Assembly: GCF_029016485.1 (NCBI RefSeq)
Contig: NZ_CP092106.1
Coordinates: 1,798,001-1,862,000 of the forward strand
DNA: 64,000 bases
Direction: 5' to 3'
Origin: Vibrio sp. JC009
Lineage (GTDB): Bacteria > Pseudomonadota > Gammaproteobacteria > Enterobacterales > Vibrionaceae
Positions 1 to 64,000 of this stretch are shown here, piece after piece. A program made the translations under genes and the position numbers. Below the pieces are notes generated by a model. That model searched no databases. It worked only from the letters and a program-made list of their open reading frames with translations, and was not told where the DNA came from. How positions within the stretch are numbered: position 1 is the first letter of the stretch; every line of letters starts with the position of its first letter.

Positions 1-1023
1 CAGCACAACATCACCAAGTTTACCCGATACAGTTGCACCATCTCTTTTTATAGCGACCACAGCAGCATCAAACAGCGCACGAAAACCGGTTTGCTTAAGT
101 GTTTTTCCAACCAGAATACTATCTGAACGCACTACAACTTCAGTTAGATTTTCAAGAGGAAGGCCGTTTCGGTAAGCAAAAGAGTCAAGACCGTTAATCT
201 GTTCTAACAGAGTAACTTTCTTAATATCCCCACTAAAAACCAGCCGATCGTTCTCTTCAAGAACTTCACTTGGTGAAACCGGAGAAATTAATCTTCCATC
301 ACGTAAAACTTCAACCAGAAAAAGCGATTCTAGATTTCTTAGCCCATTTGCCTCAATGGTTTTACCAACAAGTACAGAACCTGAAGATACCTTAGTATCG
401 ATAAAGTAATCCGTAGATACGGCCTTACTTTCTTCGGATGCAGGAAGAAACCTGGAAATGCCAAATAAAACGAGTCCACACCCTAACACCAAGGCAGCAC
501 CTATTGGTGTAAACTCAAAAAAGCTAACTGAAGGTAGGCCCATTTCCAGAACCATACTATTTACGATTAAGTTTGTTGAGGTGCCGACAAGGGTTAATGT
601 GCCACCCAGAATTGCTGCGTAAGAAAGTGGCAGTAGCAGTTTGCTTGCTGGATGGTACGAGTTATTTCGTATTGGTGCCAGCATGGTTGAAACTACGGCA
701 GTGTTATTTAGTAGCGCTGAAGATAAGGCAGTTAAAGAAACTAATCGCAACCAAGTAACACGATAGCCTTCTCGAATTACATAGCCAGCAATAATGCGTA
801 GTAGTCTAGTTTTTTCCAGAGCTAGAGAACAGACCATTATAAGCATTAGTGTTAATAAACCCTGATTGGAAAAGCTTGCTATTAACTGGTCTGTTGTTGC
901 TAGTTGGGCTGCGTATAATACCAGTAGCAATGCACCAAATACTCTTTCTGGCTTATTTTGATATTTAACTAACCCTACTATCGTGGATAAAAAAAGAACA
1001 AATACAGTATATGAACTGGTCAT
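1..1023 (-). CDS. SLC13-family permease with TrkA-C domains (3' end beyond window)
   Basis: An open frame runs from an ATG at 1023 to the left edge, 341 codons without a stop, so the C-terminus is missing. The N-terminal half is strongly hydrophobic, with segments reading SSALLNNTAVVSTMLAP and LGGTLTLVGTSTNLIVNS that match the ion-transporter fold of SLC13/DASS permeases. From about residue 205 there are two soluble repeats of the TrkA-C (RCK_C) kind, with phrases such as VLVGKTIEANGL and ILVGKTLKQTGF. Family members carry sulfate, dicarboxylates or other anions across the inner membrane. It lies directly after rfbD on the same strand. Because the locus holds two sulfotransferases, sulfate uptake is an attractive but unproven role. 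Confidence 0.85.
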   Translation of the reverse strand, partial: MTSSYTVFVLFLSTIVGLVKYQNKPERVFGALLLVLYAAQLATTDQLIASFSNQGLLTLMLIMVCSLALEKTRLLRIIAGYVIREGYRVTWLRLVSLTALSSALLNNTAVVSTMLAPIRNNSYHPASKLLLPLSYAAILGGTLTLVGTSTNLIVNSMVLEMGLPSVSFFEFTPIGAALVLGCGLVLFGISRFLPASEESKAVSTDYFIDTKVSSGSVLVGKTIEANGLRNLESLFLVEVLRDGRLISPVSPSEVLEENDRLVFSGDIKKVTLLEQINGLDSFAYRNGLPLENLTEVVVRSDSILVGKTLKQTGFRALFDAAVVAIKRDGATVSGKLGDVVL

Positions 1024-1029
1024 TAACAA

Positions 1030-1908
1030 TTAATATTGCTTAAGAACTTTAAACAAACTGCGTTGCCAGTCTCGGTTAACTAACCAGCAGCTATCAATAG
1101 CGCTACAATCAAGTACTGAATATTCAGGTCGTCTGGCAGGTGTCGGATAGTCTTCAGTTTTAATCGCCTTTAGTTTCGGCTGTTTATTAATAACTGAAAG
1201 AGACTCTGCTTGTGAAAATATCGCTCGGGCAAACCCATGCCAAGACGTCGCTTCAGAACCGCAGAAATGATATACACCATACTTGGAGAAATTTGAGCTA
1301 GCAAAATACTCATCAACCGCTTTAAGCACAACGTCTGCAAGATCTCCGGCATAAGTAGGGCAACCATACTGATCTGCAACAACGCCAACCTCATCGCGCT
1401 CGGTAGCTAAACGTATCATGGTTTTTACAAAGTTATTCCCATATTCACTAAAAACCCACGCAGTACGAATTATAATATGTTGCGAAGTTGTATCAATGAC
1501 GGAACGTTCACCAGCCAATTTACTTTCACCGTAAACACCCTGGGGATTAGTTAATGCATCGCACTTATACGGTGAGGTGCTTTTACCATCAAAAACATAG
1601 TCTGTGGAAATATGAATTAGCGGAATATCTCTGCTCTTGGCGGCTTCTGCCAAATTTTTGGGGCCATCGGAATTTACGGCATACGCCAGTTCACTTTCAG
1701 TTTCAGCCTTATCCACAGCAGTGTAAGCGGCGGCATTAATGATGATATCTGGCATAGATTCAGTTACTAGCGACATGACTGAGCTTGTATCGGTAATGTC
1801 TAGCTGATCGACATCAGTAGCAAGACACTCGTATTTTTTGGATTGAACCCTATCTTGTAGGCAACGCCCCAGTTGCCCATTAGCGCCAACAATTAATAGC
1901 TTCATCAT
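1030..1908 (-). CDS. rfbD: dTDP-4-dehydrorhamnose reductase RfbD/RmlD
   Basis: 292 residues, normal length for RmlD, the last step of dTDP-L-rhamnose synthesis (NADPH reduction of dTDP-4-keto-L-rhamnose). The N-terminus has the Rossmann motif GANGQLG (residues 8-14). STDYVFDG at 101-108 and the catalytic YxxxK pair (Y126, K130) follow. The start overlaps the end of rfbC by four bases, indicating translational coupling. It is the last of four contiguous rhamnose genes (rfbB-A-C-D on the minus strand). Two adjacent ATGs are possible starts; the choice changes one residue. Confidence 0.95.
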   Translation of the reverse strand: MMKLLIVGANGQLGRCLQDRVQSKKYECLATDVDQLDITDTSSVMSLVTESMPDIIINAAAYTAVDKAETESELAYAVNSDGPKNLAEAAKSRDIPLIHISTDYVFDGKSTSPYKCDALTNPQGVYGESKLAGERSVIDTTSQHIIIRTAWVFSEYGNNFVKTMIRLATERDEVGVVADQYGCPTYAGDLADVVLKAVDEYFASSNFSKYGVYHFCGSEATSWHGFARAIFSQAESLSVINKQPKLKAIKTEDYPTPARRPEYSVLDCSAIDSCWLVNRDWQRSLFKVLKQY

Positions 1909-2435
1909 AAATCCCTAAACAAACCTGCTACCGCGTCTTTTTCAGATAAAACCGGCTTTTCTACAGGCCACTTGATGCTTAAGTCTGGGTCATCCCAACG
2001 AATACTTCCTTCATCCGCTGGATCATAAAAATCAGTACATTTGTACTCAAAATCTGCAGTGTCAGACAACACAACAAACCCATGTGCAAAACCTGGTGGT
2101 ACCCAGAACTGTGTTTTATTCTGTTCAGAAAGAATAACGCCTTCCCACTTGCCGAATGTAGGAGAACCTTTCCTTATGTCAACTGCAACATCAAAGACTT
2201 CACCTCTCACTACACGAACTAGCTTTCCCTGAGGTTTAGTCTTTTGGAAATGAAGCCCTCTCAGTACACCTTTAGAAGACCTAGAGTGATTGTCTTGCAC
2301 AAAAGTAAGATCTGAGCCAATGATATCTCTGTATCGTTCAGCCTGAAAAGTTTCCAGAAAAAAACCTCTTTCATCACCAAACACTTTTGGCTGAACTATC
2401 TTTACTTCTGGAATAGAGGTATTAATAATTTCCAC
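1905..2435 (-). CDS. rfbC: dTDP-4-dehydrorhamnose 3,5-epimerase RfbC/RmlC
   Basis: 176 residues, the usual size for the RmlC cupin epimerase that converts dTDP-4-keto-6-deoxyglucose to dTDP-4-keto-L-rhamnose. Visible family signatures are QDNHSRS and GVLRGLHFQ, whose His62 corresponds to the catalytic base, then VDIRKGSPTFGKW and WVPPGFAHGF. Only three bases separate it from the rfbA stop, so it is co-transcribed. Cytosolic enzyme. Confidence 0.95.
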   Translation of the reverse strand: MEIINTSIPEVKIVQPKVFGDERGFFLETFQAERYRDIIGSDLTFVQDNHSRSSKGVLRGLHFQKTKPQGKLVRVVRGEVFDVAVDIRKGSPTFGKWEGVILSEQNKTQFWVPPGFAHGFVVLSDTADFEYKCTDFYDPADEGSIRWDDPDLSIKWPVEKPVLSEKDAVAGLFRDL

Positions 2436-2438
2436 CTG

Positions 2439-3317
2439 TTAAACCCCTCTAACCAATTGCATTAAATACTGACCGTAACCTGTTTTATGCAACTTATTAC
2501 CAGCTTCAAATACTTGCTCTGCACTCAACCAACCCTTTTGAAAAGCAATCTCTTCCAAGCAGGCCACTTTAAGGCCCTGGCGGTGCTCAATAGTTTGTAC
2601 AAACTCACCAGCATCTAAAAGCGAATCATGAGTGCCAGTATCTAGCCACGCGAACCCCCTCCCAAGAAGACTTACATGTAAATCCCCTCTTTCCAGATAT
2701 ACATTATTCACATCTGTAATTTCAAGCTCTCCACGAGCAGATGGTTTGATATCACGGGCAATTGCCCGTACATCATTATCGTAAAAATACAGCCCCGTAA
2801 CAGCATAGTTTGATTTAGGTTTTTCTGGTTTTTCTTCGATACTCACAGCCATTCCAGCTGCATCAAACTCAACTACACCAAATCTTTCTGGGTCTGACAC
2901 ATGATAACCAAAGACAGTAGCACCTTTATCACGAGATACTGCGCTAACTAACGTATCAGAAAAATGTTGCCCGTAAAAAATGTTATCGCCAAGTACCAAA
3001 CTAACATTTTCATTGCCAATGAACTGGTCACCGATAACAAAAGCTTGCGCTAACCCATCTGGGCTAGGCTGCTCAGCATAGGATAAACTCACTCCAAAAC
3101 GACTACCATCACCTAACAATTTCTGAAAGTTAGGCAAATCTTCTGGTGTAGAGATAATTAAAATATCCTGAATCCCTGCCAGCATTAAAACTGACAACGG
3201 ATAGAAAATCATAGGCTTGTCGTAAATTGGAAGCAACTGCTTAGATACGCCCATAGTGATTGGATGAAGCCTTGTGCCTGAACCACCCGCTAAAATAATT
3301 CCCTTATATTTACGCAT
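2439..3317 (-). CDS. rfbA: glucose-1-phosphate thymidylyltransferase RfbA/RmlA
   Basis: About 292 residues. It makes dTDP-glucose from glucose-1-phosphate and dTTP, the first step of rhamnose supply. The nucleotidyltransferase signature [12 protein letters not shown] is near the N-terminus, followed by [11 protein letters not shown] and LGDNIFYG. The reading frame extends to a GTG at 3332, but the ATG at 3317 has a good ribosome site (AAGGA, about eight bases upstream) and places the family N-terminus correctly, so I chose it. The rfbB gene overlaps this start by eight bases. Confidence 0.95.
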
Positions 3318-4392
3318 TATTGCTTCCTTCACCCAGCCTGTTCAATGAATACTCTCCTGAAAGTACACGCTGCCACCATTTCTGGTTTTCTAAATACCAA
3401 ATAACCGTTTTTCTTATCCCCGACTCAAAGGTTTCTTCTGGAACCCAACCTAATTCACGTTGCATTTTTGAAGCATCAATGGCGTAACGTAAATCATGCC
3501 CAGGACGATCGTTAACAAAAGTAATGAGATCTTTGTATTGCGTGACCCCTTCAGGTTTATTTGGCGCAAGTTCCTCTAGTAATTCACAAATTATCTCTAC
3601 AACTTCAATATTGCGCTTTTCGTTGTGGCCGCCTATGTTGTAGGTTTCGCCAGTCTTTCCCTCTGTCACAACCTTATATAAAGCCCTTGCATGATCTTCT
3701 ACGAATAGCCAATCACGAATTTGACTTCCATCACCATATACGGGCAGTGCTTTGCCTGAAAGCGCGTTTAAGATCATATGTGGTATTAACTTCTCAGGAA
3801 AGTGGTATGGTCCGTAGTTGTTCGAGCAGTTGGTTACCAATACTGGCAAGCCATAAGTACGCCCCCATGCACGAACTAGATGGTCAGAACCTGCTTTACT
3901 CGCAGAATAAGGGCTGCTTGGTGCATAAGATGTTGTTTCAGTGAATAAGTCATCTGTTCCTTCAAGGTCGCCATATACTTCATCAGTAGAAATATGATGG
4001 AAACGAAAAGTATCTTTTTTTTCAGTACTCAACGCATCCCAATACTGACGAGCAGCTTCTAGCATATTAAAGGTGCCTACCAGATTCGTTTGAATAAATT
4101 CGGTAGGGCCGTCAATTGATCTGTCTACATGTGATTCTGCTGCCAAATGCATTACTGCATCCGGTTTATGTTTTTCAAACACTCTCTGGATCTGACTAAA
4201 GTCACATATATTAACTTGCTCAAAAACATACCTATCAGTTAACAATGATTCGGGAATAGATTCAGTATTTCCAGCATATGTTAGTGCATCAACGTTAATT
4301 ATCGTGTCTTTTGTATTTTCTAAGGTGTGCCGGACGACCGCACTACCGATAAATCCGGCTCCACCAGTAACTAAGATTTTCATATTAACCAT
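3310..4392 (-). CDS. rfbB: dTDP-glucose 4,6-dehydratase RfbB/RmlB
   Basis: 360 residues, an extended SDR-family NAD-dependent dehydratase that forms dTDP-4-keto-6-deoxyglucose. It has the dinucleotide motif TGGAGFIGS (residues 9-17), [11 protein letters not shown], the catalytic STDEVYG (135-141) and YSASK (Y162, K166). The upstream glycosyltransferase stop and this ATG share one base (TAATG), suggesting termination-reinitiation. A second ATG three codons in is an equally reasonable start. Confidence 0.95.
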
Positions 4393-5498
4393 TACTTGAC
4401 GTATTTAAGAAGAAGTGACTCATACCCTGATAAGATATAGTCCCATTGGAAACGGTTATAAAATTGCATTTTTGAATTATTTTTCCTTTGACTGACTAAT
4501 TCTTCATTTTGGTATTCATCATCAAAAAAGGTACAAAGCTGCTCTTCGGATTTGAAGTAGCTGGCACCATCGTCTGCAACCCATCTGTTGAATTTATTAT
4601 CATGTGCTATTACTGCGCAACCTGCTCCTAACGCCTCAACAAGAGACGGATTTGTCCCCCCAACTTGATGACCGTGGATATAAAAACGAGAAAAATATCT
4701 TAATGCACCAACTTTTTCATAATCATATATAGCACCAGGAAATATAACTTCATCACTAGCTGAGTCTATTATACTCCTATGATACTCTTTCTCATCTGGG
4801 GTGAAGTTACCTAAAACAACCAATTTCTGACCTCTTTTCTTAACAGAAAATGCTTTAACAACTTCGAGTATTGAGTTTTCAGGTTCTGGCCTTGCAATTA
4901 GAATAGAATATTTATTTGGGACTAAACCATATTTATCTAGAACTGAAACATCAGCTCCACTTACGTCTGGAGCACCATATGGAATCATGGTTATTTTATT
5001 TCTGGAGACTCGTGTAGCTAAGTGGTCTTCGATTCTTGGGTGGTCAGCAATCAAATGGTTGCCAAACCAGCAACCAAACCTTTCATTAAGCCAAAACCAT
5101 GTTTTTGCAACCCTACCCCATTTTTGACGCTTCCATTCTATACCATCCATATTAATAATGTTTGTCTTTCTAAAAATACGATGAAAAATATTAAAGCATG
5201 CGGTGTTGTAGCCAAGCGTTAAGTAAAGACCGTTATACTTTAGAGAGTTAACTACAGACTTAAAATCAAAAAAAATGGTACCAAGAGGCCCTGGTGTAGA
5301 AACTGGTATATGAATCCTATTTACACCTTCCCACTCTGACTCATAAATATCACCGCTTCCATCTTCTTGACAATATACTGTTATATCCCAGCCCTTTTTT
5401 ACTAAGAACTTACATAAATACTCTGCAAACGTCTCGAAACCACCGTGGGAAGCTGGAACACCACGAATGCCCAGTAAAATTAATTTTTTGTTATTCAT
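4392..5498 (-). CDS. glycosyltransferase with DUF1972 N-terminal domain
   Basis: 368 residues. The start [20 protein letters not shown] is the hallmark of the DUF1972 glycosyltransferase group, whose members often transfer rhamnose or build the first branch of a repeat unit. The C-terminal half has GT4-like features ([36 protein letters not shown], with the conserved acidic residue in VEAL). It is a cytosolic or peripheral membrane enzyme acting on lipid-linked intermediates. Its position next to rfbB is consistent with rhamnosyl transfer, but the sugar is inferred only. It overlaps the upstream sulfotransferase end by eight bases. Confidence 0.8.
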
Positions 5499-6477
5499 AA
5501 CCTAGCTGCTGCATCACTCTTTTAAATTCTTCTGAGATTTCTTCTGGCATGTCAAAAGTTGGTTTTGGTTTTACCGGGCAAAGGACTTTGTCACTATAAG
5601 ATGCAAATTTAGAGTCATCACATAATCCACAGAACTCAATTACTCTTTTTCGAAAACTTGGGTTAGCAACAAAATCTTCATACTTTACTGGCATTACATT
5701 CGTGTGCTTTTCTAACGCTAGACCGCACTTCATCGTTACAATCCATTCGACAGCGGCTCTATTGACATGATTGTTATAACTTCTTATTTTTCTATGGTAC
5801 TTTCCCAACACCCGATCACTCTTAACCACTTGGTCGCATAGTGCGAACCACTTTTGATCATTTAGTCCCCACCAGTCATGTTTCTCATCAGCTTGTGTTA
5901 CCCCTAAGCGTTTAGACCACAATTCGATTGAATGACATGTATCCCAGCCATTCCGGTAAAGAAACAGATACTTAGCATCTGGGAATATCTTATTAAGATA
6001 ACTATATCTAAAAACCATTTCAGGATATTTATCTACAATGCGATTGCTAAAAGTAAATCTTAAATAGTTCCCATAAATTGCATGAGCTTTTCGAGTCAAT
6101 GAATCATCCACTTCCTTATCATCAAGACAATAACAACCAGTTTGGTTTTGATAGCTTCCAATAAGGTCATCTTTATCATTTAAATGAGCCCAATAAGCTT
6201 TAGGCTCGTTTAAAAAGCCCACATCTCGATGCATCCCCAACGTTACACCTAAAATAGTTGTCCCACTTCGCCCTGTGCCTAAAATAAAAATAGGACTTAT
6301 GACTTTTTTCCCTACAGGGATGTACTCTTGTAGCTTAAAAAGTGCAAACACAAGAGGATTGATCCATCGACCTTTAGTAGTTAGTGGCCTACCTTCATAG
6401 AATAAATAAGAAACTAATCGTGTATATGTTTTTAACCATGATTTTTTAATAAAATCACCATCAAGTTGAGCGACCAT
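5491..6477 (-). CDS. PAPS-dependent sulfotransferase family protein
   Basis: 328 residues. The 5'-phosphosulfate loop is clear as FILGTGRSGTT (around residues 65-75). A 3'-phosphate-binding stretch reads YLFLYRNGWDTCHS. This resembles Sulfotransfer_1/3-type enzymes that move sulfate from PAPS onto carbohydrates. Lying inside a glycosyltransferase operon, it probably sulfates the polysaccharide or its precursor (inference). It overlaps both neighbours, by 8 and 17 bases, so it is a coupled operon member. The exact acceptor is unknown. Confidence 0.75.
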   Translation of the reverse strand: MVAQLDGDFIKKSWLKTYTRLVSYLFYEGRPLTTKGRWINPLVFALFKLQEYIPVGKKVISPIFILGTGRSGTTILGVTLGMHRDVGFLNEPKAYWAHLNDKDDLIGSYQNQTGCYCLDDKEVDDSLTRKAHAIYGNYLRFTFSNRIVDKYPEMVFRYSYLNKIFPDAKYLFLYRNGWDTCHSIELWSKRLGVTQADEKHDWWGLNDQKWFALCDQVVKSDRVLGKYHRKIRSYNNHVNRAAVEWIVTMKCGLALEKHTNVMPVKYEDFVANPSFRKRVIEFCGLCDDSKFASYSDKVLCPVKPKPTFDMPEEISEEFKRVMQQLGYE

Positions 6478-7705
6478 TAATAACCTCAGAATATAATAAG
6501 TTTAATTTTTCATAATGCTTTCTTTTTGAGTAGAATTCATTGACATGTTTCGCGGCATACTCTCCTAAACTAACAGCTTTTGAGCTATTAACATATAAGT
6601 ATTCAATGATTTCAGCTAACTCTTCGTACGCATCTTTTTCAAAAAGAAAGCCAAGTCCGTCATCTTTTACAATCTCGACATACGCCCCCGTTTTTGTTGC
6701 AATTACTGGAGTTGAGCAACCCATTGATTCAACAATTGAGAGGCCAAAAGTTTCCATCGCATTTGATGGTGATACTAACGCTATCGCACCTTTCATATAA
6801 GCATAAGTTTCCTCTTGCGTAAGTTGCCCTAAATACTCAACGTTGCTCAACTTGTTCATTTGTACATATTCTTTAAGCTGCTTTATTTTCGAACCTGAAC
6901 CTGCAATTTTTATTTTTGGCACCTTACCTTTTTTTCTAAGAAAATTAACAGCCCGAAGCAAAGTAAAAATGCCTTTGTAGTCTTCAATTCTACCCGCGTA
7001 TAAAAAATATTCTTTTTCTTCCACTACACTTTGGATATTATCAGGTATATCCACATAATTATGTATTACTGAAACCTTCTTTTCGTCAACTCCCATACCT
7101 AATAATAATTTTTTTTGAGTATGCGAGACAGCAATATATTTATCAATTTTTGACTGTGAGCCAAAAAAAACACTGACATAAGACTCAACCATTGATAGCA
7201 TTGAACGACTATACTTATTTCTATTACATTTATATTTTATAGCGTTATAAAATTTATTATTTTTGCATTTATAGCAGACATCATTATTTCTTAACATTAA
7301 ATAACAAGGGCACACCAACTTCAGATCATGGCAAGTTTGAACTATTGGAATATTATTATTAACAATGGGAGATAAAATAGATGATGTTAGTTTTCCGTAG
7401 TAAATATGCATATGAACGATGTCAAACTCGCCTCTCTTTATAACTGCATTTAACTTATTTTTTGCATCCAAAGAGTACATATACTTAATTAAATCACCTA
7501 GCTTAGGCCTTTCAAAACTCGGAGACAATGGATAATCTTTATAGAATTCTTTTATACCCGAGGGATAATCTTTCTGTGATATTTCCCGAGAGGAAAAATT
7601 ATAAACATCGTGACCATACTCGCTCAACAACTTAGATAGGTTATACCAGTAAAGGTCTGACCCACCATTTAAAGTTGATCGCTGACTTATATTGCATATT
7701 TTCAT
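6461..7705 (-). CDS. glycosyltransferase family 4 protein
   Basis: 414 residues, GT-B fold. The N-terminal Rossmann half begins MKICNISQRSTLNGGSDLYWYNL. The C-terminal GT4 signatures are FLYAGRIEDYKGI (donor nucleotide region) and SNAMETFGLSIVESMGC (the E-x7-E motif). A cysteine cluster, VCPCYLMLRNNDVCYKCKNN, occurs near residues 135-155; similar Cys-rich stretches are seen in some GT4 enzymes. It is AT-rich relative to the rfb genes. Donor and acceptor cannot be told from sequence. Confidence 0.82.
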   Translation of the reverse strand: MKICNISQRSTLNGGSDLYWYNLSKLLSEYGHDVYNFSSREISQKDYPSGIKEFYKDYPLSPSFERPKLGDLIKYMYSLDAKNKLNAVIKRGEFDIVHMHIYYGKLTSSILSPIVNNNIPIVQTCHDLKLVCPCYLMLRNNDVCYKCKNNKFYNAIKYKCNRNKYSRSMLSMVESYVSVFFGSQSKIDKYIAVSHTQKKLLLGMGVDEKKVSVIHNYVDIPDNIQSVVEEKEYFLYAGRIEDYKGIFTLLRAVNFLRKKGKVPKIKIAGSGSKIKQLKEYVQMNKLSNVEYLGQLTQEETYAYMKGAIALVSPSNAMETFGLSIVESMGCSTPVIATKTGAYVEIVKDDGLGFLFEKDAYEELAEIIEYLYVNSSKAVSLGEYAAKHVNEFYSKRKHYEKLNLLYSEVINGRST

Positions 7706-7790
7706 TTTACATCGTTTTTAAAATAAGAAATAATTGAAAGAAAATTAAAGTAACATCACTCATACTTTATTTAAATTGAATATTATTCGA

Positions 7791-9140
7791 CTACAACTCT
7801 GATTTTTGAAAAATATTAATCGTGTTAAATCCAAGGTGTTTCTTTACCATCCAAACACCTAACAAATTTTGAATTGATATAGCTATAGTTGTAACAGTAG
7901 CAGCACCATATGTTCCATAGTTAGGAATAAATAGATATCCACCTATACCCATGACCAACGACGATACAACAACATTGTTTCTCATTAATTTTTCATAACC
8001 TGTCATTTGCAATAAATATCCAACAGAGCCCGTAATAAGATTCACAAATTGTCCTACTATCAAAATCCTTAAGATAGGTGCTGCATTAATAAATTCAGAG
8101 CCAAATAAACTCATTACAGATGAAGAAAATAAAAACAAAACTAACACTATGGGTAGTGACATCGAAATTATTAATTTGCAGACATTAACTGAAATATATT
8201 TCAGCTGATTGAAGTCCTTTTTAGCATAGGCTTCCGCAAATTTTGGCGCAGCTATTGCGTTGACGGCTACTAACACAAACGAAGTCAACATTGCTGTTTT
8301 CTGAGCTGATACAAATAATGCTATATCATAAGCATTTGCCCATACTCCAAGCAACAGCATTCCTAACCATTGAGTAACTTGATTTAACAATAAAATCATA
8401 AAAAGCGGTTTAGATGTTTTTATAAATCTTTCTCTTTCACCACAGGGAAGTATCTTTATATTTTTTATATTTTTTATATTTATCTTTTTTATTTTAAACC
8501 AAAGCAAACAAGACAAGAAGCACACAAATGACGAACATGTACCATATATGAGCATGCATTCCTTTGCGGAGTTAGGTCTAGAAATCAATAGTACCAATGT
8601 GGCTACAACTGAAAGTAAAGATGCTTGGAAAAGCATTGACTCAATTATCCTTTTTTCTCCTTGGAAACAATAACTATGGTATTGACTTATTGTTATAGCA
8701 ATAAGAACTACAGGAGAAGCAATCAATACTGGTGCAAGATCCTCCTTGTTAAATAAGTAAACGCTAATATAATCACTCCCAAAAAATAACATTACAACAA
8801 AAACTGGCAATAGTATCGTAATCTTTTTAAGCCCAAAAAAGTACAAACCGATAATGTTGGAATTATTATCAGAAACTCTATATTCAGATATATACCTAAC
8901 TAGAGAATTATCCATTCCTTGGCGACAAATTAATGAGCAAATTATAACGATAGTTTGTACAAGAAAAAAATAGCCTGCTTCTTCTGCACCGATATTTCTT
9001 GCAACAGCAACATTTAAAAAAAAACCAAACCCTGCAGCTAATACCTTAATAAAAAAGGCTAATGTCGCACCTTTTAGTAATTCGCTCATGATATTATTAT
9101 CTTTAAACTTTCTTAACTTACTTTGGAGGTAAAAACTCAT
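7791..9140 (-). CDS. Wzx-like polysaccharide flippase
   Basis: 449 residues, highly hydrophobic with roughly 12-14 predicted membrane spans. The N-terminal pattern (LLKGATLAFFIKVLAAGFGFFLNVAVARNIG, about residues 20-50) is typical of MATE/MOP-superfamily oligosaccharide flippases. These move undecaprenyl-linked repeat units across the inner membrane in Wzy-dependent pathways. A Wzy-like polymerase is encoded just upstream. Low GC content and adenine-rich codons suggest horizontal origin, as is common for flippases. The assignment to the family is firm; the substrate is unknown. Confidence 0.85.
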   Translation of the reverse strand: MSFYLQSKLRKFKDNNIMSELLKGATLAFFIKVLAAGFGFFLNVAVARNIGAEEAGYFFLVQTIVIICSLICRQGMDNSLVRYISEYRVSDNNSNIIGLYFFGLKKITILLPVFVVMLFFGSDYISVYLFNKEDLAPVLIASPVVLIAITISQYHSYCFQGEKRIIESMLFQASLLSVVATLVLLISRPNSAKECMLIYGTCSSFVCFLSCLLWFKIKKINIKNIKNIKILPCGERERFIKTSKPLFMILLLNQVTQWLGMLLLGVWANAYDIALFVSAQKTAMLTSFVLVAVNAIAAPKFAEAYAKKDFNQLKYISVNVCKLIISMSLPIVLVLFLFSSSVMSLFGSEFINAAPILRILIVGQFVNLITGSVGYLLQMTGYEKLMRNNVVVSSLVMGIGGYLFIPNYGTYGAATVTTIAISIQNLLGVWMVKKHLGFNTINIFQKSEL

Positions 9141-9250
9141 ATCATTTCATATCTTTCAATATCACACATTAAAAACAATCTCTCGTAAAATCATTGCCAA
9201 GTCATTTAAACAGCGAATAAAAAATAATACGGTATATATTATTCAAAAAC

Positions 9251-9982
9251 TCACATCATTTTGTATCCTAGCAAAGAAAAGTCATCTTTATATACTTCAT
9301 TTACAATAGCTATCATCTCGTCATTATAAATTTTTTTAAAGTTATACTCATTTTTCAAAGTAGTATTTTTATTCGATAGTACAAATTTATATCCTAATTG
9401 GTTAGATATAGTTCTTTCGATTTCTTCTTGCTGCTCTAAATAACCAATGTAATCACACAATTGGATTTCATCTAAGAATACAAACTCATGTTGTGGAATA
9501 AAATGTTCAGCACTGCAAGAAACCGCAAACTGTAAACCACCTTCTGTAACAAAACTGCGAAAGTCATTATACTTATTAACATAAATATCTCTCCAAACTT
9601 GATCGATCACATTCATACCACCTTTCTTTAGATAGTTGTACGCTGAATATAGTCTTTCATATGGATTGCGGACGATAGTAAACGAAAATGCTGACCTATA
9701 TTTAACTTCACTTTGTTCTATAAAGTCTATAGCTTTGGCGTGATGCGATTTATTTTCACCATATAAACTATGAACCACTGACATTCCAGCAGCTTTTGGA
9801 ATATGTATAAACAAAATTTTAGAGTTATACGAAAAAAATAAACTTCTTTCTCTATAACTTAATGGTAACTTCGTATCCCTGTGTCTTAAAATAAGTTTTT
9901 TTAACAGATAATATTCTAATTTATCATCATAGCCAACATATGACAATATAAGCCATATCAACTTCTTTAGCGCTTCATTCAT
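9251..9982 (-). CDS. sulfotransferase family 2 protein
   Basis: 243 residues. FIHIPKAAGMSV (about residues 54-65) is the PAPS 5' loop of the Sulfotransfer_2 group, which includes heparan 2-O- and chondroitin-type carbohydrate sulfotransferases. FTIVRNPYERLYSAYNYL is its 3'-phosphate site. It differs from the other sulfotransferase of this operon (5491-6477), so two sulfation positions, or a chain and a terminal modification, are possible. The gene is very AT-rich. An insertion-sequence complex begins about 80 bp upstream of its start, which may separate it from the operon promoter. Confidence 0.75.
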   Translation of the reverse strand: MNEALKKLIWLILSYVGYDDKLEYYLLKKLILRHRDTKLPLSYRERSLFFSYNSKILFIHIPKAAGMSVVHSLYGENKSHHAKAIDFIEQSEVKYRSAFSFTIVRNPYERLYSAYNYLKKGGMNVIDQVWRDIYVNKYNDFRSFVTEGGLQFAVSCSAEHFIPQHEFVFLDEIQLCDYIGYLEQQEEIERTISNQLGYKFVLSNKNTTLKNEYNFKKIYNDEMIAIVNEVYKDDFSLLGYKMM

Positions 9983-10081
9983 GCATTTATAATCCTCGTC
10001 TTTATTATTAATAAATTCTCATAACAAATGCTAATTTTCAAAATGTGTATATCCCGTTTTTAATTAGGTCAGGGCAAGATT

Positions 10082-11320
10082 CAGGGCAACCGCATGAGTG
10101 CTCAGCTTTTCGCCACCTGACTAAAACCTGCATTTAAAACGGTTTCCAGCATTGATGTATTCATCATGCATCGCTTTTGTTTTCCAACAATGCTCACCTT
10201 TGTCGGTTCAGCACGAAGCATATTCAGGCTCATATGACGCAGACAAGATAAGTTTTCTGCACCATGATCTTTATATATCTGGCAGGCGTCTTCACCCATA
10301 CTGACATCAAGAACCCAATGCATGGACTCTATGCCCCAATGCTCTCTTACCGCTGCTAAGGCTTGCTCTGCGCTAAGAGCCTTGGAACTGATGTAGTAAC
10401 GATATTCAAGGTCAACCGCTTTTCCTTTTTCAAGGCGGAAGTTCTCAACCATTACGATACTTTTCAGGCCTTTCCAGCGTGAGAAATTACCTCCAAGATC
10501 TTTGCTGTCAAAGACATAACATTGACGAGATTCAATACGTCCGTGTCCATTTTCTAAGGAGATTGTCTCTGGCATATTAGCCCGCTGAGCTGAAAAGGCA
10601 TTTTCCACTGCTTTTCGGAGTTTCCCTTGATTACTTTTTACTGCAAGTAAGTAATCTCCACCTTTGTCTACAATGGCTTTGGCTATTTTGGTCTGGCATG
10701 CCATTGCATCAATCGTGACTAAAGCTCCTTTGATATCAAGCATTTCTATCAGCTCTGGGATCGCTGTTATCTCATTGCTTTTTTGATCGGTTTTGAGCTG
10801 TCCAAGCACCAATTTATTTGAGGAAGCATACGCACTAATCATATGGATGGTGCTGGCTCTATCTTCGCGGTTGTATGATCCACGAAGCGTTTTTCCGTCA
10901 ATAGCTACCACTTGACCTTCTGTCAGCGTGTGTACCGATGACATCCAATTGACGAAACATTCATGAAACTGTTCAGGTTCAATAGTGGAGATAATTCGAG
11001 CGATGGTATCGTCGGCGGGAATACCTTCTATAAACAATCCATTACGTTTAAACCAGTCATGATGCCCAAGAATGTATTCTCGAATATCAAACCAACCTTT
11101 AGCACCTGCTATTACCGCACACAATGAGCCAAACAGGACATCAAATAGGCAATAAGTAACTTTTGCACTCTGACGTTGGTCGGTTATTGGTTGAAAATGT
11201 TCTTTGAAGTGGTCAATGTGCATGGTGTTCTCCCTAAAAGGAGAGTATATGATCACAGCTAGATGTGATCGTCAAATCGATCTTACTTTTTGCTTAAAAA
11301 ATACTCACGATCTCACCCTG
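10082..11320 (-). mobile_element. ISAs1-family insertion sequence, inner copy 1
   Basis: 1239 bp. The left end CAGGGCAACCGCATGAGTG is matched, imperfectly inverted, by the right end ACTCACGATCTCACCCTG. The flanking duplication is gggcaagatt at 10072-10081 and 11321-11330. It carries one intact transposase. It appears identical along its length to the copy at 12541-13779, so at least one of the two insertions is very recent. It is inserted 12 bp inside the left end of the outer ISAs1 element. Confidence 0.92.
10102..11223 (-). CDS. ISAs1-family transposase (copy 1, intact)
   Basis: 373 residues from the ATG at 11223. An upstream in-frame start (11256) lies within the element's terminal region, while 11223 has the ribosome site AGGGAGA, so I prefer the latter. 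DDE catalytic blocks are visible: VVAIDGKTLRGS (first Asp), LVTIDAMACQTKIA (second Asp) and HWGIESMHWVLDVSMGEDACQ (Glu). The N-terminal DDE_Tnp_1-associated region DQRQSAKVTYCLFDVLFGSLCAVIAG is typical of ISAs1. The ribosome site lies in a short hairpin (TCTCC/GGAGA). Full length and apparently functional. Confidence 0.93.
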   Translation of the reverse strand: MHIDHFKEHFQPITDQRQSAKVTYCLFDVLFGSLCAVIAGAKGWFDIREYILGHHDWFKRNGLFIEGIPADDTIARIISTIEPEQFHECFVNWMSSVHTLTEGQVVAIDGKTLRGSYNREDRASTIHMISAYASSNKLVLGQLKTDQKSNEITAIPELIEMLDIKGALVTIDAMACQTKIAKAIVDKGGDYLLAVKSNQGKLRKAVENAFSAQRANMPETISLENGHGRIESRQCYVFDSKDLGGNFSRWKGLKSIVMVENFRLEKGKAVDLEYRYYISSKALSAEQALAAVREHWGIESMHWVLDVSMGEDACQIYKDHGAENLSCLRHMSLNMLRAEPTKVSIVGKQKRCMMNTSMLETVLNAGFSQVAKS

Positions 11321-11387
11321 GGGCAAGATTACGATGCCCCTTGCCCTGCAAGGACTTGAGAACACGGAAAATTCATGAACATCCCCG

Positions 11388-12511
11388 TCAATAAAGGCTT
11401 GCCAATACCTTCAAAAGGTACTCAGAATCCATCGCACACATCGCTCTTTTGTGTTTAATGCTCGCTTTCAAAGTCGTTTCACTCTTCAGCATTTTTAAAC
11501 ACATCTGCCTGATCCTTGCGAAGTTCTCTGCACTCTCTTCCACCCGTTTTCGGCAAGCATCTTCACCAAATTCGGTATCCAGGCTCCAGTGCATCGACTC
11601 TACTAACCAGTGTGAACGCGTTGCATTTAACAATTCCTTAGCATTTAAATCCTTCGAGCTAATGTAATATCTCACCGTAATTTCTGACTCTTTCGCTACG
11701 GGTTCTTCTTGTCTCACGGAAACAACGATGCCCATCGTTTTTAGCTCAGGCCAATCGAATTCTAAATCACCTAACACGCTTAAATCTGTGTTTGTTAGTG
11801 CCAACCTGCTTTCTAACCTGCCACGTGATTTTTCTTGGGTGCTGTAAGAATCACCTTCGTGGTTTTGTAGCATGCTCATATCAAAATAATTATCGAATGC
11901 CTGCTCTAGGCGACCTTGATTGCCTTTCACTGCAAGTAAATAATCAGCGTTTTTTTCAGCACTTTTTGAGCAATTTTCTTTTGGCATCCCATGGCGTCAA
12001 TGGTAACCAGACAACCAGATATATCAAGCAGTTCGAGTAACTCTGGGATAGCGGTGATCTCATTGGATTTCTCGTAAACTTTATGTTGTCCGAGGCTCAC
12101 CCCATTTTCAGTGGCAAACGCATTGACCATGTGAATCGCGCCAAGTCCACGAGAATCATCATAAGAGCCCCTGACAGTTTTACCGTCTATAGCAACGACT
12201 TCACCTTTGGTAAGCTCACAGCAATCCTTCATCCACTCGATAAAGCACTTTTGTAGTCGGGTTGCACTAATCATTCCCATCGTTCTGGCTATCGTCGAGG
12301 TTGATGGGACGCCATGACTAAAATCACCAAATCGCTTTAAGAACTCCAGCCGGGCCTCTCCATAAAGGCTGATTGCTTTCCAGTCATCCTGACCAGAAAG
12401 TACTGCACAAATTGTTAACAGAATGATATCAGTTAACTTGTGTTCGACTTTGCCTTTTTGTCGGTAATCTGGAATGACATCGAAATGCATAAATGGGTGC
12501 TGGTTACTCAT
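11388..12511 (-). pseudogene. ISAs1-family transposase of the outer element, frameshifted
   Basis: The protein starts at the ATG at 12511 (MSNQHPFMHFDVIPDYRQ) and is colinear with the damaged copy at 16580-17704. The frame is lost at a run of seven T on the plus strand (11950-11956), where the other copy has one more base. The downstream frame (KNADYLLAVKGNQGRLEQ to the stop at 11388) carries the catalytic Glu region HWLVESMHWSLDTEFGEDACR. The first half has VVAIDGKTVRGS and LVTIDAMGCQKKIA. It is about 370 codons if rejoined. The lesion is a single-base deletion, so the outer element is probably no longer autonomous. Confidence 0.85.
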
Positions 12512-12540
12512 TGTTGGGACCTCCAAATAGTTTATGGAGG

Positions 12541-13779
12541 CAGGGCAACCGCATGAGTGCTCAGCTTTTCGCCACCTGACTAAAACCTGCATTTAAAACG
12601 GTTTCCAGCATTGATGTATTCATCATGCATCGCTTTTGTTTTCCAACAATGCTCACCTTTGTCGGTTCAGCACGAAGCATATTCAGGCTCATATGACGCA
12701 GACAAGATAAGTTTTCTGCACCATGATCTTTATATATCTGGCAGGCGTCTTCACCCATACTGACATCAAGAACCCAATGCATGGACTCTATGCCCCAATG
12801 CTCTCTTACCGCTGCTAAGGCTTGCTCTGCGCTAAGAGCCTTGGAACTGATGTAGTAACGATATTCAAGGTCAACCGCTTTTCCTTTTTCAAGGCGGAAG
12901 TTCTCAACCATTACGATACTTTTCAGGCCTTTCCAGCGTGAGAAATTACCTCCAAGATCTTTGCTGTCAAAGACATAACATTGACGAGATTCAATACGTC
13001 CGTGTCCATTTTCTAAGGAGATTGTCTCTGGCATATTAGCCCGCTGAGCTGAAAAGGCATTTTCCACTGCTTTTCGGAGTTTCCCTTGATTACTTTTTAC
13101 TGCAAGTAAGTAATCTCCACCTTTGTCTACAATGGCTTTGGCTATTTTGGTCTGGCATGCCATTGCATCAATCGTGACTAAAGCTCCTTTGATATCAAGC
13201 ATTTCTATCAGCTCTGGGATCGCTGTTATCTCATTGCTTTTTTGATCGGTTTTGAGCTGTCCAAGCACCAATTTATTTGAGGAAGCATACGCACTAATCA
13301 TATGGATGGTGCTGGCTCTATCTTCGCGGTTGTATGATCCACGAAGCGTTTTTCCGTCAATAGCTACCACTTGACCTTCTGTCAGCGTGTGTACCGATGA
13401 CATCCAATTGACGAAACATTCATGAAACTGTTCAGGTTCAATAGTGGAGATAATTCGAGCGATGGTATCGTCGGCGGGAATACCTTCTATAAACAATCCA
13501 TTACGTTTAAACCAGTCATGATGCCCAAGAATGTATTCTCGAATATCAAACCAACCTTTAGCACCTGCTATTACCGCACACAATGAGCCAAACAGGACAT
13601 CAAATAGGCAATAAGTAACTTTTGCACTCTGACGTTGGTCGGTTATTGGTTGAAAATGTTCTTTGAAGTGGTCAATGTGCATGGTGTTCTCCCTAAAAGG
13701 AGAGTATATGATCACAGCTAGATGTGATCGTCAAATCGATCTTACTTTTTGCTTAAAAAATACTCACGATCTCACCCTG
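12541..13779 (-). mobile_element. ISAs1-family insertion sequence, inner copy 2
   Basis: 1239 bp, the same ends and internal sequence as the copy at 10082-11320. The flanking 10-bp duplication is tttatggagg at 12531-12540 and 13780-13789. It lies about 30 bp upstream of the frameshifted transposase start of the outer element, so it also separates that gene from its promoter. The matching uninterrupted sequence is visible in the second damaged copy at about 17723-17737 (agtttatggaggtattt). Confidence 0.92.
12561..13682 (-). CDS. ISAs1-family transposase (copy 2, intact)
   Basis: 373 residues from the ATG at 13682, apparently identical in protein sequence to the copy at 10102-11223, with the same three catalytic blocks and the same hairpin around the ribosome site. 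Identity implies recent duplication, or gene conversion, of this insertion sequence within the genome. Confidence 0.93.
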   Translation of the reverse strand: MHIDHFKEHFQPITDQRQSAKVTYCLFDVLFGSLCAVIAGAKGWFDIREYILGHHDWFKRNGLFIEGIPADDTIARIISTIEPEQFHECFVNWMSSVHTLTEGQVVAIDGKTLRGSYNREDRASTIHMISAYASSNKLVLGQLKTDQKSNEITAIPELIEMLDIKGALVTIDAMACQTKIAKAIVDKGGDYLLAVKSNQGKLRKAVENAFSAQRANMPETISLENGHGRIESRQCYVFDSKDLGGNFSRWKGLKSIVMVENFRLEKGKAVDLEYRYYISSKALSAEQALAAVREHWGIESMHWVLDVSMGEDACQIYKDHGAENLSCLRHMSLNMLRAEPTKVSIVGKQKRCMMNTSMLETVLNAGFSQVAKS

Positions 13780-13789
13780 TTTATGGAGG

Positions 13790-14160
13790 TATTTAAAAAC
13801 ACTGAAAATGATCTACAAATCGATCATTAACGAATTAATTGTTATGTGATAACACTAACTACTAAGATTCAAAAAACGAGAACTCACTGGCCCACAAACC
13901 CTTTAAACATGGGCATGTACATGAATTTTCCCTGCCAGGCTTGGCGTGGGTCTTGTATTATTGAAATGTGGTCCAAAAGGCTTAATCCGTTCATGACTTG
14001 GAATCTCAACTGTAAAAAACAGTATATGATCACAGCGAGTTTAGATCGTCAAATCGATCATTATTTTGTTTGCAATTTTGAGTGGTTGGCGATAAGTTTA
14101 GTTAAATTTTCTTCTCGATTGAGCCCTTATTCCATAAGGCTTTTTCATGATCTTGCCCTG
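13790..14160. other. Right arm of the outer ISAs1 element, chimeric
   Basis: No credible gene. The first 150 bp are colinear with the region upstream of the second damaged transposase (17728-17877), including TGTACATGAATTTTCCCTG. Around 14021-14062 the sequence (agtatatgatcacagcgag, then tcgtcaaatcgatca) closely resembles the promoter-side end of the intact inner IS (about 11245-11283). The arm then ends in ATCTTGCCCTG. It therefore appears to join the ends of two different ISAs1 relatives. Confidence 0.6.
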
Positions 14161-14177
14161 TTAATTAGGTATCGTTA

Positions 14178-15422
14178 TTACACCGTTTCTTTGATTAGTC
14201 TTTTCATTGTTAACATAAATAGAAGCATATTAATCGCGTTCACATGATAACTATAAAATGGTTGAAATAGCGCAATGACAATTGAAATTGAAAAAAACAG
14301 AGATAAATAGAACAAATTTCCTTTTGCGAAAAACTTAAACACTCTATAACTGATATACAAAAAAAATGTTAATCCGAGAAAACCGTATTCACCAAGAATA
14401 GAAGCAATATTACTATCATAAATGCCTTTCAACTCTTCAAAAAATGACATAGAAGACACTCCTATAAGATAATATACAGGACTATTTTCAGATAACACTG
14501 TACCAAAATTTCCTGGCCCTACTCCTATCGGAAAGTTATCTAATGCTATGTCGAATCCTAGATATAACATAATAAATCTTATGTATCTTGATCTTTCAAT
14601 GTCGAAAAACTCAGAAAAGTTCCTTATGGTTTCTGTAATAAAAAATGAATCTTTAATCTTATCATAAGAGAGTATAAGTATAATGGCAGTTGCAAAAAAT
14701 AATAAATATTTAAGCATCCTTAATCTCAGAAAACAAAACATAGTAGAGATAATAACGACAAATAAACCCGTCCTTGAAGTACTATATATTACTGTACAAA
14801 AAGCTAACATCATCAATACATATTTTAACCACGTTTTTTTGCTATCAAAAAGAATAACCGAATAATAGAGTGATAAAAATATTGCGAGATCATTTGGTTT
14901 AAATTGAAACCCTATGAGCCTTGTTCTTTCTATTTCATGAACGCCTACTGCTACAGAAAAAATATGTGGTTCCACTAAACTAAGCCCCGCGCCTACAAGA
15001 GAAACCAAAAAAACCACATTCATAATATACATTTCCACACCATCAACTTTTTCTTCTGTGCTAATAGAAAACAGATAAAATGGAATGAAATATATAAAAA
15101 ATTTCACATTAATAAATGATTGTGCAATAACTACAAACCAATTAACACTCCATCCATTATAATAATTTATAATAACCCCGTAAAGTATGGATATGACAGG
15201 AAGAATCATAACAAATAAAACTGTAGTGTATGATATTTTTATAGCATAAAACAATACCAAAACATATATAGATATTATTAGGCATTCATCCACCAAGTTA
15301 AAAAACCAAAGATTTACAAACCTATTGGTCAAATAGCCTTGTATATTAGTAAATACACAGAACAATAAAAATAATTGAACCTTATAATCGAAGTATAATT
15401 TGTTAAATTTTAAGTAATTCAT
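14178..15422 (-). CDS. Wzy-like O-antigen/capsule polymerase
   Basis: 414 residues with about ten to twelve predicted membrane spans. A large loop in the middle to C-terminal part contains GFDIALDNFPIGVGPGNFGTVLSENSP (about residues 290-315). The PIGVGPGNF phrase is characteristic of O-antigen ligase/polymerase (Wzy/WaaL) periplasmic loops. These enzymes join undecaprenyl-linked repeats on the periplasmic face. Gene context with Wzx, Wzc and Wza homologues favours polymerase over ligase. The sequence is strongly AT-rich. The stop codon lies about 10 bp from the outer ISAs1 target site, so the coding region was just spared. Confidence 0.75.
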   Translation of the reverse strand: MNYLKFNKLYFDYKVQLFLLFCVFTNIQGYLTNRFVNLWFFNLVDECLIISIYVLVLFYAIKISYTTVLFVMILPVISILYGVIINYYNGWSVNWFVVIAQSFINVKFFIYFIPFYLFSISTEEKVDGVEMYIMNVVFLVSLVGAGLSLVEPHIFSVAVGVHEIERTRLIGFQFKPNDLAIFLSLYYSVILFDSKKTWLKYVLMMLAFCTVIYSTSRTGLFVVIISTMFCFLRLRMLKYLLFFATAIILILSYDKIKDSFFITETIRNFSEFFDIERSRYIRFIMLYLGFDIALDNFPIGVGPGNFGTVLSENSPVYYLIGVSSMSFFEELKGIYDSNIASILGEYGFLGLTFFLYISYRVFKFFAKGNLFYLSLFFSISIVIALFQPFYSYHVNAINMLLFMLTMKRLIKETV

Positions 15423-15506
15423 TTATTGTCCAAAGCCATCAGCAACAGATAAACAATTCATACACTCCGATTCCAACTTTTAGAATTAAAATATACATCT
15501 ATTTTA

Positions 15507-16379
15507 TTATTGTGTTAGTCTATATATACTCTTTAGTAAATTATTTTTGTACAATTCAGTTGAAAATAGTAATTTATTAACACTTAAAATAGTAACTACA
15601 AATGCAATCATAGCGAATACGAAATTTTTAGTTTTACCATAGTGTTGTTTTACAATACAGTTACCTTGGGATATTTGTAACCTTGATTTTTCTTTGTTAT
15701 TCCATTTTTGTAGAGAACTAGCTCCTCCAATATGGATTATTCTTGTATTATTTAATTTAATACCATTATTAAACCCCATCAAATTTAGCTTTATCATGAA
15801 ATCTAAGTCTTCCCCATACATAAATATGTTCTTTGAGAACCCCCCCGCCTTTAAAAATAGCTCTTTAGAAATCATAAAAAATGCACCATTTACATAATTT
15901 ATTCTAGTAACACTCCCTTTCAAAAGGTTATTCTTTATAGCGTTCGATAATCTAATAAGTGGGTGGGGGAAATAAAAATACCCTGCCGAATTTTCTTGAT
16001 ATGATTTATCTGTATTCAATAACGTGCCTGTGCAAAAATCACAATCATTGTTGAGATAGTATTCAGATATCTTAGTAATAGCATTGTCAATCAATAAAGT
16101 ATCATTATTTAATAGAACCACGAATTTATTAGAAATAGAATTTATCAGTATATTATGAGCGACCCCAAAACCATAATTCTTTTCCATTCTTATGATGTTA
16201 AAAAAATCGTTTCTATCACGATAAGACTCAATCGCTTCATATTCACTGTCTAACGAATTATTATCCACGACGAAGATATCAAACTTATCTACACACTCAT
16301 GTTCCTTCATTGAACTTAAACAGTCAATTGTTAAATTTGACTTATTATATTGAAGTATAATTACTGCAATTTTATCCAT
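15507..16379 (-). CDS. glycosyltransferase family 2 protein
   Basis: 290 residues. GT-A/GT2 signatures: IILQYNKSNLTIDCL at the N-terminus, FDIFVVDNNS, KNYGFGVAHN, VVLLNNDTLL (the DXD-like metal site NND), then YVNGAFFMISKELF and MYGEDLDFMIKL. This pattern resembles rhamnosyltransferase-type GT2 enzymes. A C-terminal hydrophobic stretch (FVFAMIAFVVTILSV) may anchor it to the inner membrane. Very AT-rich. The transferred sugar is unknown; rhamnose is plausible given rfbBACD. Confidence 0.8.
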   Translation of the reverse strand: MDKIAVIILQYNKSNLTIDCLSSMKEHECVDKFDIFVVDNNSLDSEYEAIESYRDRNDFFNIIRMEKNYGFGVAHNILINSISNKFVVLLNNDTLLIDNAITKISEYYLNNDCDFCTGTLLNTDKSYQENSAGYFYFPHPLIRLSNAIKNNLLKGSVTRINYVNGAFFMISKELFLKAGGFSKNIFMYGEDLDFMIKLNLMGFNNGIKLNNTRIIHIGGASSLQKWNNKEKSRLQISQGNCIVKQHYGKTKNFVFAMIAFVVTILSVNKLLFSTELYKNNLLKSIYRLTQ

Positions 16380-16464
16380 TAAGCACTCACATATATAATA
16401 AAGAAATAAATCTAAATGACCTCCGACTGAGCCGGAGGCTTATTAGGTTGCGCCCTAAAAGGGC

Positions 16465-17877
16465 CAGGGCAAGATTACGAAACCCCTTGCCCTGCAAGGA
16501 CTTGAGAAAGATAGGCGTTACTTCTGTTCGCCTTCTTCTGTTTCCTCTTTATCCCACGGAAAATTCATGAACATCCCCGTCAATAAAGGCTTGCCAATAC
16601 CTTCAAAAGGTACTCAGAATCCATCGCACACATCGCTCTTTTGTGTTTAATGCTCGCTTTCAAAGTCGTTTCACTCTTCAGCATGTTTAAACACATCTGC
16701 CTGATCCTTGCGAAGTTCTCTGCACGCTCTTCCACCCGTTTTCGGCAAGCATCTTCACCAAATTCGGTATCCAGGCTCCAGTGCATCGACTCTACTAACC
16801 AGTGTGAACGCGTTGCATTTAACAATTCCTTAGCATTTAAATCCTTCGAGCTAATGTAATATCTCACCGTAATTTCTGACTCTTTCGCTACGGCTTCTTC
16901 TTGTCTCACGGAAACAACGATACCCATTGTTTTTAGCTCTGGCCAATCAAACTCTAAGTCACCTAATACACTCAAATCTGTGTTTGTTAATGCCAACCTC
17001 GTTTCTTGTCTGCCACGTGATTTTTCTTGCGTGCTGTAAGAATCACCATCGTGTTTTTGCAGCATACTCATATCGAAATAATTGTCGAATGCCTGCTCCA
17101 GGCGACCTTGATTGCCTTTCACTGCAAGTAAATAATCAGCGTTTTTATCCAGCACTTTTTGAGCAATTTTCTTTTGGCATCCCATTGCGTCAATGGTAAG
17201 CAGACAACCAGATATATCAAGCAGCTCGAGTAACTCTGGAATAGCGGTGATCTCATTAGATTTCTCGTAAACTTTATGTTGTCCGAGACTCACACCATTT
17301 TAAGTCGCAAAAGCGTTGACTATGTGAATAGCACCAAGTCCGCGGGAATCATCATAAGAGCCCCTGACAGTTTTACCGTCAATAGCAACGACTTCACCTT
17401 TGGTCAGCTCACAGCAATCTTTCATCCACTCGATAAAGCACTTTTGTAGTCGGGCTGCACTAATCATTCCCATCGTTCTGGCTATCGTCGATGTTGAAGG
17501 GACACCATGACTAAAATCACCAAATCGCTTCAGGAACTCCAACCGGGCTTCACCATAAAGGCTGATTGCTTTCCAGTCATCCTGACCAGAAAGCACTGCA
17601 CAAATTGTTAACAGAATGATATCAGTTAACTTGTGCTCGACTTTGCCTTTTTGTCGGTAATCTGGAATAACATCGAAATGCATAAATGGGTGCTGGTTAC
17701 TCATTGTTGGACCTCCAAATAGTTTATGGAGGTATTTAAAAACACTGAAAATGATCTACAAATCGATCATTAACGAATTGATTGTTATGTGATAACGCTA
17801 ACCACTAAGATTCAAAAATTGAGAACTCACCAGCTCACAAACCCTTTAAACATGGGCATGTACATGAATTTTCCCTG
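16465..17877 (-). mobile_element. Second copy of the outer-type ISAs1 element, remnant
   Basis: The left border CAGGGCAAGATTACGA and following sequence match the outer element at 10070. An internal boundary (ACGGAAAATTCATGAACAT at about 16556) is mirrored by ATGTACATGAATTTTCCCTG ending at 17877. No matching target duplication is visible at either candidate pair of ends, so the boundaries are uncertain and the copy may have been rearranged. Compared with the first copy it keeps about 48 bp (16511-16558 region) that the first has lost. It lies between the GT2 gene and ugd. The first 30 bp hold a 9-bp palindrome, CAGGGCAAG and CTTGCCCTG. Confidence 0.7.
16580..17704 (-). pseudogene. ISAs1-family transposase, nonsense mutation
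   Basis: Starts at the ATG at 17704 and is colinear with the frameshifted copy at 11388-12511. Reading continues in frame past a TAA at 17300-17302, where the sister copy has GAA (phrase NAFATENGVSLG), so a single G-to-T change truncates the protein after 134 residues. The remainder, with IDAMGCQKKIA and HWLVESMHWSLDTEFGEDACR, is intact to the stop at 16580. The two relatives of this transposase in the window are thus inactivated by different lesions. Confidence 0.88.
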
Positions 17878-17986
17878 AGTCTCAAGTCTTTCATGGCTCT
17901 TTTTTTGAGTGAAACATGAGTCACCCTCATAGCTTTGCATTTACTAGAAAACTTATTTACCCAAGAACTTTAACCACCTAGATTTA

Positions 17987-19153
17987 TCAATCTTTTCTAA
18001 ATAAATCTCGGGTGTAAACTTTTTCGATTACGTCTTCCAATTCTTTAACTACTCTATTCGCAACGATAATATCTGAAGAAGCTTTAAACTCTTCCAGGTC
18101 ATTTATTACTTTTGAATGAAAAAAGTCTTTCTCATGTAATACTGGCTCATAAACAACAACCTCAACCCCCTTAGCTTTAATTCGCTTCATAATTCCTTGA
18201 ATTGATGACGCTCTAAAGTTATCTGAGCCAGCTTTCATGATTAGTCGGTAGATGCCCACTACTTTGGGTTGTTTGTTTAGAATAGAAAATGCGATATGGT
18301 CTTTTCGGGTGGTGTTCGAATCAACTATAGCTTGAACAAGATTATTAGGAACATCCTCAAAGTTACGTAAAAGTTGTTTCGTATCCTTAGGTAAGCAATA
18401 TCCACCATAGCCAAATGAAGGGTTGTTATAGTGATTACCAATACGGGGGTCTAGCCCCACTCCTTCGATAATCTGACGTGTATTTAACCCACGGGACTCA
18501 GCATATGTGTCTAATTCATTGAAATATGAAACTCGCATTGCCAAATAGGTATTTGAGAAAAGCTTAACGGCTTCAGCTTCCGTTGATTCAATCAGCAAGG
18601 TTGGAATGTCTTCTTTAATAGCGCCTTCAGCTAATAAACTCGCGAAGGTTTGGGCGCGCTCTGACTGTTCACCAACAATAATTCGGGATGGATAAAGGTT
18701 ATCGTAAAGCGCTTTGCCCTCTCTCAGGAACTCAGGCGAAAAGATAATGTTGTTACAACAAAACTTTTGTTTAATGCGCTTTGTGTAACCCACCGGTACA
18801 GTCGATTTTATTACCATTACCGCTGTTGGGTTTGTTTCCATTACGTCTTTGATTACTGCTTCTACTGAGTTTGTGTTGAAGTAATTGGTTTCAACGTCGT
18901 AATCGGTGGGCGTGGCTATTATGACGAACTCTGCATTTTGGTAAGCGGTTTGTTTGTCTGTAGTGGCAAGGAAGTTGAGTTGTTTGTTTTGCAGGAAGTC
19001 TTCTATTTCTGCATCAACAATTGGGGATATTTTGTCGTTTAGTTTGTCGACTTTTTCTTGGATTATGTCTAGTGCTACTACTTCGTGGTTTTGCGCTAGT
19101 AGCATGGCGTTTGATAGGCCTACGTATCCTGTTCCGGCCACTGCGATTTTCAT
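17987..19153 (-). CDS. ugd: UDP-glucose 6-dehydrogenase
   Basis: 388 residues, the standard length for the short bacterial form. It oxidises UDP-glucose to UDP-glucuronic acid with NAD+. The N-terminal dinucleotide motif is AGTGYVGLS (residues 6-14). Next come [24 protein letters not shown] and the catalytic cysteine in [18 protein letters not shown]. Presence in the locus predicts uronic acid in the polymer. About 270 bp with short palindromes separates it from the upstream wzc-like gene. Confidence 0.95.
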
Positions 19154-19419
19154 TTTGTGTCCTTACTGAGCGTTGAGTTTTTTGGTTATTGGTTTATTTC
19201 GGAGGTATGAACCCCCTCTAACTCCCCCTTGGGAAGGGGGAGAACCATTCTTTGTTTTGGTTGATATCTGTTAGTACGTGTATCTAATCACTTTGCCAGA
19301 TTCCGGATGCTCGCTGGGGCTCGTCCGGAATGACAAACTTTGACTTTGTTTGGTATGGTAAGCATCTGTGTGCTTAACCCCTCCCAGCCTCCCCTTGGAA
19401 AGGGGAGGAGCAAAGTGCT
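19154..19419. repeat. Intergenic cluster of three palindromic repeats
   Basis: Between ugd and the first wzc-like gene there are three hairpin units. One is a short form of the CCCCCTCTAACTCCCCCTT family (19210-19255, arms around a GGG centre). One is an ATTCCGG...CCGGAAT unit (about 19302-19335). One is a short form of the CCCTCCCAGCCTCCCCTT family (19376-19410). All recur elsewhere in the window in longer or related forms. Transcription of the operon must cross them, so they may tune distal expression or RNA stability (inference). Confidence 0.7.
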
Positions 19420-21624
19420 TTAGGCTTTGGCTTGTTCGCCGTAGTGGCTGTATTCGCCGTAACCGTAGCCGTATTCTGTTTTGCCTGTTTTACTGCTTAC
19501 CTGGTTTACTACTACTCCATCAATTGTGATGTTGTGGCTCATTAGCTTAGACAGGGTTTTCTTAATCGCATCCTGCTTGGTTGAATTTGCTTTTACTACT
19601 ACCAGTACGGCTGCTGCATGTTGGCCTATAAGCAGCGAATCACTTACCGGTAGTGTTGGTGGTGTGTCTATAATGATGCGGTCAAACTTGCTGTCCAGTT
19701 TATTTAGCAGCTCTTCGAACTGCTTCGAGCTTAGTAACTCCTGCGGGTTTGGTGTCATCATACCGGCTGGCAGAACATACAAACCAGATTGCTCGTCTTT
19801 AAATACGCAATCCTGCAATTCGGTACCCATTAACAGGTGGTTTACCAGACCTTGCTGGTGTTTTTTATAGCCAAAGCGCTCAGCTACTGATGATTTACGC
19901 AAGTCACAATCGATTAGTAGTGTTCTTTCTACTTTTGCCATAGACATAGCAAGGTTAAGCGCTAACGTCGATTTACCTTCTGATGGCAATGAAGAAGTCA
20001 CTGCTAAGCGTTTGTCGTTGCGGTTCATAAAGCTAAGCATTAGTGATGTACGGATAGAGCGGATACATTCACTAAAGCTGACTTCGTTTTCATCGAAAAA
20101 TACTGTGTTGTCCAATGGCTTTTTCTTAAAGCGTTTGGCTTTAATTTGTGGGATGCCCCCAAGAGGAATCAACCCGAAACGATCTTCGAAGTTTTTCACT
20201 GATTCAATGGTGTTTTTCATTGCATCTATGATGAAGACCATGACTACAGCAAAACCAAAACTTGCTACAAAGGCCAATGCAACAATCAGCTTTTTCTTTG
20301 GTGCACTTGGTTCTTGTGGAACCAGCGCTTCATCTGTAAACCTTGCATTTGCTGCTTCAAAGTCACTGGTTGCCTCAGTTTCTTTCTGGCGACTCAGGAA
20401 CACATTAAGTACATTTCTATTGGTCTGTACTTCTCGCTGAAGTGCCTGGTATTTGCTTTTCTTAACGGTTAATTCCTGGAAGTCGCCTTTCATTGAACTG
20501 ATTTCTTTGGTTAACAGAGCTTCTTGCTTACGAATCGCCTGCAGTTCTTTACCAATGCCATTAATCAGCTTATTCGTAATGCTTCTTGCCTGATCCTGAA
20601 CCGCTTTAAGCTTTGCACTCGCTTCTTTCATTTTGTCGTGTTTTGGACCATAGCGCTTGCTTAACTTCTGTACATCATTTTCTGCTTCAATTTCAGCTCT
20701 ACGGATTTCAATAACCTGTGGGTGTTCTGAAATACTTGGAATCGCTGTGAGTGAAGAGACATCGGTTATGTTGGATGAGCGAAGTGCGGTGTATGCAGAC
20801 TCGGTTTCTATTCTTTGATCACGAACTTCGGCAAGGCGTTTTGTCAGGTTTGCCAGCTCCTGGCTTGCCAGCGCATCGATACCGCTATCGTCAATCAGCT
20901 GTTCCTTTACCAGAAAATCAGAAAGTGCCTGTTCAGATGCCGCTAACTGATCTTTAAGTTCAACCAGGCGGGTAGTAATCCAGCTTGTGGCGTATTTTGT
21001 GGTTGAGATACGCGCTTCAAGGTTAATATCGATATAGGCGTAACCAATCGCATTTGCCACTTTTGCTGCCAGATCGGGATCTTCTGAAGTAAAGCTTATT
21101 TTTACCAGCTGTGTTTTACGTACAGGCGAAATTACCAGATTTTGTTTGAATGCTTCCAGTACTGCCTGTCGGATACCCTCTGCGGTTGGGCCTTCATCGA
21201 GTTCGGTTTGTAGGAGAGAAGCTACAAGAGGGATCTCTTTGATTTCGTCGACAATGGATTTTTCTGTGTTCAGTGAAGCGTTAAACTCTTCTAACTCGCT
21301 GATTTTTAGCTGCGCAATTACCTTTTCTGCAATCTGGTTAGACTTCAGAATTTCAAACTGAGTTAAGTAGTATTCGTCCTGAGTGGAGTCTATGCCTACT
21401 ACATCTTCAATGGAAACCGCCTTTGTTTCCTGCGCTTCAATAAGCAGGGTTGCGGTTGCTGTGTACTTAGGTGTGATGGATAGTACAACCAGAACGGTAA
21501 TGCCGGTCACTAAGATGGCGAATAGAAGGATGGATAACCAGCTTTTTCTTAGGACTTTGAAGTAATGTGTCAGGTCGATTATCTCTTCGGATTCGACTTT
21601 TTTTTCTTCTAATAACTGCTGCAT
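19420..21624 (-). CDS. Wzc-like polysaccharide co-polymerase/tyrosine autokinase (copy 1)
   Basis: 734 residues. The N-terminal Wzz domain has TM1 at about 30-50, a long periplasmic coiled coil, and TM2 at about 445-467 preceded by the proline-rich EPSAPKKK. The cytoplasmic BY-kinase has Walker A SEGKST (548-553), Walker A' IDCDLRK (D572, D574), Walker B IIIDTPP (D653), and a C-terminal tyrosine cluster EYGYGYGEYSHYG. Such proteins control chain length and export together with Wza through cycles of tyrosine phosphorylation. No Wzb-type phosphatase gene is found in the window. It lies 82 bp downstream of a close paralogue. Confidence 0.93.
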   Translation of the reverse strand: MQQLLEEKKVESEEIIDLTHYFKVLRKSWLSILLFAILVTGITVLVVLSITPKYTATATLLIEAQETKAVSIEDVVGIDSTQDEYYLTQFEILKSNQIAEKVIAQLKISELEEFNASLNTEKSIVDEIKEIPLVASLLQTELDEGPTAEGIRQAVLEAFKQNLVISPVRKTQLVKISFTSEDPDLAAKVANAIGYAYIDINLEARISTTKYATSWITTRLVELKDQLAASEQALSDFLVKEQLIDDSGIDALASQELANLTKRLAEVRDQRIETESAYTALRSSNITDVSSLTAIPSISEHPQVIEIRRAEIEAENDVQKLSKRYGPKHDKMKEASAKLKAVQDQARSITNKLINGIGKELQAIRKQEALLTKEISSMKGDFQELTVKKSKYQALQREVQTNRNVLNVFLSRQKETEATSDFEAANARFTDEALVPQEPSAPKKKLIVALAFVASFGFAVVMVFIIDAMKNTIESVKNFEDRFGLIPLGGIPQIKAKRFKKKPLDNTVFFDENEVSFSECIRSIRTSLMLSFMNRNDKRLAVTSSLPSEGKSTLALNLAMSMAKVERTLLIDCDLRKSSVAERFGYKKHQQGLVNHLLMGTELQDCVFKDEQSGLYVLPAGMMTPNPQELLSSKQFEELLNKLDSKFDRIIIDTPPTLPVSDSLLIGQHAAAVLVVVKANSTKQDAIKKTLSKLMSHNITIDGVVVNQVSSKTGKTEYGYGYGEYSHYGEQAKA

Positions 21625-21706
21625 AGGTGGCCTGAGTTTTTTGTTAACGGACTCTGGGATGTTAGGCCCAGGGTCATGGAAAATCTATTTGTTAGGGGTT
21701 GTTGTA

Positions 21707-23926
21707 TCATGTGTTAATTGCGTTTATTTCGTCTCCATGGTCGCCATACTCGCTAGCACCATAACCATAGCCATATTCGGATTTGCTTACGTTTGGATCC
21801 AGTTGATTCACAATTACGCCGTCTACTACGATGTTGTGACTCATTAGTATCCCCATGGACATTTTAACTGTGTCCAGCTTGGTTGAGTTGGCCTTTACTA
21901 CCAGAAGAACAGAATCTGCATTTTGGCCAATAATCAATGAATCACTAACAGGGAGTGTTGGCGGAGTATCTATGATGATGCAGTCAAACAACTCATCCAG
22001 TTCATCCAATAGGTTTTCAAACTGTTTAGAACTTAGTAGCTCTTGTGGGTTAGCTGTTGCCATACCAGCTGGTAAAATATACAAGCCAGACTGCTCATCT
22101 TTAAGCAGACACTGTTGAAGTGGCAAGCCCTTCATTAAATGGTCAACTAAACCCTGCTGACGTTTTTTCAGGCCAAAGCGGCCAGCAATGGCTGATTTGC
22201 GCAGGTCACAGTCAATAAGCAAGGTGTTTTCCATCTTAGCCATGCACATAGCAAGATTTAAAGCCACTGTAGACTTACCTTCTGAAGGTAAAGATGAAGT
22301 TATGGCTAAGCGCTTGCGATCGCTATGCATATAGCTAAGCGTTAGAGATGTGCGAATTGAACGAATAGATTCACTAAAACCAAACTCTTGCTCATCGAAG
22401 AGAACGGTGTGATCCAGCGGTCTTTTCTTAAAGCGTTTGGCTTTAATCTGTGGGATACAGCCTAACGGGATCATACCAAAACGGTTTTCGAAATCTTTCA
22501 CTGATTCGATGGTATTTTTGAGTAGTTCGATCATCAATACCATCACTATCGCAAGACCGGCACTCACCACAAACGCTATCACTACAATTGCCGTTTTCTT
22601 AGGCGCGCTTGGCTCTAGTGGGACTAATGCTTTATCTGCAATTTTTGCGTTGGATGCACCAAAGTCACTGGTCGCTTCTGTTTCTTTTTCGCGGCTCAGG
22701 AATACATTAAGTACATTTCGGTTGGTTTCCACTTCTCGTTTCAGGGCTTCATACTTGCTCTTTTTAACCGTAAGTGACTGAAATTCACCTTTGCGGGTGC
22801 TTATCTCTTGGTTGATTAATGCTTCTTGCTTACGTATGGCCTGAAGTTCCTTTCCTATACCATTAATCAGCTTTTCCGTGGTGTTTTTAGCCTGCAATTG
22901 AACAGCATCAAGCTTTGCCTGTGCTGCTTTCATTTTGTCGTGTTTAGGGCCATAACGTTTGCTTAGTTCATTTACGTTATTTTCTGCCAGAATTTCAGCT
23001 TCACGAATCGCGATAACCTGTGGATGTTTTGAAATGCTTGGTATCGCAGTTAAAGATGAAACATCTGTGACATTAGATGAACGAAGCGCATCGTAAGTAG
23101 ATGCAGTTTCTATTCTTTTGTCACGCAGTTCTGCAATGCGCTCGGTTAGGTTGTCCAGTTCCTTACTTGCTAAAACATCTATACCACTGTCGTCAATAAG
23201 TTGTTCTTTCACTAAGAAATCAGATAATGCTTTTTCAGATTCTTCCAATTGGCCTTTCAGTTCAATCAGTCGACTGGAAATCCAGCTTGATGCATGTTTG
23301 GTTATAGAAATTCTGCCTTCGAGATTCGATTCTATATAGGCAGAACCAACAGCATTTGCGACTTTCGCCGCCAGTTCAGGGTCTTCTGACGTAAAGCTAA
23401 TTCTTACCAGTTGAGTTTTACGTACTGGAAAAATTACCAGATTCTCTTTAAATGCTTTTAGAACCTTCTGGCGAATCATCTCTTTTGATGGCGTATCTTC
23501 CTGTTTATTGTTCAGCAGAGAGGCGACAAAAGGCATCTCTTTGATTTTGTCGATAATACCTTTTTCGGTGTCTAAAGCTGTATTGAACTCTACAAGCTCA
23601 TCTATTTTCAGGTCCCGGATTACCTTTTCTGCAAGCTGGTTCGATTTCAGGGACTCAAACTGTGTCAGATAATATTCTGCCTGGCTGGTGTCTATGCCTA
23701 CTACTTCCTGAATGGATACAACTTTCTTTTCCTGAGCTTCTATCAGTAAGGTTGCTGTAGCAGTATATTTTGGGGTGATTGAAAGTACAACTACGGCTGT
23801 GATTACGGCGAATAACGTTGCAAAAAAAAGGATAGATAAGAAACTTCTTTTTAGCACTTTGATGTAGCGTGCAAAGTCGATCATCTCACCCTGAGCAAAA
23901 TTTTTGTCTTCGAGTAGTTGCTGCAT
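21707..23926 (-). CDS. Wzc-like polysaccharide co-polymerase/tyrosine autokinase (copy 2)
   Basis: 739 residues, the same architecture as the downstream paralogue and clearly a tandem duplicate (both begin MQQLLE and share long stretches such as SITPKYTATATLLIEAQE). The kinase motifs are intact: SEGKST, IDCDLRK and IIIDTPP. The C-terminal cluster SEYGYGYGASEYGDHG is shorter, with a different tail (DEINAINT). Divergence is spread through the coiled coil. Two chain-length regulators or hetero-oligomers are possible. Confidence 0.93.
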   Translation of the reverse strand: MQQLLEDKNFAQGEMIDFARYIKVLKRSFLSILFFATLFAVITAVVVLSITPKYTATATLLIEAQEKKVVSIQEVVGIDTSQAEYYLTQFESLKSNQLAEKVIRDLKIDELVEFNTALDTEKGIIDKIKEMPFVASLLNNKQEDTPSKEMIRQKVLKAFKENLVIFPVRKTQLVRISFTSEDPELAAKVANAVGSAYIESNLEGRISITKHASSWISSRLIELKGQLEESEKALSDFLVKEQLIDDSGIDVLASKELDNLTERIAELRDKRIETASTYDALRSSNVTDVSSLTAIPSISKHPQVIAIREAEILAENNVNELSKRYGPKHDKMKAAQAKLDAVQLQAKNTTEKLINGIGKELQAIRKQEALINQEISTRKGEFQSLTVKKSKYEALKREVETNRNVLNVFLSREKETEATSDFGASNAKIADKALVPLEPSAPKKTAIVVIAFVVSAGLAIVMVLMIELLKNTIESVKDFENRFGMIPLGCIPQIKAKRFKKRPLDHTVLFDEQEFGFSESIRSIRTSLTLSYMHSDRKRLAITSSLPSEGKSTVALNLAMCMAKMENTLLIDCDLRKSAIAGRFGLKKRQQGLVDHLMKGLPLQQCLLKDEQSGLYILPAGMATANPQELLSSKQFENLLDELDELFDCIIIDTPPTLPVSDSLIIGQNADSVLLVVKANSTKLDTVKMSMGILMSHNIVVDGVIVNQLDPNVSKSEYGYGYGASEYGDHGDEINAINT

Positions 23927-24161
23927 AAATGGCCTGAGTATTACTTATAAGTTGTTTTTCGGTTCCCTTTACCCTTGGTATGCATTCCCACGCTGGAGCA
24001 TGGGAATGAGGGAAAGTTTTCTTGCTCGGTTTGTCTACAACGCGCTGTTAGTAGATTCCTGCCTGCGCAGGAATGACGACTTGTGGGGCTTTTGGTTTTG
24101 TGGTTCCCTTTACCTTTGGTATGCATTCCCACGCTGGAGCGTGGGAACGAGGGTTATTTAT
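23927..24161. repeat. REP-type palindromes between wza-like and wzc-like genes
   Basis: Two copies of a REP-like hairpin (TTCCCACGC ... GCGTGGGAA type) lie at 23983-24008 and 24126-24147. They flank a different palindrome, ATTCCTGC...GCAGGAAT, at 24055-24074. The two REP copies are preceded by nearly the same sequence (ggttccctttacc), so a short direct duplication is likely. Similar REPs occur near 24883, 27879, 40507/41849 and 43156. Confidence 0.75.
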
Positions 24162-24728
24162 TTACCAGAAGGAACTTACTACGTAGATGGTGTCGCCTGG
24201 TTCTACTGATGCTGTTCTGTCTACTGGTTCTTTGTTTTTTAGCAAATTATTTATCTCACTCTGGGATAAACCTTTTACTTCGTCATTTCTGGTCAGGTAA
24301 ATACCTTTCGTTTTTCTGTATTTGGCTAAAAAGCCTCCTGCCAGGGCGATGGCCTTGTCAACAGTCAGGTCTGGCTGGAATTCATAAGCGCCAGGCCTGT
24401 TTACTACACCGTTTACGTAGATATTGCGGTACTTCACTATGCTTACGTTTACTTTGGGATCAATGAGATAATCGCCTCTCAGGCCATCTTCGATCTCGTT
24501 TTGGATCATTTCCAGTGTTTTGTATTGGGTACTGATGTTGCCAAGATAAGGGTAATCGAAGGTCTCCCTGCTATCGATTATTAATTCGGCTATTGACAGA
24601 TCGTCTTCACCGTATACTGAAATCTTTATTGTATCCCCGGCTGAAAGGACGTATTGGTCGGCCAAAGCGCTTGACGCGAATAGTAGAGTTATTGTGGTCA
24701 GTAGTAGCTTTGTTATCGTTTTAAGCAT
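24162..24728 (-). CDS. short Wza/OPX-type polysaccharide export protein
   Basis: 188 residues with a signal peptide (LLLTTITLLFASSALA, cleavage near 23). The poly-export domain is recognisable in YVLSAGDTIKISVYGEDDLS, and an SLBB-like segment in NIYVNGVVNRPGAYEF. There is no lipobox cysteine and no C-terminal amphipathic outer-membrane helix like that of full-length Wza (about 360-380 residues). It therefore belongs to the short periplasmic OPX class. Such proteins usually need a separate outer-membrane partner, and none is seen in this locus. Confidence 0.85.
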   Translation of the reverse strand: MLKTITKLLLTTITLLFASSALADQYVLSAGDTIKISVYGEDDLSIAELIIDSRETFDYPYLGNISTQYKTLEMIQNEIEDGLRGDYLIDPKVNVSIVKYRNIYVNGVVNRPGAYEFQPDLTVDKAIALAGGFLAKYRKTKGIYLTRNDEVKGLSQSEINNLLKNKEPVDRTASVEPGDTIYVVSSFW

Positions 24729-24999
24729 GGTGTACCTGTTTTTGGCCCTCGGGCCTTGGTTGTTGTTTTTGGGCCCTGGGGTTTTCGGCCCTGGGCCCTG
24801 GGAAATCTGTTTTGGTTTAGTTTTGGTGGTACGTGTACCAAGTCACTCTGCCAGATTCCGGATGCTCGTTTAGCTCGGTATGCATTCCCACGCAGGAGCA
24901 TGGGAACGAGAGGATTACCCTATGCAGAGAGGTCTCGCGCCTTCATTAACTCCCAGGCCCTATAGGACAAAGTCCGTCCCCAGGGCCCAGGGCCTTTAT
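24729..24999. repeat. GGGCCC-rich repeat cluster and one REP
   Basis: No gene. GGGCC/GGCCC motifs are stacked at about 24743-24801 (several GGCCCTGGG units) and appear inverted at about 24953-24994 (CCCAGGGCC units), so the two blocks could pair over about 200 bp. Between them lie the ATTCCGGATGCTC half-palindrome (24855) and a REP hairpin (24883-24908). The cluster separates the wza-like gene from the initiating sugar transferase. Confidence 0.6.
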
Positions 25000-26400
25000 C
25001 TAATAAGCGGTTTTGCCTACAAATCCTTTGAATATGGTTAGGAATACGATTTTGATGTCCAGCCATAGTGACCAGTTTTGGATATAGGTTAAATCGTACT
25101 CTACCCTTTTTTCCATTTTATAAAGGGTGTCGGTTTCGCCACGGAAGCCGTTGATTTGCGCCCAGCCTGTGATGCCTGGTTTTACGTTGTGGCGCAGCAT
25201 GTATTTGTCTATCAGGCCGCGGTACTCTTCGTTGTGGGCAACAGCGTGTGGGCGCGGGCCTACAATCGACATTCTTCCTGTCAGCACATTAAAAAACTGC
25301 GGGAGTTCATCTAACGACGTTCTGCGGATAAAAGAACCAAACGGTGTGATGCGCGGGTCGTCTTTAGTTGCCTGCTTCACTTTTTCGCCGTTGTCCATGG
25401 CGCGCATAGAGCGGAACTTCCAAACCTTGATTGGTTTTCCGTCCAGGCCGTAGCGATCCTGCTTGAAAATAACCGGGCCGGGGGATGACAGTTTTACACC
25501 AATAGCAACAACAGCAAGTATCGGGCTAATCAGCGTAATAATAACCGATGCAAGGACGATATCTTCCACACGTTTCAGTATATTGGAAAAGCCAATAAAT
25601 GGTGTGTCATACACACTAAGGGTAACCATATTGCCTACATTTCGTAAGCGTGACTGCATTAAGTCAAAAATAAAGAAGTCAGGAACGATATGAACATTGG
25701 CGTTTGAATCTGCAAATTCGTTTAAGATCTGCTTAATTCGCATAGACGCTTCCATTGGCAAAGCGATATAAATGTTTTTTACCCCACGGTTTTTCGCCAG
25801 CAGCAATGCATCGTCTATATTACCACGCATGGGAACTGGCAATTCATGACCAATTCTGTCTAGCGTACGGTCATCATAAAAACCAATGAGTTTTTCGTTA
25901 AGATAATCGTTTTCTTTGATCTGCTTGGCTAAAAGCATACCGGATCGGGTGGCACCTATAATGATAGATTTATCCTGATAAGAGTCGGATGGCCTTAGTA
26001 GCCTTGGAATGCGAATGGCAGCCAAACGCCACAAAATTAATGCAGGGGGGACCAAAAAGTACCAGATGCCAAGTACAGCACGGGAGTAAGATTCGGAAAT
26101 TTTCAGGAAGAAACCAAGACCAAGTGTAATACCGATGCAGATACACCAGATAGTGGTGATGGTCATGAAGGTCTGTCGTAGAGAAGTGTATTTGTAGGTA
26201 CGGTAAAGCCCGCATATGTCAGCTATCATGAAATAGGCGATAACAACAATGCACATGATCAGCTCATAAATGAGCGTTAAGTCGCCCAGGTATGCAAAAC
26301 ATGTCACTATTAATACCGCGCAAATCAGAATAATATCAACTGCACGGTTTAAAAGTGCTGACTCTTCCGAGTGGTGCTTAATATGATTTGAATATCCCAT
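25000..26400 (-). CDS. undecaprenyl-phosphate sugar phosphotransferase (WcaJ-type)
   Basis: About 466 residues from the ATG at 26400. Five N-terminal membrane spans, a CoA-binding-like middle part (IIGATRSGMLLAKQIKENDYL), and a C-terminal bacterial sugar transferase domain (KRVEDIVLASVIITLISP; GPVIFKQDRYGLDGKPIKVWKFRSM; IVGPRPHAVAHNEEY; YMLRHNVKPGITGWAQINGFRG). It loads the first sugar phosphate, usually glucose, onto undecaprenyl phosphate. The frame runs on to 26466, but those codons are the JUMPstart/ops sequence, and AGGGA lies eight bases before 26400. It is the first gene of the polysaccharide operon. Confidence 0.92.
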   Translation of the reverse strand: MGYSNHIKHHSEESALLNRAVDIILICAVLIVTCFAYLGDLTLIYELIMCIVVIAYFMIADICGLYRTYKYTSLRQTFMTITTIWCICIGITLGLGFFLKISESYSRAVLGIWYFLVPPALILWRLAAIRIPRLLRPSDSYQDKSIIIGATRSGMLLAKQIKENDYLNEKLIGFYDDRTLDRIGHELPVPMRGNIDDALLLAKNRGVKNIYIALPMEASMRIKQILNEFADSNANVHIVPDFFIFDLMQSRLRNVGNMVTLSVYDTPFIGFSNILKRVEDIVLASVIITLISPILAVVAIGVKLSSPGPVIFKQDRYGLDGKPIKVWKFRSMRAMDNGEKVKQATKDDPRITPFGSFIRRTSLDELPQFFNVLTGRMSIVGPRPHAVAHNEEYRGLIDKYMLRHNVKPGITGWAQINGFRGETDTLYKMEKRVEYDLTYIQNWSLWLDIKIVFLTIFKGFVGKTAY

Positions 26401-26412
26401 AGGTCTTTCCCT

Positions 26413-26458
26413 AGTTATGTTTAAGCACGCTACCGCCCTTAGGTTGACAGCTCCTACC
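26413..26458 (-). promoter_or_regulatory. JUMPstart/ops element
   Basis: On the minus strand the 12-mer GGCGGTAGCGTG occupies 26437-26426, preceded by GGTAG, AGCTGTCAA and CCTAAGG in the order of the classical JUMPstart consensus and followed by CTTAA. The ops core GGCGGTAG is known to pause RNA polymerase and recruit RfaH. It lies about 25 bp before the chosen start of the first operon gene, in the leader of a 25-kb polysaccharide operon, exactly where RfaH-dependent antitermination is expected. Confidence 0.92.
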
Positions 26459-26466
26459 TTGCTCAA

Positions 26467-27285
26467 ACATTACCAACTAAATTTGCGCTTCCCTGTCCAG
26501 ATCGCCGTTCAAACTTTCTATAAGGCAAATACTTTCTTATAGAGCAAATAACCCCACAGGCCGCCTGATAGCACCTGGTTCAGATACATGCTTCTATTAC
26601 GTTTACGTTGTTAAACTATCAATTCAAAATCTGACATCGTCAGAAGTTATCGTTTTATTTATCAGTACCCGACGCTCAGGGATATTACCTATGACATCGT
26701 TATACAATGCACTTTTATTATTAAAGCAACTCGTTTGATGTAAAGCTTGCACGCGCATTATGACAAAAATAATACATCAGATGTCCACATTCAGACCGTG
26801 AATCACTTATGAGACAAGTTACAGTTACTTTGCGTAAGAATAAAGATGTTCTTTCCACAAACACTGCACATTCTTAAATTTGAGACAGAGCTTATTTGCT
26901 GAAGATCCTATTTTTTAACAGTAAGCCGCGCTTTTATCGCCACTTACACACCTATTATAAATGCGAATTTACCCCGTAAACTCAGCAAGTTAATCCATAT
27001 TTTTCTGGCAAAAGTCCGTCCCTGAAAATTGATAATACTGTCATTTGTCATTCGAATACTCGCAGCCAATTTATTTTAAACTATAAATTATTTGTCGTAT
27101 TTCCCGTCACTTACAAGTCATCAATTTATTATTATTATTTTACTCATTATGATTTGTAACTATTACTGTTGTGATAATGTTAAAAAATTGAATTTTATTA
27201 ATGAACCGAACAAAGCCTTAGATATAAGGCGTCAGGAATGCTAATATTTATCATACGAATAAGAAGATAAAGGACACTAGGTTTA
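26467..27285. other. Divergent AT-rich regulatory region
   Basis: No gene seen. It separates the polysaccharide operon (minus) from the PilZ gene (plus) and must hold both promoters. One plus-strand sigma70-like pair is TTGCAC (26747-26752) and TAATAC (26770-26775) with 17-bp spacing, which would give a 500-nt leader. The last 250 bp are very AT-rich. The length and base composition suggest control by several regulators, but no operator could be assigned. Confidence 0.4.
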
Positions 27286-27654
27286 ATGGATCAGGAACAA
27301 TGGGAGCAAAAACGTCAGTTTTACAGATTACGCTACCCCGATCACGACAGGCCAATCATCAGCATAATGGATGAAGAGTTTTACGTATGTGAAATATCTG
27401 AGCAAGGTATGCGCATTGTATTTGTAAGCGATACTCCGGTAGAAGTTGGCGTTATTATTTCTGGTTTAGTTACGTTTTATGATGACAAGTCTGTCGAAGT
27501 ACAAGGCACTATTCTACGTCAGCACGAATCAGAAGTAGCTGTTAAGCTTATTGATGATGGCATTTCATTTAGAAGAATGACCCAGGAGCAGATGCATCTC
27601 AGACAAAAATATCCTGGAATGTATGGCAGGAAAAAAAAAGCGCTCGCGAGTTAG
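27286..27654 (+). CDS. PilZ-domain protein, probable c-di-GMP receptor
   Basis: 122 residues. The N-terminal RxxxR (R10-R14) and a variant of the second motif, ESISEQG-like EISEQGM (E36, S38, G41, usually D/N at the first place), identify a stand-alone PilZ domain. It is followed by a beta-barrel pattern (VEVGVIISGLVTFYDDKSVEVQGTIL). It is transcribed away from the polysaccharide operon and towards the cellulose operon. Control of either polymer is a reasonable inference. The Asp/Asn-to-Glu change may weaken ligand binding. Confidence 0.75.
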   Translation: MDQEQWEQKRQFYRLRYPDHDRPIISIMDEEFYVCEISEQGMRIVFVSDTPVEVGVIISGLVTFYDDKSVEVQGTILRQHESEVAVKLIDDGISFRRMTQEQMHLRQKYPGMYGRKKKALAS

Positions 27655-27950
27655 GTTCCTTTCGGTAGTGGTTTTGTTTCTCTATCCCCCCTCTTTTAGA
27701 TATCTAATTTATTTTAACTCTACAACACGCCTTGATAAGATTCCCGCTTTCGCGGGAATGACGACGTCGCGTGCGCGTGCATGCTGTTATACCAATCCCA
27801 GCAATTACTGGTATTGGTATTATGCTATGTGGTTAGTTGCTTTTTATTGCAGGTGGGGTTATTTCTGCACTTTGGGGCGTTCCCACGCCTAGCGTGGGAA
27901 TCAGTGGGTCTACTATTGACTCAGGCGTCGGAAATGGGTGTTCCAGCTCG
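27655..27950. repeat. Two REP-type palindromes between convergent genes
   Basis: The gap between the PilZ gene and bcsZ contains GATTCCCGC...GCGGGAAT (27739-27759) and a REP hairpin TTCCCACGC/GCGTGGGAA with a three-base loop (27880-27900). In a convergent position these hairpins may act as bidirectional termination or RNA 3'-end protection. No T-tract gives a classical intrinsic terminator. Confidence 0.6.
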
Positions 27951-28949
27951 TCAAAGGCGTTGCAGCGCGAGGGCTGCCAGTAGTTTCAGGCTTGCTGAGT
28001 AGTAATCGTCCTGATGGCTCACCTGAGTTTCTGTATAAGATAACTCACCCATGGTCAGATCTCGCACCGCTAACAGGCCGCCGGTCATTACGTAGCTTGC
28101 CTTGTTTAAGGTGCTTACGTTTTCCCATGCGGGTGTGAACTGGCGGGTGTATTGACTATACATACCTTTCCATCTGTCCAGCAACGGGTTATCCGGCCTG
28201 TCCCACTTCATATATAACGGAACACGAATGGCGTCATAACTTACTCTGGCAGGCCAGTCGCTTGCAGGGCTGGTAGTTCCGTCAGAATAAAGGGTGATCC
28301 AGTCGGTCGGAACCTTATGCTGTCCCCAGTTAATCTGCTCTAATAGCTCCTGCGTGTCGGCGATTAAGGTGTAGATTTCATCAAAATAGCCACGATCAGC
28401 AAAGTCTTTCCATGCCGGGAAGATAAAGTAAGATGGGTTAAGGTTAACATGATCAGAAAAAACGAAGCCCTCCTTGCCGGGAAGCAACACTTTTCTGCCA
28501 GAGAAATCCTTAACGGTATACTTTAACAACCCATGCAGAATCTTATCTGATTCTGTCAGGTATCGCTGTTCATTCCACAAATTACCCGCCTTTAACAGAG
28601 CCCATGCAATAAGCACATCTCCGTCAGTGGCGTTGTTTTTATCTTCTATCGGGTTTGCATTAGCGTACTTATAACGCCAGTAAAAAAGCCCTGTTTTCGG
28701 ATCCTGAAGGTACTTCTTAGTCCAGTTCCAAATTTTATCAAAGCTCTCTTTGTCCGCGGCTGAAACCGCAAACAGCATCCCAAAACCCTGCCCTTCCGAG
28801 TGGCTTACGTTTTGGTTTCCTGTGTCCACTACCCTGCCGTCAACCGCTAAAAAACGTGTTTTATACGGATCCCAGTCTACGGCCGCAAAGGCCGTAGAGC
28901 AGGAAAGTATCAATGAAAGCTGGGCTATTAAAAATAATCTAATAAACAT
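27951..28949 (-). CDS. bcsZ: periplasmic endo-1,4-beta-glucanase BcsZ (GH8)
   Basis: 332 residues with signal peptide (LFLIAQLSLILSCSTAFA). Glycoside hydrolase family 8 signatures: SEGQGFGMLFAV, with the acid catalyst at Glu52, and ATDGDVLIAWALLKAG, with Asp109/Asp111. It trims cellulose during synthesis in the periplasm. It is the last gene of the bcs operon here, after bcsC, whereas in E. coli bcsZ precedes bcsC. Confidence 0.93.
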   Translation of the reverse strand: MFIRLFLIAQLSLILSCSTAFAAVDWDPYKTRFLAVDGRVVDTGNQNVSHSEGQGFGMLFAVSAADKESFDKIWNWTKKYLQDPKTGLFYWRYKYANANPIEDKNNATDGDVLIAWALLKAGNLWNEQRYLTESDKILHGLLKYTVKDFSGRKVLLPGKEGFVFSDHVNLNPSYFIFPAWKDFADRGYFDEIYTLIADTQELLEQINWGQHKVPTDWITLYSDGTTSPASDWPARVSYDAIRVPLYMKWDRPDNPLLDRWKGMYSQYTRQFTPAWENVSTLNKASYVMTGGLLAVRDLTMGELSYTETQVSHQDDYYSASLKLLAALALQRL

Positions 28950-29005
28950 AATAAAACTAATACTGAATGATTTTCAGATCCATCTGTAAATTCATAGGCT
29001 TAGAT

Positions 29006-32000
29006 TTACTCATCGAAGTAACGACGTAGCCATACCTGAGCCAGGTATTCGTTGTAGTCATCAAATGCATCGAATGCTGCACTTGCACCTAATGTCATAT
29101 TGTCTTCAAGTTCATATTCCAGAGCGGCATGGAAATTATAACCGACTCCGCTAACACTGTTTTCATCGTAATAGGCCTCTTCAGCATAGCCAAGTGTCAC
29201 ATAGTCTTCCAACTGGGTCTGAAGGCTTGCATCATCCGGGAAGTATGCCGATGAATCCAGGTCATAAGACTGGTAACCCAACGAGCCGCCGATAGACAAA
29301 CTTACGTCTGAATCCAAAAAGTCGTGCTTATATTCAACCGGGAACGACAGTGTCCATTGGTCCTGCGGGCTGAAGTATCCACCTTGCCCATAACTGAAGT
29401 AGCTCAGGTTCTCGGAGAAATCTTTATAAAGCAGGTTCACACCAAGTCTGAATTCCCGGTTTTTTTCAGCAACAAGGCGCGAATACATACCGGTATTTAA
29501 TTCAATACTATCGTTATCCGCGACATTAGTACCCAGGTATTTGTAAGCTGCGACACCAAAGTACATGCCTGTTTTGCTGTTGTCATAATTCACTCCGGCT
29601 CTGATACCATTTTTAGTAACCAGACCCCAGTAATCACCACTGAACTCATCCACAACACCAACATAAGAGAGAATACTTTCGTTAATAGACCTTCTTTCTG
29701 CGGCAAGTGTTAAAGTGCTATTATTGGTGATTCTTGGTGTCCACTGAACACCACCAACCAGAGTACTCTTCTCAGCCCCCAGTGGCGTTGTACCCACATC
29801 TACCTTGTAGGTGTCACCTTCAAGAGCAACAGCAAGTTCTACACCGGCATCGCTCTGGCTTCCCTGAGAAGCTACATCTGGCAGTTCATCTCCGTTTAGC
29901 GTTGATGTACCTGAGCTTGAAGCAGACTCACCTTGCTCCAATGCCCCGGTACCAAACTCTCGGCTTGCATCGCCCGATGAACTACCTGCCGCCAGGGCTA
30001 CTGGTGTAACGCTCACCGTCAGTCTGTCGTTACTAACCGGTATTGTCGAAAACTCCAGCGGCGCTTTTACCTCAGTAAGCTGACTTAGCCCGCTCTCGCC
30101 AACACGGTTACGTATAGACAGTTTACCCTGAACCCATGATGAGGTTCGTTCGTCCATCTGAATCAGCATTTCATCAACTTGTTGCAGAGTCTGCAGTTTT
30201 TCAGAGTTCAATGCTACGCTCTCACCCTGAGCATTTGTCACCTGTACAGACTGGTTCGGCCCGGCTTTTTGCCATGGCATGGTGACACCATACACCGACT
30301 GTGCTGTGTTAGTATTATATGCTTTAGGTTTGGCTCTGAACGGGTTATCCATTGAGAGCATTCCGCCTTGCATTTGAGGCTCCGAACCGTCGTCAAATGT
30401 GCCGGGAGTAGCTCCTAACAGACTTCCACGGGCTTTCTTCAGCAATGCAACTGCCTGCTTATTATTGCCTTCAGCTTCTGCTACTCTTGCCAATAGCAGC
30501 AGGTTTGACGGGCTCTTTGTATCCGTCAGACCATCGGCCAGAGCACGGGCTTTCTTGGTTTGTTTGCTCGCAAGGGCTGCATTAATTGCGCCCACGCGTG
30601 CACTCTGTTCAGGCGTATCCAGATTGTTTGCAAGCAGGTAATCGTAAACTGTGCCTGCTTTGTCGTTCATATCACCAGATTGGTACAACCTTGCCATCGC
30701 CAGCATCAGATCTGTGTTATGAGGGTCCTGTTGCAGTGCCTGCAGGAGAAGGTCGTATGCTTCAGCATAGCTGCCCATATTACGCAGCCTGTCTGCTTCT
30801 TTAATAACAAAGATGTTTCGCGCCTGAGAAAGTTGTTCCGGCGTACTCTTGGCTCTTAGCTTAGGATCATTCAACAGGTTCTGAGCATCGGTTCTTAACC
30901 CGGCCTGATAAAGAACCGTCACATGGTTGGTGTATTCGGAAGCATTACCTTTAATGCCACCGGCAATATTTTGCTTAACCAGAGATACAGCCTGCTCAAC
31001 ACCGCCCGCTTTCATCATTAATGAAGCAACCTGACCCGCTTTTAACGGGCTTTCCTGCGCTTCAGCGGAAATATTTTTCAGCACCATCATTGCCTGGCTC
31101 TTGTCACCATGCGAAAGGTATTTCTCAGCCAGCTGTAGTTTCAGGTTAAAAAGAGACTCGGCGTAGAGCTCTTTAACCTTACCATCACGCTTATCTTCAG
31201 GAATACGGCTAAGCAATGAGTTAACCCGCTTCCAGTCACCGGCATCCTGAGAATACAGAGCGGCTACGTACACCTCTTCGTTATTTGCATCAGAGCGGTA
31301 TAGCTGGGAAATAGTGCTTTCTGCTTCGTAATTCCGGCCTAGTTTCTTTTGCATACGGGCCAGTTCAAGGCGCAGCCACGGGTTATTCGGCAAACGACTC
31401 ACGCCGTTCTCAAGTATTACAACCGCTGTCTCTGTGTTACCTATGCTTGCAGCCTGGTTCGCAAGGTTACGAATATTTCCGTAAGTGTCTTCTTTTTGAA
31501 TTCTTGTCCGGACATCCTGAGGCAGTGAGGAAAGAACGCTTTTAGCTTCTTTGGTTTTATCCTGCTCAGTCAGCACATAATAAAGCTGTTCTTTTGCCTC
31601 ATTATTGCCATGGTCAGCCTTAAGAACACTTCGTAGCAGCGATTCGGACTGTGCGTATTCACCATCCTGACGCAACAGGTCGGCGCGGAACAGTTTTGCT
31701 GAAATACCCAGTTCACCCGGCTGAACAGACAATGGTTTACTTAATTCAAGCGCTCGCTGGATATTACCATCCTTATAGGCCGCTTGCGCTTTAGCAAGCT
31801 CGCTATAGAATGCGGCTTCTTTTGCTTGTTGTCTGCGCTTTTTCGCCTGCTTACCACCCTGGTCCGCCGAGCGGTTTAAGTATTTAGCGGCCTTTGCATT
31901 GTCTCCCTGATGAAGGTACACGTAGCCCATGCCCGCTAATGCATCAGCATTATTTGGCTTAACTTTTAGTACCTTCTGGAAGGACTTTTTCGCAGCTTCT

Positions 32001-32845
32001 ACATTGCCACTATTTAATTGGCTAAAGGCGTCCGTTGTCGCAGTGCCTTTCTGCTTTTTCTTGTAATAGTTCATTACCGTGGCGTCTTTCGGGTGTCTTG
32101 ACATCCACTTGTCATAATGACTTTTATCTGAAGTTTTTGGATTTAACCATAGCAAGCTCTGACGTAAGCTCTTATCTGCATCTGGCTGGGAGTCTGCCAG
32201 GCCTTCCAGGATTTTTATACCTGAACGACGAGTTTTCTCCCGGTAAGTCAGTGCCTCTGCGTAAGCAATTTTCATTGCCGTATTGTTCGGGTGCAGTTTG
32301 CTCAGGCCTTCCAGTTTTTTCACTGCAGTACCATAGCGAGACTTGTCACCAGCCATGGTTTGGTAGTACTCCATGGCAAGTGCTCCCGAAGGCTCTTGCC
32401 CCTGGAATACGCTATCCCAGGTCGCCAGTGAACCTTTTATGTCTCCGGAGTTTGACTGCTGCCTGGCCTTAGCGATCTTATCCTGAGGAAGCTTTTTAAC
32501 CTGATTTGACGACTTCAGGCTTTCTAAATAAGGCGATGACGGATCGGCTTTCTCCAGACGTTCACGCCACAACTGGGCTTCATCAGCATCACCTTGCTGT
32601 TCTGCCCAAAGCGATTTCAGGTAAAGCGCTTCGGCATGGTTAGCATCTATCATAAGAATTTTATTGATAGACTCGCCAGCAAGCTTATCATTTGATCTGT
32701 CATGCCAATAGTTAGCCTGCTCAATCAAAGCCTGTACATTAGCGCTGTCCCCTTCTGCCGCCAATACTGGTGCAGAGCCTAGTCCCACTGCAAGGGCTTC
32801 TAGCAAACAAACTGTCGCAAATAACTGTGTTTTTTTGTTCTTCAT
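29006..32845 (-). CDS. bcsC: cellulose synthase outer-membrane subunit BcsC
   Basis: 1279 residues, normal for BcsC. A signal peptide (LLEALAVGLGSAPVLA) is followed by many TPR units to about residue 800 (for example NADALAGMGYVYLHQGDNAKAAKYL). A linker comes next, then a C-terminal beta-barrel domain ending in ...AQVWLRRYFDE. The TPR part scaffolds the periplasmic path for the glucan and the barrel exports it. It is 24 bp after bcsB. A Ser/Gly/Glu-rich insert at about residues 965-1000 precedes the barrel. Confidence 0.95.
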   Translation of the reverse strand: MKNKKTQLFATVCLLEALAVGLGSAPVLAAEGDSANVQALIEQANYWHDRSNDKLAGESINKILMIDANHAEALYLKSLWAEQQGDADEAQLWRERLEKADPSSPYLESLKSSNQVKKLPQDKIAKARQQSNSGDIKGSLATWDSVFQGQEPSGALAMEYYQTMAGDKSRYGTAVKKLEGLSKLHPNNTAMKIAYAEALTYREKTRRSGIKILEGLADSQPDADKSLRQSLLWLNPKTSDKSHYDKWMSRHPKDATVMNYYKKKQKGTATTDAFSQLNSGNVEAAKKSFQKVLKVKPNNADALAGMGYVYLHQGDNAKAAKYLNRSADQGGKQAKKRRQQAKEAAFYSELAKAQAAYKDGNIQRALELSKPLSVQPGELGISAKLFRADLLRQDGEYAQSESLLRSVLKADHGNNEAKEQLYYVLTEQDKTKEAKSVLSSLPQDVRTRIQKEDTYGNIRNLANQAASIGNTETAVVILENGVSRLPNNPWLRLELARMQKKLGRNYEAESTISQLYRSDANNEEVYVAALYSQDAGDWKRVNSLLSRIPEDKRDGKVKELYAESLFNLKLQLAEKYLSHGDKSQAMMVLKNISAEAQESPLKAGQVASLMMKAGGVEQAVSLVKQNIAGGIKGNASEYTNHVTVLYQAGLRTDAQNLLNDPKLRAKSTPEQLSQARNIFVIKEADRLRNMGSYAEAYDLLLQALQQDPHNTDLMLAMARLYQSGDMNDKAGTVYDYLLANNLDTPEQSARVGAINAALASKQTKKARALADGLTDTKSPSNLLLLARVAEAEGNNKQAVALLKKARGSLLGATPGTFDDGSEPQMQGGMLSMDNPFRAKPKAYNTNTAQSVYGVTMPWQKAGPNQSVQVTNAQGESVALNSEKLQTLQQVDEMLIQMDERTSSWVQGKLSIRNRVGESGLSQLTEVKAPLEFSTIPVSNDRLTVSVTPVALAAGSSSGDASREFGTGALEQGESASSSGTSTLNGDELPDVASQGSQSDAGVELAVALEGDTYKVDVGTTPLGAEKSTLVGGVQWTPRITNNSTLTLAAERRSINESILSYVGVVDEFSGDYWGLVTKNGIRAGVNYDNSKTGMYFGVAAYKYLGTNVADNDSIELNTGMYSRLVAEKNREFRLGVNLLYKDFSENLSYFSYGQGGYFSPQDQWTLSFPVEYKHDFLDSDVSLSIGGSLGYQSYDLDSSAYFPDDASLQTQLEDYVTLGYAEEAYYDENSVSGVGYNFHAALEYELEDNMTLGASAAFDAFDDYNEYLAQVWLRRYFDE

Positions 32846-32869
32846 TTTGTGGTTACCAATAATTAAAAC

Positions 32870-35104
32870 TTAACGCTCTGCATTCAGTCTTCTTTTGACT
32901 CGGTTTTTGTATGCTCCGTGCAGCGGGAACGCCAGTATCAGCGATATCAGCCCTGCCACAAGTGCAAGTAAAATTATGTGCTTGCCCCCGTACCACAACA
33001 CCAGTTTGTACCAGGAGTACTCACCTGTCGGACGCTGAGGGGAAATGTAAAAGCTACGTACACCATCCAGATCGGTGATGATGGAGGCGTTACCATGAAT
33101 ATTTTCGTTAATTTTTCTTATTCTGAGGTCTGATTCAAGACGTGATAGCTGGTCACTATCCGAACCGGTTGCAACTACGACCATCCGGCCAGAGCTCCAC
33201 GGTGAAGGATAGCTGACAAAGCCTCGCCAGGCAGTCTGCGAAGAGAAATAACGTTCCGCATCCAGATGGTCTAATTCCCAGTCGCTCAATATCCAGTTAG
33301 TCACCTTTTGAATCAGGCTCAGATTACGCAACTCTAGAACGTCTCTGTCTGACGCCATATATGGCGATTGTTCAAAAATTTCCTCGTTGAAGTCATCGTC
33401 TGCCATGGTCGATATTGCCAGAACATCCCTGCCTTCCAGTGATGAGCGGGTTTTAGGAATCCCCAGGAATATATTTTCACGGGAAACAAGAGTACCTGTC
33501 GCTGCGCCTGAGCGGGCACCTAAGTCCAGCAAGGTTTCAAGATGCGTTGAACCCGGAACCTCAGGTAACAAAACTGCGGTTTTAGAGTAGTCTGCAAACT
33601 TTGAAAACGGGAAAGATGCGCCGACAAAGTAAGATAACTCCGGCATTAATGCGAAGTGGCTTGCCTTGCTCATATCAATCCTGGAGTCCGTTTCGATGCT
33701 ACTCTTAATGTCGGAGTTCATCAGCTCATCACAGGAAATCCCCGGCTGGTTAACAATGTTGAAATACAACGATAATTGGTTATCGCCATAAACATCACGA
33801 GGCTGAACCGGGATCAAAGCTTCTTCTTTACGGGCATCGCCACCAAGCTTGCTCCATATTGTTTCAATCAAACCTTGCTCGTTTACCGGCAAAGCTTTTA
33901 AAAACTCACCATTAAGAGTGACACCCAGAGACGACCTGTCTTCGTCTATCCAGGACTTGGTCGGAAAACGGTAGCTGATATTCAACGGGAAAGATTTTGC
34001 ATCCCAAAGGTATAAATCCGGAGCGGTTCTGAACTTGATGTCGATGGCTTTATGCCAGAAACCGGTGGAAACCATGCGCTCATCTTTCGCCATTAATTGG
34101 TGAAGATAAATCGGCTCCTCGGTTGACAACCAGCGCGGTGCATCATAAGCCTTGCTTTTCGGGATTGAGCCCGCTTCTTTGACAATGTGTTGTACTGCCT
34201 GGGTTTCAAAATCACCTTGAGTCAGTCGCCAGGTTGCTTTGCGCAAATCCTTTCTGTCTTTACCCACAATCAATAGCAACTTGCTGGCAGAATTAAACGG
34301 ATTAGGAATAACCTGAAGGTACGGCTCTTCCGAATCTGCTATCTCTAATCCGCCGATTTCATCACCCGGAGCCGCGATAACAATACCATTACCTGACGGT
34401 AAATCGCCGGTTAATACCTCAAAAGAGACCCCTCTTTTGTCAGTTACTGTGCCAAACCATGACGCCAGCAAACTAGCTGCGCTAATCTGCCCTGTGTTCG
34501 GGGTTTCTGGCAGTGAAACTGTTACTGAACCTTTGGTAAGGTCAAGTGGGTCCCAAAAAGGTCTGGGAAAAAAGCTCAGATCAGCTGGAAAGTTGAGCAG
34601 CTGAGATTTTGCTTTCACGTAACTAGTCGGCAAGATGTTTAGCTGCGAAATACCAATTTGTTCCGGAGAACAGATTAATTCGTCGCGGTCACTCAACCTG
34701 AAGTTTAGTGCGTTGCTTGTTGTCACCAGCATTGCAGGAAGATTCACCTGGTAAGACGCTTTGCCGTCCAGAGCCTTTTTCAATGCAAGTTCACCAAGAA
34801 ATACACCATTAGCCCTTACCTCCAACATAGTGTCATCGGTAATCTGATCTGATGTCGCTTTAATATCCAGGTGAAGTTCTGCGTCAGTGACGATCTTATC
34901 TTCGGGCATGGTAAAGTCGATGCCGGCTTCACTCTGGCCACTCACAAACAGAACGCCCTCAGAGCGTCCCATTTGCGCGAATGTAATTGTATCCTCTACT
35001 GTTTCCTGCGCTTTGTTGGCGTTTGCGGTTTTATCCGCTGCCGCAACAAAGCCAGGCAAGAATGCTGTCAGCACTATTGCTCGGAAAAAGAGCCTCATTT
35101 TCAT
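32870..35104 (-). CDS. bcsB: cellulose synthase regulatory/periplasmic subunit BcsB
   Basis: 744 residues. Signal peptide (FFRAIVLTAFLPGFVAA), tandem carbohydrate-binding and flavodoxin-like domains, and one C-terminal membrane span (HIILLALVAGLISLILAFPL) that packs on BcsA. Motifs such as LNFRLSDRDELICSPEQIGISQL and ISYRFPTKSWIDEDRSSL are family-typical. Its start overlaps the bcsA stop by four bases, as expected for an obligate complex. Confidence 0.95.
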   Translation of the reverse strand: MKMRLFFRAIVLTAFLPGFVAAADKTANANKAQETVEDTITFAQMGRSEGVLFVSGQSEAGIDFTMPEDKIVTDAELHLDIKATSDQITDDTMLEVRANGVFLGELALKKALDGKASYQVNLPAMLVTTSNALNFRLSDRDELICSPEQIGISQLNILPTSYVKAKSQLLNFPADLSFFPRPFWDPLDLTKGSVTVSLPETPNTGQISAASLLASWFGTVTDKRGVSFEVLTGDLPSGNGIVIAAPGDEIGGLEIADSEEPYLQVIPNPFNSASKLLLIVGKDRKDLRKATWRLTQGDFETQAVQHIVKEAGSIPKSKAYDAPRWLSTEEPIYLHQLMAKDERMVSTGFWHKAIDIKFRTAPDLYLWDAKSFPLNISYRFPTKSWIDEDRSSLGVTLNGEFLKALPVNEQGLIETIWSKLGGDARKEEALIPVQPRDVYGDNQLSLYFNIVNQPGISCDELMNSDIKSSIETDSRIDMSKASHFALMPELSYFVGASFPFSKFADYSKTAVLLPEVPGSTHLETLLDLGARSGAATGTLVSRENIFLGIPKTRSSLEGRDVLAISTMADDDFNEEIFEQSPYMASDRDVLELRNLSLIQKVTNWILSDWELDHLDAERYFSSQTAWRGFVSYPSPWSSGRMVVVATGSDSDQLSRLESDLRIRKINENIHGNASIITDLDGVRSFYISPQRPTGEYSWYKLVLWYGGKHIILLALVAGLISLILAFPLHGAYKNRVKRRLNAER

Positions 35105-37227
35105 ACTGCTTCCCCTTGAGGGCCTTTTTGGGTTTGTGCCTGTGCACCTACAGGTGCTCTTTTTGGTTTCGGTTTTCTTTTAAACAGTGAAAACAGTACA
35201 GGGATAGTACACACAATAATTGTCGCCAGGGAGCGTAGAGGCTTGTCTTCCGCTCTTGGGTGTTCTCTGACCCACGCATCGGCACGGGATAACACCACCC
35301 GGACTATCTGTCTTCGGTGATCAACGGAGACCTCATCAAACATCAGACCATAGGTGTTTTTGATTTTTACTGATTTTTTAACCGGTATTGAGACAACACC
35401 GGAAGCAAGCCGAAGCTCTATTTCTTCTATCTCGTTACCTAAGCGACCGTCATTCGGAATTTTCACCAGACAACCACCCATTGATACGTTCTCAGTACTG
35501 GTGATTGAAGATACACCATCGGCATAGTGAATTACGGCCGGGATTTCCACATCCAGACGAACGGTTTTACGTACCTGGCGGGTTTCTCGTCCTACAGCAA
35601 TGGATGCAAGTAAGAAGATCAAACTGTATGTCGCCCAGCCAACGTTCAGCATAATGACCGAAGGCTCCATAATGGCGTAATGGGCAACTACCGTCCGCCA
35701 TACACCCCAGCTAAGGCCGATTATCAAGGCAACCGCAATGATTAAGTGAGGACGCACAACGTTTAAATCGAAGTAAGTTCTGTCCAGAGTCCCGCCCTTA
35801 TCGGTCACGTTGAAACTACCCACTTTCGGTGAAAATAGTGTTGCAACTGTAGGGACGAGAAGATGCATGGCTAAGGTAATATCGTACACATCCCCCCAGA
35901 AACTGTACCTGTACCTCCCCGTCAACCTGGAGGCGACATAGGTACACATGACAAAATGCGGCAAGGCGTAGGCGAATATCATCCCCGACTGCGCATGAAT
36001 GATATTTAAATCAAACAACAGATAGGCCATCGGTGCCGTAAGGAAAATAACCCTGGGCAGCGGGAATAAGAAATACATCATTGCACTTAAATAACAGAGT
36101 CGCTGCTGCCATTTTAACCCTCTGCCGAGCAGTGGGTTATCCAGTCGGAATATCTGGATCATTCCCCTGGCCCAGCGGTTACGCTGGATTACGTGCAGAG
36201 CCAAACGTTCTGTTGCCAGACCGCCTACCAACGGGTAAGGAAGAAATGCGGTATCCCAGCCAAGACGCTGCAGCTTAAGTGCTGTATGCGCATCTTCGGT
36301 AACGGTTTCTGTAGCAATACCACCAATTTCATCCAGAGCGCTGCGTCTTATTACCGCACAGGAACCACAGAAGAAGGTCGCGTTCCAAAAGTCATTGCCC
36401 TGCTGCACAGGTCCGTAAAACAGCTCACCTTCGTTGGGAATATCACGACCACCATAGAGGTTTCTCTCAAATGGGTCGTCTGAATAGTAGTAGTGCGGTG
36501 TCTGGATAAGTGAAAGGTTAGAGTCTTTAATAAAGGCACCAACCGTAGCCTGCAGGAAGATACGAGTCGCTATGTGGTCACAATCAAAAATGCACACCAG
36601 TTCGCCATTTGTCAGTGTCATGGCGTGGTTCAGGTTACCGGCTTTTGCGTCATTATTGTCTGTTCGCGTGATATAACCCACACCAGCATCCGCTGCAAAT
36701 TCCGCAAATTCCTGTCTGTTACCGTCATCAAGCAGATAAACCTTAAATTTATCTTTCGGATAATCGATACACTGAGCCGCTAAGACAGCATCTCTTACAA
36801 CATCTAGCGGTTCGTTATAACTCGGGATATAAACATCCACGGTCGGCCAGGTAGACTGATCTTCCGGAAGAGGAACAATTTTTCTGTTTAGTGGGAATGT
36901 ACTCTGCAGATAGCCCAGGAAAAGCATTATGTAGGCGTATATCTCTGCGATAAACAAACCTATTCCTAAACCCGCCTCAAGATACGAGTCAAAAATCAGT
37001 GTCTGAGTTGTCCTGAAATAGAGGTAGCGGGTAGAAGTCAGTAACGAAAATAGCATCATTGTCATGGCTAATTTTCGACTTTTAACGTGCCCCATAATAA
37101 ATACAAGGATGATACTTATTAAGCCAAACATATATTGGCTATGATCACTCATAGGGGTAACAACGATAAGGTATACTAGAGGCGAAAACACCAATAGTAA
37201 TAGATAAAACATTAGTTTACTCATCAA
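35101..37227 (-). CDS. bcsA: cellulose synthase catalytic subunit BcsA
   Basis: 708 residues. A GT2 processive synthase with multiple membrane spans. All catalytic motifs are present: DDG (167-169), DCD (215-217), FFCGSCAVIRR, TED (310-312) and QRNRW (348-352). The C-terminal PilZ domain carries RKTVR (553-557) and NVSMGG (580-585), so c-di-GMP activation is expected. The protein is shorter than E. coli BcsA (about 870), lacking much of the N-terminal extension. The C-terminal tail (RKPKPKRAPVGAQAQTQKG) is basic. Confidence 0.96.
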   Translation of the reverse strand: MMSKLMFYLLLLVFSPLVYLIVVTPMSDHSQYMFGLISIILVFIMGHVKSRKLAMTMMLFSLLTSTRYLYFRTTQTLIFDSYLEAGLGIGLFIAEIYAYIMLFLGYLQSTFPLNRKIVPLPEDQSTWPTVDVYIPSYNEPLDVVRDAVLAAQCIDYPKDKFKVYLLDDGNRQEFAEFAADAGVGYITRTDNNDAKAGNLNHAMTLTNGELVCIFDCDHIATRIFLQATVGAFIKDSNLSLIQTPHYYYSDDPFERNLYGGRDIPNEGELFYGPVQQGNDFWNATFFCGSCAVIRRSALDEIGGIATETVTEDAHTALKLQRLGWDTAFLPYPLVGGLATERLALHVIQRNRWARGMIQIFRLDNPLLGRGLKWQQRLCYLSAMMYFLFPLPRVIFLTAPMAYLLFDLNIIHAQSGMIFAYALPHFVMCTYVASRLTGRYRYSFWGDVYDITLAMHLLVPTVATLFSPKVGSFNVTDKGGTLDRTYFDLNVVRPHLIIAVALIIGLSWGVWRTVVAHYAIMEPSVIMLNVGWATYSLIFLLASIAVGRETRQVRKTVRLDVEIPAVIHYADGVSSITSTENVSMGGCLVKIPNDGRLGNEIEEIELRLASGVVSIPVKKSVKIKNTYGLMFDEVSVDHRRQIVRVVLSRADAWVREHPRAEDKPLRSLATIIVCTIPVLFSLFKRKPKPKRAPVGAQAQTQKGPQGEAV

Positions 37228-37269
37228 TATTCTCGCATTCCTGCAACTAATTTCATCTTAGTATTTCCA

Positions 37270-38055
37270 TTACATTGGAGCTATAAACATGGATCCGCCA
37301 GCTACCCCAACCCCAAGAATATCGGCTATCTTTTTGCTTAGATCTTCGATATCAAATGCGGCGACTGAAGCCCGGTTTACATCAACTATTGCTTTTTGCA
37401 ACGCATTAGCTTCTACGACACTTTCGTCGCGGTGCACTACGCCAAGTAACTTATCTTTTAGCCTGTCTTGTACAAAAGCAGTCACATCACTACTGATCCG
37501 CCTTTTGTAGTCAACCTGATTTAACAGAAAATACTGCTCGGCAGTTTCATTGCCGAAGTTTTCATTCTCAACGGTTGGTAACAGTGATAAAGAGGCAGAA
37601 TCCGCTAGCAGAGGCATAACAAATAGATCGGTTAAAGGTGAGATAGCCTTGATTGCAGCTGAAGGCCCCGGAGGCAGGTCAGCAATGACAATTAGTTGAG
37701 GGTTTTCAAGTATCGCTCTCAGACCTCTTGTTAAAAAAGTCTCGTCTTTAAGCAACTTCATTTCAAATTCCAGGCGCTGAAGTTCTGTTGCGGTTCCGTA
37801 TGGAAGAACAAACAGGTTATCTTTGTTTTTATAAGATAGAGCAAAGTCGCTCCAGTCAGCACTCTCTTCCGAACCTGGCACATACCCTTCTTCGTGGTTT
37901 AAATGAACCCCAAAATGAAGGCGTAACGCGTTTTGTGGGTCGAAATCAATACCAATGGCCTGCAAACCCTGTCTGGCAAAGGAATAACACAAGTTTGCAG
38001 TAAGTGTTGTTTTGCCAACACCGCCCTTTGGTGAATAAATTGTAATTAGCGGCAT
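37270..38055 (-). CDS. bcsQ: cellulose biosynthesis ParA/MinD-like ATPase BcsQ
   Basis: 261 residues. Deviant Walker A PKGGVGKTT (residues 9-17), then GIDFDPQNALRLHFG and VIADLPPGPS, matching BcsQ/YhjQ. It helps to place or assemble the cellulose secretion complex at the membrane. The start overlaps the upstream accessory gene by one base. Confidence 0.92.
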   Translation of the reverse strand: MPLITIYSPKGGVGKTTLTANLCYSFARQGLQAIGIDFDPQNALRLHFGVHLNHEEGYVPGSEESADWSDFALSYKNKDNLFVLPYGTATELQRLEFEMKLLKDETFLTRGLRAILENPQLIVIADLPPGPSAAIKAISPLTDLFVMPLLADSASLSLLPTVENENFGNETAEQYFLLNQVDYKRRISSDVTAFVQDRLKDKLLGVVHRDESVVEANALQKAIVDVNRASVAAFDIEDLSKKIADILGVGVAGGSMFIAPM

Positions 38056-38783
38056 TAAACTCCCCTTTCCGCAAGGGCAAAAAATATTCCCTCTTTCTTC
38101 GGTTTTTGCTTTTTATCTGAAGACTTATCCGCTTTCTTTACAGAAGAAATATCTGATACTGCGTCTAATATAGCGATACCGCTTTGCTTTCTTTCCGGAC
38201 TTTCCGGAATAACAACCGTTCTGTGATTTTGAACGATTGTTGCATTTCCTGCTGGTACAACTTCCTTACTCTCAGTTGAAGGGGTAACTTCTGAGCTTTT
38301 TTCTGACATAGCTGACATAATTGAAGGTTCAGAGGTATCTTCGGACATGGCCGACATAACTGAAGGTTCAGAGGAAGTACCTTCAGACATAGCCGACATA
38401 ATTGAAGGTTCAGAGGTATCTTCAGACACGGCTGACATGATTGAAGGTTGAGATGCTTCTTCTGCTATTACTTCAGGCTTTGACTCCTTTCTTGTTTCAT
38501 TTGAGTTAGCCGTAGCAACTTGATTGAAAAGAGCGTAATCACTTCCACTTCTTTCGCCAATTTGGCTTGAAGTATTTAAAGGCTCAGGAGCTACTTCTAT
38601 TTTGGTCTCTTCCACCTTTGCACTGGCGACTTCCTTGAATACCGACGTTGCTCGCGCTCTACCAAAGTGATTTGAAGCATGCGAAGAAATACTTTTAGAG
38701 GCATGCGAAGAGATATTTTTAAAATTTACAAAACCATGACCCGTTTTATCGGAAAAACGTTTCAAATCGTCATAGGTATCCAT
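38055..38783 (-). CDS. putative cellulose accessory protein (BcsP/BcsR-like), repeat-bearing
   Basis: 242 residues with no catalytic fold visible. The N-terminus DDLKRFSDKTGHGFVNFKNI resembles the short conserved motif at the start of BcsR/BcsP-type accessory proteins. The rest is low-complexity, charged and probably disordered. Residues about 108-165 hold four tandem repeats of a 12-16-residue unit, consensus SEPSIMSAMSEDT. It is first in the bcs operon with a good ribosome site (AGGAAG, five bases upstream) and overlaps bcsQ by one base. In E. coli BcsR binds BcsQ; an equivalent role is inferred from position only. Confidence 0.6.
   Translation of the reverse strand: MDTYDDLKRFSDKTGHGFVNFKNISSHASKSISSHASNHFGRARATSVFKEVASAKVEETKIEVAPEPLNTSSQIGERSGSDYALFNQVATANSNETRKESKPEVIAEEASQPSIMSAVSEDTSEPSIMSAMSEGTSSEPSVMSAMSEDTSEPSIMSAMSEKSSEVTPSTESKEVVPAGNATIVQNHRTVVIPESPERKQSGIAILDAVSDISSVKKADKSSDKKQKPKKEGIFFALAERGV
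38300..38465 (-). repeat. Tandem repeats coding the SEPSIMSAMSEDT units
   Basis: Four near-identical 36-45-bp repeats within the accessory gene, visible on the plus strand as recurring gacataactgaaggttcag-type blocks separated by gaggtatcttc. High DNA identity suggests copy number can change by slippage without frameshift, since units are multiples of three. Confidence 0.75.
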
Positions 38784-39410
38784 ACTTACTTCCTATAAAC
38801 AGTTAATTGGATCTTGGGAGGGCCAAAATAAGCTAGAGTCATCTCTCCAAAAGAATGCATTACACCGTTCATTCGTTGGACTAATATCACAAACATTAAG
38901 AACCATACTACGTTTCGTAAATGAACAAATCAACCATATACATAGATTATGAATACGCGTCTCATAAATGAGAATTTCAATATGTTTATAATTTAATCAG
39001 CCCACAAACGCGCCCAAATCCAGCCAAAGTACATTTTTATAGCACTATAAGGTGACAATATAAATAATAATGTTAATAGCATTGCTATTGATGCATTCCA
39101 GCATATGGCACAAATTGAACAGCAATACATTTATATCCATATCAGATGCAACAATAAATAACCTTACTGGCAACATTGTTAACATGCACGCAATATTATT
39201 CGCGTATATAGAGAGGTGAAGTGTTATTAATTATTAACTCGTGGTATCAACAAGGATAAATAACCCGCGCAGGAGTGGAAACGAGGTGCGCGGGTTTATG
39301 CGTGTTTGCCCTCGCACCAGAAGGTGCATGATTGAGCGGTAGTTCAAAGTGACACTATGATTCCGCATTCCTTTGAAATACGGAATCATCAATACAGTCA
39401 GGCAAGAGTT
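38784..39410. other. Intergenic region upstream of the bcs operon
   Basis: No gene seen. AT-rich. It must contain the cellulose operon promoter. A 14-bp palindrome TCTCATAAATGAGA lies at 38960-38973, about 180 bp before the first gene, and is a candidate operator. Further right are three hairpins near the 3' end of the next gene: AACCCGCGCA/TGCGCGGGTT (39262-39296), GCACC-AGAA-GGTGC (39314-39327) and ATGATTCCG/CGGAATCAT (39357-39389). The last two or three may end transcription from 39411-39794. Confidence 0.45.
39262..39300. terminator. Hairpin with 10-bp GC-rich stem, possible terminator
   Basis: AACCCGCGCA (39262-39271) pairs perfectly with TGCGCGGGTT (39287-39296), 15-nt loop, followed by T-A-T-G rather than a long T-tract. 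It could serve as an intrinsic terminator for the upstream-facing hypothetical gene or as a boundary before the bcs promoter. Orientation is uncertain. Confidence 0.4.
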
Positions 39411-39794
39411 TTAGATTTGAGATACATCATAACCGGCATCAAGCAGAAGCTGGCGTTCCTTTTTGATTAGCTGCACTCTGTCCTCTACCAGCTCATTCAC
39501 TGCCTGGAATGGTTTTGCTGCCAGGGTGTTGAAGCTTTCAAATGAGTCAGCCGGTTCTACTTCTGCAAACATGCTGCTTAGCACGTTTCTGGCTTCACAC
39601 GGGTCGTCTGATGTATTGAAGTACTCAAGGCCTTTGATGGCCTCTTTCATTTCAGCGAGCAGCTCTACAGGGCTGCTTTCTTTACCTATCAGCATGTAGT
39701 TGTGAAACACTCTTTTCGCGTATAGCAGTTCATTTAACGGGATATCACGCCCACTTATGATCTGTTCCTCTGTGAGCATGGTAGTTGAGCTCAT
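39411..39794 (-). CDS. hypothetical protein
   Basis: 127 residues, acidic and mostly helical by composition, no signal peptide or membrane span. I do not recognise a family. The start at 39794 has AAGGA eight bases upstream, which supports a real gene. It stands alone, divergent from the CcdA-like gene, with a cluster of TTCATCA repeats 100-160 bp upstream. Confidence 0.6.
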   Translation of the reverse strand: MSSTTMLTEEQIISGRDIPLNELLYAKRVFHNYMLIGKESSPVELLAEMKEAIKGLEYFNTSDDPCEARNVLSSMFAEVEPADSFESFNTLAAKPFQAVNELVEDRVQLIKKERQLLLDAGYDVSQI

Positions 39795-39892
39795 GGTCGT
39801 TCCTTAGTTTTTTTTCAGATGTTAGTTATTGATATACCGGGAAGTGGGTGGTTTGTCAAAAGGTATGGGAATTTAGATGTTGCAGAAAGGCA

Positions 39893-39950
39893 TTCATCAA
39901 AATTCATCATGACTTGATGAATTCATCTTTGCTTCATGAAACCTGATGAA
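39893..39950. repeat. Cluster of TTCATCA/TGATGAA repeats
   Basis: Within 58 bp there are two direct TTCATCA copies (39893, 39903), the palindrome GATGAATTCATC (39917-39928), then CTTCATG and TGATGAA. Such density of one heptamer in both orientations looks like a multi-site operator or a degenerate iteron array. It lies about 100-160 bp upstream of the gene at 39794 and about 270 bp upstream of the CcdA-like gene. Confidence 0.55.
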
Positions 39951-40167
39951 ATTGGCAAAACGTTATGGTAGCACTATTAGGAAAAAGTGTGAAAAAAGAC
40001 TGATTTTGAGATGGTGTTGTTGGCAAATACTTCTTCAGAAAATATGCTCTACCCTTGATTTACAACTAGAAAGGCAGCGTAGTAAAAATGAACGTAATAC
40101 CGGATAGAACGGCTAAAACCAAACGTAGTACTTTGTTATTAGATGGGAATCCTACTGTGAAGAGTGC

Positions 40168-40202
40168 ATCGTTGTTGTGTATAATTGATACACAACAACG
40201 AT
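40168..40202. promoter_or_regulatory. Operator palindrome overlapping the ccdA promoter
   Basis: ATCGTTGTTGTGTAT (40168-40182) and its exact complement ATACACAACAACGAT (40188-40202) flank a 5-base centre. TATAAT (40180-40185), a perfect sigma70 -10 box, lies in the centre. The palindrome ends just before the ribosome site of the antitoxin gene. CcdA-type antitoxins repress their own promoters by binding such palindromes, so autoregulation is expected. Confidence 0.8.
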
Positions 40203-40219
40203 ACTGCCAGGAGCAAATA

Positions 40220-40459
40220 GTGGCACATACTAGCTCATCACCTAAAAAGCGAACAAACCTATCTTTGAACAGCACTTTGCTTGAAGAAGCCAGAAAGCTA
40301 GGAATTAACCTGTCTCATTCTGCAGAACAAGGTATTGCGGAAGCAGTAAAACTGCGTAAAAAAACACTTTGGCTAGAAGGAAACAAAGACGCTATTGATA
40401 GCTCGAATGAATATGTTGAAAATCACGGACTTCCTCTTGAGAAATTTAGGCATTTTTAA
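40220..40459 (+). CDS. ccdA: CcdA-family antitoxin, orphan
   Basis: 79 residues from a GTG at 40220, chosen because AGGAG lies six bases before it and the family N-terminus fits. The ribbon-helix-helix part reads KRTNLSLNSTLLEEARKLGINLS. The C-terminal toxin-binding tail is WLEGNKDAIDSSNEYVENHGLPLEKFRHF, the usual CcdA end. A CcdB gene is expected to overlap or follow at once. A TAATG overlap exists, but the frame stops after six codons. The next 60 bp lead into a REP with an IS1111 insertion. The toxin partner therefore appears lost. Confidence 0.85.
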   Translation: MAHTSSSPKKRTNLSLNSTLLEEARKLGINLSHSAEQGIAEAVKLRKKTLWLEGNKDAIDSSNEYVENHGLPLEKFRHF

Positions 40460-40522
40460 TGATAAGTAACATTGGATAGTAATTGGGTGGGGGCAAGTCC
40501 GGTATACATTCCCACGCGGGAG

Positions 40523-40594
40523 ATGTATGGACTCCCGGCTCCCTCAGGAGTAGCGTAATAAGCGACCAAACTTTTACAAAAGGAGTCCATACAT
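40523..40594 (+). promoter_or_regulatory. Inverted repeat masking the IS1111 transposase start
   Basis: ATGTATGGACTCC (40523-40535) at the left end is exactly complementary to GGAGTCCATACAT (40582-40594), which contains the Shine-Dalgarno GGAG and the A-T of the ATG at 40593. A transcript entering from outside could fold a 13-bp stem hiding ribosome site and start. Confidence 0.75.
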
Positions 40595-41630
40595 GAAATA
40601 TTCTACCGTTATTGCTATTGACCTTGCAAAGAGTGTTTTTCAGGTCTGTAAGATGAATTTCGATGGCAAGATTATTTTTAATCGAGAAATGAGCCGTAAG
40701 AAACTGCTGGAATTTTTAGCCAGGGAAAAAGCAACACTGGTAGCAATGGAGTCATGCAGTACAACCAACTATTGGGCTCGATATGCTAAAGAGCAAGGGC
40801 ATGAAGTGAAGGCTATTGCCCCACGTCGGGCAGCTGCATTCAGGCAGGGCCAAAAAACCGATGCCAATGACGCTATTGCCATTGCTATCGCAGCTACGCA
40901 ATCTCAAATAAAATCCTGTCGCATACCAACCGTTGAAGAGCAGTGTCAGCAATCCATCGTTCATATGCGAGATCTACTGGTTAGGCAGAAGGTAAGTATA
41001 AGTAATCAACTGCGTTCCTATTTACTGGAGTTTGGCATTCCGATCACTAAAGGTGATAAAGCATTGAGAGAAGCCATTCCTTATGTTCTTGAGGACGCTG
41101 ATAACGGATTAACCGGCCAGTTTAGAGCTTGCCTGAGTCAGATGTATGAGCAGTTTATAAATTTGATAGAGCAAGTAGAAGCTTTTACACAACAACTACA
41201 GCAGTCAATAGCGCAAGATAAAGTGTGCAGGCGGTTACAAGCTCTGGAGGGGGTTGGCCCAGTATGCTCAGTTTTATTAAAAGTAGCGTTAGGCCAGGCA
41301 GAGCATTTTAGTAAGGGTAGAGAAGCTTCAGCTTGTCTGGGGTTAACACCCGTTCAACACAGTAGTGGTGGTAAACAGAAAATAGGTTCTATCGCTAAAA
41401 AGTGTGGTCACAACATGTTGCGTAGTGCACTCTTTCGAGGAGCCTTAACAGTTGTGTGTAAACTGGAAAAACGAGAAGCCCGGACAGGAAAAGAGCAATG
41501 GCTTAAAGATCTGACCACAAGGCGAGGCAAAAAAGTTGCAGCTATTGCTTTGGCAAATAAAACGGTGAGAACGGCTCTTGCCATGATAAAAAGTGATGAG
41601 GAATATAAGCCACAACCACTTGTGGCTTAA
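40593..41630 (+). CDS. IS110-family (IS1111 group) transposase
   Basis: 345 residues. The N-terminal DEDD RuvC-like domain has Asp10 (AIDLAKSVFQ), Glu53 (AMESCSTTNYW) and KTDANDA (D100, D103). The C-terminal Tnp20 domain contains LEGVGPVCSVLLKVALG and the serine region ACLGLTPVQHSSGGKQKIGSIAKKCGHNMLR. Full length. The gene acts with a bridge RNA to join donor ends and target by recombination. The start ATG overlaps the 13-bp inverted repeat described separately. Confidence 0.95.
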   Translation: MKYSTVIAIDLAKSVFQVCKMNFDGKIIFNREMSRKKLLEFLAREKATLVAMESCSTTNYWARYAKEQGHEVKAIAPRRAAAFRQGQKTDANDAIAIAIAATQSQIKSCRIPTVEEQCQQSIVHMRDLLVRQKVSISNQLRSYLLEFGIPITKGDKALREAIPYVLEDADNGLTGQFRACLSQMYEQFINLIEQVEAFTQQLQQSIAQDKVCRRLQALEGVGPVCSVLLKVALGQAEHFSKGREASACLGLTPVQHSSGGKQKIGSIAKKCGHNMLRSALFRGALTVVCKLEKREARTGKEQWLKDLTTRRGKKVAAIALANKTVRTALAMIKSDEEYKPQPLVA

Positions 41631-41833
41631 TACCAGGTTAGTCAAAAAGAACGTAAGAACAAACAGGTAAGACCAACCTTCAAGAGACTGGCCCATGCTC
41701 AGGTAGAAACTACCGTGCGGGAGATAAAGTCATGAAGGTGCGAATACATCGAAGAGGCCGAGGTAGCTCCTCAGTTAGAGCCCGTATATAAGCAAGCATC
41801 TGACCTCTGTTCTAATAAACTTTTTGACAACAC
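41631..41833 (+). ncRNA. IS1111 bridge RNA with readable guides
   Basis: The 3' non-coding end of the element. Target loop: CCCATGCT (41692-41699) is the complement of the right target half AGCATGGG (41849-41856). A GGTAG-AAA-CTACC hairpin follows (41702-41714). GCGGGAG (41717-41723) then equals the left target half (40516-40522). Donor loop: ATACATC (41744-41750) complements the element's left end GATGTAT (40522-40528), and ATATAAG (41786-41792) equals the right end (41844-41850). This layout, two guides per loop around a shared dinucleotide, matches bridge RNAs described for IS110 elements; in the IS1111 group they are known to lie at the 3' end. RNA boundaries are inferred. Confidence 0.8.
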
Positions 41834-41905
41834 CCGGGAGTCCATATAAGCATGGGAACGAGTGTTCAGAGCTTATTTGCAGCTTTTCATGCCACATTAA
41901 TTTCC

Positions 41906-43042
41906 TTATAAATCAACCTTCCACTGCGAAAGCGACCGCTTAAAATCCTCATAGCCAAATTCATTCAGCTTTTGAATTTCTCCGTTTGCACGTTCGCAGT
42001 AAATGGATGGCATTTTCAGGCCGTTGAACCAGTTTAGTTTGACCATGGTGTAGCCTGCGCTGTCCATGATGTGTAGTCTTTGGCCGATTTCCAGTGGCTT
42101 GTCGAAATTGGCAACGCAGAACTGATCACCTGCCAGGCATGAGCAGGAGCCGATTACGTATTCATGTTCACCGTTTTCTGAGGCTTCCAGTACTGAGGCT
42201 GGCTCGTCGTAGATTAGGGTATCTAAGCGGTGCGCTTCTGTTGCTGAGTCTACAATCGCGGTTTTCATTTGGTTTTCTACGATATCGACCACTGTTACCA
42301 CAAGGTCGGTGGTTTTGGTGATGATGGCTTCACCCGGTTCAAGGTATAGCTGAACAGCGTGCTTTTCTGAGAAGGCTTTTAGTGCTTTACCCAGCTTTTC
42401 GATATCGTAGCCCTGCCATGTGAAGAATACGCCGCCACCAAGGCTGACCCAGTCAAGCTTATTCAGGTATTTACCGAACTGCTCTGAGATGGAGTCCAGC
42501 AGCTTAATGAAAGCATCTACGTCTTTGTTTTCGCAGTTCATATGGAACATGCAGCCGTCGATGCTTTCGAATACTTCAGGTTTGATGTGATCAGCCTGAA
42601 CGCCTAAGCGTGAATATTTACGTGCGGGGTTGGCAAGGTCTTGCCCTGCGTAGCTTACACCCGGGTTCAGGCGCAGGCCGATGGAGGCTTTGTCTTCGAT
42701 CAGGTGGCGGTAAGCAGCTAGTTGTGACTGAGAGTTGAAGATCATCTTATCGCAGATGTCTGCTACTTCTTTAACGTCATCTTCGCTGTAACCCACGCTG
42801 TAGGCGTGCGTTTCACCACCGAAGGTTTCATAGCCCAGTTTAACTTCGTACGGGCCGGAACTGGTGGTTCCGTCAAGGTACGGCTTGATGATGTCAAACA
42901 CGCCCCAGGTGGAGAAGCATTTAAGTGCAAGTACCAGCTTCACGCCTGAGATTTCTTTCAGGTGCCTGGCTTTTTCAAGGTTTTGGATCAACGCGGATTC
43001 GTTGATCATGAAATATGGGGTTGTTAGGTTGGTTTTGGTCAT
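41906..43042 (-). CDS. nspC: carboxynorspermidine decarboxylase NspC
   Basis: 378 residues, the fold type III PLP decarboxylase that turns carboxynorspermidine into norspermidine (or carboxyspermidine into spermidine). The PLP lysine is K41 in [17 protein letters not shown]. Further marks are [27 protein letters not shown] and the C-terminal active-site segment [11 protein letters not shown]. Norspermidine is a biofilm signal in Vibrio. It is the last gene of the pathway cluster but is separated from the dehydrogenase by about 1.2 kb of repeats and a DUF2442 gene. Confidence 0.95.
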
Positions 43043-43218
43043 GAGTTTTAATCTGGTTTTTTTGGGGTTATGGGGCTATGGGTTTGGGGGCTATGGGGGG
43101 TCGACTCCTCATCGCCCCATTTCCCTTTAACCTCTAAAGCCCAAAACTTTATCACCTCGTTCCCATGCTCCTGCGTGGGAACGAGGGACAGCTAACGGCT
43201 GAAAGCTTTATTAATACT
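43043..43218. repeat. GGGCTATGGG-type repeats and a REP hairpin
   Basis: Between nspC and the DUF2442 gene: three GGCTATGGG/GGTTATGGGG-like units (about 43068-43104), then a REP palindrome CTCGTTCCCA...TGGGAACGAG (43156-43185) in inverted orientation relative to the others. The GGCTATGGG units recur at 44187-44260 and inside the decarboxylase gene at about 45740-45890. Confidence 0.7.
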
Positions 43219-43731
43219 TCAAACATGCAGCCTTGTTGTTCGGTCTTTCGCGATTTCGATTATTGCGTGGCCTAATTGCACTAGAGTGCCATAATTCGGC
43301 TTGGTTTCTGGTTTTAGTGAACGATAGGCGCTGGTTCTGCTTTTAATTCCGGCTCTTTTGATTACGTCTTTGTGGCCGAAGTATTCGACATAGGAACGAA
43401 TCGCTGCCTGAAGTATATCCGGACGACCTTCCTGCATAGACTCCCATGATGCTTGTTTGATCACAGCTTCTATGTCGTTTATATTGATAATCAATTCCGG
43501 CTTTTTCCTTGTACCAACAGATATTGCGCGGAGAGTTTCAGCAGAAAGCTCATTGCCGCTCCAGCTTAGTGAACCATCTGCAGTCAATGCGAAACGTTTA
43601 AAATCACTCAGCTCAGAAAATGGCGGCTTAGAGAAATACTCTGTCAGATCTGCACGGCCGCAAAATCCGTCACTAAACGTGAGTTCCAGAATATAATCTT
43701 TATGTAAATCGACATCTAAGATCTTTAGCAT
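43219..43731 (-). CDS. DUF2442 protein with C-terminal XRE-like helix-turn-helix
   Basis: 170 residues. The N-terminal half (ILDVDLHKDYILELTFSDGFCGRADL; DGSLSWSGNELSAETL) fits DUF2442, found in antitoxin-like proteins often paired with DUF4160 toxins. The C-terminal half (KDVIKRAGIKSRTSAYRSLKPETKPNYGTLVQLGHAIIEIAK) looks like a helix-turn-helix. The ribosome site AGGTGA lies six bases upstream. No toxin gene is adjacent. It sits, flanked by repeats, in the middle of the norspermidine cluster and looks like a later arrival. Confidence 0.7.
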   Translation of the reverse strand: MLKILDVDLHKDYILELTFSDGFCGRADLTEYFSKPPFSELSDFKRFALTADGSLSWSGNELSAETLRAISVGTRKKPELIININDIEAVIKQASWESMQEGRPDILQAAIRSYVEYFGHKDVIKRAGIKSRTSAYRSLKPETKPNYGTLVQLGHAIIEIAKDRTTRLHV

Positions 43732-44284
43732 AAGTCACCTAACTTTCCGCATCATTATCAGTATTCCTACTTAGGTATTATAGTTTGGTCTCGTTTAAGA
43801 GACAAAGAATACTCCTCCCCTTAACCTCGAAAGGCCGGATTTACGAAGAAGTAGCATCCAAGGGGAGGCTGGGAGGGGTTGCTTCTCATGGAATTAAACA
43901 TTTGTGATCTAGCCATGCTTGTATAAGCAACCCCCTCTAACTCCCCCTTCTATTAACTTCATCAGCCAATTTGGCTTCAGCGTCTAAGGGGGAGAACCGT
44001 TCTTTGGCTACTTAACCTAAGTAATCTAGTTATTACCCTCGTTCCATACATATCCCGCGTGGAAATGTATCTTGGTTTAAGGTGTATTGCTTGGTTCCGG
44101 GTATCGCAACAGTTTAAAGGCGCTAAAAGCATGTATAGGAGACGTTGTGCTGGATGCAGATTCTTTAAGTCCGGTATGCATTTGGGCTATAAGGCTATGG
44201 GGGATGAAGGCTATAGGGATTCAACACCCCATAGTCCCCTCACCCTATAGCCCTAAAAACCACCAAGCTTCTATCGCGGTAACC
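43732..44284. repeat. Long palindromic repeats and degenerate REP
   Basis: No gene. It contains a complete unit of the CCTCCCCTTAACCTCGAAAGG family (43806-43882), a unit of the CCCCCTCTAACTCCCCCTT family (43929-44017), a degenerate REP (about 44038-44072) and GGCTATGGG/CCCATAGTCC repeats (44187-44260). The same pair of long units recurs at 51060-51275 and in the tandem array at 52781-53575. Confidence 0.75.
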
Positions 44285-45529
44285 TTACTTAAGAACCTGA
44301 ATATCCGGCTGCCCCACTTCCAGCTCCTGAACCCCCCAGTCCAGGCCGATTTCTGGCATGGTTTCCAGGAACGGGTCCGGATCTAGTTGTTCCATGTTAA
44401 ATACGCCTGCGTCTGCCCACTTGCCGCGGAAGTACTGAAGTGCTGCTGTGATTGCAGGTACACCTGTGGTGTAAGAGATTGCCTGGTGCTCTACGTCTTC
44501 GTAGGCCACTTCGTGATCTGCGTTGTTGTAGATAAATACGCTGCGCTCTTTACCGTCTTTCTTGCCCTGAACCCAGGTACCGATGCAGGTTTTACCTGTG
44601 TAGCCCGGTGCCAGTGAAGTTGGGTCTGGCAGCATTGCTTTTAGTACGTGCAGAGGCTGAACAACCGTGCCGTCATGCAGAGTCAGCGGATCCGGGCTAA
44701 GAAGGCCGATATCGCGCATGCAGTTGAAGTAGTTCAGGTATTTGTCGCCAAAGCCCATCCAGAACTCGATACGCTTCGCCGGGATGAATTCCTGCATGGA
44801 ACGCACTTCATCGTGAGCCATAGAATAAACTTTGTGCTTACCAACCAGAGGGAAGTCAAACTCAAACATACGAGAGTGGCAAGGAACCTGTTTCCACTCG
44901 CCGTTTTCCCAGTAGAAAGAGTCGCCCTGGATTTCAAGCATGTTGGTTTCAGGGTCGAAGTTGGTTGCGAACTTCTTGCCGTGGTCGCCTGCGTTTACGT
45001 CCATTACGTCAATTGTGTCGATTTCATCGAACAGGTGCTTCACAGCGTAGGCTGCGAAAACACTTACTACGCCCGGATCGAAACCAGCGCCAAGGATGCC
45101 TGTGATGCCTGCTTCTTTAAACTTGTCACGGAATTCCCACTGCCAGTCGTAAGCCTGAGGAACCTGCTGGCCTTCTGAGCACAGGTCTACCGCTACTGAA
45201 GTATCAAGGTATGACACCTTCGCCTGCAGACACGCTTCCATAATGGTGATGTTTACCCACGGAGGACCTGCGTTAATAACAAGATCAGGCTTAACTTCTT
45301 TGATAAGCGCAACCAGAGCGTCTACGTCGTCAGCATTTACCGCGCGCGCTTCCAGCTTCTTCGTTGTGTCTTTCAGATTGTTTTTGTTTTTGATTGATTC
45401 GATGATTTTTTCACACTTGCTGATTGTGCGTGAAGCCAGCGTGATATCACCAAGTACATCGTTATTCTGTGCTGCTTTGTGTGCAACAACCCATCCAACG
45501 CCACCGGCACCGATCTGTAAAATAGCCAT
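44285..45529 (-). CDS. carboxynorspermidine dehydrogenase (saccharopine dehydrogenase family)
   Basis: About 415 residues from the ATG at 45529 (MAILQIGAGGVGWVVAHKAAQ). The frame continues to 45580 but that would overlap the preceding gene, and the Rossmann motif belongs at the very N-terminus. It condenses aspartate semialdehyde with diaminopropane or putrescine, using NADPH, to carboxynorspermidine/carboxyspermidine. Markers: INAGPPWVNITIMEACLQ, GILGAGFDPGVVSVFA, SMAHDEVRSMQEF. Only 13 bp follow the decarboxylase stop, so it is co-transcribed. Confidence 0.93.
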   Translation of the reverse strand: MAILQIGAGGVGWVVAHKAAQNNDVLGDITLASRTISKCEKIIESIKNKNNLKDTTKKLEARAVNADDVDALVALIKEVKPDLVINAGPPWVNITIMEACLQAKVSYLDTSVAVDLCSEGQQVPQAYDWQWEFRDKFKEAGITGILGAGFDPGVVSVFAAYAVKHLFDEIDTIDVMDVNAGDHGKKFATNFDPETNMLEIQGDSFYWENGEWKQVPCHSRMFEFDFPLVGKHKVYSMAHDEVRSMQEFIPAKRIEFWMGFGDKYLNYFNCMRDIGLLSPDPLTLHDGTVVQPLHVLKAMLPDPTSLAPGYTGKTCIGTWVQGKKDGKERSVFIYNNADHEVAYEDVEHQAISYTTGVPAITAALQYFRGKWADAGVFNMEQLDPDPFLETMPEIGLDWGVQELEVGQPDIQVLK

Positions 45530-45542
45530 AGTGTGTTTTTCC

Positions 45543-47222
45543 TTATAAGGTTTCAGCCAGCTCAGATGCCAGCGTATCAATTTGATTTAACAGGTTTTCA
45601 AAATCTGACAGGGTCAGACATGGGTTTAGTATTGTGAATTTCAGGGCGGATTTTCCGTCGACTGTGGTTTCGCCGAGTACTGCTATTCCGCGGGTTAAGG
45701 CTTCGACGCGAACCTTTTGGTTTAGGGCGTCTAGATCAGGGCTATGGGGCTCTGGGCTAGGGGCTATGGGGGTGTTTGCGCCTGTTGTTATGGTGCCTGT
45801 CCCTTCAACTGGGTTATCAACTAAAGGTGCCTGTCCCTGTAAGAGATCAGGGTTATGGGGGGCTGGGCTATGGGCTATGGGGGTTTCGGTGCTCGTTGTT
45901 GGGGCGCCTGTTGGGGCGCCTGTCCCTGTAATTTTTGTGGTGCCTGTCCCCTTAACTGAGGTGCCTGTCCCTTTAAGGCGGAACAGGACAGTTGAGAGGG
46001 ATGGTTTTGCCAGCAGTTCGAAGCTGCTGTGGGCGTTTACCATTTCTGCTACTTGTTGTGTCTGTTCCAGCAGGTGATCGTACATTTCGCCTAGCGCGGC
46101 CGGGCCTACGTTTTGCATTGTCATGAAAACTTTCAGGGCGTCGAAGCGTTTTGTGGTGGCGATGGACTTGTCTACCAGGTTTGGTAGTTCATCGTGTTCG
46201 CGGTTCAGGTAGTCTGCGTGGTGTAGCAGGTACTTGAAGTTGGCTTTGTCTTTTAAAAGGACTGCGCCGCAGCTGATTGTCTGATAAAACAGTTTGTGGA
46301 AGTCTACGCTTACAGAGCTTGCGCGCTCGATCCCTTTCAGGCGGGATTTGTAGCTGCTCAGGATAAGTGAGCCGCCGTATGCACCGTCTACATGAAGCCA
46401 GAGGTTTTCGTTTTCTGCAATATCTGCCAGGGCGTCAATATCGTCGATTGCGCCGTGATCTGTGGTTCCTGCAGTGGCTACAAGAGCAAAAGGAATCAAA
46501 CCTTCTTCTTTTGCCTTAGCGACGGTTTCTTTTAGGGAATCTACCTTCATTGTGCCGTCTTCGTGAGTATCCACACACAGTACAGCACGTTCACCAAGGC
46601 CCATAATTGAAGCGGTTTTCTGCACTGTGAAGTGAGATTTCTTAGAGCACAGGATTCGCAGATCCGCAGCATACTCAGGAAGACCCAGCTTCTGGATAGA
46701 GTGACCGCTGATTTTATCTGCAACCCAGTCGCGAGCCAGAAGAAGACCCATCTGGTTTGACTGAGTGCCGCCACTGGTGAAGATACCGTCAGCTTTTTCG
46801 CCCAGCTCGTATTTTTCACACAGCCAGTCGACCACTTTCTGCTCAACATAAGTTGCAGCAGAGGCCTGATCCCAGGAGTCCATTGACTGGTTTAATACAG
46901 CGATAATCGCCTCTGCCACAATCGCCGGCATTAGCGGTGGCGTGTGCAGGTGCGCGATGCAGTTTGGATGCTGAACTATGATGGAGTTCTTTGCTACCAG
47001 AGCGGTTGCTGTATCGATAACCGATTTAAGCGACTGATTGCCGCTGTCTAAATCAATAGCGTTAATTGCCTGCTCAAGCTTAGCAGGCTCAAGGCCGGAG
47101 TATGGCTTATCCAGCGTTTCAAACAACGCTTTCAGATTGCTGTTTGTGTGCGCCATTACCGATGCGTATTCATCTGCACCATTTGCGCCGGTATGAACAA
47201 AGTGTTTTTGCCAGTTGGACAT
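45543..47222 (-). CDS. ddc: L-2,4-diaminobutyrate decarboxylase with repeat-derived insert
   Basis: 559 residues. A group II PLP decarboxylase making 1,3-diaminopropane for norspermidine. PLP lysine K310 (SVDFHKLFYQ), with HVDGAYGG (277-284) and FTSGGTQSNQ (148-157). Residues about 418-496 are an unusual Gly/Thr/Pro-rich insert between the conserved VLFRLK and DLDALNQKVRVEALTRG, encoded by intergenic-type repeats. The start overlaps the aminotransferase stop by one base (TAATG). In V. cholerae the two activities are, to my knowledge, fused in one protein; here they are separate. Confidence 0.92.
   Translation of the reverse strand: MSNWQKHFVHTGANGADEYASVMAHTNSNLKALFETLDKPYSGLEPAKLEQAINAIDLDSGNQSLKSVIDTATALVAKNSIIVQHPNCIAHLHTPPLMPAIVAEAIIAVLNQSMDSWDQASAATYVEQKVVDWLCEKYELGEKADGIFTSGGTQSNQMGLLLARDWVADKISGHSIQKLGLPEYAADLRILCSKKSHFTVQKTASIMGLGERAVLCVDTHEDGTMKVDSLKETVAKAKEEGLIPFALVATAGTTDHGAIDDIDALADIAENENLWLHVDGAYGGSLILSSYKSRLKGIERASSVSVDFHKLFYQTISCGAVLLKDKANFKYLLHHADYLNREHDELPNLVDKSIATTKRFDALKVFMTMQNVGPAALGEMYDHLLEQTQQVAEMVNAHSSFELLAKPSLSTVLFRLKGTGTSVKGTGTTKITGTGAPTGAPTTSTETPIAHSPAPHNPDLLQGQAPLVDNPVEGTGTITTGANTPIAPSPEPHSPDLDALNQKVRVEALTRGIAVLGETTVDGKSALKFTILNPCLTLSDFENLLNQIDTLASELAETL
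45735..45971 (-). repeat. Repeat insertion inside the decarboxylase coding sequence
   Basis: About 237 bp, in frame. On the plus strand GGTGCCTGTCCC occurs at 45792, 45826, 45939 and 45960, with the variant GGCGCCTGTCCC at 45915. GGCTATGGG/GGTTATGGG units occur at about 45740-45772 and 45849-45884. The two motif types alternate in two similar blocks, which suggests duplication. GGCTATGGG units also occupy intergenic sites at 43068-43104 and 44187-44260. Confidence 0.85.
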
Positions 47223-48652
47223 TACTTCTGTTCCTCTTTAGCACCACCAGAGATAAGAATCGCTTCTTCCAGCGTGCGCAGCGCAAAGTCAATCTGCTCA
47301 AATGAGATAATCAGTGGCGGAAGGAAACGGATAACAGAGCCTTCACGACCGCCCTTCTCTACCATCAGGCCGCGCTCAAGAGCAGCGCGCTGGATTTTCA
47401 GCGTCAGTTCAGGGTCAGCAACGCGCTCACCAAAGCGGTTCTCTTCACCGGATGGCTTAACGATTTCAACGCCCAGCATCAGACCTTTACCGCGAACTTC
47501 AACCACACAACCTGTGCGCTCCTGAATCTTTTCAAGGCCCATACGCAGGTAGTTACCCGCAACATTGGCGTGCTCTACCAGATTATCACGCTCGATAATC
47601 TCAAGGGCTTTAGCGCCGGAAACCATCGCCAGCTGGTTGCCACGGAATGTACCTGTGTGCTCACCCGCTTTCCAGGTGTCGATCTCTTTGTTAAATACCA
47701 GAAGCGACATTGGCAGACCGCCGCCAATGGCTTTAGAAAGACAAAGAATGTCCGGCGCAATACCCGCTTCTTCAAAGGCGAAGTTGTAGCCGGTTTTGCC
47801 CACACCACACTGAATTTCATCAAAGATAAGCAGGATACCGTGCTCATCACAGATGCGGCGCAGCTCTTTTAGCCAGAATGCAGGAGCCGGGATAACACCG
47901 CCCTCGCCCTGTACCGGTTCAACGATAATCGCAGCTGGTTTTTGGATACCTGCTTCATCATCGTGAAGAAGGCGCTCAATATAACGAATGCTCTGCTTAG
48001 CACCGGCTTCACCGCCCATACCAAACGGACAGCGCAGGCTGTACGGGAACGGCATAAAGTGAACGTCTGACATCAGACCGGTACGGCGCGCTTTGGTACC
48101 CAGGTTACCCATCATACCCATGGTGCCGTTGGTCATACCGTGGTAGGCACCGCGGAAGGCAAACATGGTGTTGCGGCCTGTGGTCTGTTTCGCCAGCTTG
48201 ATAGCCGCTTCTACCGCATCCGCACCTGAAGGACCGCAGAACTGAATTGCTGAGTTCTTGGCAAAATCTTGCGGAAGAAAAGCTTTTACTGCTTTGATAA
48301 AGCGGTCTTTTGATTCTGTTGTAATATCCAGCGTCTGATACGGCAGACCTGAATCTAACTGATCTTTCAGTGCCTGGTTAATTTCCGGGTGGTTATAACC
48401 CAGTGCCAACGTACCTGCACCGGCCAGGCAGTCTAAGAAAAGCTGACCACGGGTGTCTTCCACTAATGCGCCGTAGGCACGCTTAATGGCAAGAGGAAGA
48501 CGGCGTGGATAAGAGCGCACTTCTGATTCGTGCTCTTCCTGGTCCACAAGCAGCTGGTCAAGCGACAGATCGTAGACACCTTCAAGTACAGGCGTGTTTG
48601 TGTTGAATGGATTGTTTGCTTTATAAGTTTCCAGTTCCAGTACTGTGCTCAT
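47222..48652 (-). CDS. dat: diaminobutyrate--2-oxoglutarate aminotransferase
   Basis: 476 residues, class III PLP aminotransferase. It makes L-2,4-diaminobutyrate from aspartate semialdehyde with glutamate as amino donor. K307 in LCLSKAIGGGLPMS is the PLP lysine, with FDEIQCGVGKTG (277-288) and CGPSGADAVEAAIKLAK. It is the first gene of the norspermidine cluster, followed without gap by the decarboxylase. The N-terminal leader YKANNPFNTNTPVLEGVYDLSL is like that of the fused Vibrio enzyme. Confidence 0.94.
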   Translation of the reverse strand: MSTVLELETYKANNPFNTNTPVLEGVYDLSLDQLLVDQEEHESEVRSYPRRLPLAIKRAYGALVEDTRGQLFLDCLAGAGTLALGYNHPEINQALKDQLDSGLPYQTLDITTESKDRFIKAVKAFLPQDFAKNSAIQFCGPSGADAVEAAIKLAKQTTGRNTMFAFRGAYHGMTNGTMGMMGNLGTKARRTGLMSDVHFMPFPYSLRCPFGMGGEAGAKQSIRYIERLLHDDEAGIQKPAAIIVEPVQGEGGVIPAPAFWLKELRRICDEHGILLIFDEIQCGVGKTGYNFAFEEAGIAPDILCLSKAIGGGLPMSLLVFNKEIDTWKAGEHTGTFRGNQLAMVSGAKALEIIERDNLVEHANVAGNYLRMGLEKIQERTGCVVEVRGKGLMLGVEIVKPSGEENRFGERVADPELTLKIQRAALERGLMVEKGGREGSVIRFLPPLIISFEQIDFALRTLEEAILISGGAKEEQK

Positions 48653-48918
48653 CTGAATAAACCCTTATAGTGATACCAATGCGAGGGCATCTGCGTAAAA
48701 ACTGCTGACATTGGTATATAAATATCAAATCTGTGCTTTGTTCATTTTCGAATAGGATGCACAGGAAAACACCTGCATCTTCCAGACACAGGAAAACTGT
48801 TAGACAGAGCTAACCAATTGTATTTTCAGCAGATCAAGGTTCAGTGATAATACTGCAACTAGGAAGAACTAAGCTGATTTTGAAGTTTGAATGTATTGAT
48901 AACAATGTTGGGTTTCCT

Positions 48919-48939
48919 AAAAAAATGCCGTCTTGGCAT
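48919..48939 (-). terminator. Short intrinsic terminator or attenuator
   Basis: Minus-strand ATGCC (48939-48935), loop AAGAC, GGCAT (48929-48925), then a T7 run. The stem is only five base pairs, so efficiency may be partial, which suits an attenuator as well as an sRNA end. Confidence 0.45.
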
Positions 48940-49077
48940 AAGTATCCCGTCTACTAAATACAGGGGTATTTAGTACCTACCCTACGAAAAGTCACCAGCC
49001 TTAATGGACTTTTCGCGTATCCCCCAGAGCCTGCTCCGAGATTGCGCGCGATTTTACTCGCATTTTTGCGAGCGGGC
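48919..49077 (-). ncRNA. Candidate small RNA or attenuated leader upstream of dat
   Basis: On the minus strand a sigma70-like promoter TTGTTA (49112-49107), 17-bp spacer and GATAAA (49089-49084) precede a roughly 160-nt segment. The segment has three strong hairpins and ends in ATGCC-AAGAC-GGCAT followed by seven T (48939-48919). This can be an sRNA gene, or the attenuated leader of the norspermidine operon 270 nt downstream. I recognise no known RNA family. Confidence 0.35.
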
Positions 49078-49273
49078 AACAATTTTATCAGTACGAAAAT
49101 CAGCATTAACAACTGAAGTTCAGGCCTTTATCACTCTCCTAACAACTCTCATTTTTTTGTAACTTGTATGACTTAAACTCAGAAAGGTGATGAGCTTCAT
49201 AAGAAATTTGAATAAAAGTGAGTAGAATGCGACTACTAATAAATATATACATATCCGGATCGATTTACCCATA

Positions 49274-51016
49274 ATGAAAGCTATATCTTTTAAAGCTAAG
49301 CTGCTTACCCTATTGATATCTGTTATATCAATAACCATTGTTACGGCCTATCTGAGTGCCAACTACTTTATAAGCAATTACATCAAAGAGAGCGATTCAA
49401 GCAACATTAACCGCCAGATTGTGATCGCCAAAGAGAGCCTGGCTGCGAATATTGTCAGCCAGATAAGAGTTGCTCAGGCCACCAAGTTTAATATCACTGA
49501 AACCAAAGAGATCATCACCAAGACAGGTTTCCACGACATCATCAAGGTCACCTACGGTCTGGCGATGACTAAAAACGGAATGATTGATGATGAAGCAGAG
49601 GCCAAGCCATATGTCGACGCGGTAGCAAAGGCGAACGGGCAACTGGTGATCAGCGATGTCTACTTTGAGCAGGACAGGCCTCTGATCTCAATCGTAGTGT
49701 CTGAAGATCAGAGCTCAGGTAATATTTTCTATATGGATTTAAGCCCGGCACAACGCCTGCTGCAAGATGCGACGGCTGAAGGCTCCTATCTTGAGCTGAT
49801 TGATGCCAATCAGACGGTTATCTTTTCCAACAAGCAGGAAGGTGATTTAACCCTTATCAGTCAGCAGTTTGATGTTTACGGTAAAACCTGGACGCTGAAC
49901 GGCTATATCGACAAAGCCAATATTCAGAAAAATACCGATACGCTAAATGGCGCCATCACTATTGCGCTGCTTATCTCTGCCGCCATTATTATTCCGATTT
50001 CTATTGCGCTGCTGACTCTGGCTTTCCGCCCTATCATCAGTCTGCGTGATGTGATCAGCGATCTGGCAAACGGCAGTGGCGACCTTACTCATCGCCTGAA
50101 AGTAGAGTCTCAGGATGACCTTGGCAAAATCGCCGACGGTGTTAACCGCTTTATTGAAAACCTGCAGAAGATGATGCTGGAAGTCTCTTCTTCAAATCAT
50201 CAAATCAGCGATGAAATTTCACAGCTGGAATCTCAGGCAGATACCACTCAGGAGCTGCTCAATGCGCACAGTTCTGAGATGGAGATGGCCGTCACTTCCA
50301 TTAATGAAATGAGTTCAACAGCGGATGCGGTGGCAGAAAGCGCTGCGACAACGGCAAAACAGACACAGAGTGCAAGTGCTGAAGCGGACCAGAGCAAGGC
50401 AATTGTTCGTCAGGCGGTTGACAATGTTACCGCTCTGGTTGAAGAGGTAGAGCACACCTCTCTGTCGATTATTCAGATGAGCAAAGACACGGAGCAGATT
50501 GGCGATACCCTGAATGTTATTGGCGATATTGCCGACCAGACCAACCTTCTGGCACTGAATGCCGCTATTGAAGCCGCGCGAGCGGGTGAACAGGGCCGTG
50601 GTTTTGCCGTGGTGGCCGATGAGGTAAGAGCCCTTGCTGAGCGTACCCGTCAGAGCACCGAAGAGATCAATGAGATGTTGTCTAAGCTGAAGTCCGGCAG
50701 CACCGCGGTGGTCTCCAGCATGGAAAGCACCAAATCAAGCTGCCAGCAGACAGCAGAGAGCACTTCGCAGGTAATGAACTCTCTGGATCTGATGACAGGC
50801 TCAGTGGCAGAAATCAACGACCTTGCGGCGCAAATCGCCACCTCAGCAGAAGAGCAGAGCTCAGTAACCGAGGAGATTAACCGCAATATGACGGCGATTC
50901 AGGAGATGATTCAGACACTGAATGCCAACGGCAGCGCGACTGTGGAAAGTACGCATCAGTTGACTGAGACTAATGAGCAGTTGGTGCGGATTGTGGGGCA
51001 GTTTAAGTTGAAATAA
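49274..51016 (+). CDS. methyl-accepting chemotaxis protein
   Basis: 580 residues. TM1 about 8-30, a periplasmic sensor domain of about 195 residues (Cache-like pattern, ligand unknown), TM2 about 227-251 and HAMP 252-305 ([25 protein letters not shown]). A cytoplasmic methylation and signalling domain follows, with the hairpin tip [34 protein letters not shown]. There is no C-terminal CheR pentapeptide. Single gene, divergent from the polyamine operon. Confidence 0.94.
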
Positions 51017-51372
51017 TTCAGCTCAATACAATTTCTATTAATTTCATAGAAGTTTAAGGAATCAAAGAATACCCCTCCCCTTAGCCTCGAAAGGCTGGAT
51101 TTTCGAAGAAGTAACATCGAAGGGGAGGCTGGGAGGGGTTGTTGCTTAGCGGTTTAAGGTTCTACGATTTAGTTAACTTTTGTATAACCAACCCCCTCTA
51201 ACTCCCCCTTCTAGTTACTTTATCAACCACTTAAGCTTTTCGATCAAGGGGGAGAACCGTTCTCTGGTCACTTTGATATTTGTGTATAACGCTTTAAACC
51301 TGCATTGGGTCATTTCAAGCCATTTGCATACCTTGGCCAAAGGTACACGCCGTAAGTAAAGAAAATACAGGT
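51017..51372. repeat. Pair of long palindromic repeat units
   Basis: No gene. One unit of the CCTCCCCTTAGCCTCGAAAGG family (51061-51141) and one of the CCCCCTCTAACTCCCCCTT family (about 51186-51275). Same order and spacing as at 43806-44017. They sit between convergent genes (chemoreceptor and diguanylate cyclase) and may serve as bidirectional transcript ends. Confidence 0.75.
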
Positions 51373-52632
51373 CTAAACAGTAATCTTCCCGCCCGACTTT
51401 TCATACCACTGCCCGGCCTGAACCGTCTTGTTCCGCCCTTCGTGTTTGGCGCGGTACAGGGCCTGGTCAACCAGCATCAGCGCTTCCAGGCTCTCATCTT
51501 TGGCTTCCGGATAACAGGTATACACACCAAGACTCACAGTAAGGAACTCTTTCACAACCGAGTGCGGATTGGCGATTTTCAAAGCTTCAATCTCATAGTG
51601 AATACGGTTGGCTACCGTGCCTGCGCCGGAGGAATCGGTATCGCACAGGATAAAGGCGAACTCCTCTCCCCCATAACGGTAAACATTGTCCATCGGACGC
51701 TTTAACGCCTTTTTCAGCGCAGAAGCCACCGCCACCAGCACTTCATCACCATAAATATGGCCGCGGCTGTCATTCAGCTTTTTAAACTCGTCGATATCAC
51801 ACATGATCAGCGAAAACGGCATATTGTTGCGGATATGATTGCGCCACTCAGCGGACAGGCTTTCGTTAAACAGCCTGCGGTTACCAACCTGAGTCAGGCT
51901 GTCTATCATACTCAGCTTTTTGAAGTTATCTCTGGCCTCGTTCAGCTCCCGCCTGGTTATCTCAGCTTTGGTGACATCTCTGGCGATAATAAAAACGCCC
52001 GGCTTTTGCGTCTCCGGGTGGATATATCTGAATTTTCTTGCATCGATATAAACAGGCAAGCCTTTGTCATCCCTGCTCTCGTCAACAATCAAAAAAGGTT
52101 TGCCTGTATTCAGTACATTGCGGTCGGATACATTAAATTTCAGGTAAATCTCTCGCGGAGCCACTTCTTTTAGTGTTTTGCCAAGCAAATCACCCGGGTC
52201 TTTAATCCCCAGTGGTTTTACAAAAGCCGGGTTACAGGCGAGATATCTGAAATTATGGTCCATCATACCGATAGCATCCGGGATATCCTGAATCACGGTA
52301 TGGATAAGGTTGGTATTTAGCGGGTCCGGAGCAAAGTCGTCTGGCAGCTCCCGGATGGCATCAAGGGTCACAAGGCGGCATTTCGGGCCAAAGAGTATCG
52401 CCAGCAGACTGTCTGAAGAAGAAGTCACGCAGGTATCGGGAAGATTGCTGATATTATGCAAACCAGCATACCTCGCTCTGGCCGCTTTATTGGCAAACGA
52501 TATTTTTCCCTGTTTGTCGGTAACAAACATGGGAAGATTGACGCTGTTTAGCCCGTAAATGGTTCCCCACTTAAAGACAATATACAGCAAGGCAATCGAC
52601 AAAAAGACAATTAACAGTAACCAGCCTGACAT
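51373..52632 (-). CDS. diguanylate cyclase, PAS-GGDEF, membrane-bound
   Basis: 419 residues. One N-terminal span (WLLLIVFLSIALLYIVFKW), a PAS-like region about 30-60, a second PAS about 107-222 (IQDIPDAIGMMDHNFRYLACNPAF), then GGDEF. The catalytic motif is GGEEF at 321-325, and the inhibitory I-site RPMD (312-315) stands five residues before it, so the enzyme should be active and product-inhibited. It could feed the BcsA/PilZ/EAL effectors nearby, although co-location alone does not prove that. Confidence 0.94.
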   Translation of the reverse strand: MSGWLLLIVFLSIALLYIVFKWGTIYGLNSVNLPMFVTDKQGKISFANKAARARYAGLHNISNLPDTCVTSSSDSLLAILFGPKCRLVTLDAIRELPDDFAPDPLNTNLIHTVIQDIPDAIGMMDHNFRYLACNPAFVKPLGIKDPGDLLGKTLKEVAPREIYLKFNVSDRNVLNTGKPFLIVDESRDDKGLPVYIDARKFRYIHPETQKPGVFIIARDVTKAEITRRELNEARDNFKKLSMIDSLTQVGNRRLFNESLSAEWRNHIRNNMPFSLIMCDIDEFKKLNDSRGHIYGDEVLVAVASALKKALKRPMDNVYRYGGEEFAFILCDTDSSGAGTVANRIHYEIEALKIANPHSVVKEFLTVSLGVYTCYPEAKDESLEALMLVDQALYRAKHEGRNKTVQAGQWYEKSGGKITV

Positions 52633-52780
52633 TTTATAGAACGCTATTTTAATTTGACTAGTCTTTATACACTGTTGAGTTGGATGCTACAACTGATTCA
52701 TATGATTTGTGTAATGGTGGTGGAAAAGTGAGCAGGTTTTAGGCTGGTATGCCAAGAAAGCTATCAGCATAACTTTAATG

Positions 52781-53575
52781 CACAAATATTAAAGTGACTA
52801 AAGAACGGTTCTCCCCCTTGAGTAAAAAAGCCTAATTGATTGATAAAGCTAATAGAAGGGGGAGTTAGAGGGGGTTGCTTATGCCATGCATGGTTTACTA
52901 CCAAACTTAAACCCATGAGAAACAACCCCTCCCTGCCTCCCCTTCGATGTTACTTCTTTGAAAATCCGGCCTTTCGAGGTTAAGGGGAGGAGCATTCTTT
53001 GGCTCCTTAAACTTGTGTATAAAAGTCAGCCTGTAACCCTGACTCTTATACACAAATATTAAAGTGACCAGAGAACGGTTCTCCCCCTTGAGTGAAAAAG
53101 CCTAATTGATTGATAAAGCTAATAGAAGGGGGAGTTAGAGGGGGTTGCTTATGCCATGCATGGTTTACTACCAAACTTAAACCCATGAGAAACAACCCCT
53201 CCCTGCCTCCCCTTCGATGTTACTTCTTCGAAAATCCGACCTTTCGAGGTTAAGGGGAGGAGCATTCTTTGGCTCCTTAAACTTGTGTATAAAAGTCAGC
53301 CTGTAACCCTGACTCTTATACACAAATATTAAAGTGACCAGAGAACGGTTCTCCCCCTTGAGTGAGAAAGCCTAATTGATTGATAAAGCTAATAGAACGG
53401 GGAGTTAGAGGGGGTTGGTTATGCTATGCATGGTTAACCCCCAAAAACTTAAGCTCATGGGAAACAACCCCTCCCAGCCTCCCCTTCGATGTTACTTCTT
53501 CGAAAATCCGGCCTTTCGAGGCTAAGGGGAGGGGTTTTCTTTGCCCCATTAGACGTGTGTGTAAAGGCTGTCTCT
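52781..53575. repeat. Tandem array of three 270-bp palindrome-rich units
   Basis: Units begin cacaaatattaaagtgac at 52781, 53051 and 53321, an exact 270-bp period. Units 1 and 2 differ by a few bases; unit 3 is slightly more diverged and ends early at the porin gene. Each unit holds three hairpin-forming modules: the CTCCCCCTT...AAGGGGGAG module, the CCTCCCCTTCGATG...AAGGGGAGG module, and a TTGTGTATAA...TTATACACAA module. Single copies of the first two exist at 43806-44017 and 51061-51275. No protein is encoded. Confidence 0.92.
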
Positions 53576-54241
53576 TTAGAACCCGTAAGAAGCACCAAAT
53601 ACAAAGGCGTTATTGGTGTTGTCTGAACCATTACCCTGGTTGCGGTACTCGAAGTATGGCTGTACGCCTGCGCGGGTCCAGGTGGCGCGTAGCTCGTGGT
53701 CCATGGTGTCGTCACCTTCGTCGCGGATAACGTAAACGTTGTTGTAGCTTAGTGCCAGTTTTTCATTTACAACGTAACCAATACGGTTATCAAAGCGGGT
53801 TTCGTCACTTAGTCTGTCATCTTCCTGAGCATGGTAGCGGGTACGGTTGCTCAGAGACAGGCCGTTATCGAAGTTATAGCCGATTTTAAATAGCGGACGG
53901 TACTGTACTGTTTCACCGTTGTTGACTAAATGGTGGTAACCAACTGCTGCCCAGAAGTTATCGGTAATATTGAAAGCCTGTTCAACACCAAGCGTTACCC
54001 ATGGCGTAACCCCTTTCCCATGTTCATAGCTTTCATTGTCATAGCCGCCTAAACCAATACCATCAAACTCCGTAAGAATAGTAGTGCCAGAATCAAAAGT
54101 ATGGCCTGCTTCCAGTGTGGATGTCGCATCCGGCTGCGCATCCGAATGAAACTGCACATTACCGGTCACATAAGAAGAGCCTGCAAATGCGGTGGATGCG
54201 AAAGCCAAAGAAAGTGCGCTTAGGGGAATAATTCTTTTCAT
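53576..54241 (-). CDS. KdgM-family outer membrane porin
   Basis: About 221 residues from the ATG at 54241. The longer frame to 54346 would put the signal peptide internal. Signal peptide IIPLSALSLAFASTAFA, then alternating aromatic beta-strands, with GVTPWVTLGVEQAFNITDNFWAAVGYHHL and the terminal AFVFGASYGF ending in aromatic Phe, as usual for outer-membrane barrels. Size and pattern match small monomeric oligosaccharide porins such as KdgM (oligogalacturonate) and relatives. The substrate is not assignable. The third repeat unit abuts its stop codon. Confidence 0.8.
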   Translation of the reverse strand: MKRIIPLSALSLAFASTAFAGSSYVTGNVQFHSDAQPDATSTLEAGHTFDSGTTILTEFDGIGLGGYDNESYEHGKGVTPWVTLGVEQAFNITDNFWAAVGYHHLVNNGETVQYRPLFKIGYNFDNGLSLSNRTRYHAQEDDRLSDETRFDNRIGYVVNEKLALSYNNVYVIRDEGDDTMDHELRATWTRAGVQPYFEYRNQGNGSDNTNNAFVFGASYGF

Positions 54242-54631
54242 AATAATCTGCCTTTTTCTTAAATGGGTTCTCGTTGTTGTTTGTAAAACGGCATTAAAAC
54301 CGTTGGGGGATGAGAACGAGAGGCATGATGCGCCGGATTTTTCCATTCAGAAAATGACGTGCGATTTGCTGGAATAGAGCTCAAATGTCAAAAAAGATGA
54401 ACAGCATCAGAGCTTATTTTTCAATGAGTTAAGAGAATCATATGGAAAATTACGACATGATATAAATCCCTGCTTTGACCTGATTAGTCATATCTGCGCC
54501 CTTTTTCTGGTCGCAAATCACAGCGGATTTAGAAGTCATTTTTTGCAATTTAGAATTTTACAGGCGGGAGTTTGATTTAGCTCACAGAGCCCGGACTGGC
54601 TTTTCTTCGCCAGTCCGGTTGTTTTTATTGC
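54242..54631. other. Intergenic region with a strong hairpin
   Basis: No gene. It should contain the porin promoter. CCGGACTGGC (54591-54600) and GCCAGTCCGG (54609-54618) form a perfect 10-bp stem just 14 bp after the stop of the EAL-fusion gene. The T-rich side lies on the plus strand, so orientation is ambiguous, though it probably marks the 3' end of the minus-strand operon. A CRP-like half-matched site, TTTGA-N6-TCACA, lies at 54571-54586, far from any start. Confidence 0.5.
54591..54627. terminator. Hairpin at the end of the ExbB-EAL operon
   Basis: 10-bp GC-rich perfect stem with an 8-nt loop, followed on the plus strand by TTGTTTTTATT. As an intrinsic terminator it reads best on the plus strand, yet the only gene ending here is on the minus strand (stop at 54632). 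It may act in both directions. Confidence 0.55.
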
Positions 54632-56518
54632 TTACTCTTCAGGTTTTTCCACAATTTCAGCGTCTTCGATCTGCTGAGCACCTTCAGCACTTGCATCTTC
54701 TAAAAGCGTACTGCTGTTCAGCTTCTGTTCAAAGGCATCCACTTCCAGCGGTTTCTCAAAGTACCAGCCCTGGAACAGATTCAGGCCTTCGCCTTTCAGC
54801 AGTTCGAACTGCTCTTCGGTTTCAACGCCGTCAGCAGAAACGGTAATATTCAGCTGCTGAGCCAGTGACATTACCGAGCGCACAACCGCAACGCCGGACT
54901 GAGTGGCATCGGTCAGATTATTAACAATGGTACGGGCGATCTTCAGACGGTCAGGGTTGAACTCACTCAGGTGACCAATGTTGGTGTAGCCGGTACCGAA
55001 GTTATCGATAAACAGCTTCATGCCCATATTGTGCAGCTGACGGATCTTATCCTTGGCCTGTTCGTTATGCTGCATCAGCACATCTTCGGTTACCTCAAAG
55101 GCGATAGAGCCAGGCATAACATCGTACTGCTTAACGGTTTTCTCAACTTCAGTGATAAAGTTAGCAGCCAGAAGCAGTTCGCTGGTGGCGTTAATGGAAA
55201 CGGTCCAGTCCTGATCCCACATGCCCTGCTGCTGCCATTGGGAAACCTGTTGGATGGTATTGCGCATCACCCAGAGCTCAAGCTGAACAGAGACGCCCTC
55301 TTTCTTGGCGATATCAAACAGCTTACCGTTTGGAATCAGGCCACGAACCGGCTCAATCCAGCGGATATAAGATTCGGCACCGATAACGGTCTGGTCTTCA
55401 TTAAACTGAGGCTGGAATACCAGATGGAAGGCGTTCTCACGAATAGCCACATTTAAAGACTCTTCCAGAGGCAGCGCCGTTGCCACGCGGATATCATGCA
55501 AAATTTCAGCAACGCCCTGCAGCTGAACATTGGTATTGCTCAGAGCTTCAGTAAACGCTGAGTTAACGCGCTCAAACACCTGCCCATTCTGGATAATGTT
55601 CTCATTGGTGCGGTTAGAAGACTGCTCAATCAGGTAGCCCATTCTGTCGATCTCTGACGCCATATTAGTAATGGCGTTCACCATAGAGTGCGTCTGCTGC
55701 TGCATATAGTGCGAGTAATCGTTCAGAGAAGTTTCCATCTTCTGATACATATTGGTCTGCTCAGTATAAATCTGATTAACCTGCTCTGACTGCTGCACCG
55801 CAAGGCGGTTATTTTCAGCCAGGCTGTCGCTGAATGCCTGCACCACAGTTGAGCCTGAGTTGTTTTCCAGCAGAGTAAAGAGATCTGTCCAGACCTTGTC
55901 CTTGCTGTTGATCAGGTTTATGGTGTCGTCAATGGATTGCTGAACTTTTCTGAAGTTCTCATTGATAACCTGCTGCTGCTCTTCTGAAATACCGTCGATG
56001 GAATTGCCGGCTCCCGGACCTGATTCATCATCCGCACCCTGAACGTGCTCTTTTTCAAAAAATCCGTTCAGATAGTTAGAAGCAAGCAGAATACTTACCG
56101 AGGCACTTACACCGAGAATAGAGGTCAGGAAGGCAAAGGACATGGAGTCCAGAGCCGTACCGATGGAGCTCAGCAGCGCTTCCATTTTTTCCGAGAAGTC
56201 ACCGTCTGCGCCCATACCAGCTGCAATACCGGCGATCATTTCTGACAGACCGATAAAGGTACCGATAAGACCGAAAGAGACCGCCAGTGATGAGGCCAGT
56301 GTCACCTGACTTCTGAAGTGAGCGAGATGACTTGCATCCTTATACTTACGAATAAAGTTATACGCAAAAACAGAAAGCGGATAAAAGTAGGTCAGCGTGA
56401 TCAGTACCGTAATTTCAGGAGAAAGCGTAAGGCACTGAGAGACCAGTGCGTTCGCTGCCGGAAAGAAGTAAACAAACGCGGGTATGCCTAAATAAAGGAT
56501 TAAGCCAAAGATATACAT
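54632..56518 (-). CDS. ExbB/TolQ-like proton channel fused to a degenerate EAL domain
   Basis: 628 residues. Four N-terminal spans with the TolQ/ExbB/MotA signatures GLIGTFIGLSEM (83-94) and SIGTALDSMSFAFLTSILGVSAS (118-140). A long coiled coil follows (about 180-340), then an EAL domain (about 355-595). EAL residues kept: E382, N443, E475, D505, K526, E566, Q583. Changed: EAL reads ESY, DDFGTG reads DNFGTG, and AEGVE reads ADGVE. Loss of the second Asp predicts poor or no phosphodiesterase activity, so c-di-GMP sensing is more likely. It starts immediately after the ExbD-like gene stop (TAG-ATG). This fusion is not one I know. Confidence 0.88.
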   Translation of the reverse strand: MYIFGLILYLGIPAFVYFFPAANALVSQCLTLSPEITVLITLTYFYPLSVFAYNFIRKYKDASHLAHFRSQVTLASSLAVSFGLIGTFIGLSEMIAGIAAGMGADGDFSEKMEALLSSIGTALDSMSFAFLTSILGVSASVSILLASNYLNGFFEKEHVQGADDESGPGAGNSIDGISEEQQQVINENFRKVQQSIDDTINLINSKDKVWTDLFTLLENNSGSTVVQAFSDSLAENNRLAVQQSEQVNQIYTEQTNMYQKMETSLNDYSHYMQQQTHSMVNAITNMASEIDRMGYLIEQSSNRTNENIIQNGQVFERVNSAFTEALSNTNVQLQGVAEILHDIRVATALPLEESLNVAIRENAFHLVFQPQFNEDQTVIGAESYIRWIEPVRGLIPNGKLFDIAKKEGVSVQLELWVMRNTIQQVSQWQQQGMWDQDWTVSINATSELLLAANFITEVEKTVKQYDVMPGSIAFEVTEDVLMQHNEQAKDKIRQLHNMGMKLFIDNFGTGYTNIGHLSEFNPDRLKIARTIVNNLTDATQSGVAVVRSVMSLAQQLNITVSADGVETEEQFELLKGEGLNLFQGWYFEKPLEVDAFEQKLNSSTLLEDASAEGAQQIEDAEIVEKPEE

Positions 56519-56962
56519 CTAGTTTATCTCCCATTCCACTGTCGATAATACATTTGTTGTTGTTTGCATTGAGGTTTCAACCTTTATTTCTGACGGCAAC
56601 TTTAAATAGGCTAAAAGTCGCATTAAATTGACGGTATTTTTTTTCACATCATCCCTGCTGTGAATAATTATTTTTACTTTTTTTGCCTCGAGCATTTGTG
56701 AACGGATCTGCTCGATAAATTCCTTTTCTAATTTAAAGTTAATCAGGTATTCGAACTGGTGTTCATCCAGATTAGCGCGCATCACATCGTGGTAAACGAT
56801 GGGGCTGTACTTGTTTTCATCAATATCGTTGATTGAGTGCTGCTTTGCGGCCGAACTTAATGAGGTGGCTGTCTGCAGCATAAAGAAAATACTGACCAGA
56901 ACCATTAAGATCAAAGCGGAAGACAGTGCATCCACAAAGGGGGCCAGAGTATCATCATCCAT
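56519..56962 (-). CDS. ExbD/MotB-like single-span membrane protein
   Basis: 147 residues from the ATG at 56962, which overlaps the upstream stop by eight bases. The frame extends to 57031, but that would overlap by 77 bp. One span near residues 9-29 (PFVDALSSALILMVLVSIFFML) holds Asp11 at the position of the proton-carrying Asp of ExbD/TolR/MotB. The periplasmic remainder (FEYLINFKLEKEFIEQIRSQMLEAKKVKIIIHSRDDVKKN...) has a beta-alpha-beta look but no OmpA peptidoglycan-binding motif that I can see. It is a natural partner of the ExbB-like half of the next gene. Confidence 0.78.
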   Translation of the reverse strand: MDDDTLAPFVDALSSALILMVLVSIFFMLQTATSLSSAAKQHSINDIDENKYSPIVYHDVMRANLDEHQFEYLINFKLEKEFIEQIRSQMLEAKKVKIIIHSRDDVKKNTVNLMRLLAYLKLPSEIKVETSMQTTTNVLSTVEWEIN

Positions 56963-57419
56963 CACTCTCTCCTGTATTTCCGGTTGAAGGCGCTTTTTTA
57001 CCGCTCTCTTCAGGGAAGAGATGGATATCAATAAAGCAACTGTTCATTCTGTCATCTTGTGACACAACATTAATATGCTCGATGGGGTATGAGCCGGCGA
57101 AAAACTGGTTTAGCGAAATATAATTAAAAGTCGCAATATGCACCATTTCATTTTCATTGGTATTAAAACCAAAATTGCACCCGGTCTGATAAGACTTAAC
57201 CCTGTCATTAAAACTCATGCCGTCCACCGTCAGCACCAGGTCTTTCAGCACTTCCCGGCTGACATATGGCGTTTGCAGGTTATAACGGTAAGTCACTTCA
57301 TCAATCTTAATCAGACCTGTGGTTGGCATGATAGATTGCACAAAGCCGATAAGGCTGGATATAACAACCAGTATTATCACGGCCAGTGAGGCTGTAATAG
57401 CGGCAACAAACCCTATCAT
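56955..57419 (-). CDS. small inner-membrane protein of the ExbB-EAL operon
   Basis: 154 residues. One N-terminal span (GFVAAITASLAVIILVVISSLIGFV) and a periplasmic domain of about 120 residues with two cysteines (SYQTGCNFGF and MNSCFIDIHL) that could form a disulfide. No family recognised. It lies between the HlyD-like and ExbD-like genes with zero-gap (TAG-ATG) and overlapping junctions. A structural part of the machine, for instance linking the channel to the adaptor, is inferred from order alone. Confidence 0.7.
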   Translation of the reverse strand: MIGFVAAITASLAVIILVVISSLIGFVQSIMPTTGLIKIDEVTYRYNLQTPYVSREVLKDLVLTVDGMSFNDRVKSYQTGCNFGFNTNENEMVHIATFNYISLNQFFAGSYPIEHINVVSQDDRMNSCFIDIHLFPEESGKKAPSTGNTGESDG

Positions 57420-58658
57420 CTACCACACCTCAAACTTAATTTCATCTGGTAACACACTTAATATAAACCCGAGCACACTGACTTTATCGTTAACAACAAA
57501 AACCTGAACATCCATACCAAGATCAAGAGACAAATCCAGGAACTCATCATCGGGCTGAATGGTCACCCGGTAATAACGTTGCCCTGCGTGGCTTTGATCT
57601 TCATAACTAATAGAGTCAGAACTCAATTCTATAATGGTGCCGTTGAAGATTTCATTAAATCCCGGCGAATTAATCTTCAACCGCACTTTTCGTCCAATAC
57701 TTAAGAAATGGCGGTAGCGGGAATCAAACTTAGCTTCAACCTGCTGCGATGCCCCTTTCTTTTTCAGAACAAACAGAGGCGCAGCTTCCTGAATAAAGGT
57801 GCCGGTGGAGAGCCCTTCGGTCAGCTCCAGAATGCTGCCGTCAATAGGAGAACGGATAACCGATTTAAGCTTCTTCTCTTCCAGCAGTCTTTTGGTGTAT
57901 TTCTGCTGGGTAATAAGGGGCTGAATTTTGTCTATCTGCTCTTCAAGCGACAACAGGCGCTCTGAACGGCGCATCTGGAATACCATCAGTTTGTCATTAA
58001 GCTTTTTGGTGGCATCGATGGAAGAGATCTGGTGGTTAATCACTTCCGTCTTAACGTTGGAGAGCTCAGTGTCTACATCGTAAAAACTGACGGTTGCCCC
58101 TTTACCACGGCGCAACGCGTTTTTCTTTTTAGTCAGGATTTCTTCTTTGTTCAGCAGTTCGCGCTCTTTTCGCTGCCTTTCCTGCTCAACATTGAGGATG
58201 TAGTGCTGCTCTTGCAGATAGTCTTCGTAAAAACTCAGGATATACAGGCCACCCGCGCTGGCTAAAAGCGCTGTGCCTTCACAGCCATGATCCAGTTTCT
58301 CTCTGGTCACCGAAGCAAACTGTGGCCCGGTTAAGAAACAGCGCTCGTTGTGATACACATTGAGCAGCTTTTCATTCTGCTCCAGCTCTTCACTGGTCTG
58401 CTTCAGACGGTATTCATCTTCCAAATTGCGGTACTTTAACAGCGGCTGCCCTTCCGTCACTTCCTGCCCCTGAGCCACCATCAGCTCCACAATATAACTG
58501 CTGGTTGGCGCTTTAACCGAGACGTTACTCTGCTTAATACCGGTAAGACCGGTGCCCGGCGCAACCACCTCCACTTCCTTATAAAGCAGAATATAAACGA
58601 CCGCCACAATGGCCAGTGCCGCTAATATCAGTTTATTTCGGTGTTTGCGTAGGTTCAT
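57420..58658 (-). CDS. HlyD-like periplasmic adaptor (membrane fusion protein)
   Basis: 412 residues. One span (10-28), a half-lipoyl motif VKAPTSSYIVELMVAQGQEVTEGQPLL, a long alpha-hairpin (about 75-270), the returning half SVIRSPIDGSILELTEGLSTGTFI and a beta-barrel domain with GRKVRLKINSPGFNEIFNGTI. Such adaptors bridge an inner-membrane engine and a TolC-type channel, normally with an ABC transporter in type I secretion. No ABC gene is adjacent; ExbB/ExbD-like genes take its place. Confidence 0.88.
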   Translation of the reverse strand: MNLRKHRNKLILAALAIVAVVYILLYKEVEVVAPGTGLTGIKQSNVSVKAPTSSYIVELMVAQGQEVTEGQPLLKYRNLEDEYRLKQTSEELEQNEKLLNVYHNERCFLTGPQFASVTREKLDHGCEGTALLASAGGLYILSFYEDYLQEQHYILNVEQERQRKERELLNKEEILTKKKNALRRGKGATVSFYDVDTELSNVKTEVINHQISSIDATKKLNDKLMVFQMRRSERLLSLEEQIDKIQPLITQQKYTKRLLEEKKLKSVIRSPIDGSILELTEGLSTGTFIQEAAPLFVLKKKGASQQVEAKFDSRYRHFLSIGRKVRLKINSPGFNEIFNGTIIELSSDSISYEDQSHAGQRYYRVTIQPDDEFLDLSLDLGMDVQVFVVNDKVSVLGFILSVLPDEIKFEVW

Positions 58659-58689
58659 TGCTTACTTATGCTTCCGGGAAAATTCTCAA

Positions 58690-60210
58690 TCACAGTAACT
58701 TCTGTGATTTCAGGGTTTCTAATTCGTACAGGGTATCGAACAAGTTTAAATCAATTTCAAGCAGAGTTTGTTTAGCGTTGTTCAACTTTTTAATACTGTC
58801 TACGATATCCTTGTAGGTTACCTGGTCCGTGTATATCTCTTCTTTCTGGTTCTCAATCAGTCCGGCCAGGATATCGACCTGATCCGCTGTTTTCTGGCGT
58901 TTAATCTGCTGCTGGTTGTAGTTGGTCAGATTCGTTCTGAACTGATCCATATATTGCTTATACTGCTTATCAAATCTTAGCTTTTCCGCCTCATACATTT
59001 TATAAGCCGAGTCCTGATCTGCCTGGGTACCCTGGTTAAACAGATCCAGCTCCAGGTTCAGCTGAATATAAGACTCATCAGTATCGCCCCAGGAGTGGCT
59101 ATTGGTGTCGCCATTGGTCATCAGGTAGTTTTCAGAGGTCAGTTCAACGGTAAAACGTTCACGGGTAGCCTGAGCGTTATAGAGTGAGGATTTCAGGTTT
59201 TTCTGAATCTTTCTTAGCTCAGAGTTAGTGGCTATCAGCTCTTTTGGCGTTATTTCCGGAACGTCCATCGCCAGATATGGCTCAAGGCGTTGGTAGTTGA
59301 CACCAATTTTATCCATGGAGATATTTTCATCCGTCCCCAGATCGATCCCCGTCTCTTCACTCAGCTTTTTAAAGTACTGCTCAATATTTGAAACTACCGA
59401 GTATACAGAGTCATCAAACTCCGCTACGGAAAGCTTAGCTTCCATTGCATCGGTCTGGGTGGAAACACCCTCGTTTGTGGAATTCACCTGCTTCAGGTAA
59501 TAGATCTCTATTTCTTTACGGAACTCTTCCGCTGTTTTTTCATATTGCCGTGTCAGTTCTACTTTGGTTAAATATTTTAAAACGGTGTAATAAATGGATA
59601 TTTCCTGAGCTTCTAAGCTGATATTTCCTGCATCCAGTGACTGTTGACTGGCGGCAATTTTATCTTTTACTGCACTGCCATAAAGTTTTGAATTCAGCTT
59701 GAGTATGAACTTCTGAGTTTCTGTGGCATCCGGTGTCGGGCTGCCGTAATATTTTGTGGTCTCAGAGTTCATTGTCGCCGTCGGGTAGTAATACTTCTCT
59801 TCTTTGTCTTTTAGAATGGTCTTTGAGTCTACTTCTTTACCAAGTGCGTGATATTCCTTTGAGCTGCTTAGGGCCAGTTCAAAAACATCATCAAAATTAA
59901 GCAGGTAGCCGTCTTTTGGCGTCAATAAAACCGGCTCAGAAACGGCCTCTTCCGGCTCGCTGAGCTCAATGGCTAAATTTTCGGTTTCCTGAGTTTCCGG
60001 TGCTTTGGTTTCTGCAATTTCTGATTCAACGGTTTCAGTTTGTTGAGGTTTTTCCTCAGCAGATTCTGCAACCATTTCTGCTGCCGGTTTATTATTTACG
60101 TCAGAAGAAAGCTGAGGTTCTTTATTCAGAGATTTACATCCCCACAATAAAACACAACCGCAACAAGTTAGCACAAATTTATAACATGCCACTTTCTTAT
60201 AATTTCTCAT
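58690..60210 (-). CDS. TolC-like outer-membrane efflux lipoprotein
   Basis: About 506 residues from the ATG at 60210. A TTG twelve bases earlier (60222) is an alternative. Signal sequence with lipobox LLWGC (Cys25), then an acidic Glu/Thr/Pro linker (about 30-95), then two OEP repeats (YLLNFDDVFELALSSSKEY; YIQLNLELDLFNQGTQADQDSAYKMYEAEKL). The outer membrane factor fold and position before the HlyD-like gene support a tripartite duct. It is the first gene of the five-gene operon; 31 bp separate it from the next. Confidence 0.85.
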   Translation of the reverse strand: MRNYKKVACYKFVLTCCGCVLLWGCKSLNKEPQLSSDVNNKPAAEMVAESAEEKPQQTETVESEIAETKAPETQETENLAIELSEPEEAVSEPVLLTPKDGYLLNFDDVFELALSSSKEYHALGKEVDSKTILKDKEEKYYYPTATMNSETTKYYGSPTPDATETQKFILKLNSKLYGSAVKDKIAASQQSLDAGNISLEAQEISIYYTVLKYLTKVELTRQYEKTAEEFRKEIEIYYLKQVNSTNEGVSTQTDAMEAKLSVAEFDDSVYSVVSNIEQYFKKLSEETGIDLGTDENISMDKIGVNYQRLEPYLAMDVPEITPKELIATNSELRKIQKNLKSSLYNAQATRERFTVELTSENYLMTNGDTNSHSWGDTDESYIQLNLELDLFNQGTQADQDSAYKMYEAEKLRFDKQYKQYMDQFRTNLTNYNQQQIKRQKTADQVDILAGLIENQKEEIYTDQVTYKDIVDSIKKLNNAKQTLLEIDLNLFDTLYELETLKSQKLL

Positions 60211-60222
60211 CTGATCGTACAA

Positions 60223-60457
60223 TTCCTAAACAGCTCACTGATAATACAGTGCCTAAAAGCGCGCGCGTAAATAGCCATGTTAGAGCAGCCTCTAACCTAA
60301 AGCAATAACTCAGGGTTAAGTATACTATTAATATATTTCATTTTTAAATAGCTAATTTTTATCTTTGAGGTTCATCCTGATTAAATAATAGGACAAAAAA
60401 ACGCCAGTCAGGTAACTGACTGGCGTTATTAGGTTTTATTATGAAGCTTGTTTCAGA
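60223..60457. promoter_or_regulatory. Region between adhesin terminator and TolC-like gene
   Basis: The operon promoter should lie here on the minus strand. The section 60320-60390 is very AT-rich (tattaatagtatac on the minus strand would give a TATAAT-like -10), but no unambiguous -35/-10 pair was assigned. No gene. Confidence 0.35.
60394..60427 (-). terminator. Intrinsic terminator of the adhesin gene
   Basis: On the minus strand AACGCCAGTCAG (60427-60416), a four-base loop, CTGACTGGCGTT (60411-60400), then a T run. The stem is 12 perfect base pairs. It lies about 30 bp after the adhesin stop, so most adhesin transcripts should end here, separate from the secretion-like operon that follows. 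Confidence 0.93.
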
Positions 60458-63400
60458 TTACAAGTCAGGATCTGAGAACGTTGTTTCGTTACCTGCCGCA
60501 TCCTCAATGGTAATGACAATATCATGAGACGAGTCAGCCGCTCCGGAAGTATCTATGGTTGCTTTACCGGTCGTATCAATATCAGACATATCGACATCTA
60601 CCTCCTGACCATCCAGAAGCGCTGTAATATTGCTGATGCCTGAGCCAGTGCCGTCTGCAACATCAAAACTAATCTCATTAGCCGATTCATCATCCACCAC
60701 ATTGCTTATCGTCGGAGCTACCGTATCCACATTCAATGTGCCATTAACGGTAGATGAAGTATTACCTGCACTGTCCGTAATTGAGATTGAGTAGGTATGT
60801 TCACCATCCGCTAAGGCTGTATCCGGCGTTATGCTCCAGCTTCCGTCATCAGAATCAGAAGTTACGCTGTAAGATGCCTCAGTCCCGGTACCAGAATCAG
60901 TGATAGTAAGGGTCACGGTCGCACTGGTTTCCGTTGTACCTTCAAAGGTCGGCTGGTTATCGTTGGTCCAGTCTCCGGTGGCCAGTGTGCCGGTATCATC
61001 GGTGGAACCGCTGGTAACGTCATCCGTCACTGTGACACCACCGGTTAATGTCGGTGCATCTGTGTCCACATCCAGAAGCACATCCAGGTTAGACAGGCTG
61101 ACATTCCCTGCACTATCGGTTGCTGTAATCGCAACTGAAACATCATCCTGTGTACCAGACAAACCTAGGTCATCTGCCGTTACACTCCAGTCACTGCCAG
61201 CACTTACCTCAATACTATAGTCATCCGAGCCGTCATTATTGGCATCAAATACTAAGGTGACATCTTCGTCAGCCTGGCCTGAAATGGAATTCACGCTGGT
61301 AGAGGTTGTTACGCCCGGAGCAACATTATCATAAACCACCGTTTCTGATGTGGTGTTGGTATTACCATAAATATCGGTTACCGCCACCAGAATCGTATAG
61401 GTGCCTGCCGCTGCAAGTGTCACTGTACCCGATGTGCTTGTGGAGCTGCTGCTCCAGGTTGAACCGCCGTCAATGGAGTACTTCCAGCTTGCACCTGACT
61501 CAATACCGGAAACTTCAATGGTATTGTCGTTGGTATAACCCGCCTCACCAGATGCATTGTAGGTAAATGTCACACTACTCACATCAGGCGCGGTGGTATC
61601 CAGCGCAACGTTCAGAGTGCCGTTTGTGGTTGAGGAAGTATTTCCTGCACTGTCTGTGATGGAGATGGAGTAACCATAGCTGCCATCCTGCAATTCGGCT
61701 CCTGAAGTAATGCTCCAGTTACCGTCAGAGGTGGTAACAGTATAAGTTTCTGTTCCAATGGTCAGCGTTACCGTCGCTCCCGCTTCAGTGGTACCTGAGA
61801 AGGTTGGCTGGCTATCGGCTGTTGAGTAGTTATCAGCCGATGTCGCCGTTAGCGCTCCGCTGACATCACTGACCGCGTAGCTTGCTGATGTTGGAGCCAG
61901 TGTATCCACATCCAGAGTCAGAGTGCCCAGGTCGGTAACATTACCGGCACTGTCTGTTGCTGTTACCGAGACAGATTTATCACCGTCAGTATCCGTCAGC
62001 CCAAGATCAGCCGCAGTCACACTCCAGTTATCACCGGCACTGACCACTTTTTCCAGATCCACAGAGCCGTTGTTATCAACATCAAACTTAAGCGTTACTG
62101 TTTCATCCGTATCACCGGAAATGGTGTTCACACTGGTCGATGCGTTTACAACAGGATCTGTGCTGTCATAAATCACCGTTTCTGATGTGATGCTGGTATT
62201 ACCTGCGCTATCGGTTACCGAAACCAGAATCGTGTTAGTGCCTTCACTGGTCAGCGTGATGGTACCAGAGGTTGTGTCAAAGCTGTCACTCCAGGTTGAA
62301 CCGCCATCTGTGGAGTACTTCCAGCTGGAGTTAGCTTCAATGCCTGAAACTTCGATGGTGCTGTCATTGGTGTACCCGGCATCACCATTTTCATCATAGG
62401 TGAAGGTGACGGCATCCGGTGCATCAGTATCGAGCGTCACGCTCAATGATGCCGTGGCAGAAGTGCCCGCTTCATTGGTCTGGTTCACTTCAATTGCATA
62501 AAGCGCATCAGAGCCAATATCTGTCAGCGTAATAATGGCGACACCATCAGCATCCGGAGTCAGGGTATAACTCGTTCCATTGACTGTGCATGAGTAGCTT
62601 GATTCGGTAATACCGCTTACTGTGATGCTTGGATCGTTGGTAATTTCTGTATCATCACCCGTCTGGTTGTAGGAAATAACCGGTGTAGTCGGAGTACTCA
62701 GATCCACGGTTACAGCTGAACCTATCGTAATTGGTTCACTTTCGCTGCCACTGACATCTAGCTGTTTAACCAGAATCGTATTCTCAGTATAAGTACCCGC
62801 CGGAAGTTCAAAAGTACCGCTGTAAGTTCCTGAACCTGCATCGTTAACCGTTGAGCCTGAGTACCAGTTTGTTCCATCAAAGGAGTACATCCAGCTATTA
62901 CCGGAAGTAATACCTGAAACGACTACTGTAGAATCATTGGTTACATAGTCAGCCGCGCCAGAGTCACTCTGAAGGCCAACCGAGAAGGATGCATCTGTTG
63001 TCACCGTTGTTTCAGTGATAGTGATATCTGACAAAATGGTTTCTGTTGAGTTACCTGCACTGTCTGTCACCGTGACCTTCACTTCGGAATAAGTACCAGG
63101 AGCTAATTCGAAGGTATCGCTATCCAGCTTATTCGCTCCGGTTGTCCAGTCGGAATCCCCTTCCAGTTTGTACTCATAAGTCCAGCTATCACTGCTATCA
63201 GCAAGAGTGACATCGACTTTGCCGTCATTGGTGATGCTGTCACCGTCAACACCGGTATCATCCTGAAGCGCTACCGTCGCTGCACCTGGTGCGGTTGTAT
63301 CCACAGTAACTGCAGAAGATGAACTAACAGTGGCACTTACATCACCACTTGAATCCACCTGTTTAACCTGAATATAACCGACATCATAAGTACGGTCTTC

Positions 63401-64000
63401 ATCAAGATTAAAGCTAACGCTGTAGGTGCCGTCATCATTTAGCGTCATTGTGCCTGAGCCAACATACCAGGTCTCACCAGCATCAACAGAGTACATCCAG
63501 TTGCTGCTTGCATCTGTGAAGCCGGAAACCGTAACGGTTGCGTTATCTGAAGGATCACTATCGGTATTATCCGGCAGTATCAACTCCAGTGTGTCGAACC
63601 CATCTGTGATAGTCACTTCTGACAATGTGGTCACGGTTGAGTTACCGGCCTGATCGGTCACAGTTACCGATACATTGGTATAAGTACCTCCGGCAGGAAG
63701 TGAGAAACTGGTGCCTGTCCCTGTATCAGAAACCGTGCCGTCTGTGCCTGTGTAACTGTATGACCAGGTTGCTGCATCAAACTCAGCAGGCAGACCAACA
63801 TCGATAGTACCGACGTTAGACACATAATCACCGGTTACCCCTGTATCTGTTGCCAGTGACAGGGTCGCCGCTTCCGGCGCTACGGTATCAATTTCAATCG
63901 ACTGAGAGGTTTCGCTGCTTACGTTGCCCACATTATCGATCTGGCGGATAACCAAATCGTAAGAGCCGTCAGCAAGCGTAATCGTCTTGCTATCACTGCC
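60458..64000 (-). CDS. giant Ig-like repeat adhesin (N-terminal part beyond window)
   Basis: 1180 residues visible, open at the right edge. It is built of bacterial Ig-like domains (about 75-100 residues each) rich in Asp, Thr, Ser and Gly, with the recurring strand-end motif TDSAGNTS. A larger module of three domains (GYTNDSTIEVSGIE; STSVNTISGDTDE; GTTEAGATVTLTIG) is repeated twice at about 60.7-62.4 kb. The protein is acidic, with many Asp-rich loops suiting calcium binding. The C-terminus ends EDAAGNETTFSDPDL with no RTX nonapeptide (GGxGxD) repeats, so it lacks the usual type I secretion tail. Probably a biofilm or surface adhesin. Confidence 0.88.
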   Translation of the reverse strand, partial: GSDSKTITLADGSYDLVIRQIDNVGNVSSETSQSIEIDTVAPEAATLSLATDTGVTGDYVSNVGTIDVGLPAEFDAATWSYSYTGTDGTVSDTGTGTSFSLPAGGTYTNVSVTVTDQAGNSTVTTLSEVTITDGFDTLELILPDNTDSDPSDNATVTVSGFTDASSNWMYSVDAGETWYVGSGTMTLNDDGTYSVSFNLDEDRTYDVGYIQVKQVDSSGDVSATVSSSSAVTVDTTAPGAATVALQDDTGVDGDSITNDGKVDVTLADSSDSWTYEYKLEGDSDWTTGANKLDSDTFELAPGTYSEVKVTVTDSAGNSTETILSDITITETTVTTDASFSVGLQSDSGAADYVTNDSTVVVSGITSGNSWMYSFDGTNWYSGSTVNDAGSGTYSGTFELPAGTYTENTILVKQLDVSGSESEPITIGSAVTVDLSTPTTPVISYNQTGDDTEITNDPSITVSGITESSYSCTVNGTSYTLTPDADGVAIITLTDIGSDALYAIEVNQTNEAGTSATASLSVTLDTDAPDAVTFTYDENGDAGYTNDSTIEVSGIEANSSWKYSTDGGSTWSDSFDTTSGTITLTSEGTNTILVSVTDSAGNTSITSETVIYDSTDPVVNASTSVNTISGDTDETVTLKFDVDNNGSVDLEKVVSAGDNWSVTAADLGLTDTDGDKSVSVTATDSAGNVTDLGTLTLDVDTLAPTSASYAVSDVSGALTATSADNYSTADSQPTFSGTTEAGATVTLTIGTETYTVTTSDGNWSITSGAELQDGSYGYSISITDSAGNTSSTTNGTLNVALDTTAPDVSSVTFTYNASGEAGYTNDNTIEVSGIESGASWKYSIDGGSTWSSSSTSTSGTVTLAAAGTYTILVAVTDIYGNTNTTSETVVYDNVAPGVTTSTSVNSISGQADEDVTLVFDANNDGSDDYSIEVSAGSDWSVTADDLGLSGTQDDVSVAITATDSAGNVSLSNLDVLLDVDTDAPTLTGGVTVTDDVTSGSTDDTGTLATGDWTNDNQPTFEGTTETSATVTLTITDSGTGTEASYSVTSDSDDGSWSITPDTALADGEHTYSISITDSAGNTSSTVNGTLNVDTVAPTISNVVDDESANEISFDVADGTGSGISNITALLDGQEVDVDMSDIDTTGKATIDTSGAADSSHDIVITIEDAAGNETTFSDPDL

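What the first reader, a model, noticed from the sequence alone, without database searches (positions are those of the whole stretch)
54632..64000. Proton-channel genes in place of an ABC transporter beside an adaptor, outer-membrane duct and giant adhesin
Seen: a tight five-gene operon (TolC-like lipoprotein, HlyD-like adaptor, small membrane protein, ExbD/MotB-like protein, ExbB-like protein with EAL domain) next to a giant Ig-like adhesin. Established: HlyD plus TolC pairs normally work with an ABC ATPase in type I secretion; ExbB/ExbD, TolQ/TolR and MotA/MotB use the proton motive force to move envelope parts. Inference: this may be a proton-driven tripartite machine that secretes, displays or releases the adhesin, or moves another polymer, under c-di-GMP control.
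Basis: partly seen in the sequence, partly recalled or inferred. Interest (0 to 1): 0.85.

Follow-up and report, generated by a model that had tools for sequence, protein, structure and literature searches.

The report
Giant adhesin secretion with proton channel
A marine Vibrio carries an ATP-driven export system for a one-megadalton surface adhesin, next to a Salmonella SiiAB-like proton channel that has a c-di-GMP-reading domain fused onto it, so the cell may hold or release its adhesin in direct response to a second messenger.

Summary
The five genes and the giant Ig-like adhesin are real. The headline claim, proton-channel genes in place of an ABC transporter, is wrong. All 11 EAL-type genomes tested carry it.

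Not found in the papers searched: the ExbB/SiiB-like subunit is fused to an EAL domain. The relatives opened in other Vibrionaceae and on Escherichia and Photobacterium plasmids lack EAL. In the window two metal-ligand positions are changed and nucleotide-contact positions kept, suggesting a receptor; 13 of 40 relatives keep all ten canonical residues.

Best reading: ATP exports, proton flow holds or releases, c-di-GMP switches. The last two steps are inferred.

The parts
60458..64000 (-). 3' part of the giant adhesin gene (continues beyond the window to contig C1:1888625; 10,055 aa, 1.04 MDa, pI 4.05, no internal stop)
   Evidence: PF19077 Big_13
60400..60427 (-). 12-pair terminator-like hairpin with T tail between adhesin and TolC gene
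   Evidence: L009:7400-7427; consensus match only
58690..60222 (-). TolC-like outer-membrane protein (OEP), with a lipobox-like N-terminus (LLWGC, read by eye); SiiC counterpart
57420..58658 (-). HlyD-like periplasmic adaptor; SiiD counterpart
56955..57419 (-). g3: one transmembrane helix plus periplasmic domain with Cys81 and Cys128, invariant in 26 of 26 and 19 of 19 aligned members; probable paralogue of g2; second SiiA/MotB-like subunit
56519..56962 (-). g2: ExbD/MotB/SiiA-like subunit, 147 aa, invariant Asp11 at the start of the transmembrane helix; periplasmic domain with predicted SiiA fold
54632..56518 (-). g1: ExbB/MotA/SiiB-like channel subunit joined through a variable linker to an EAL domain
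56048..56518 (-). channel part of g1 (residues 1-157)
54749..55462 (-). EAL domain of g1 (residues 353-590): ESY for EAL, N at RocR D296, D at RocR E352; Q161, E175, R179, N233, E265, D295, K316, Q372 equivalents kept

Best explanation
It is a type I secretion system of the SPI-4 (Sii) kind for a megadalton Ig-like adhesin. The ABC transporter beyond the adhesin gene exports the adhesin by ATP hydrolysis through HlyD and TolC, C-terminus first as described for SiiE. The conserved N-terminal module (a small conserved domain followed by a charged, helix-prone stretch) stays behind and anchors it. A separate inner-membrane proton channel, made of the ExbB-like g1 and two SiiA/ExbD-like subunits (g2 with the presumed proton-carrying Asp11, and g3), uses proton flow to hold or free that N-terminal plug, as SiiAB does for SiiE. 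The EAL domain fused to the C-terminal, presumably cytoplasmic end of g1 couples this to c-di-GMP: with c-di-GMP bound the channel favours retention, without it release. Shown: gene content, ABC, predicted SiiA fold, conserved TM aspartate, EAL residue pattern, family distribution. Inferred: proton conduction, retention/release as the output, and the direction of c-di-GMP control.
Confidence: 0.7

Rival explanations
1. The EAL domain is an ordinary phosphodiesterase docked on the channel: it lowers c-di-GMP locally, and the channel itself is not regulated by the nucleotide.
For: 13 of 40 relatives keep all ten canonical RocR-type residues, and Q161, E175, N233, E265, D295, K316 and Q372 are kept in 40 of 40. 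Two of 12 EAL-less loci have free-standing EAL genes near the adhesin.
Against: In the window's clade (12 of 40) D296 is N and E352 is D; 21 of 40 have lost D296. The EAL-bearing rows form one branch, though the search that gathered them excluded shorter proteins.
Confidence: 0.25
2. The proton channel helps power export of the exceptionally long adhesin (pulling or un-jamming the channel) rather than controlling its retention.
For: The substrate is 10,055 aa. At the place read by eye as the Q-loop, none of the 17 aligned ABC homologues has the usual glutamine, so help could be needed.
Against: In Salmonella, siiA/siiB deletion leaves SiiE secretion unaffected (review passage). The ABC keeps its other motifs.
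Confidence: 0.12
3. One reading: a tripartite machine driven by proton motive force, with no ABC transporter.
For: No ABC gene lies beside the five genes inside the window (ORFs of 80 aa or more from 48000 on).
Against: Dedicated ABC beyond the adhesin, and in 11 of 11 EAL-type genomes tested. In 6 of 8 genome loci it lies just downstream of g1, in two of them with one extra gene between.
Confidence: 0.02

Closest known systems
Salmonella SPI-4 type I secretion system (SiiA-SiiF) with giant adhesin SiiE
   Same: ABC, HlyD-type adaptor, TolC-type duct, giant Ig-domain adhesin, plus a Mot/Exb/Tol-type proton-channel pair whose SiiA domain matches g2 in predicted fold. SiiE has an N-terminal coiled coil; the window adhesin has a charged, helix-prone stretch there (home-made score).
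   Different: EAL domain fused to the SiiB-like subunit; two SiiA-like subunits; different gene order with a divergent or convergent ABC in the window's clade; adhesin 1.04 MDa against 595 kDa; no detectable sequence match to SiiA.
LapA/LapD/LapG c-di-GMP-controlled adhesin retention (also FrhA/CraA of Vibrio cholerae)
   Same: Giant adhesin kept at the surface through its N-terminus; a degenerate EAL domain as the c-di-GMP sensor (PMC3032553 passages; PMC6890996 passages).
   Different: Here the EAL sits on a proton channel, without GGDEF or HAMP; no di-alanine site in the first 330 aa of 12 of 12 adhesin N-termini. A LapG homologue lies on another contig of the genome.
Plasmid and Vibrionaceae relatives (E. 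coli, E. albertii, E. fergusonii, Photobacterium damselae), on the plasmids annotated as hypothetical / TolC / HlyD / ABC / Ig-like proteins
   Same: Same module g2, ExbB-like, TolC, HlyD, g3, ABC and a large Ig-like protein on the five plasmids opened (the TolC place is annotated hypothetical in L044).
   Different: ExbB-like subunit 265-352 aa, no EAL domain, in 12 of 12 such loci.
Ion-driven motors: TolQR, ExbBD, MotAB, ZorAB, AglRQS
   Same: Channel subunit plus one-helix subunits with a conserved TM aspartate; AglRQS also has two ExbD-like subunits (recalled; these motors and SiiAB are named together in a passage of PMC12204202).
   Different: Encoded with a type I secretion system; EAL domain on the channel subunit.

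Membership tests
Type I secretion system | dedicated ABC transporter with ATPase motifs | tested here: met
   (Q-loop Gln not seen in 17 of 17; catalytic Glu reads Asp in the plasmid homologue of L044)
Type I secretion system | HlyD-type adaptor and TolC-type outer-membrane protein | tested here: met
SPI-4 Sii system | giant Ig-domain (BIg) adhesin as neighbour and presumed substrate | tested here: met
   secretion itself not tested
SPI-4 Sii system | SiiA-like inner-membrane protein with SiiA periplasmic fold | tested here: met
SPI-4 Sii system | sequence homology to SiiA | tested here: inconclusive
   no 6qvp match at E<=10 with profiles A2, A3, A5, A6
SPI-4 Sii system | SiiB-like Mot/Exb/Tol channel subunit | tested here: inconclusive
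   PF01618 in 15 of 16 members at E<=1 but below cut-off in the window protein; SiiB sequence not available
SPI-4 Sii system | gene order siiABCDEF in one direction | tested here: not met
SPI-4 Sii system | channel controls adhesin retention by proton motive force | not testable with these tools
   needs experiment
Lap system (LapD/LapG) | LapG di-alanine cleavage site in the adhesin N-terminus | tested here: not met
   pattern [TAP]AA[GA] absent in the first 330 aa of 12 of 12 N-termini
Lap system (LapD/LapG) | LapD architecture with HAMP, GGDEF and EAL | tested here: not met
   only EAL above its cut-off in g1
Ion-driven motors (TolQR/ExbBD/MotAB) | conserved Asp in the TM helix of the small subunit | tested here: met
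   D11 invariant in 19 of 19 and 34 of 34
Active EAL phosphodiesterase | all metal ligands (RocR E175, N233, E265, D295, D296, E352) kept | tested here: not met
   window: D296 to N, E352 to D; 13 of 40 relatives keep all ten residues checked (residue roles from PMC7911125 passages)

The most novel reading that the evidence does not exclude
A proton channel of the SiiAB/ExbBD kind that is itself a c-di-GMP receptor: the second messenger, read by an EAL domain fused to the channel subunit, gates proton flow and so directly sets retention or release of a megadalton adhesin, without any protease. This would be a protease-free counterpart of LapD/LapG and a nucleotide-gated stator.
Probability: 0.45. 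Interest if true: 0.78.

Novelty: new variant of a known kind. Interest (0 to 1): 0.6.

Why it matters
[quoted passage not shown] A natural version in which a known signal-reading domain is fused to the channel subunit gives a handle on that question: mutating the EAL domain should move adhesin retention if the channel is the switch. It would also join two separate adhesin-control strategies, c-di-GMP (Lap) and proton motive force (Sii), in one protein. The family seems unnamed: its three channel genes are annotated as hypothetical in the five plasmid records opened.

Tried and rejected
Rejected: a machine without an ABC transporter. Rejected: that EAL is universal in this family. The protein search returned 40 of 40 with EAL, but its length limits exclude short relatives; 12 of 16 loci lack EAL.

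Tried without result: PDB profile searches. g2: ribosomal and splicing proteins at E 0.065 and above, and one MotB-like N-terminus at E 0.62. g3: one hit to the HalA entry 9nyi (E 0.0029, profile positions 2-48, the helix region), not followed. g1 channel part with the linkers: coiled-coil proteins, best E 5e-4. Profile-profile comparison of g2 with g3 was weak (probability 15); the paralogy rests and the predicted folds. Foldseek for g2 alone: no hit at E<=0.001, SiiA at rank 22. Plasmid search with g2: no match at E<=1e-5. The ABC was not found at E<=1e-30 in 2 of 10 genomes (drafts G081 and G306, EAL-less type). No TolC-like frame was recognised by my query in L044, L056, L057, L059 and L060, although L059 and L060 have one annotated. 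g2 profile hits in G665 and G673 were fetched but not analysed.

Papers: searches of the open-access library gave no description of an EAL-fused Sii-type channel (search 41 had 317 papers, of which 20 were listed; searches were about EAL residues and LapD). Subscription papers, including the original SiiAB papers, were not read. Of PMC12607715, PMC6272769, PMC7911125, PMC12204202, PMC10210961, PMC3032553 and PMC6890996 I saw passages only; PMC8277102 gave no passage for the terms tried.
Full report
Observation. The window is C1:1798001-1862000 of a 5.21-Mb genome in three contigs. At its right end, on the minus strand, lie an adhesin frame running off the window, then TolC-like, HlyD-like, a 154-aa one-helix protein (g3), a 147-aa one-helix protein (g2) and a 628-aa protein with an EAL domain (g1). 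HlyD, g3, g2 and g1 abut or overlap. Between adhesin and TolC is a 235-base gap with a 12-pair terminator-like hairpin (14 such sites found in the region against a mean of 7.4 in shuffles), so the five genes may be transcribed apart from the adhesin.

Beyond the window. Reading the adjoining 29 kb shows one uninterrupted adhesin frame of 10,055 aa, 1.04 MDa, pI 4.05. About 340 bases beyond its start, divergently, lies an ABC transporter of up to 666 aa (relatives begin at the later Met). Its ATPase domain is clear (E 3e-13), but no ABC_membrane match was seen at E<=0.1, and a generic ABC_membrane search of the own genome listed 14 other matches and not this one. Walker A, Walker B, signature and H-loop are recognisable in the 17 aligned homologues (in L044 the catalytic Glu reads Asp); at the place read by eye as the Q-loop none has glutamine.

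Co-occurrence. A scan of genome contigs with the g2 alignment gave 8 loci. All 8 have TolC, HlyD, g3, g2 and g1 in that order (HlyD in two frames in L014). In 6 of 8 the ABC gene follows g1, in two of them with one extra gene between; in L011 and L012 it was found on the same contig at the other end of the adhesin gene. Over 10 genome handles (G013 and the genome of L012 appear to be the same) each has exactly one ABC match at E<=1e-30; two more EAL-type genomes, G174 and G271, also have it. That is 11 of 11 distinct EAL-type genomes. In a sample of 148 genomes of the genus, 5 have the ABC at E<=1e-60, and all five carry g2; three further g2-bearing genomes of the genus (G180, G228, G271) are not among the rows shown. 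Of 8 EAL-less Vibrionaceae genomes tested, 6 have the ABC at E<=1e-30 and two drafts do not.

Wider family. tblastn of the ABC against plasmids found 56 records (29 Escherichia, 25 Salmonella, 1 Enterobacter, 1 Photobacterium; 23.7-26.1% identity in the 56 rows listed). Five of the 56 were opened. All five carry a g2-like gene (weak matches, E 2.5e-3 to 2.7e-7), an ExbB-like gene (E 4.5e-35 or better), HlyD, a g3-like gene (E 2.8e-9 or better), the ABC and an Ig-like protein; TolC is annotated in 4 of 5, and in the fifth (L044) a hypothetical gene stands at that place. The g2 profile finds 15 of 329 family genomes at E<=0.001; by the neighbourhoods read, 8 are EAL-type and 7 EAL-less (three of the eight assigned by identical coordinates to loci). 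Of 16 loci, 12 lack EAL. In a sample of 394 genomes of the order, a g1-channel profile matched 7 at E<=1e-8, two of them only partially, and the g2 profile matched 6 at E<=0.001. A tree of the channel part puts all 40 EAL-bearing rows on one side of a branch against 10 EAL-less rows (SH-aLRT 95; quick method, some long branches), in line with one fusion event; the 40 were gathered by a search whose length limits exclude shorter proteins.

The EAL domain. Using RocR roles quoted in PMC7911125 (passages; the roles of K316 and Q372 are recalled), the window protein keeps the Q161, E175, R179, N233, E265, D295, K316 and Q372 equivalents but has N for D296 and D for E352. This pattern is shared by 12 of 40 relatives; 13 of 40 keep all ten canonical residues. 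The window domain is therefore more likely a receptor than an efficient phosphodiesterase, while some relatives may be enzymes. LapD is the precedent for a degenerate EAL domain that binds c-di-GMP and controls an adhesin (PMC3032553 passages), though there the EAL motif glutamate itself is lost, which is not the case here.

The adhesin end that stays behind. The 12 adhesin N-termini at hand, from EAL and EAL-less loci, share a short region with a GFD/GFN motif, followed by a charged, helix-prone stretch (home-made score without a control; weaker in the three Escherichia plasmid rows). None has a LapG-type di-alanine site in its first 330 residues. SiiE is described with one coiled coil flanked by two beta regions that govern retention (PMC6272769 passages). 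The genome also has a LapG homologue on another contig (E 1.8e-14), within 3 kb of an ABC transporter (708-aa frame), so a Lap-type system probably exists in parallel.

Mechanism. In Salmonella, SiiC, SiiD and SiiF secrete SiiE; siiA/siiB deletion leaves secretion but impairs invasion of polarized cells; higher proton motive force raises surface retention and CCCP lowers it; how the force is used is called unclear (PMC12607715 and PMC6272769 passages). The simplest reading here is the same division of labour, with c-di-GMP plugged straight into the channel. Proton flow, retention control and the direction of the c-di-GMP effect are inferred.

Membership. It works like the SPI-4 system and is a type I secretion system by content. 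I do not file it as SPI-4 itself: gene order differs, a second SiiA-like subunit is present, sequence homology to SiiA was not detectable, and SiiB/SiiF could not be compared. It is a new variant: a Sii-like family, with an EAL-fused branch mostly seen in marine bacteria. The searches made of the held library (16, 17, 40, 41, 47, 55, 86, 87) gave no paper that describes the fusion; the library lacks most subscription papers.

Noticed in passing
window 41906-48652: By eye, genes for norspermidine synthesis (carboxynorspermidine decarboxylase, a saccharopine-dehydrogenase-like protein, DABA decarboxylase and aminotransferase); norspermidine is linked to c-di-GMP and biofilm in Vibrio (recalled).
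   Followed up: no
window 27951-38783: By eye, a bacterial cellulose synthesis (bcs) operon, another c-di-GMP-controlled surface structure (recalled) near the adhesin system.
   Followed up: no
window 10102-11256 and 12561-13715: Two 384-aa transposase-like genes, identical by eye (and pieces of a related one), inside the surface-polysaccharide region, with low-GC stretches around them.
   Followed up: no
G000 C2:1173586-1177281: LapG homologue (PF06035, E 1.8e-14) within 3 kb of an ABC transporter with a 708-aa frame: probably a separate Lap-type adhesin system.
   Followed up: partly
L015:12492-13394 and L018:12345-13238: The Marinomonas and Maribrevibacterium loci carry one extra protein of about 300 aa with a hydrophobic N-terminus between g1 and the ABC gene, with no Pfam match at E<=0.01.
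   Followed up: partly
L044:10708-11571 and L060:25648-27183: Two of 12 EAL-less loci have a free-standing EAL gene near the adhesin gene, perhaps the same c-di-GMP link in separate genes.
   Followed up: partly
adhesin, N-terminal half (L010): The Ig-like array seems to contain long higher-order repeats: a block of about ten motif spacings recurs in the list printed.
   Followed up: no
window 53576-54346: KdgM-like porin gene (PF06178, E 4e-8) downstream of the operon, same strand; no match to it at E<=0.001 in the 8 loci.
   Followed up: partly
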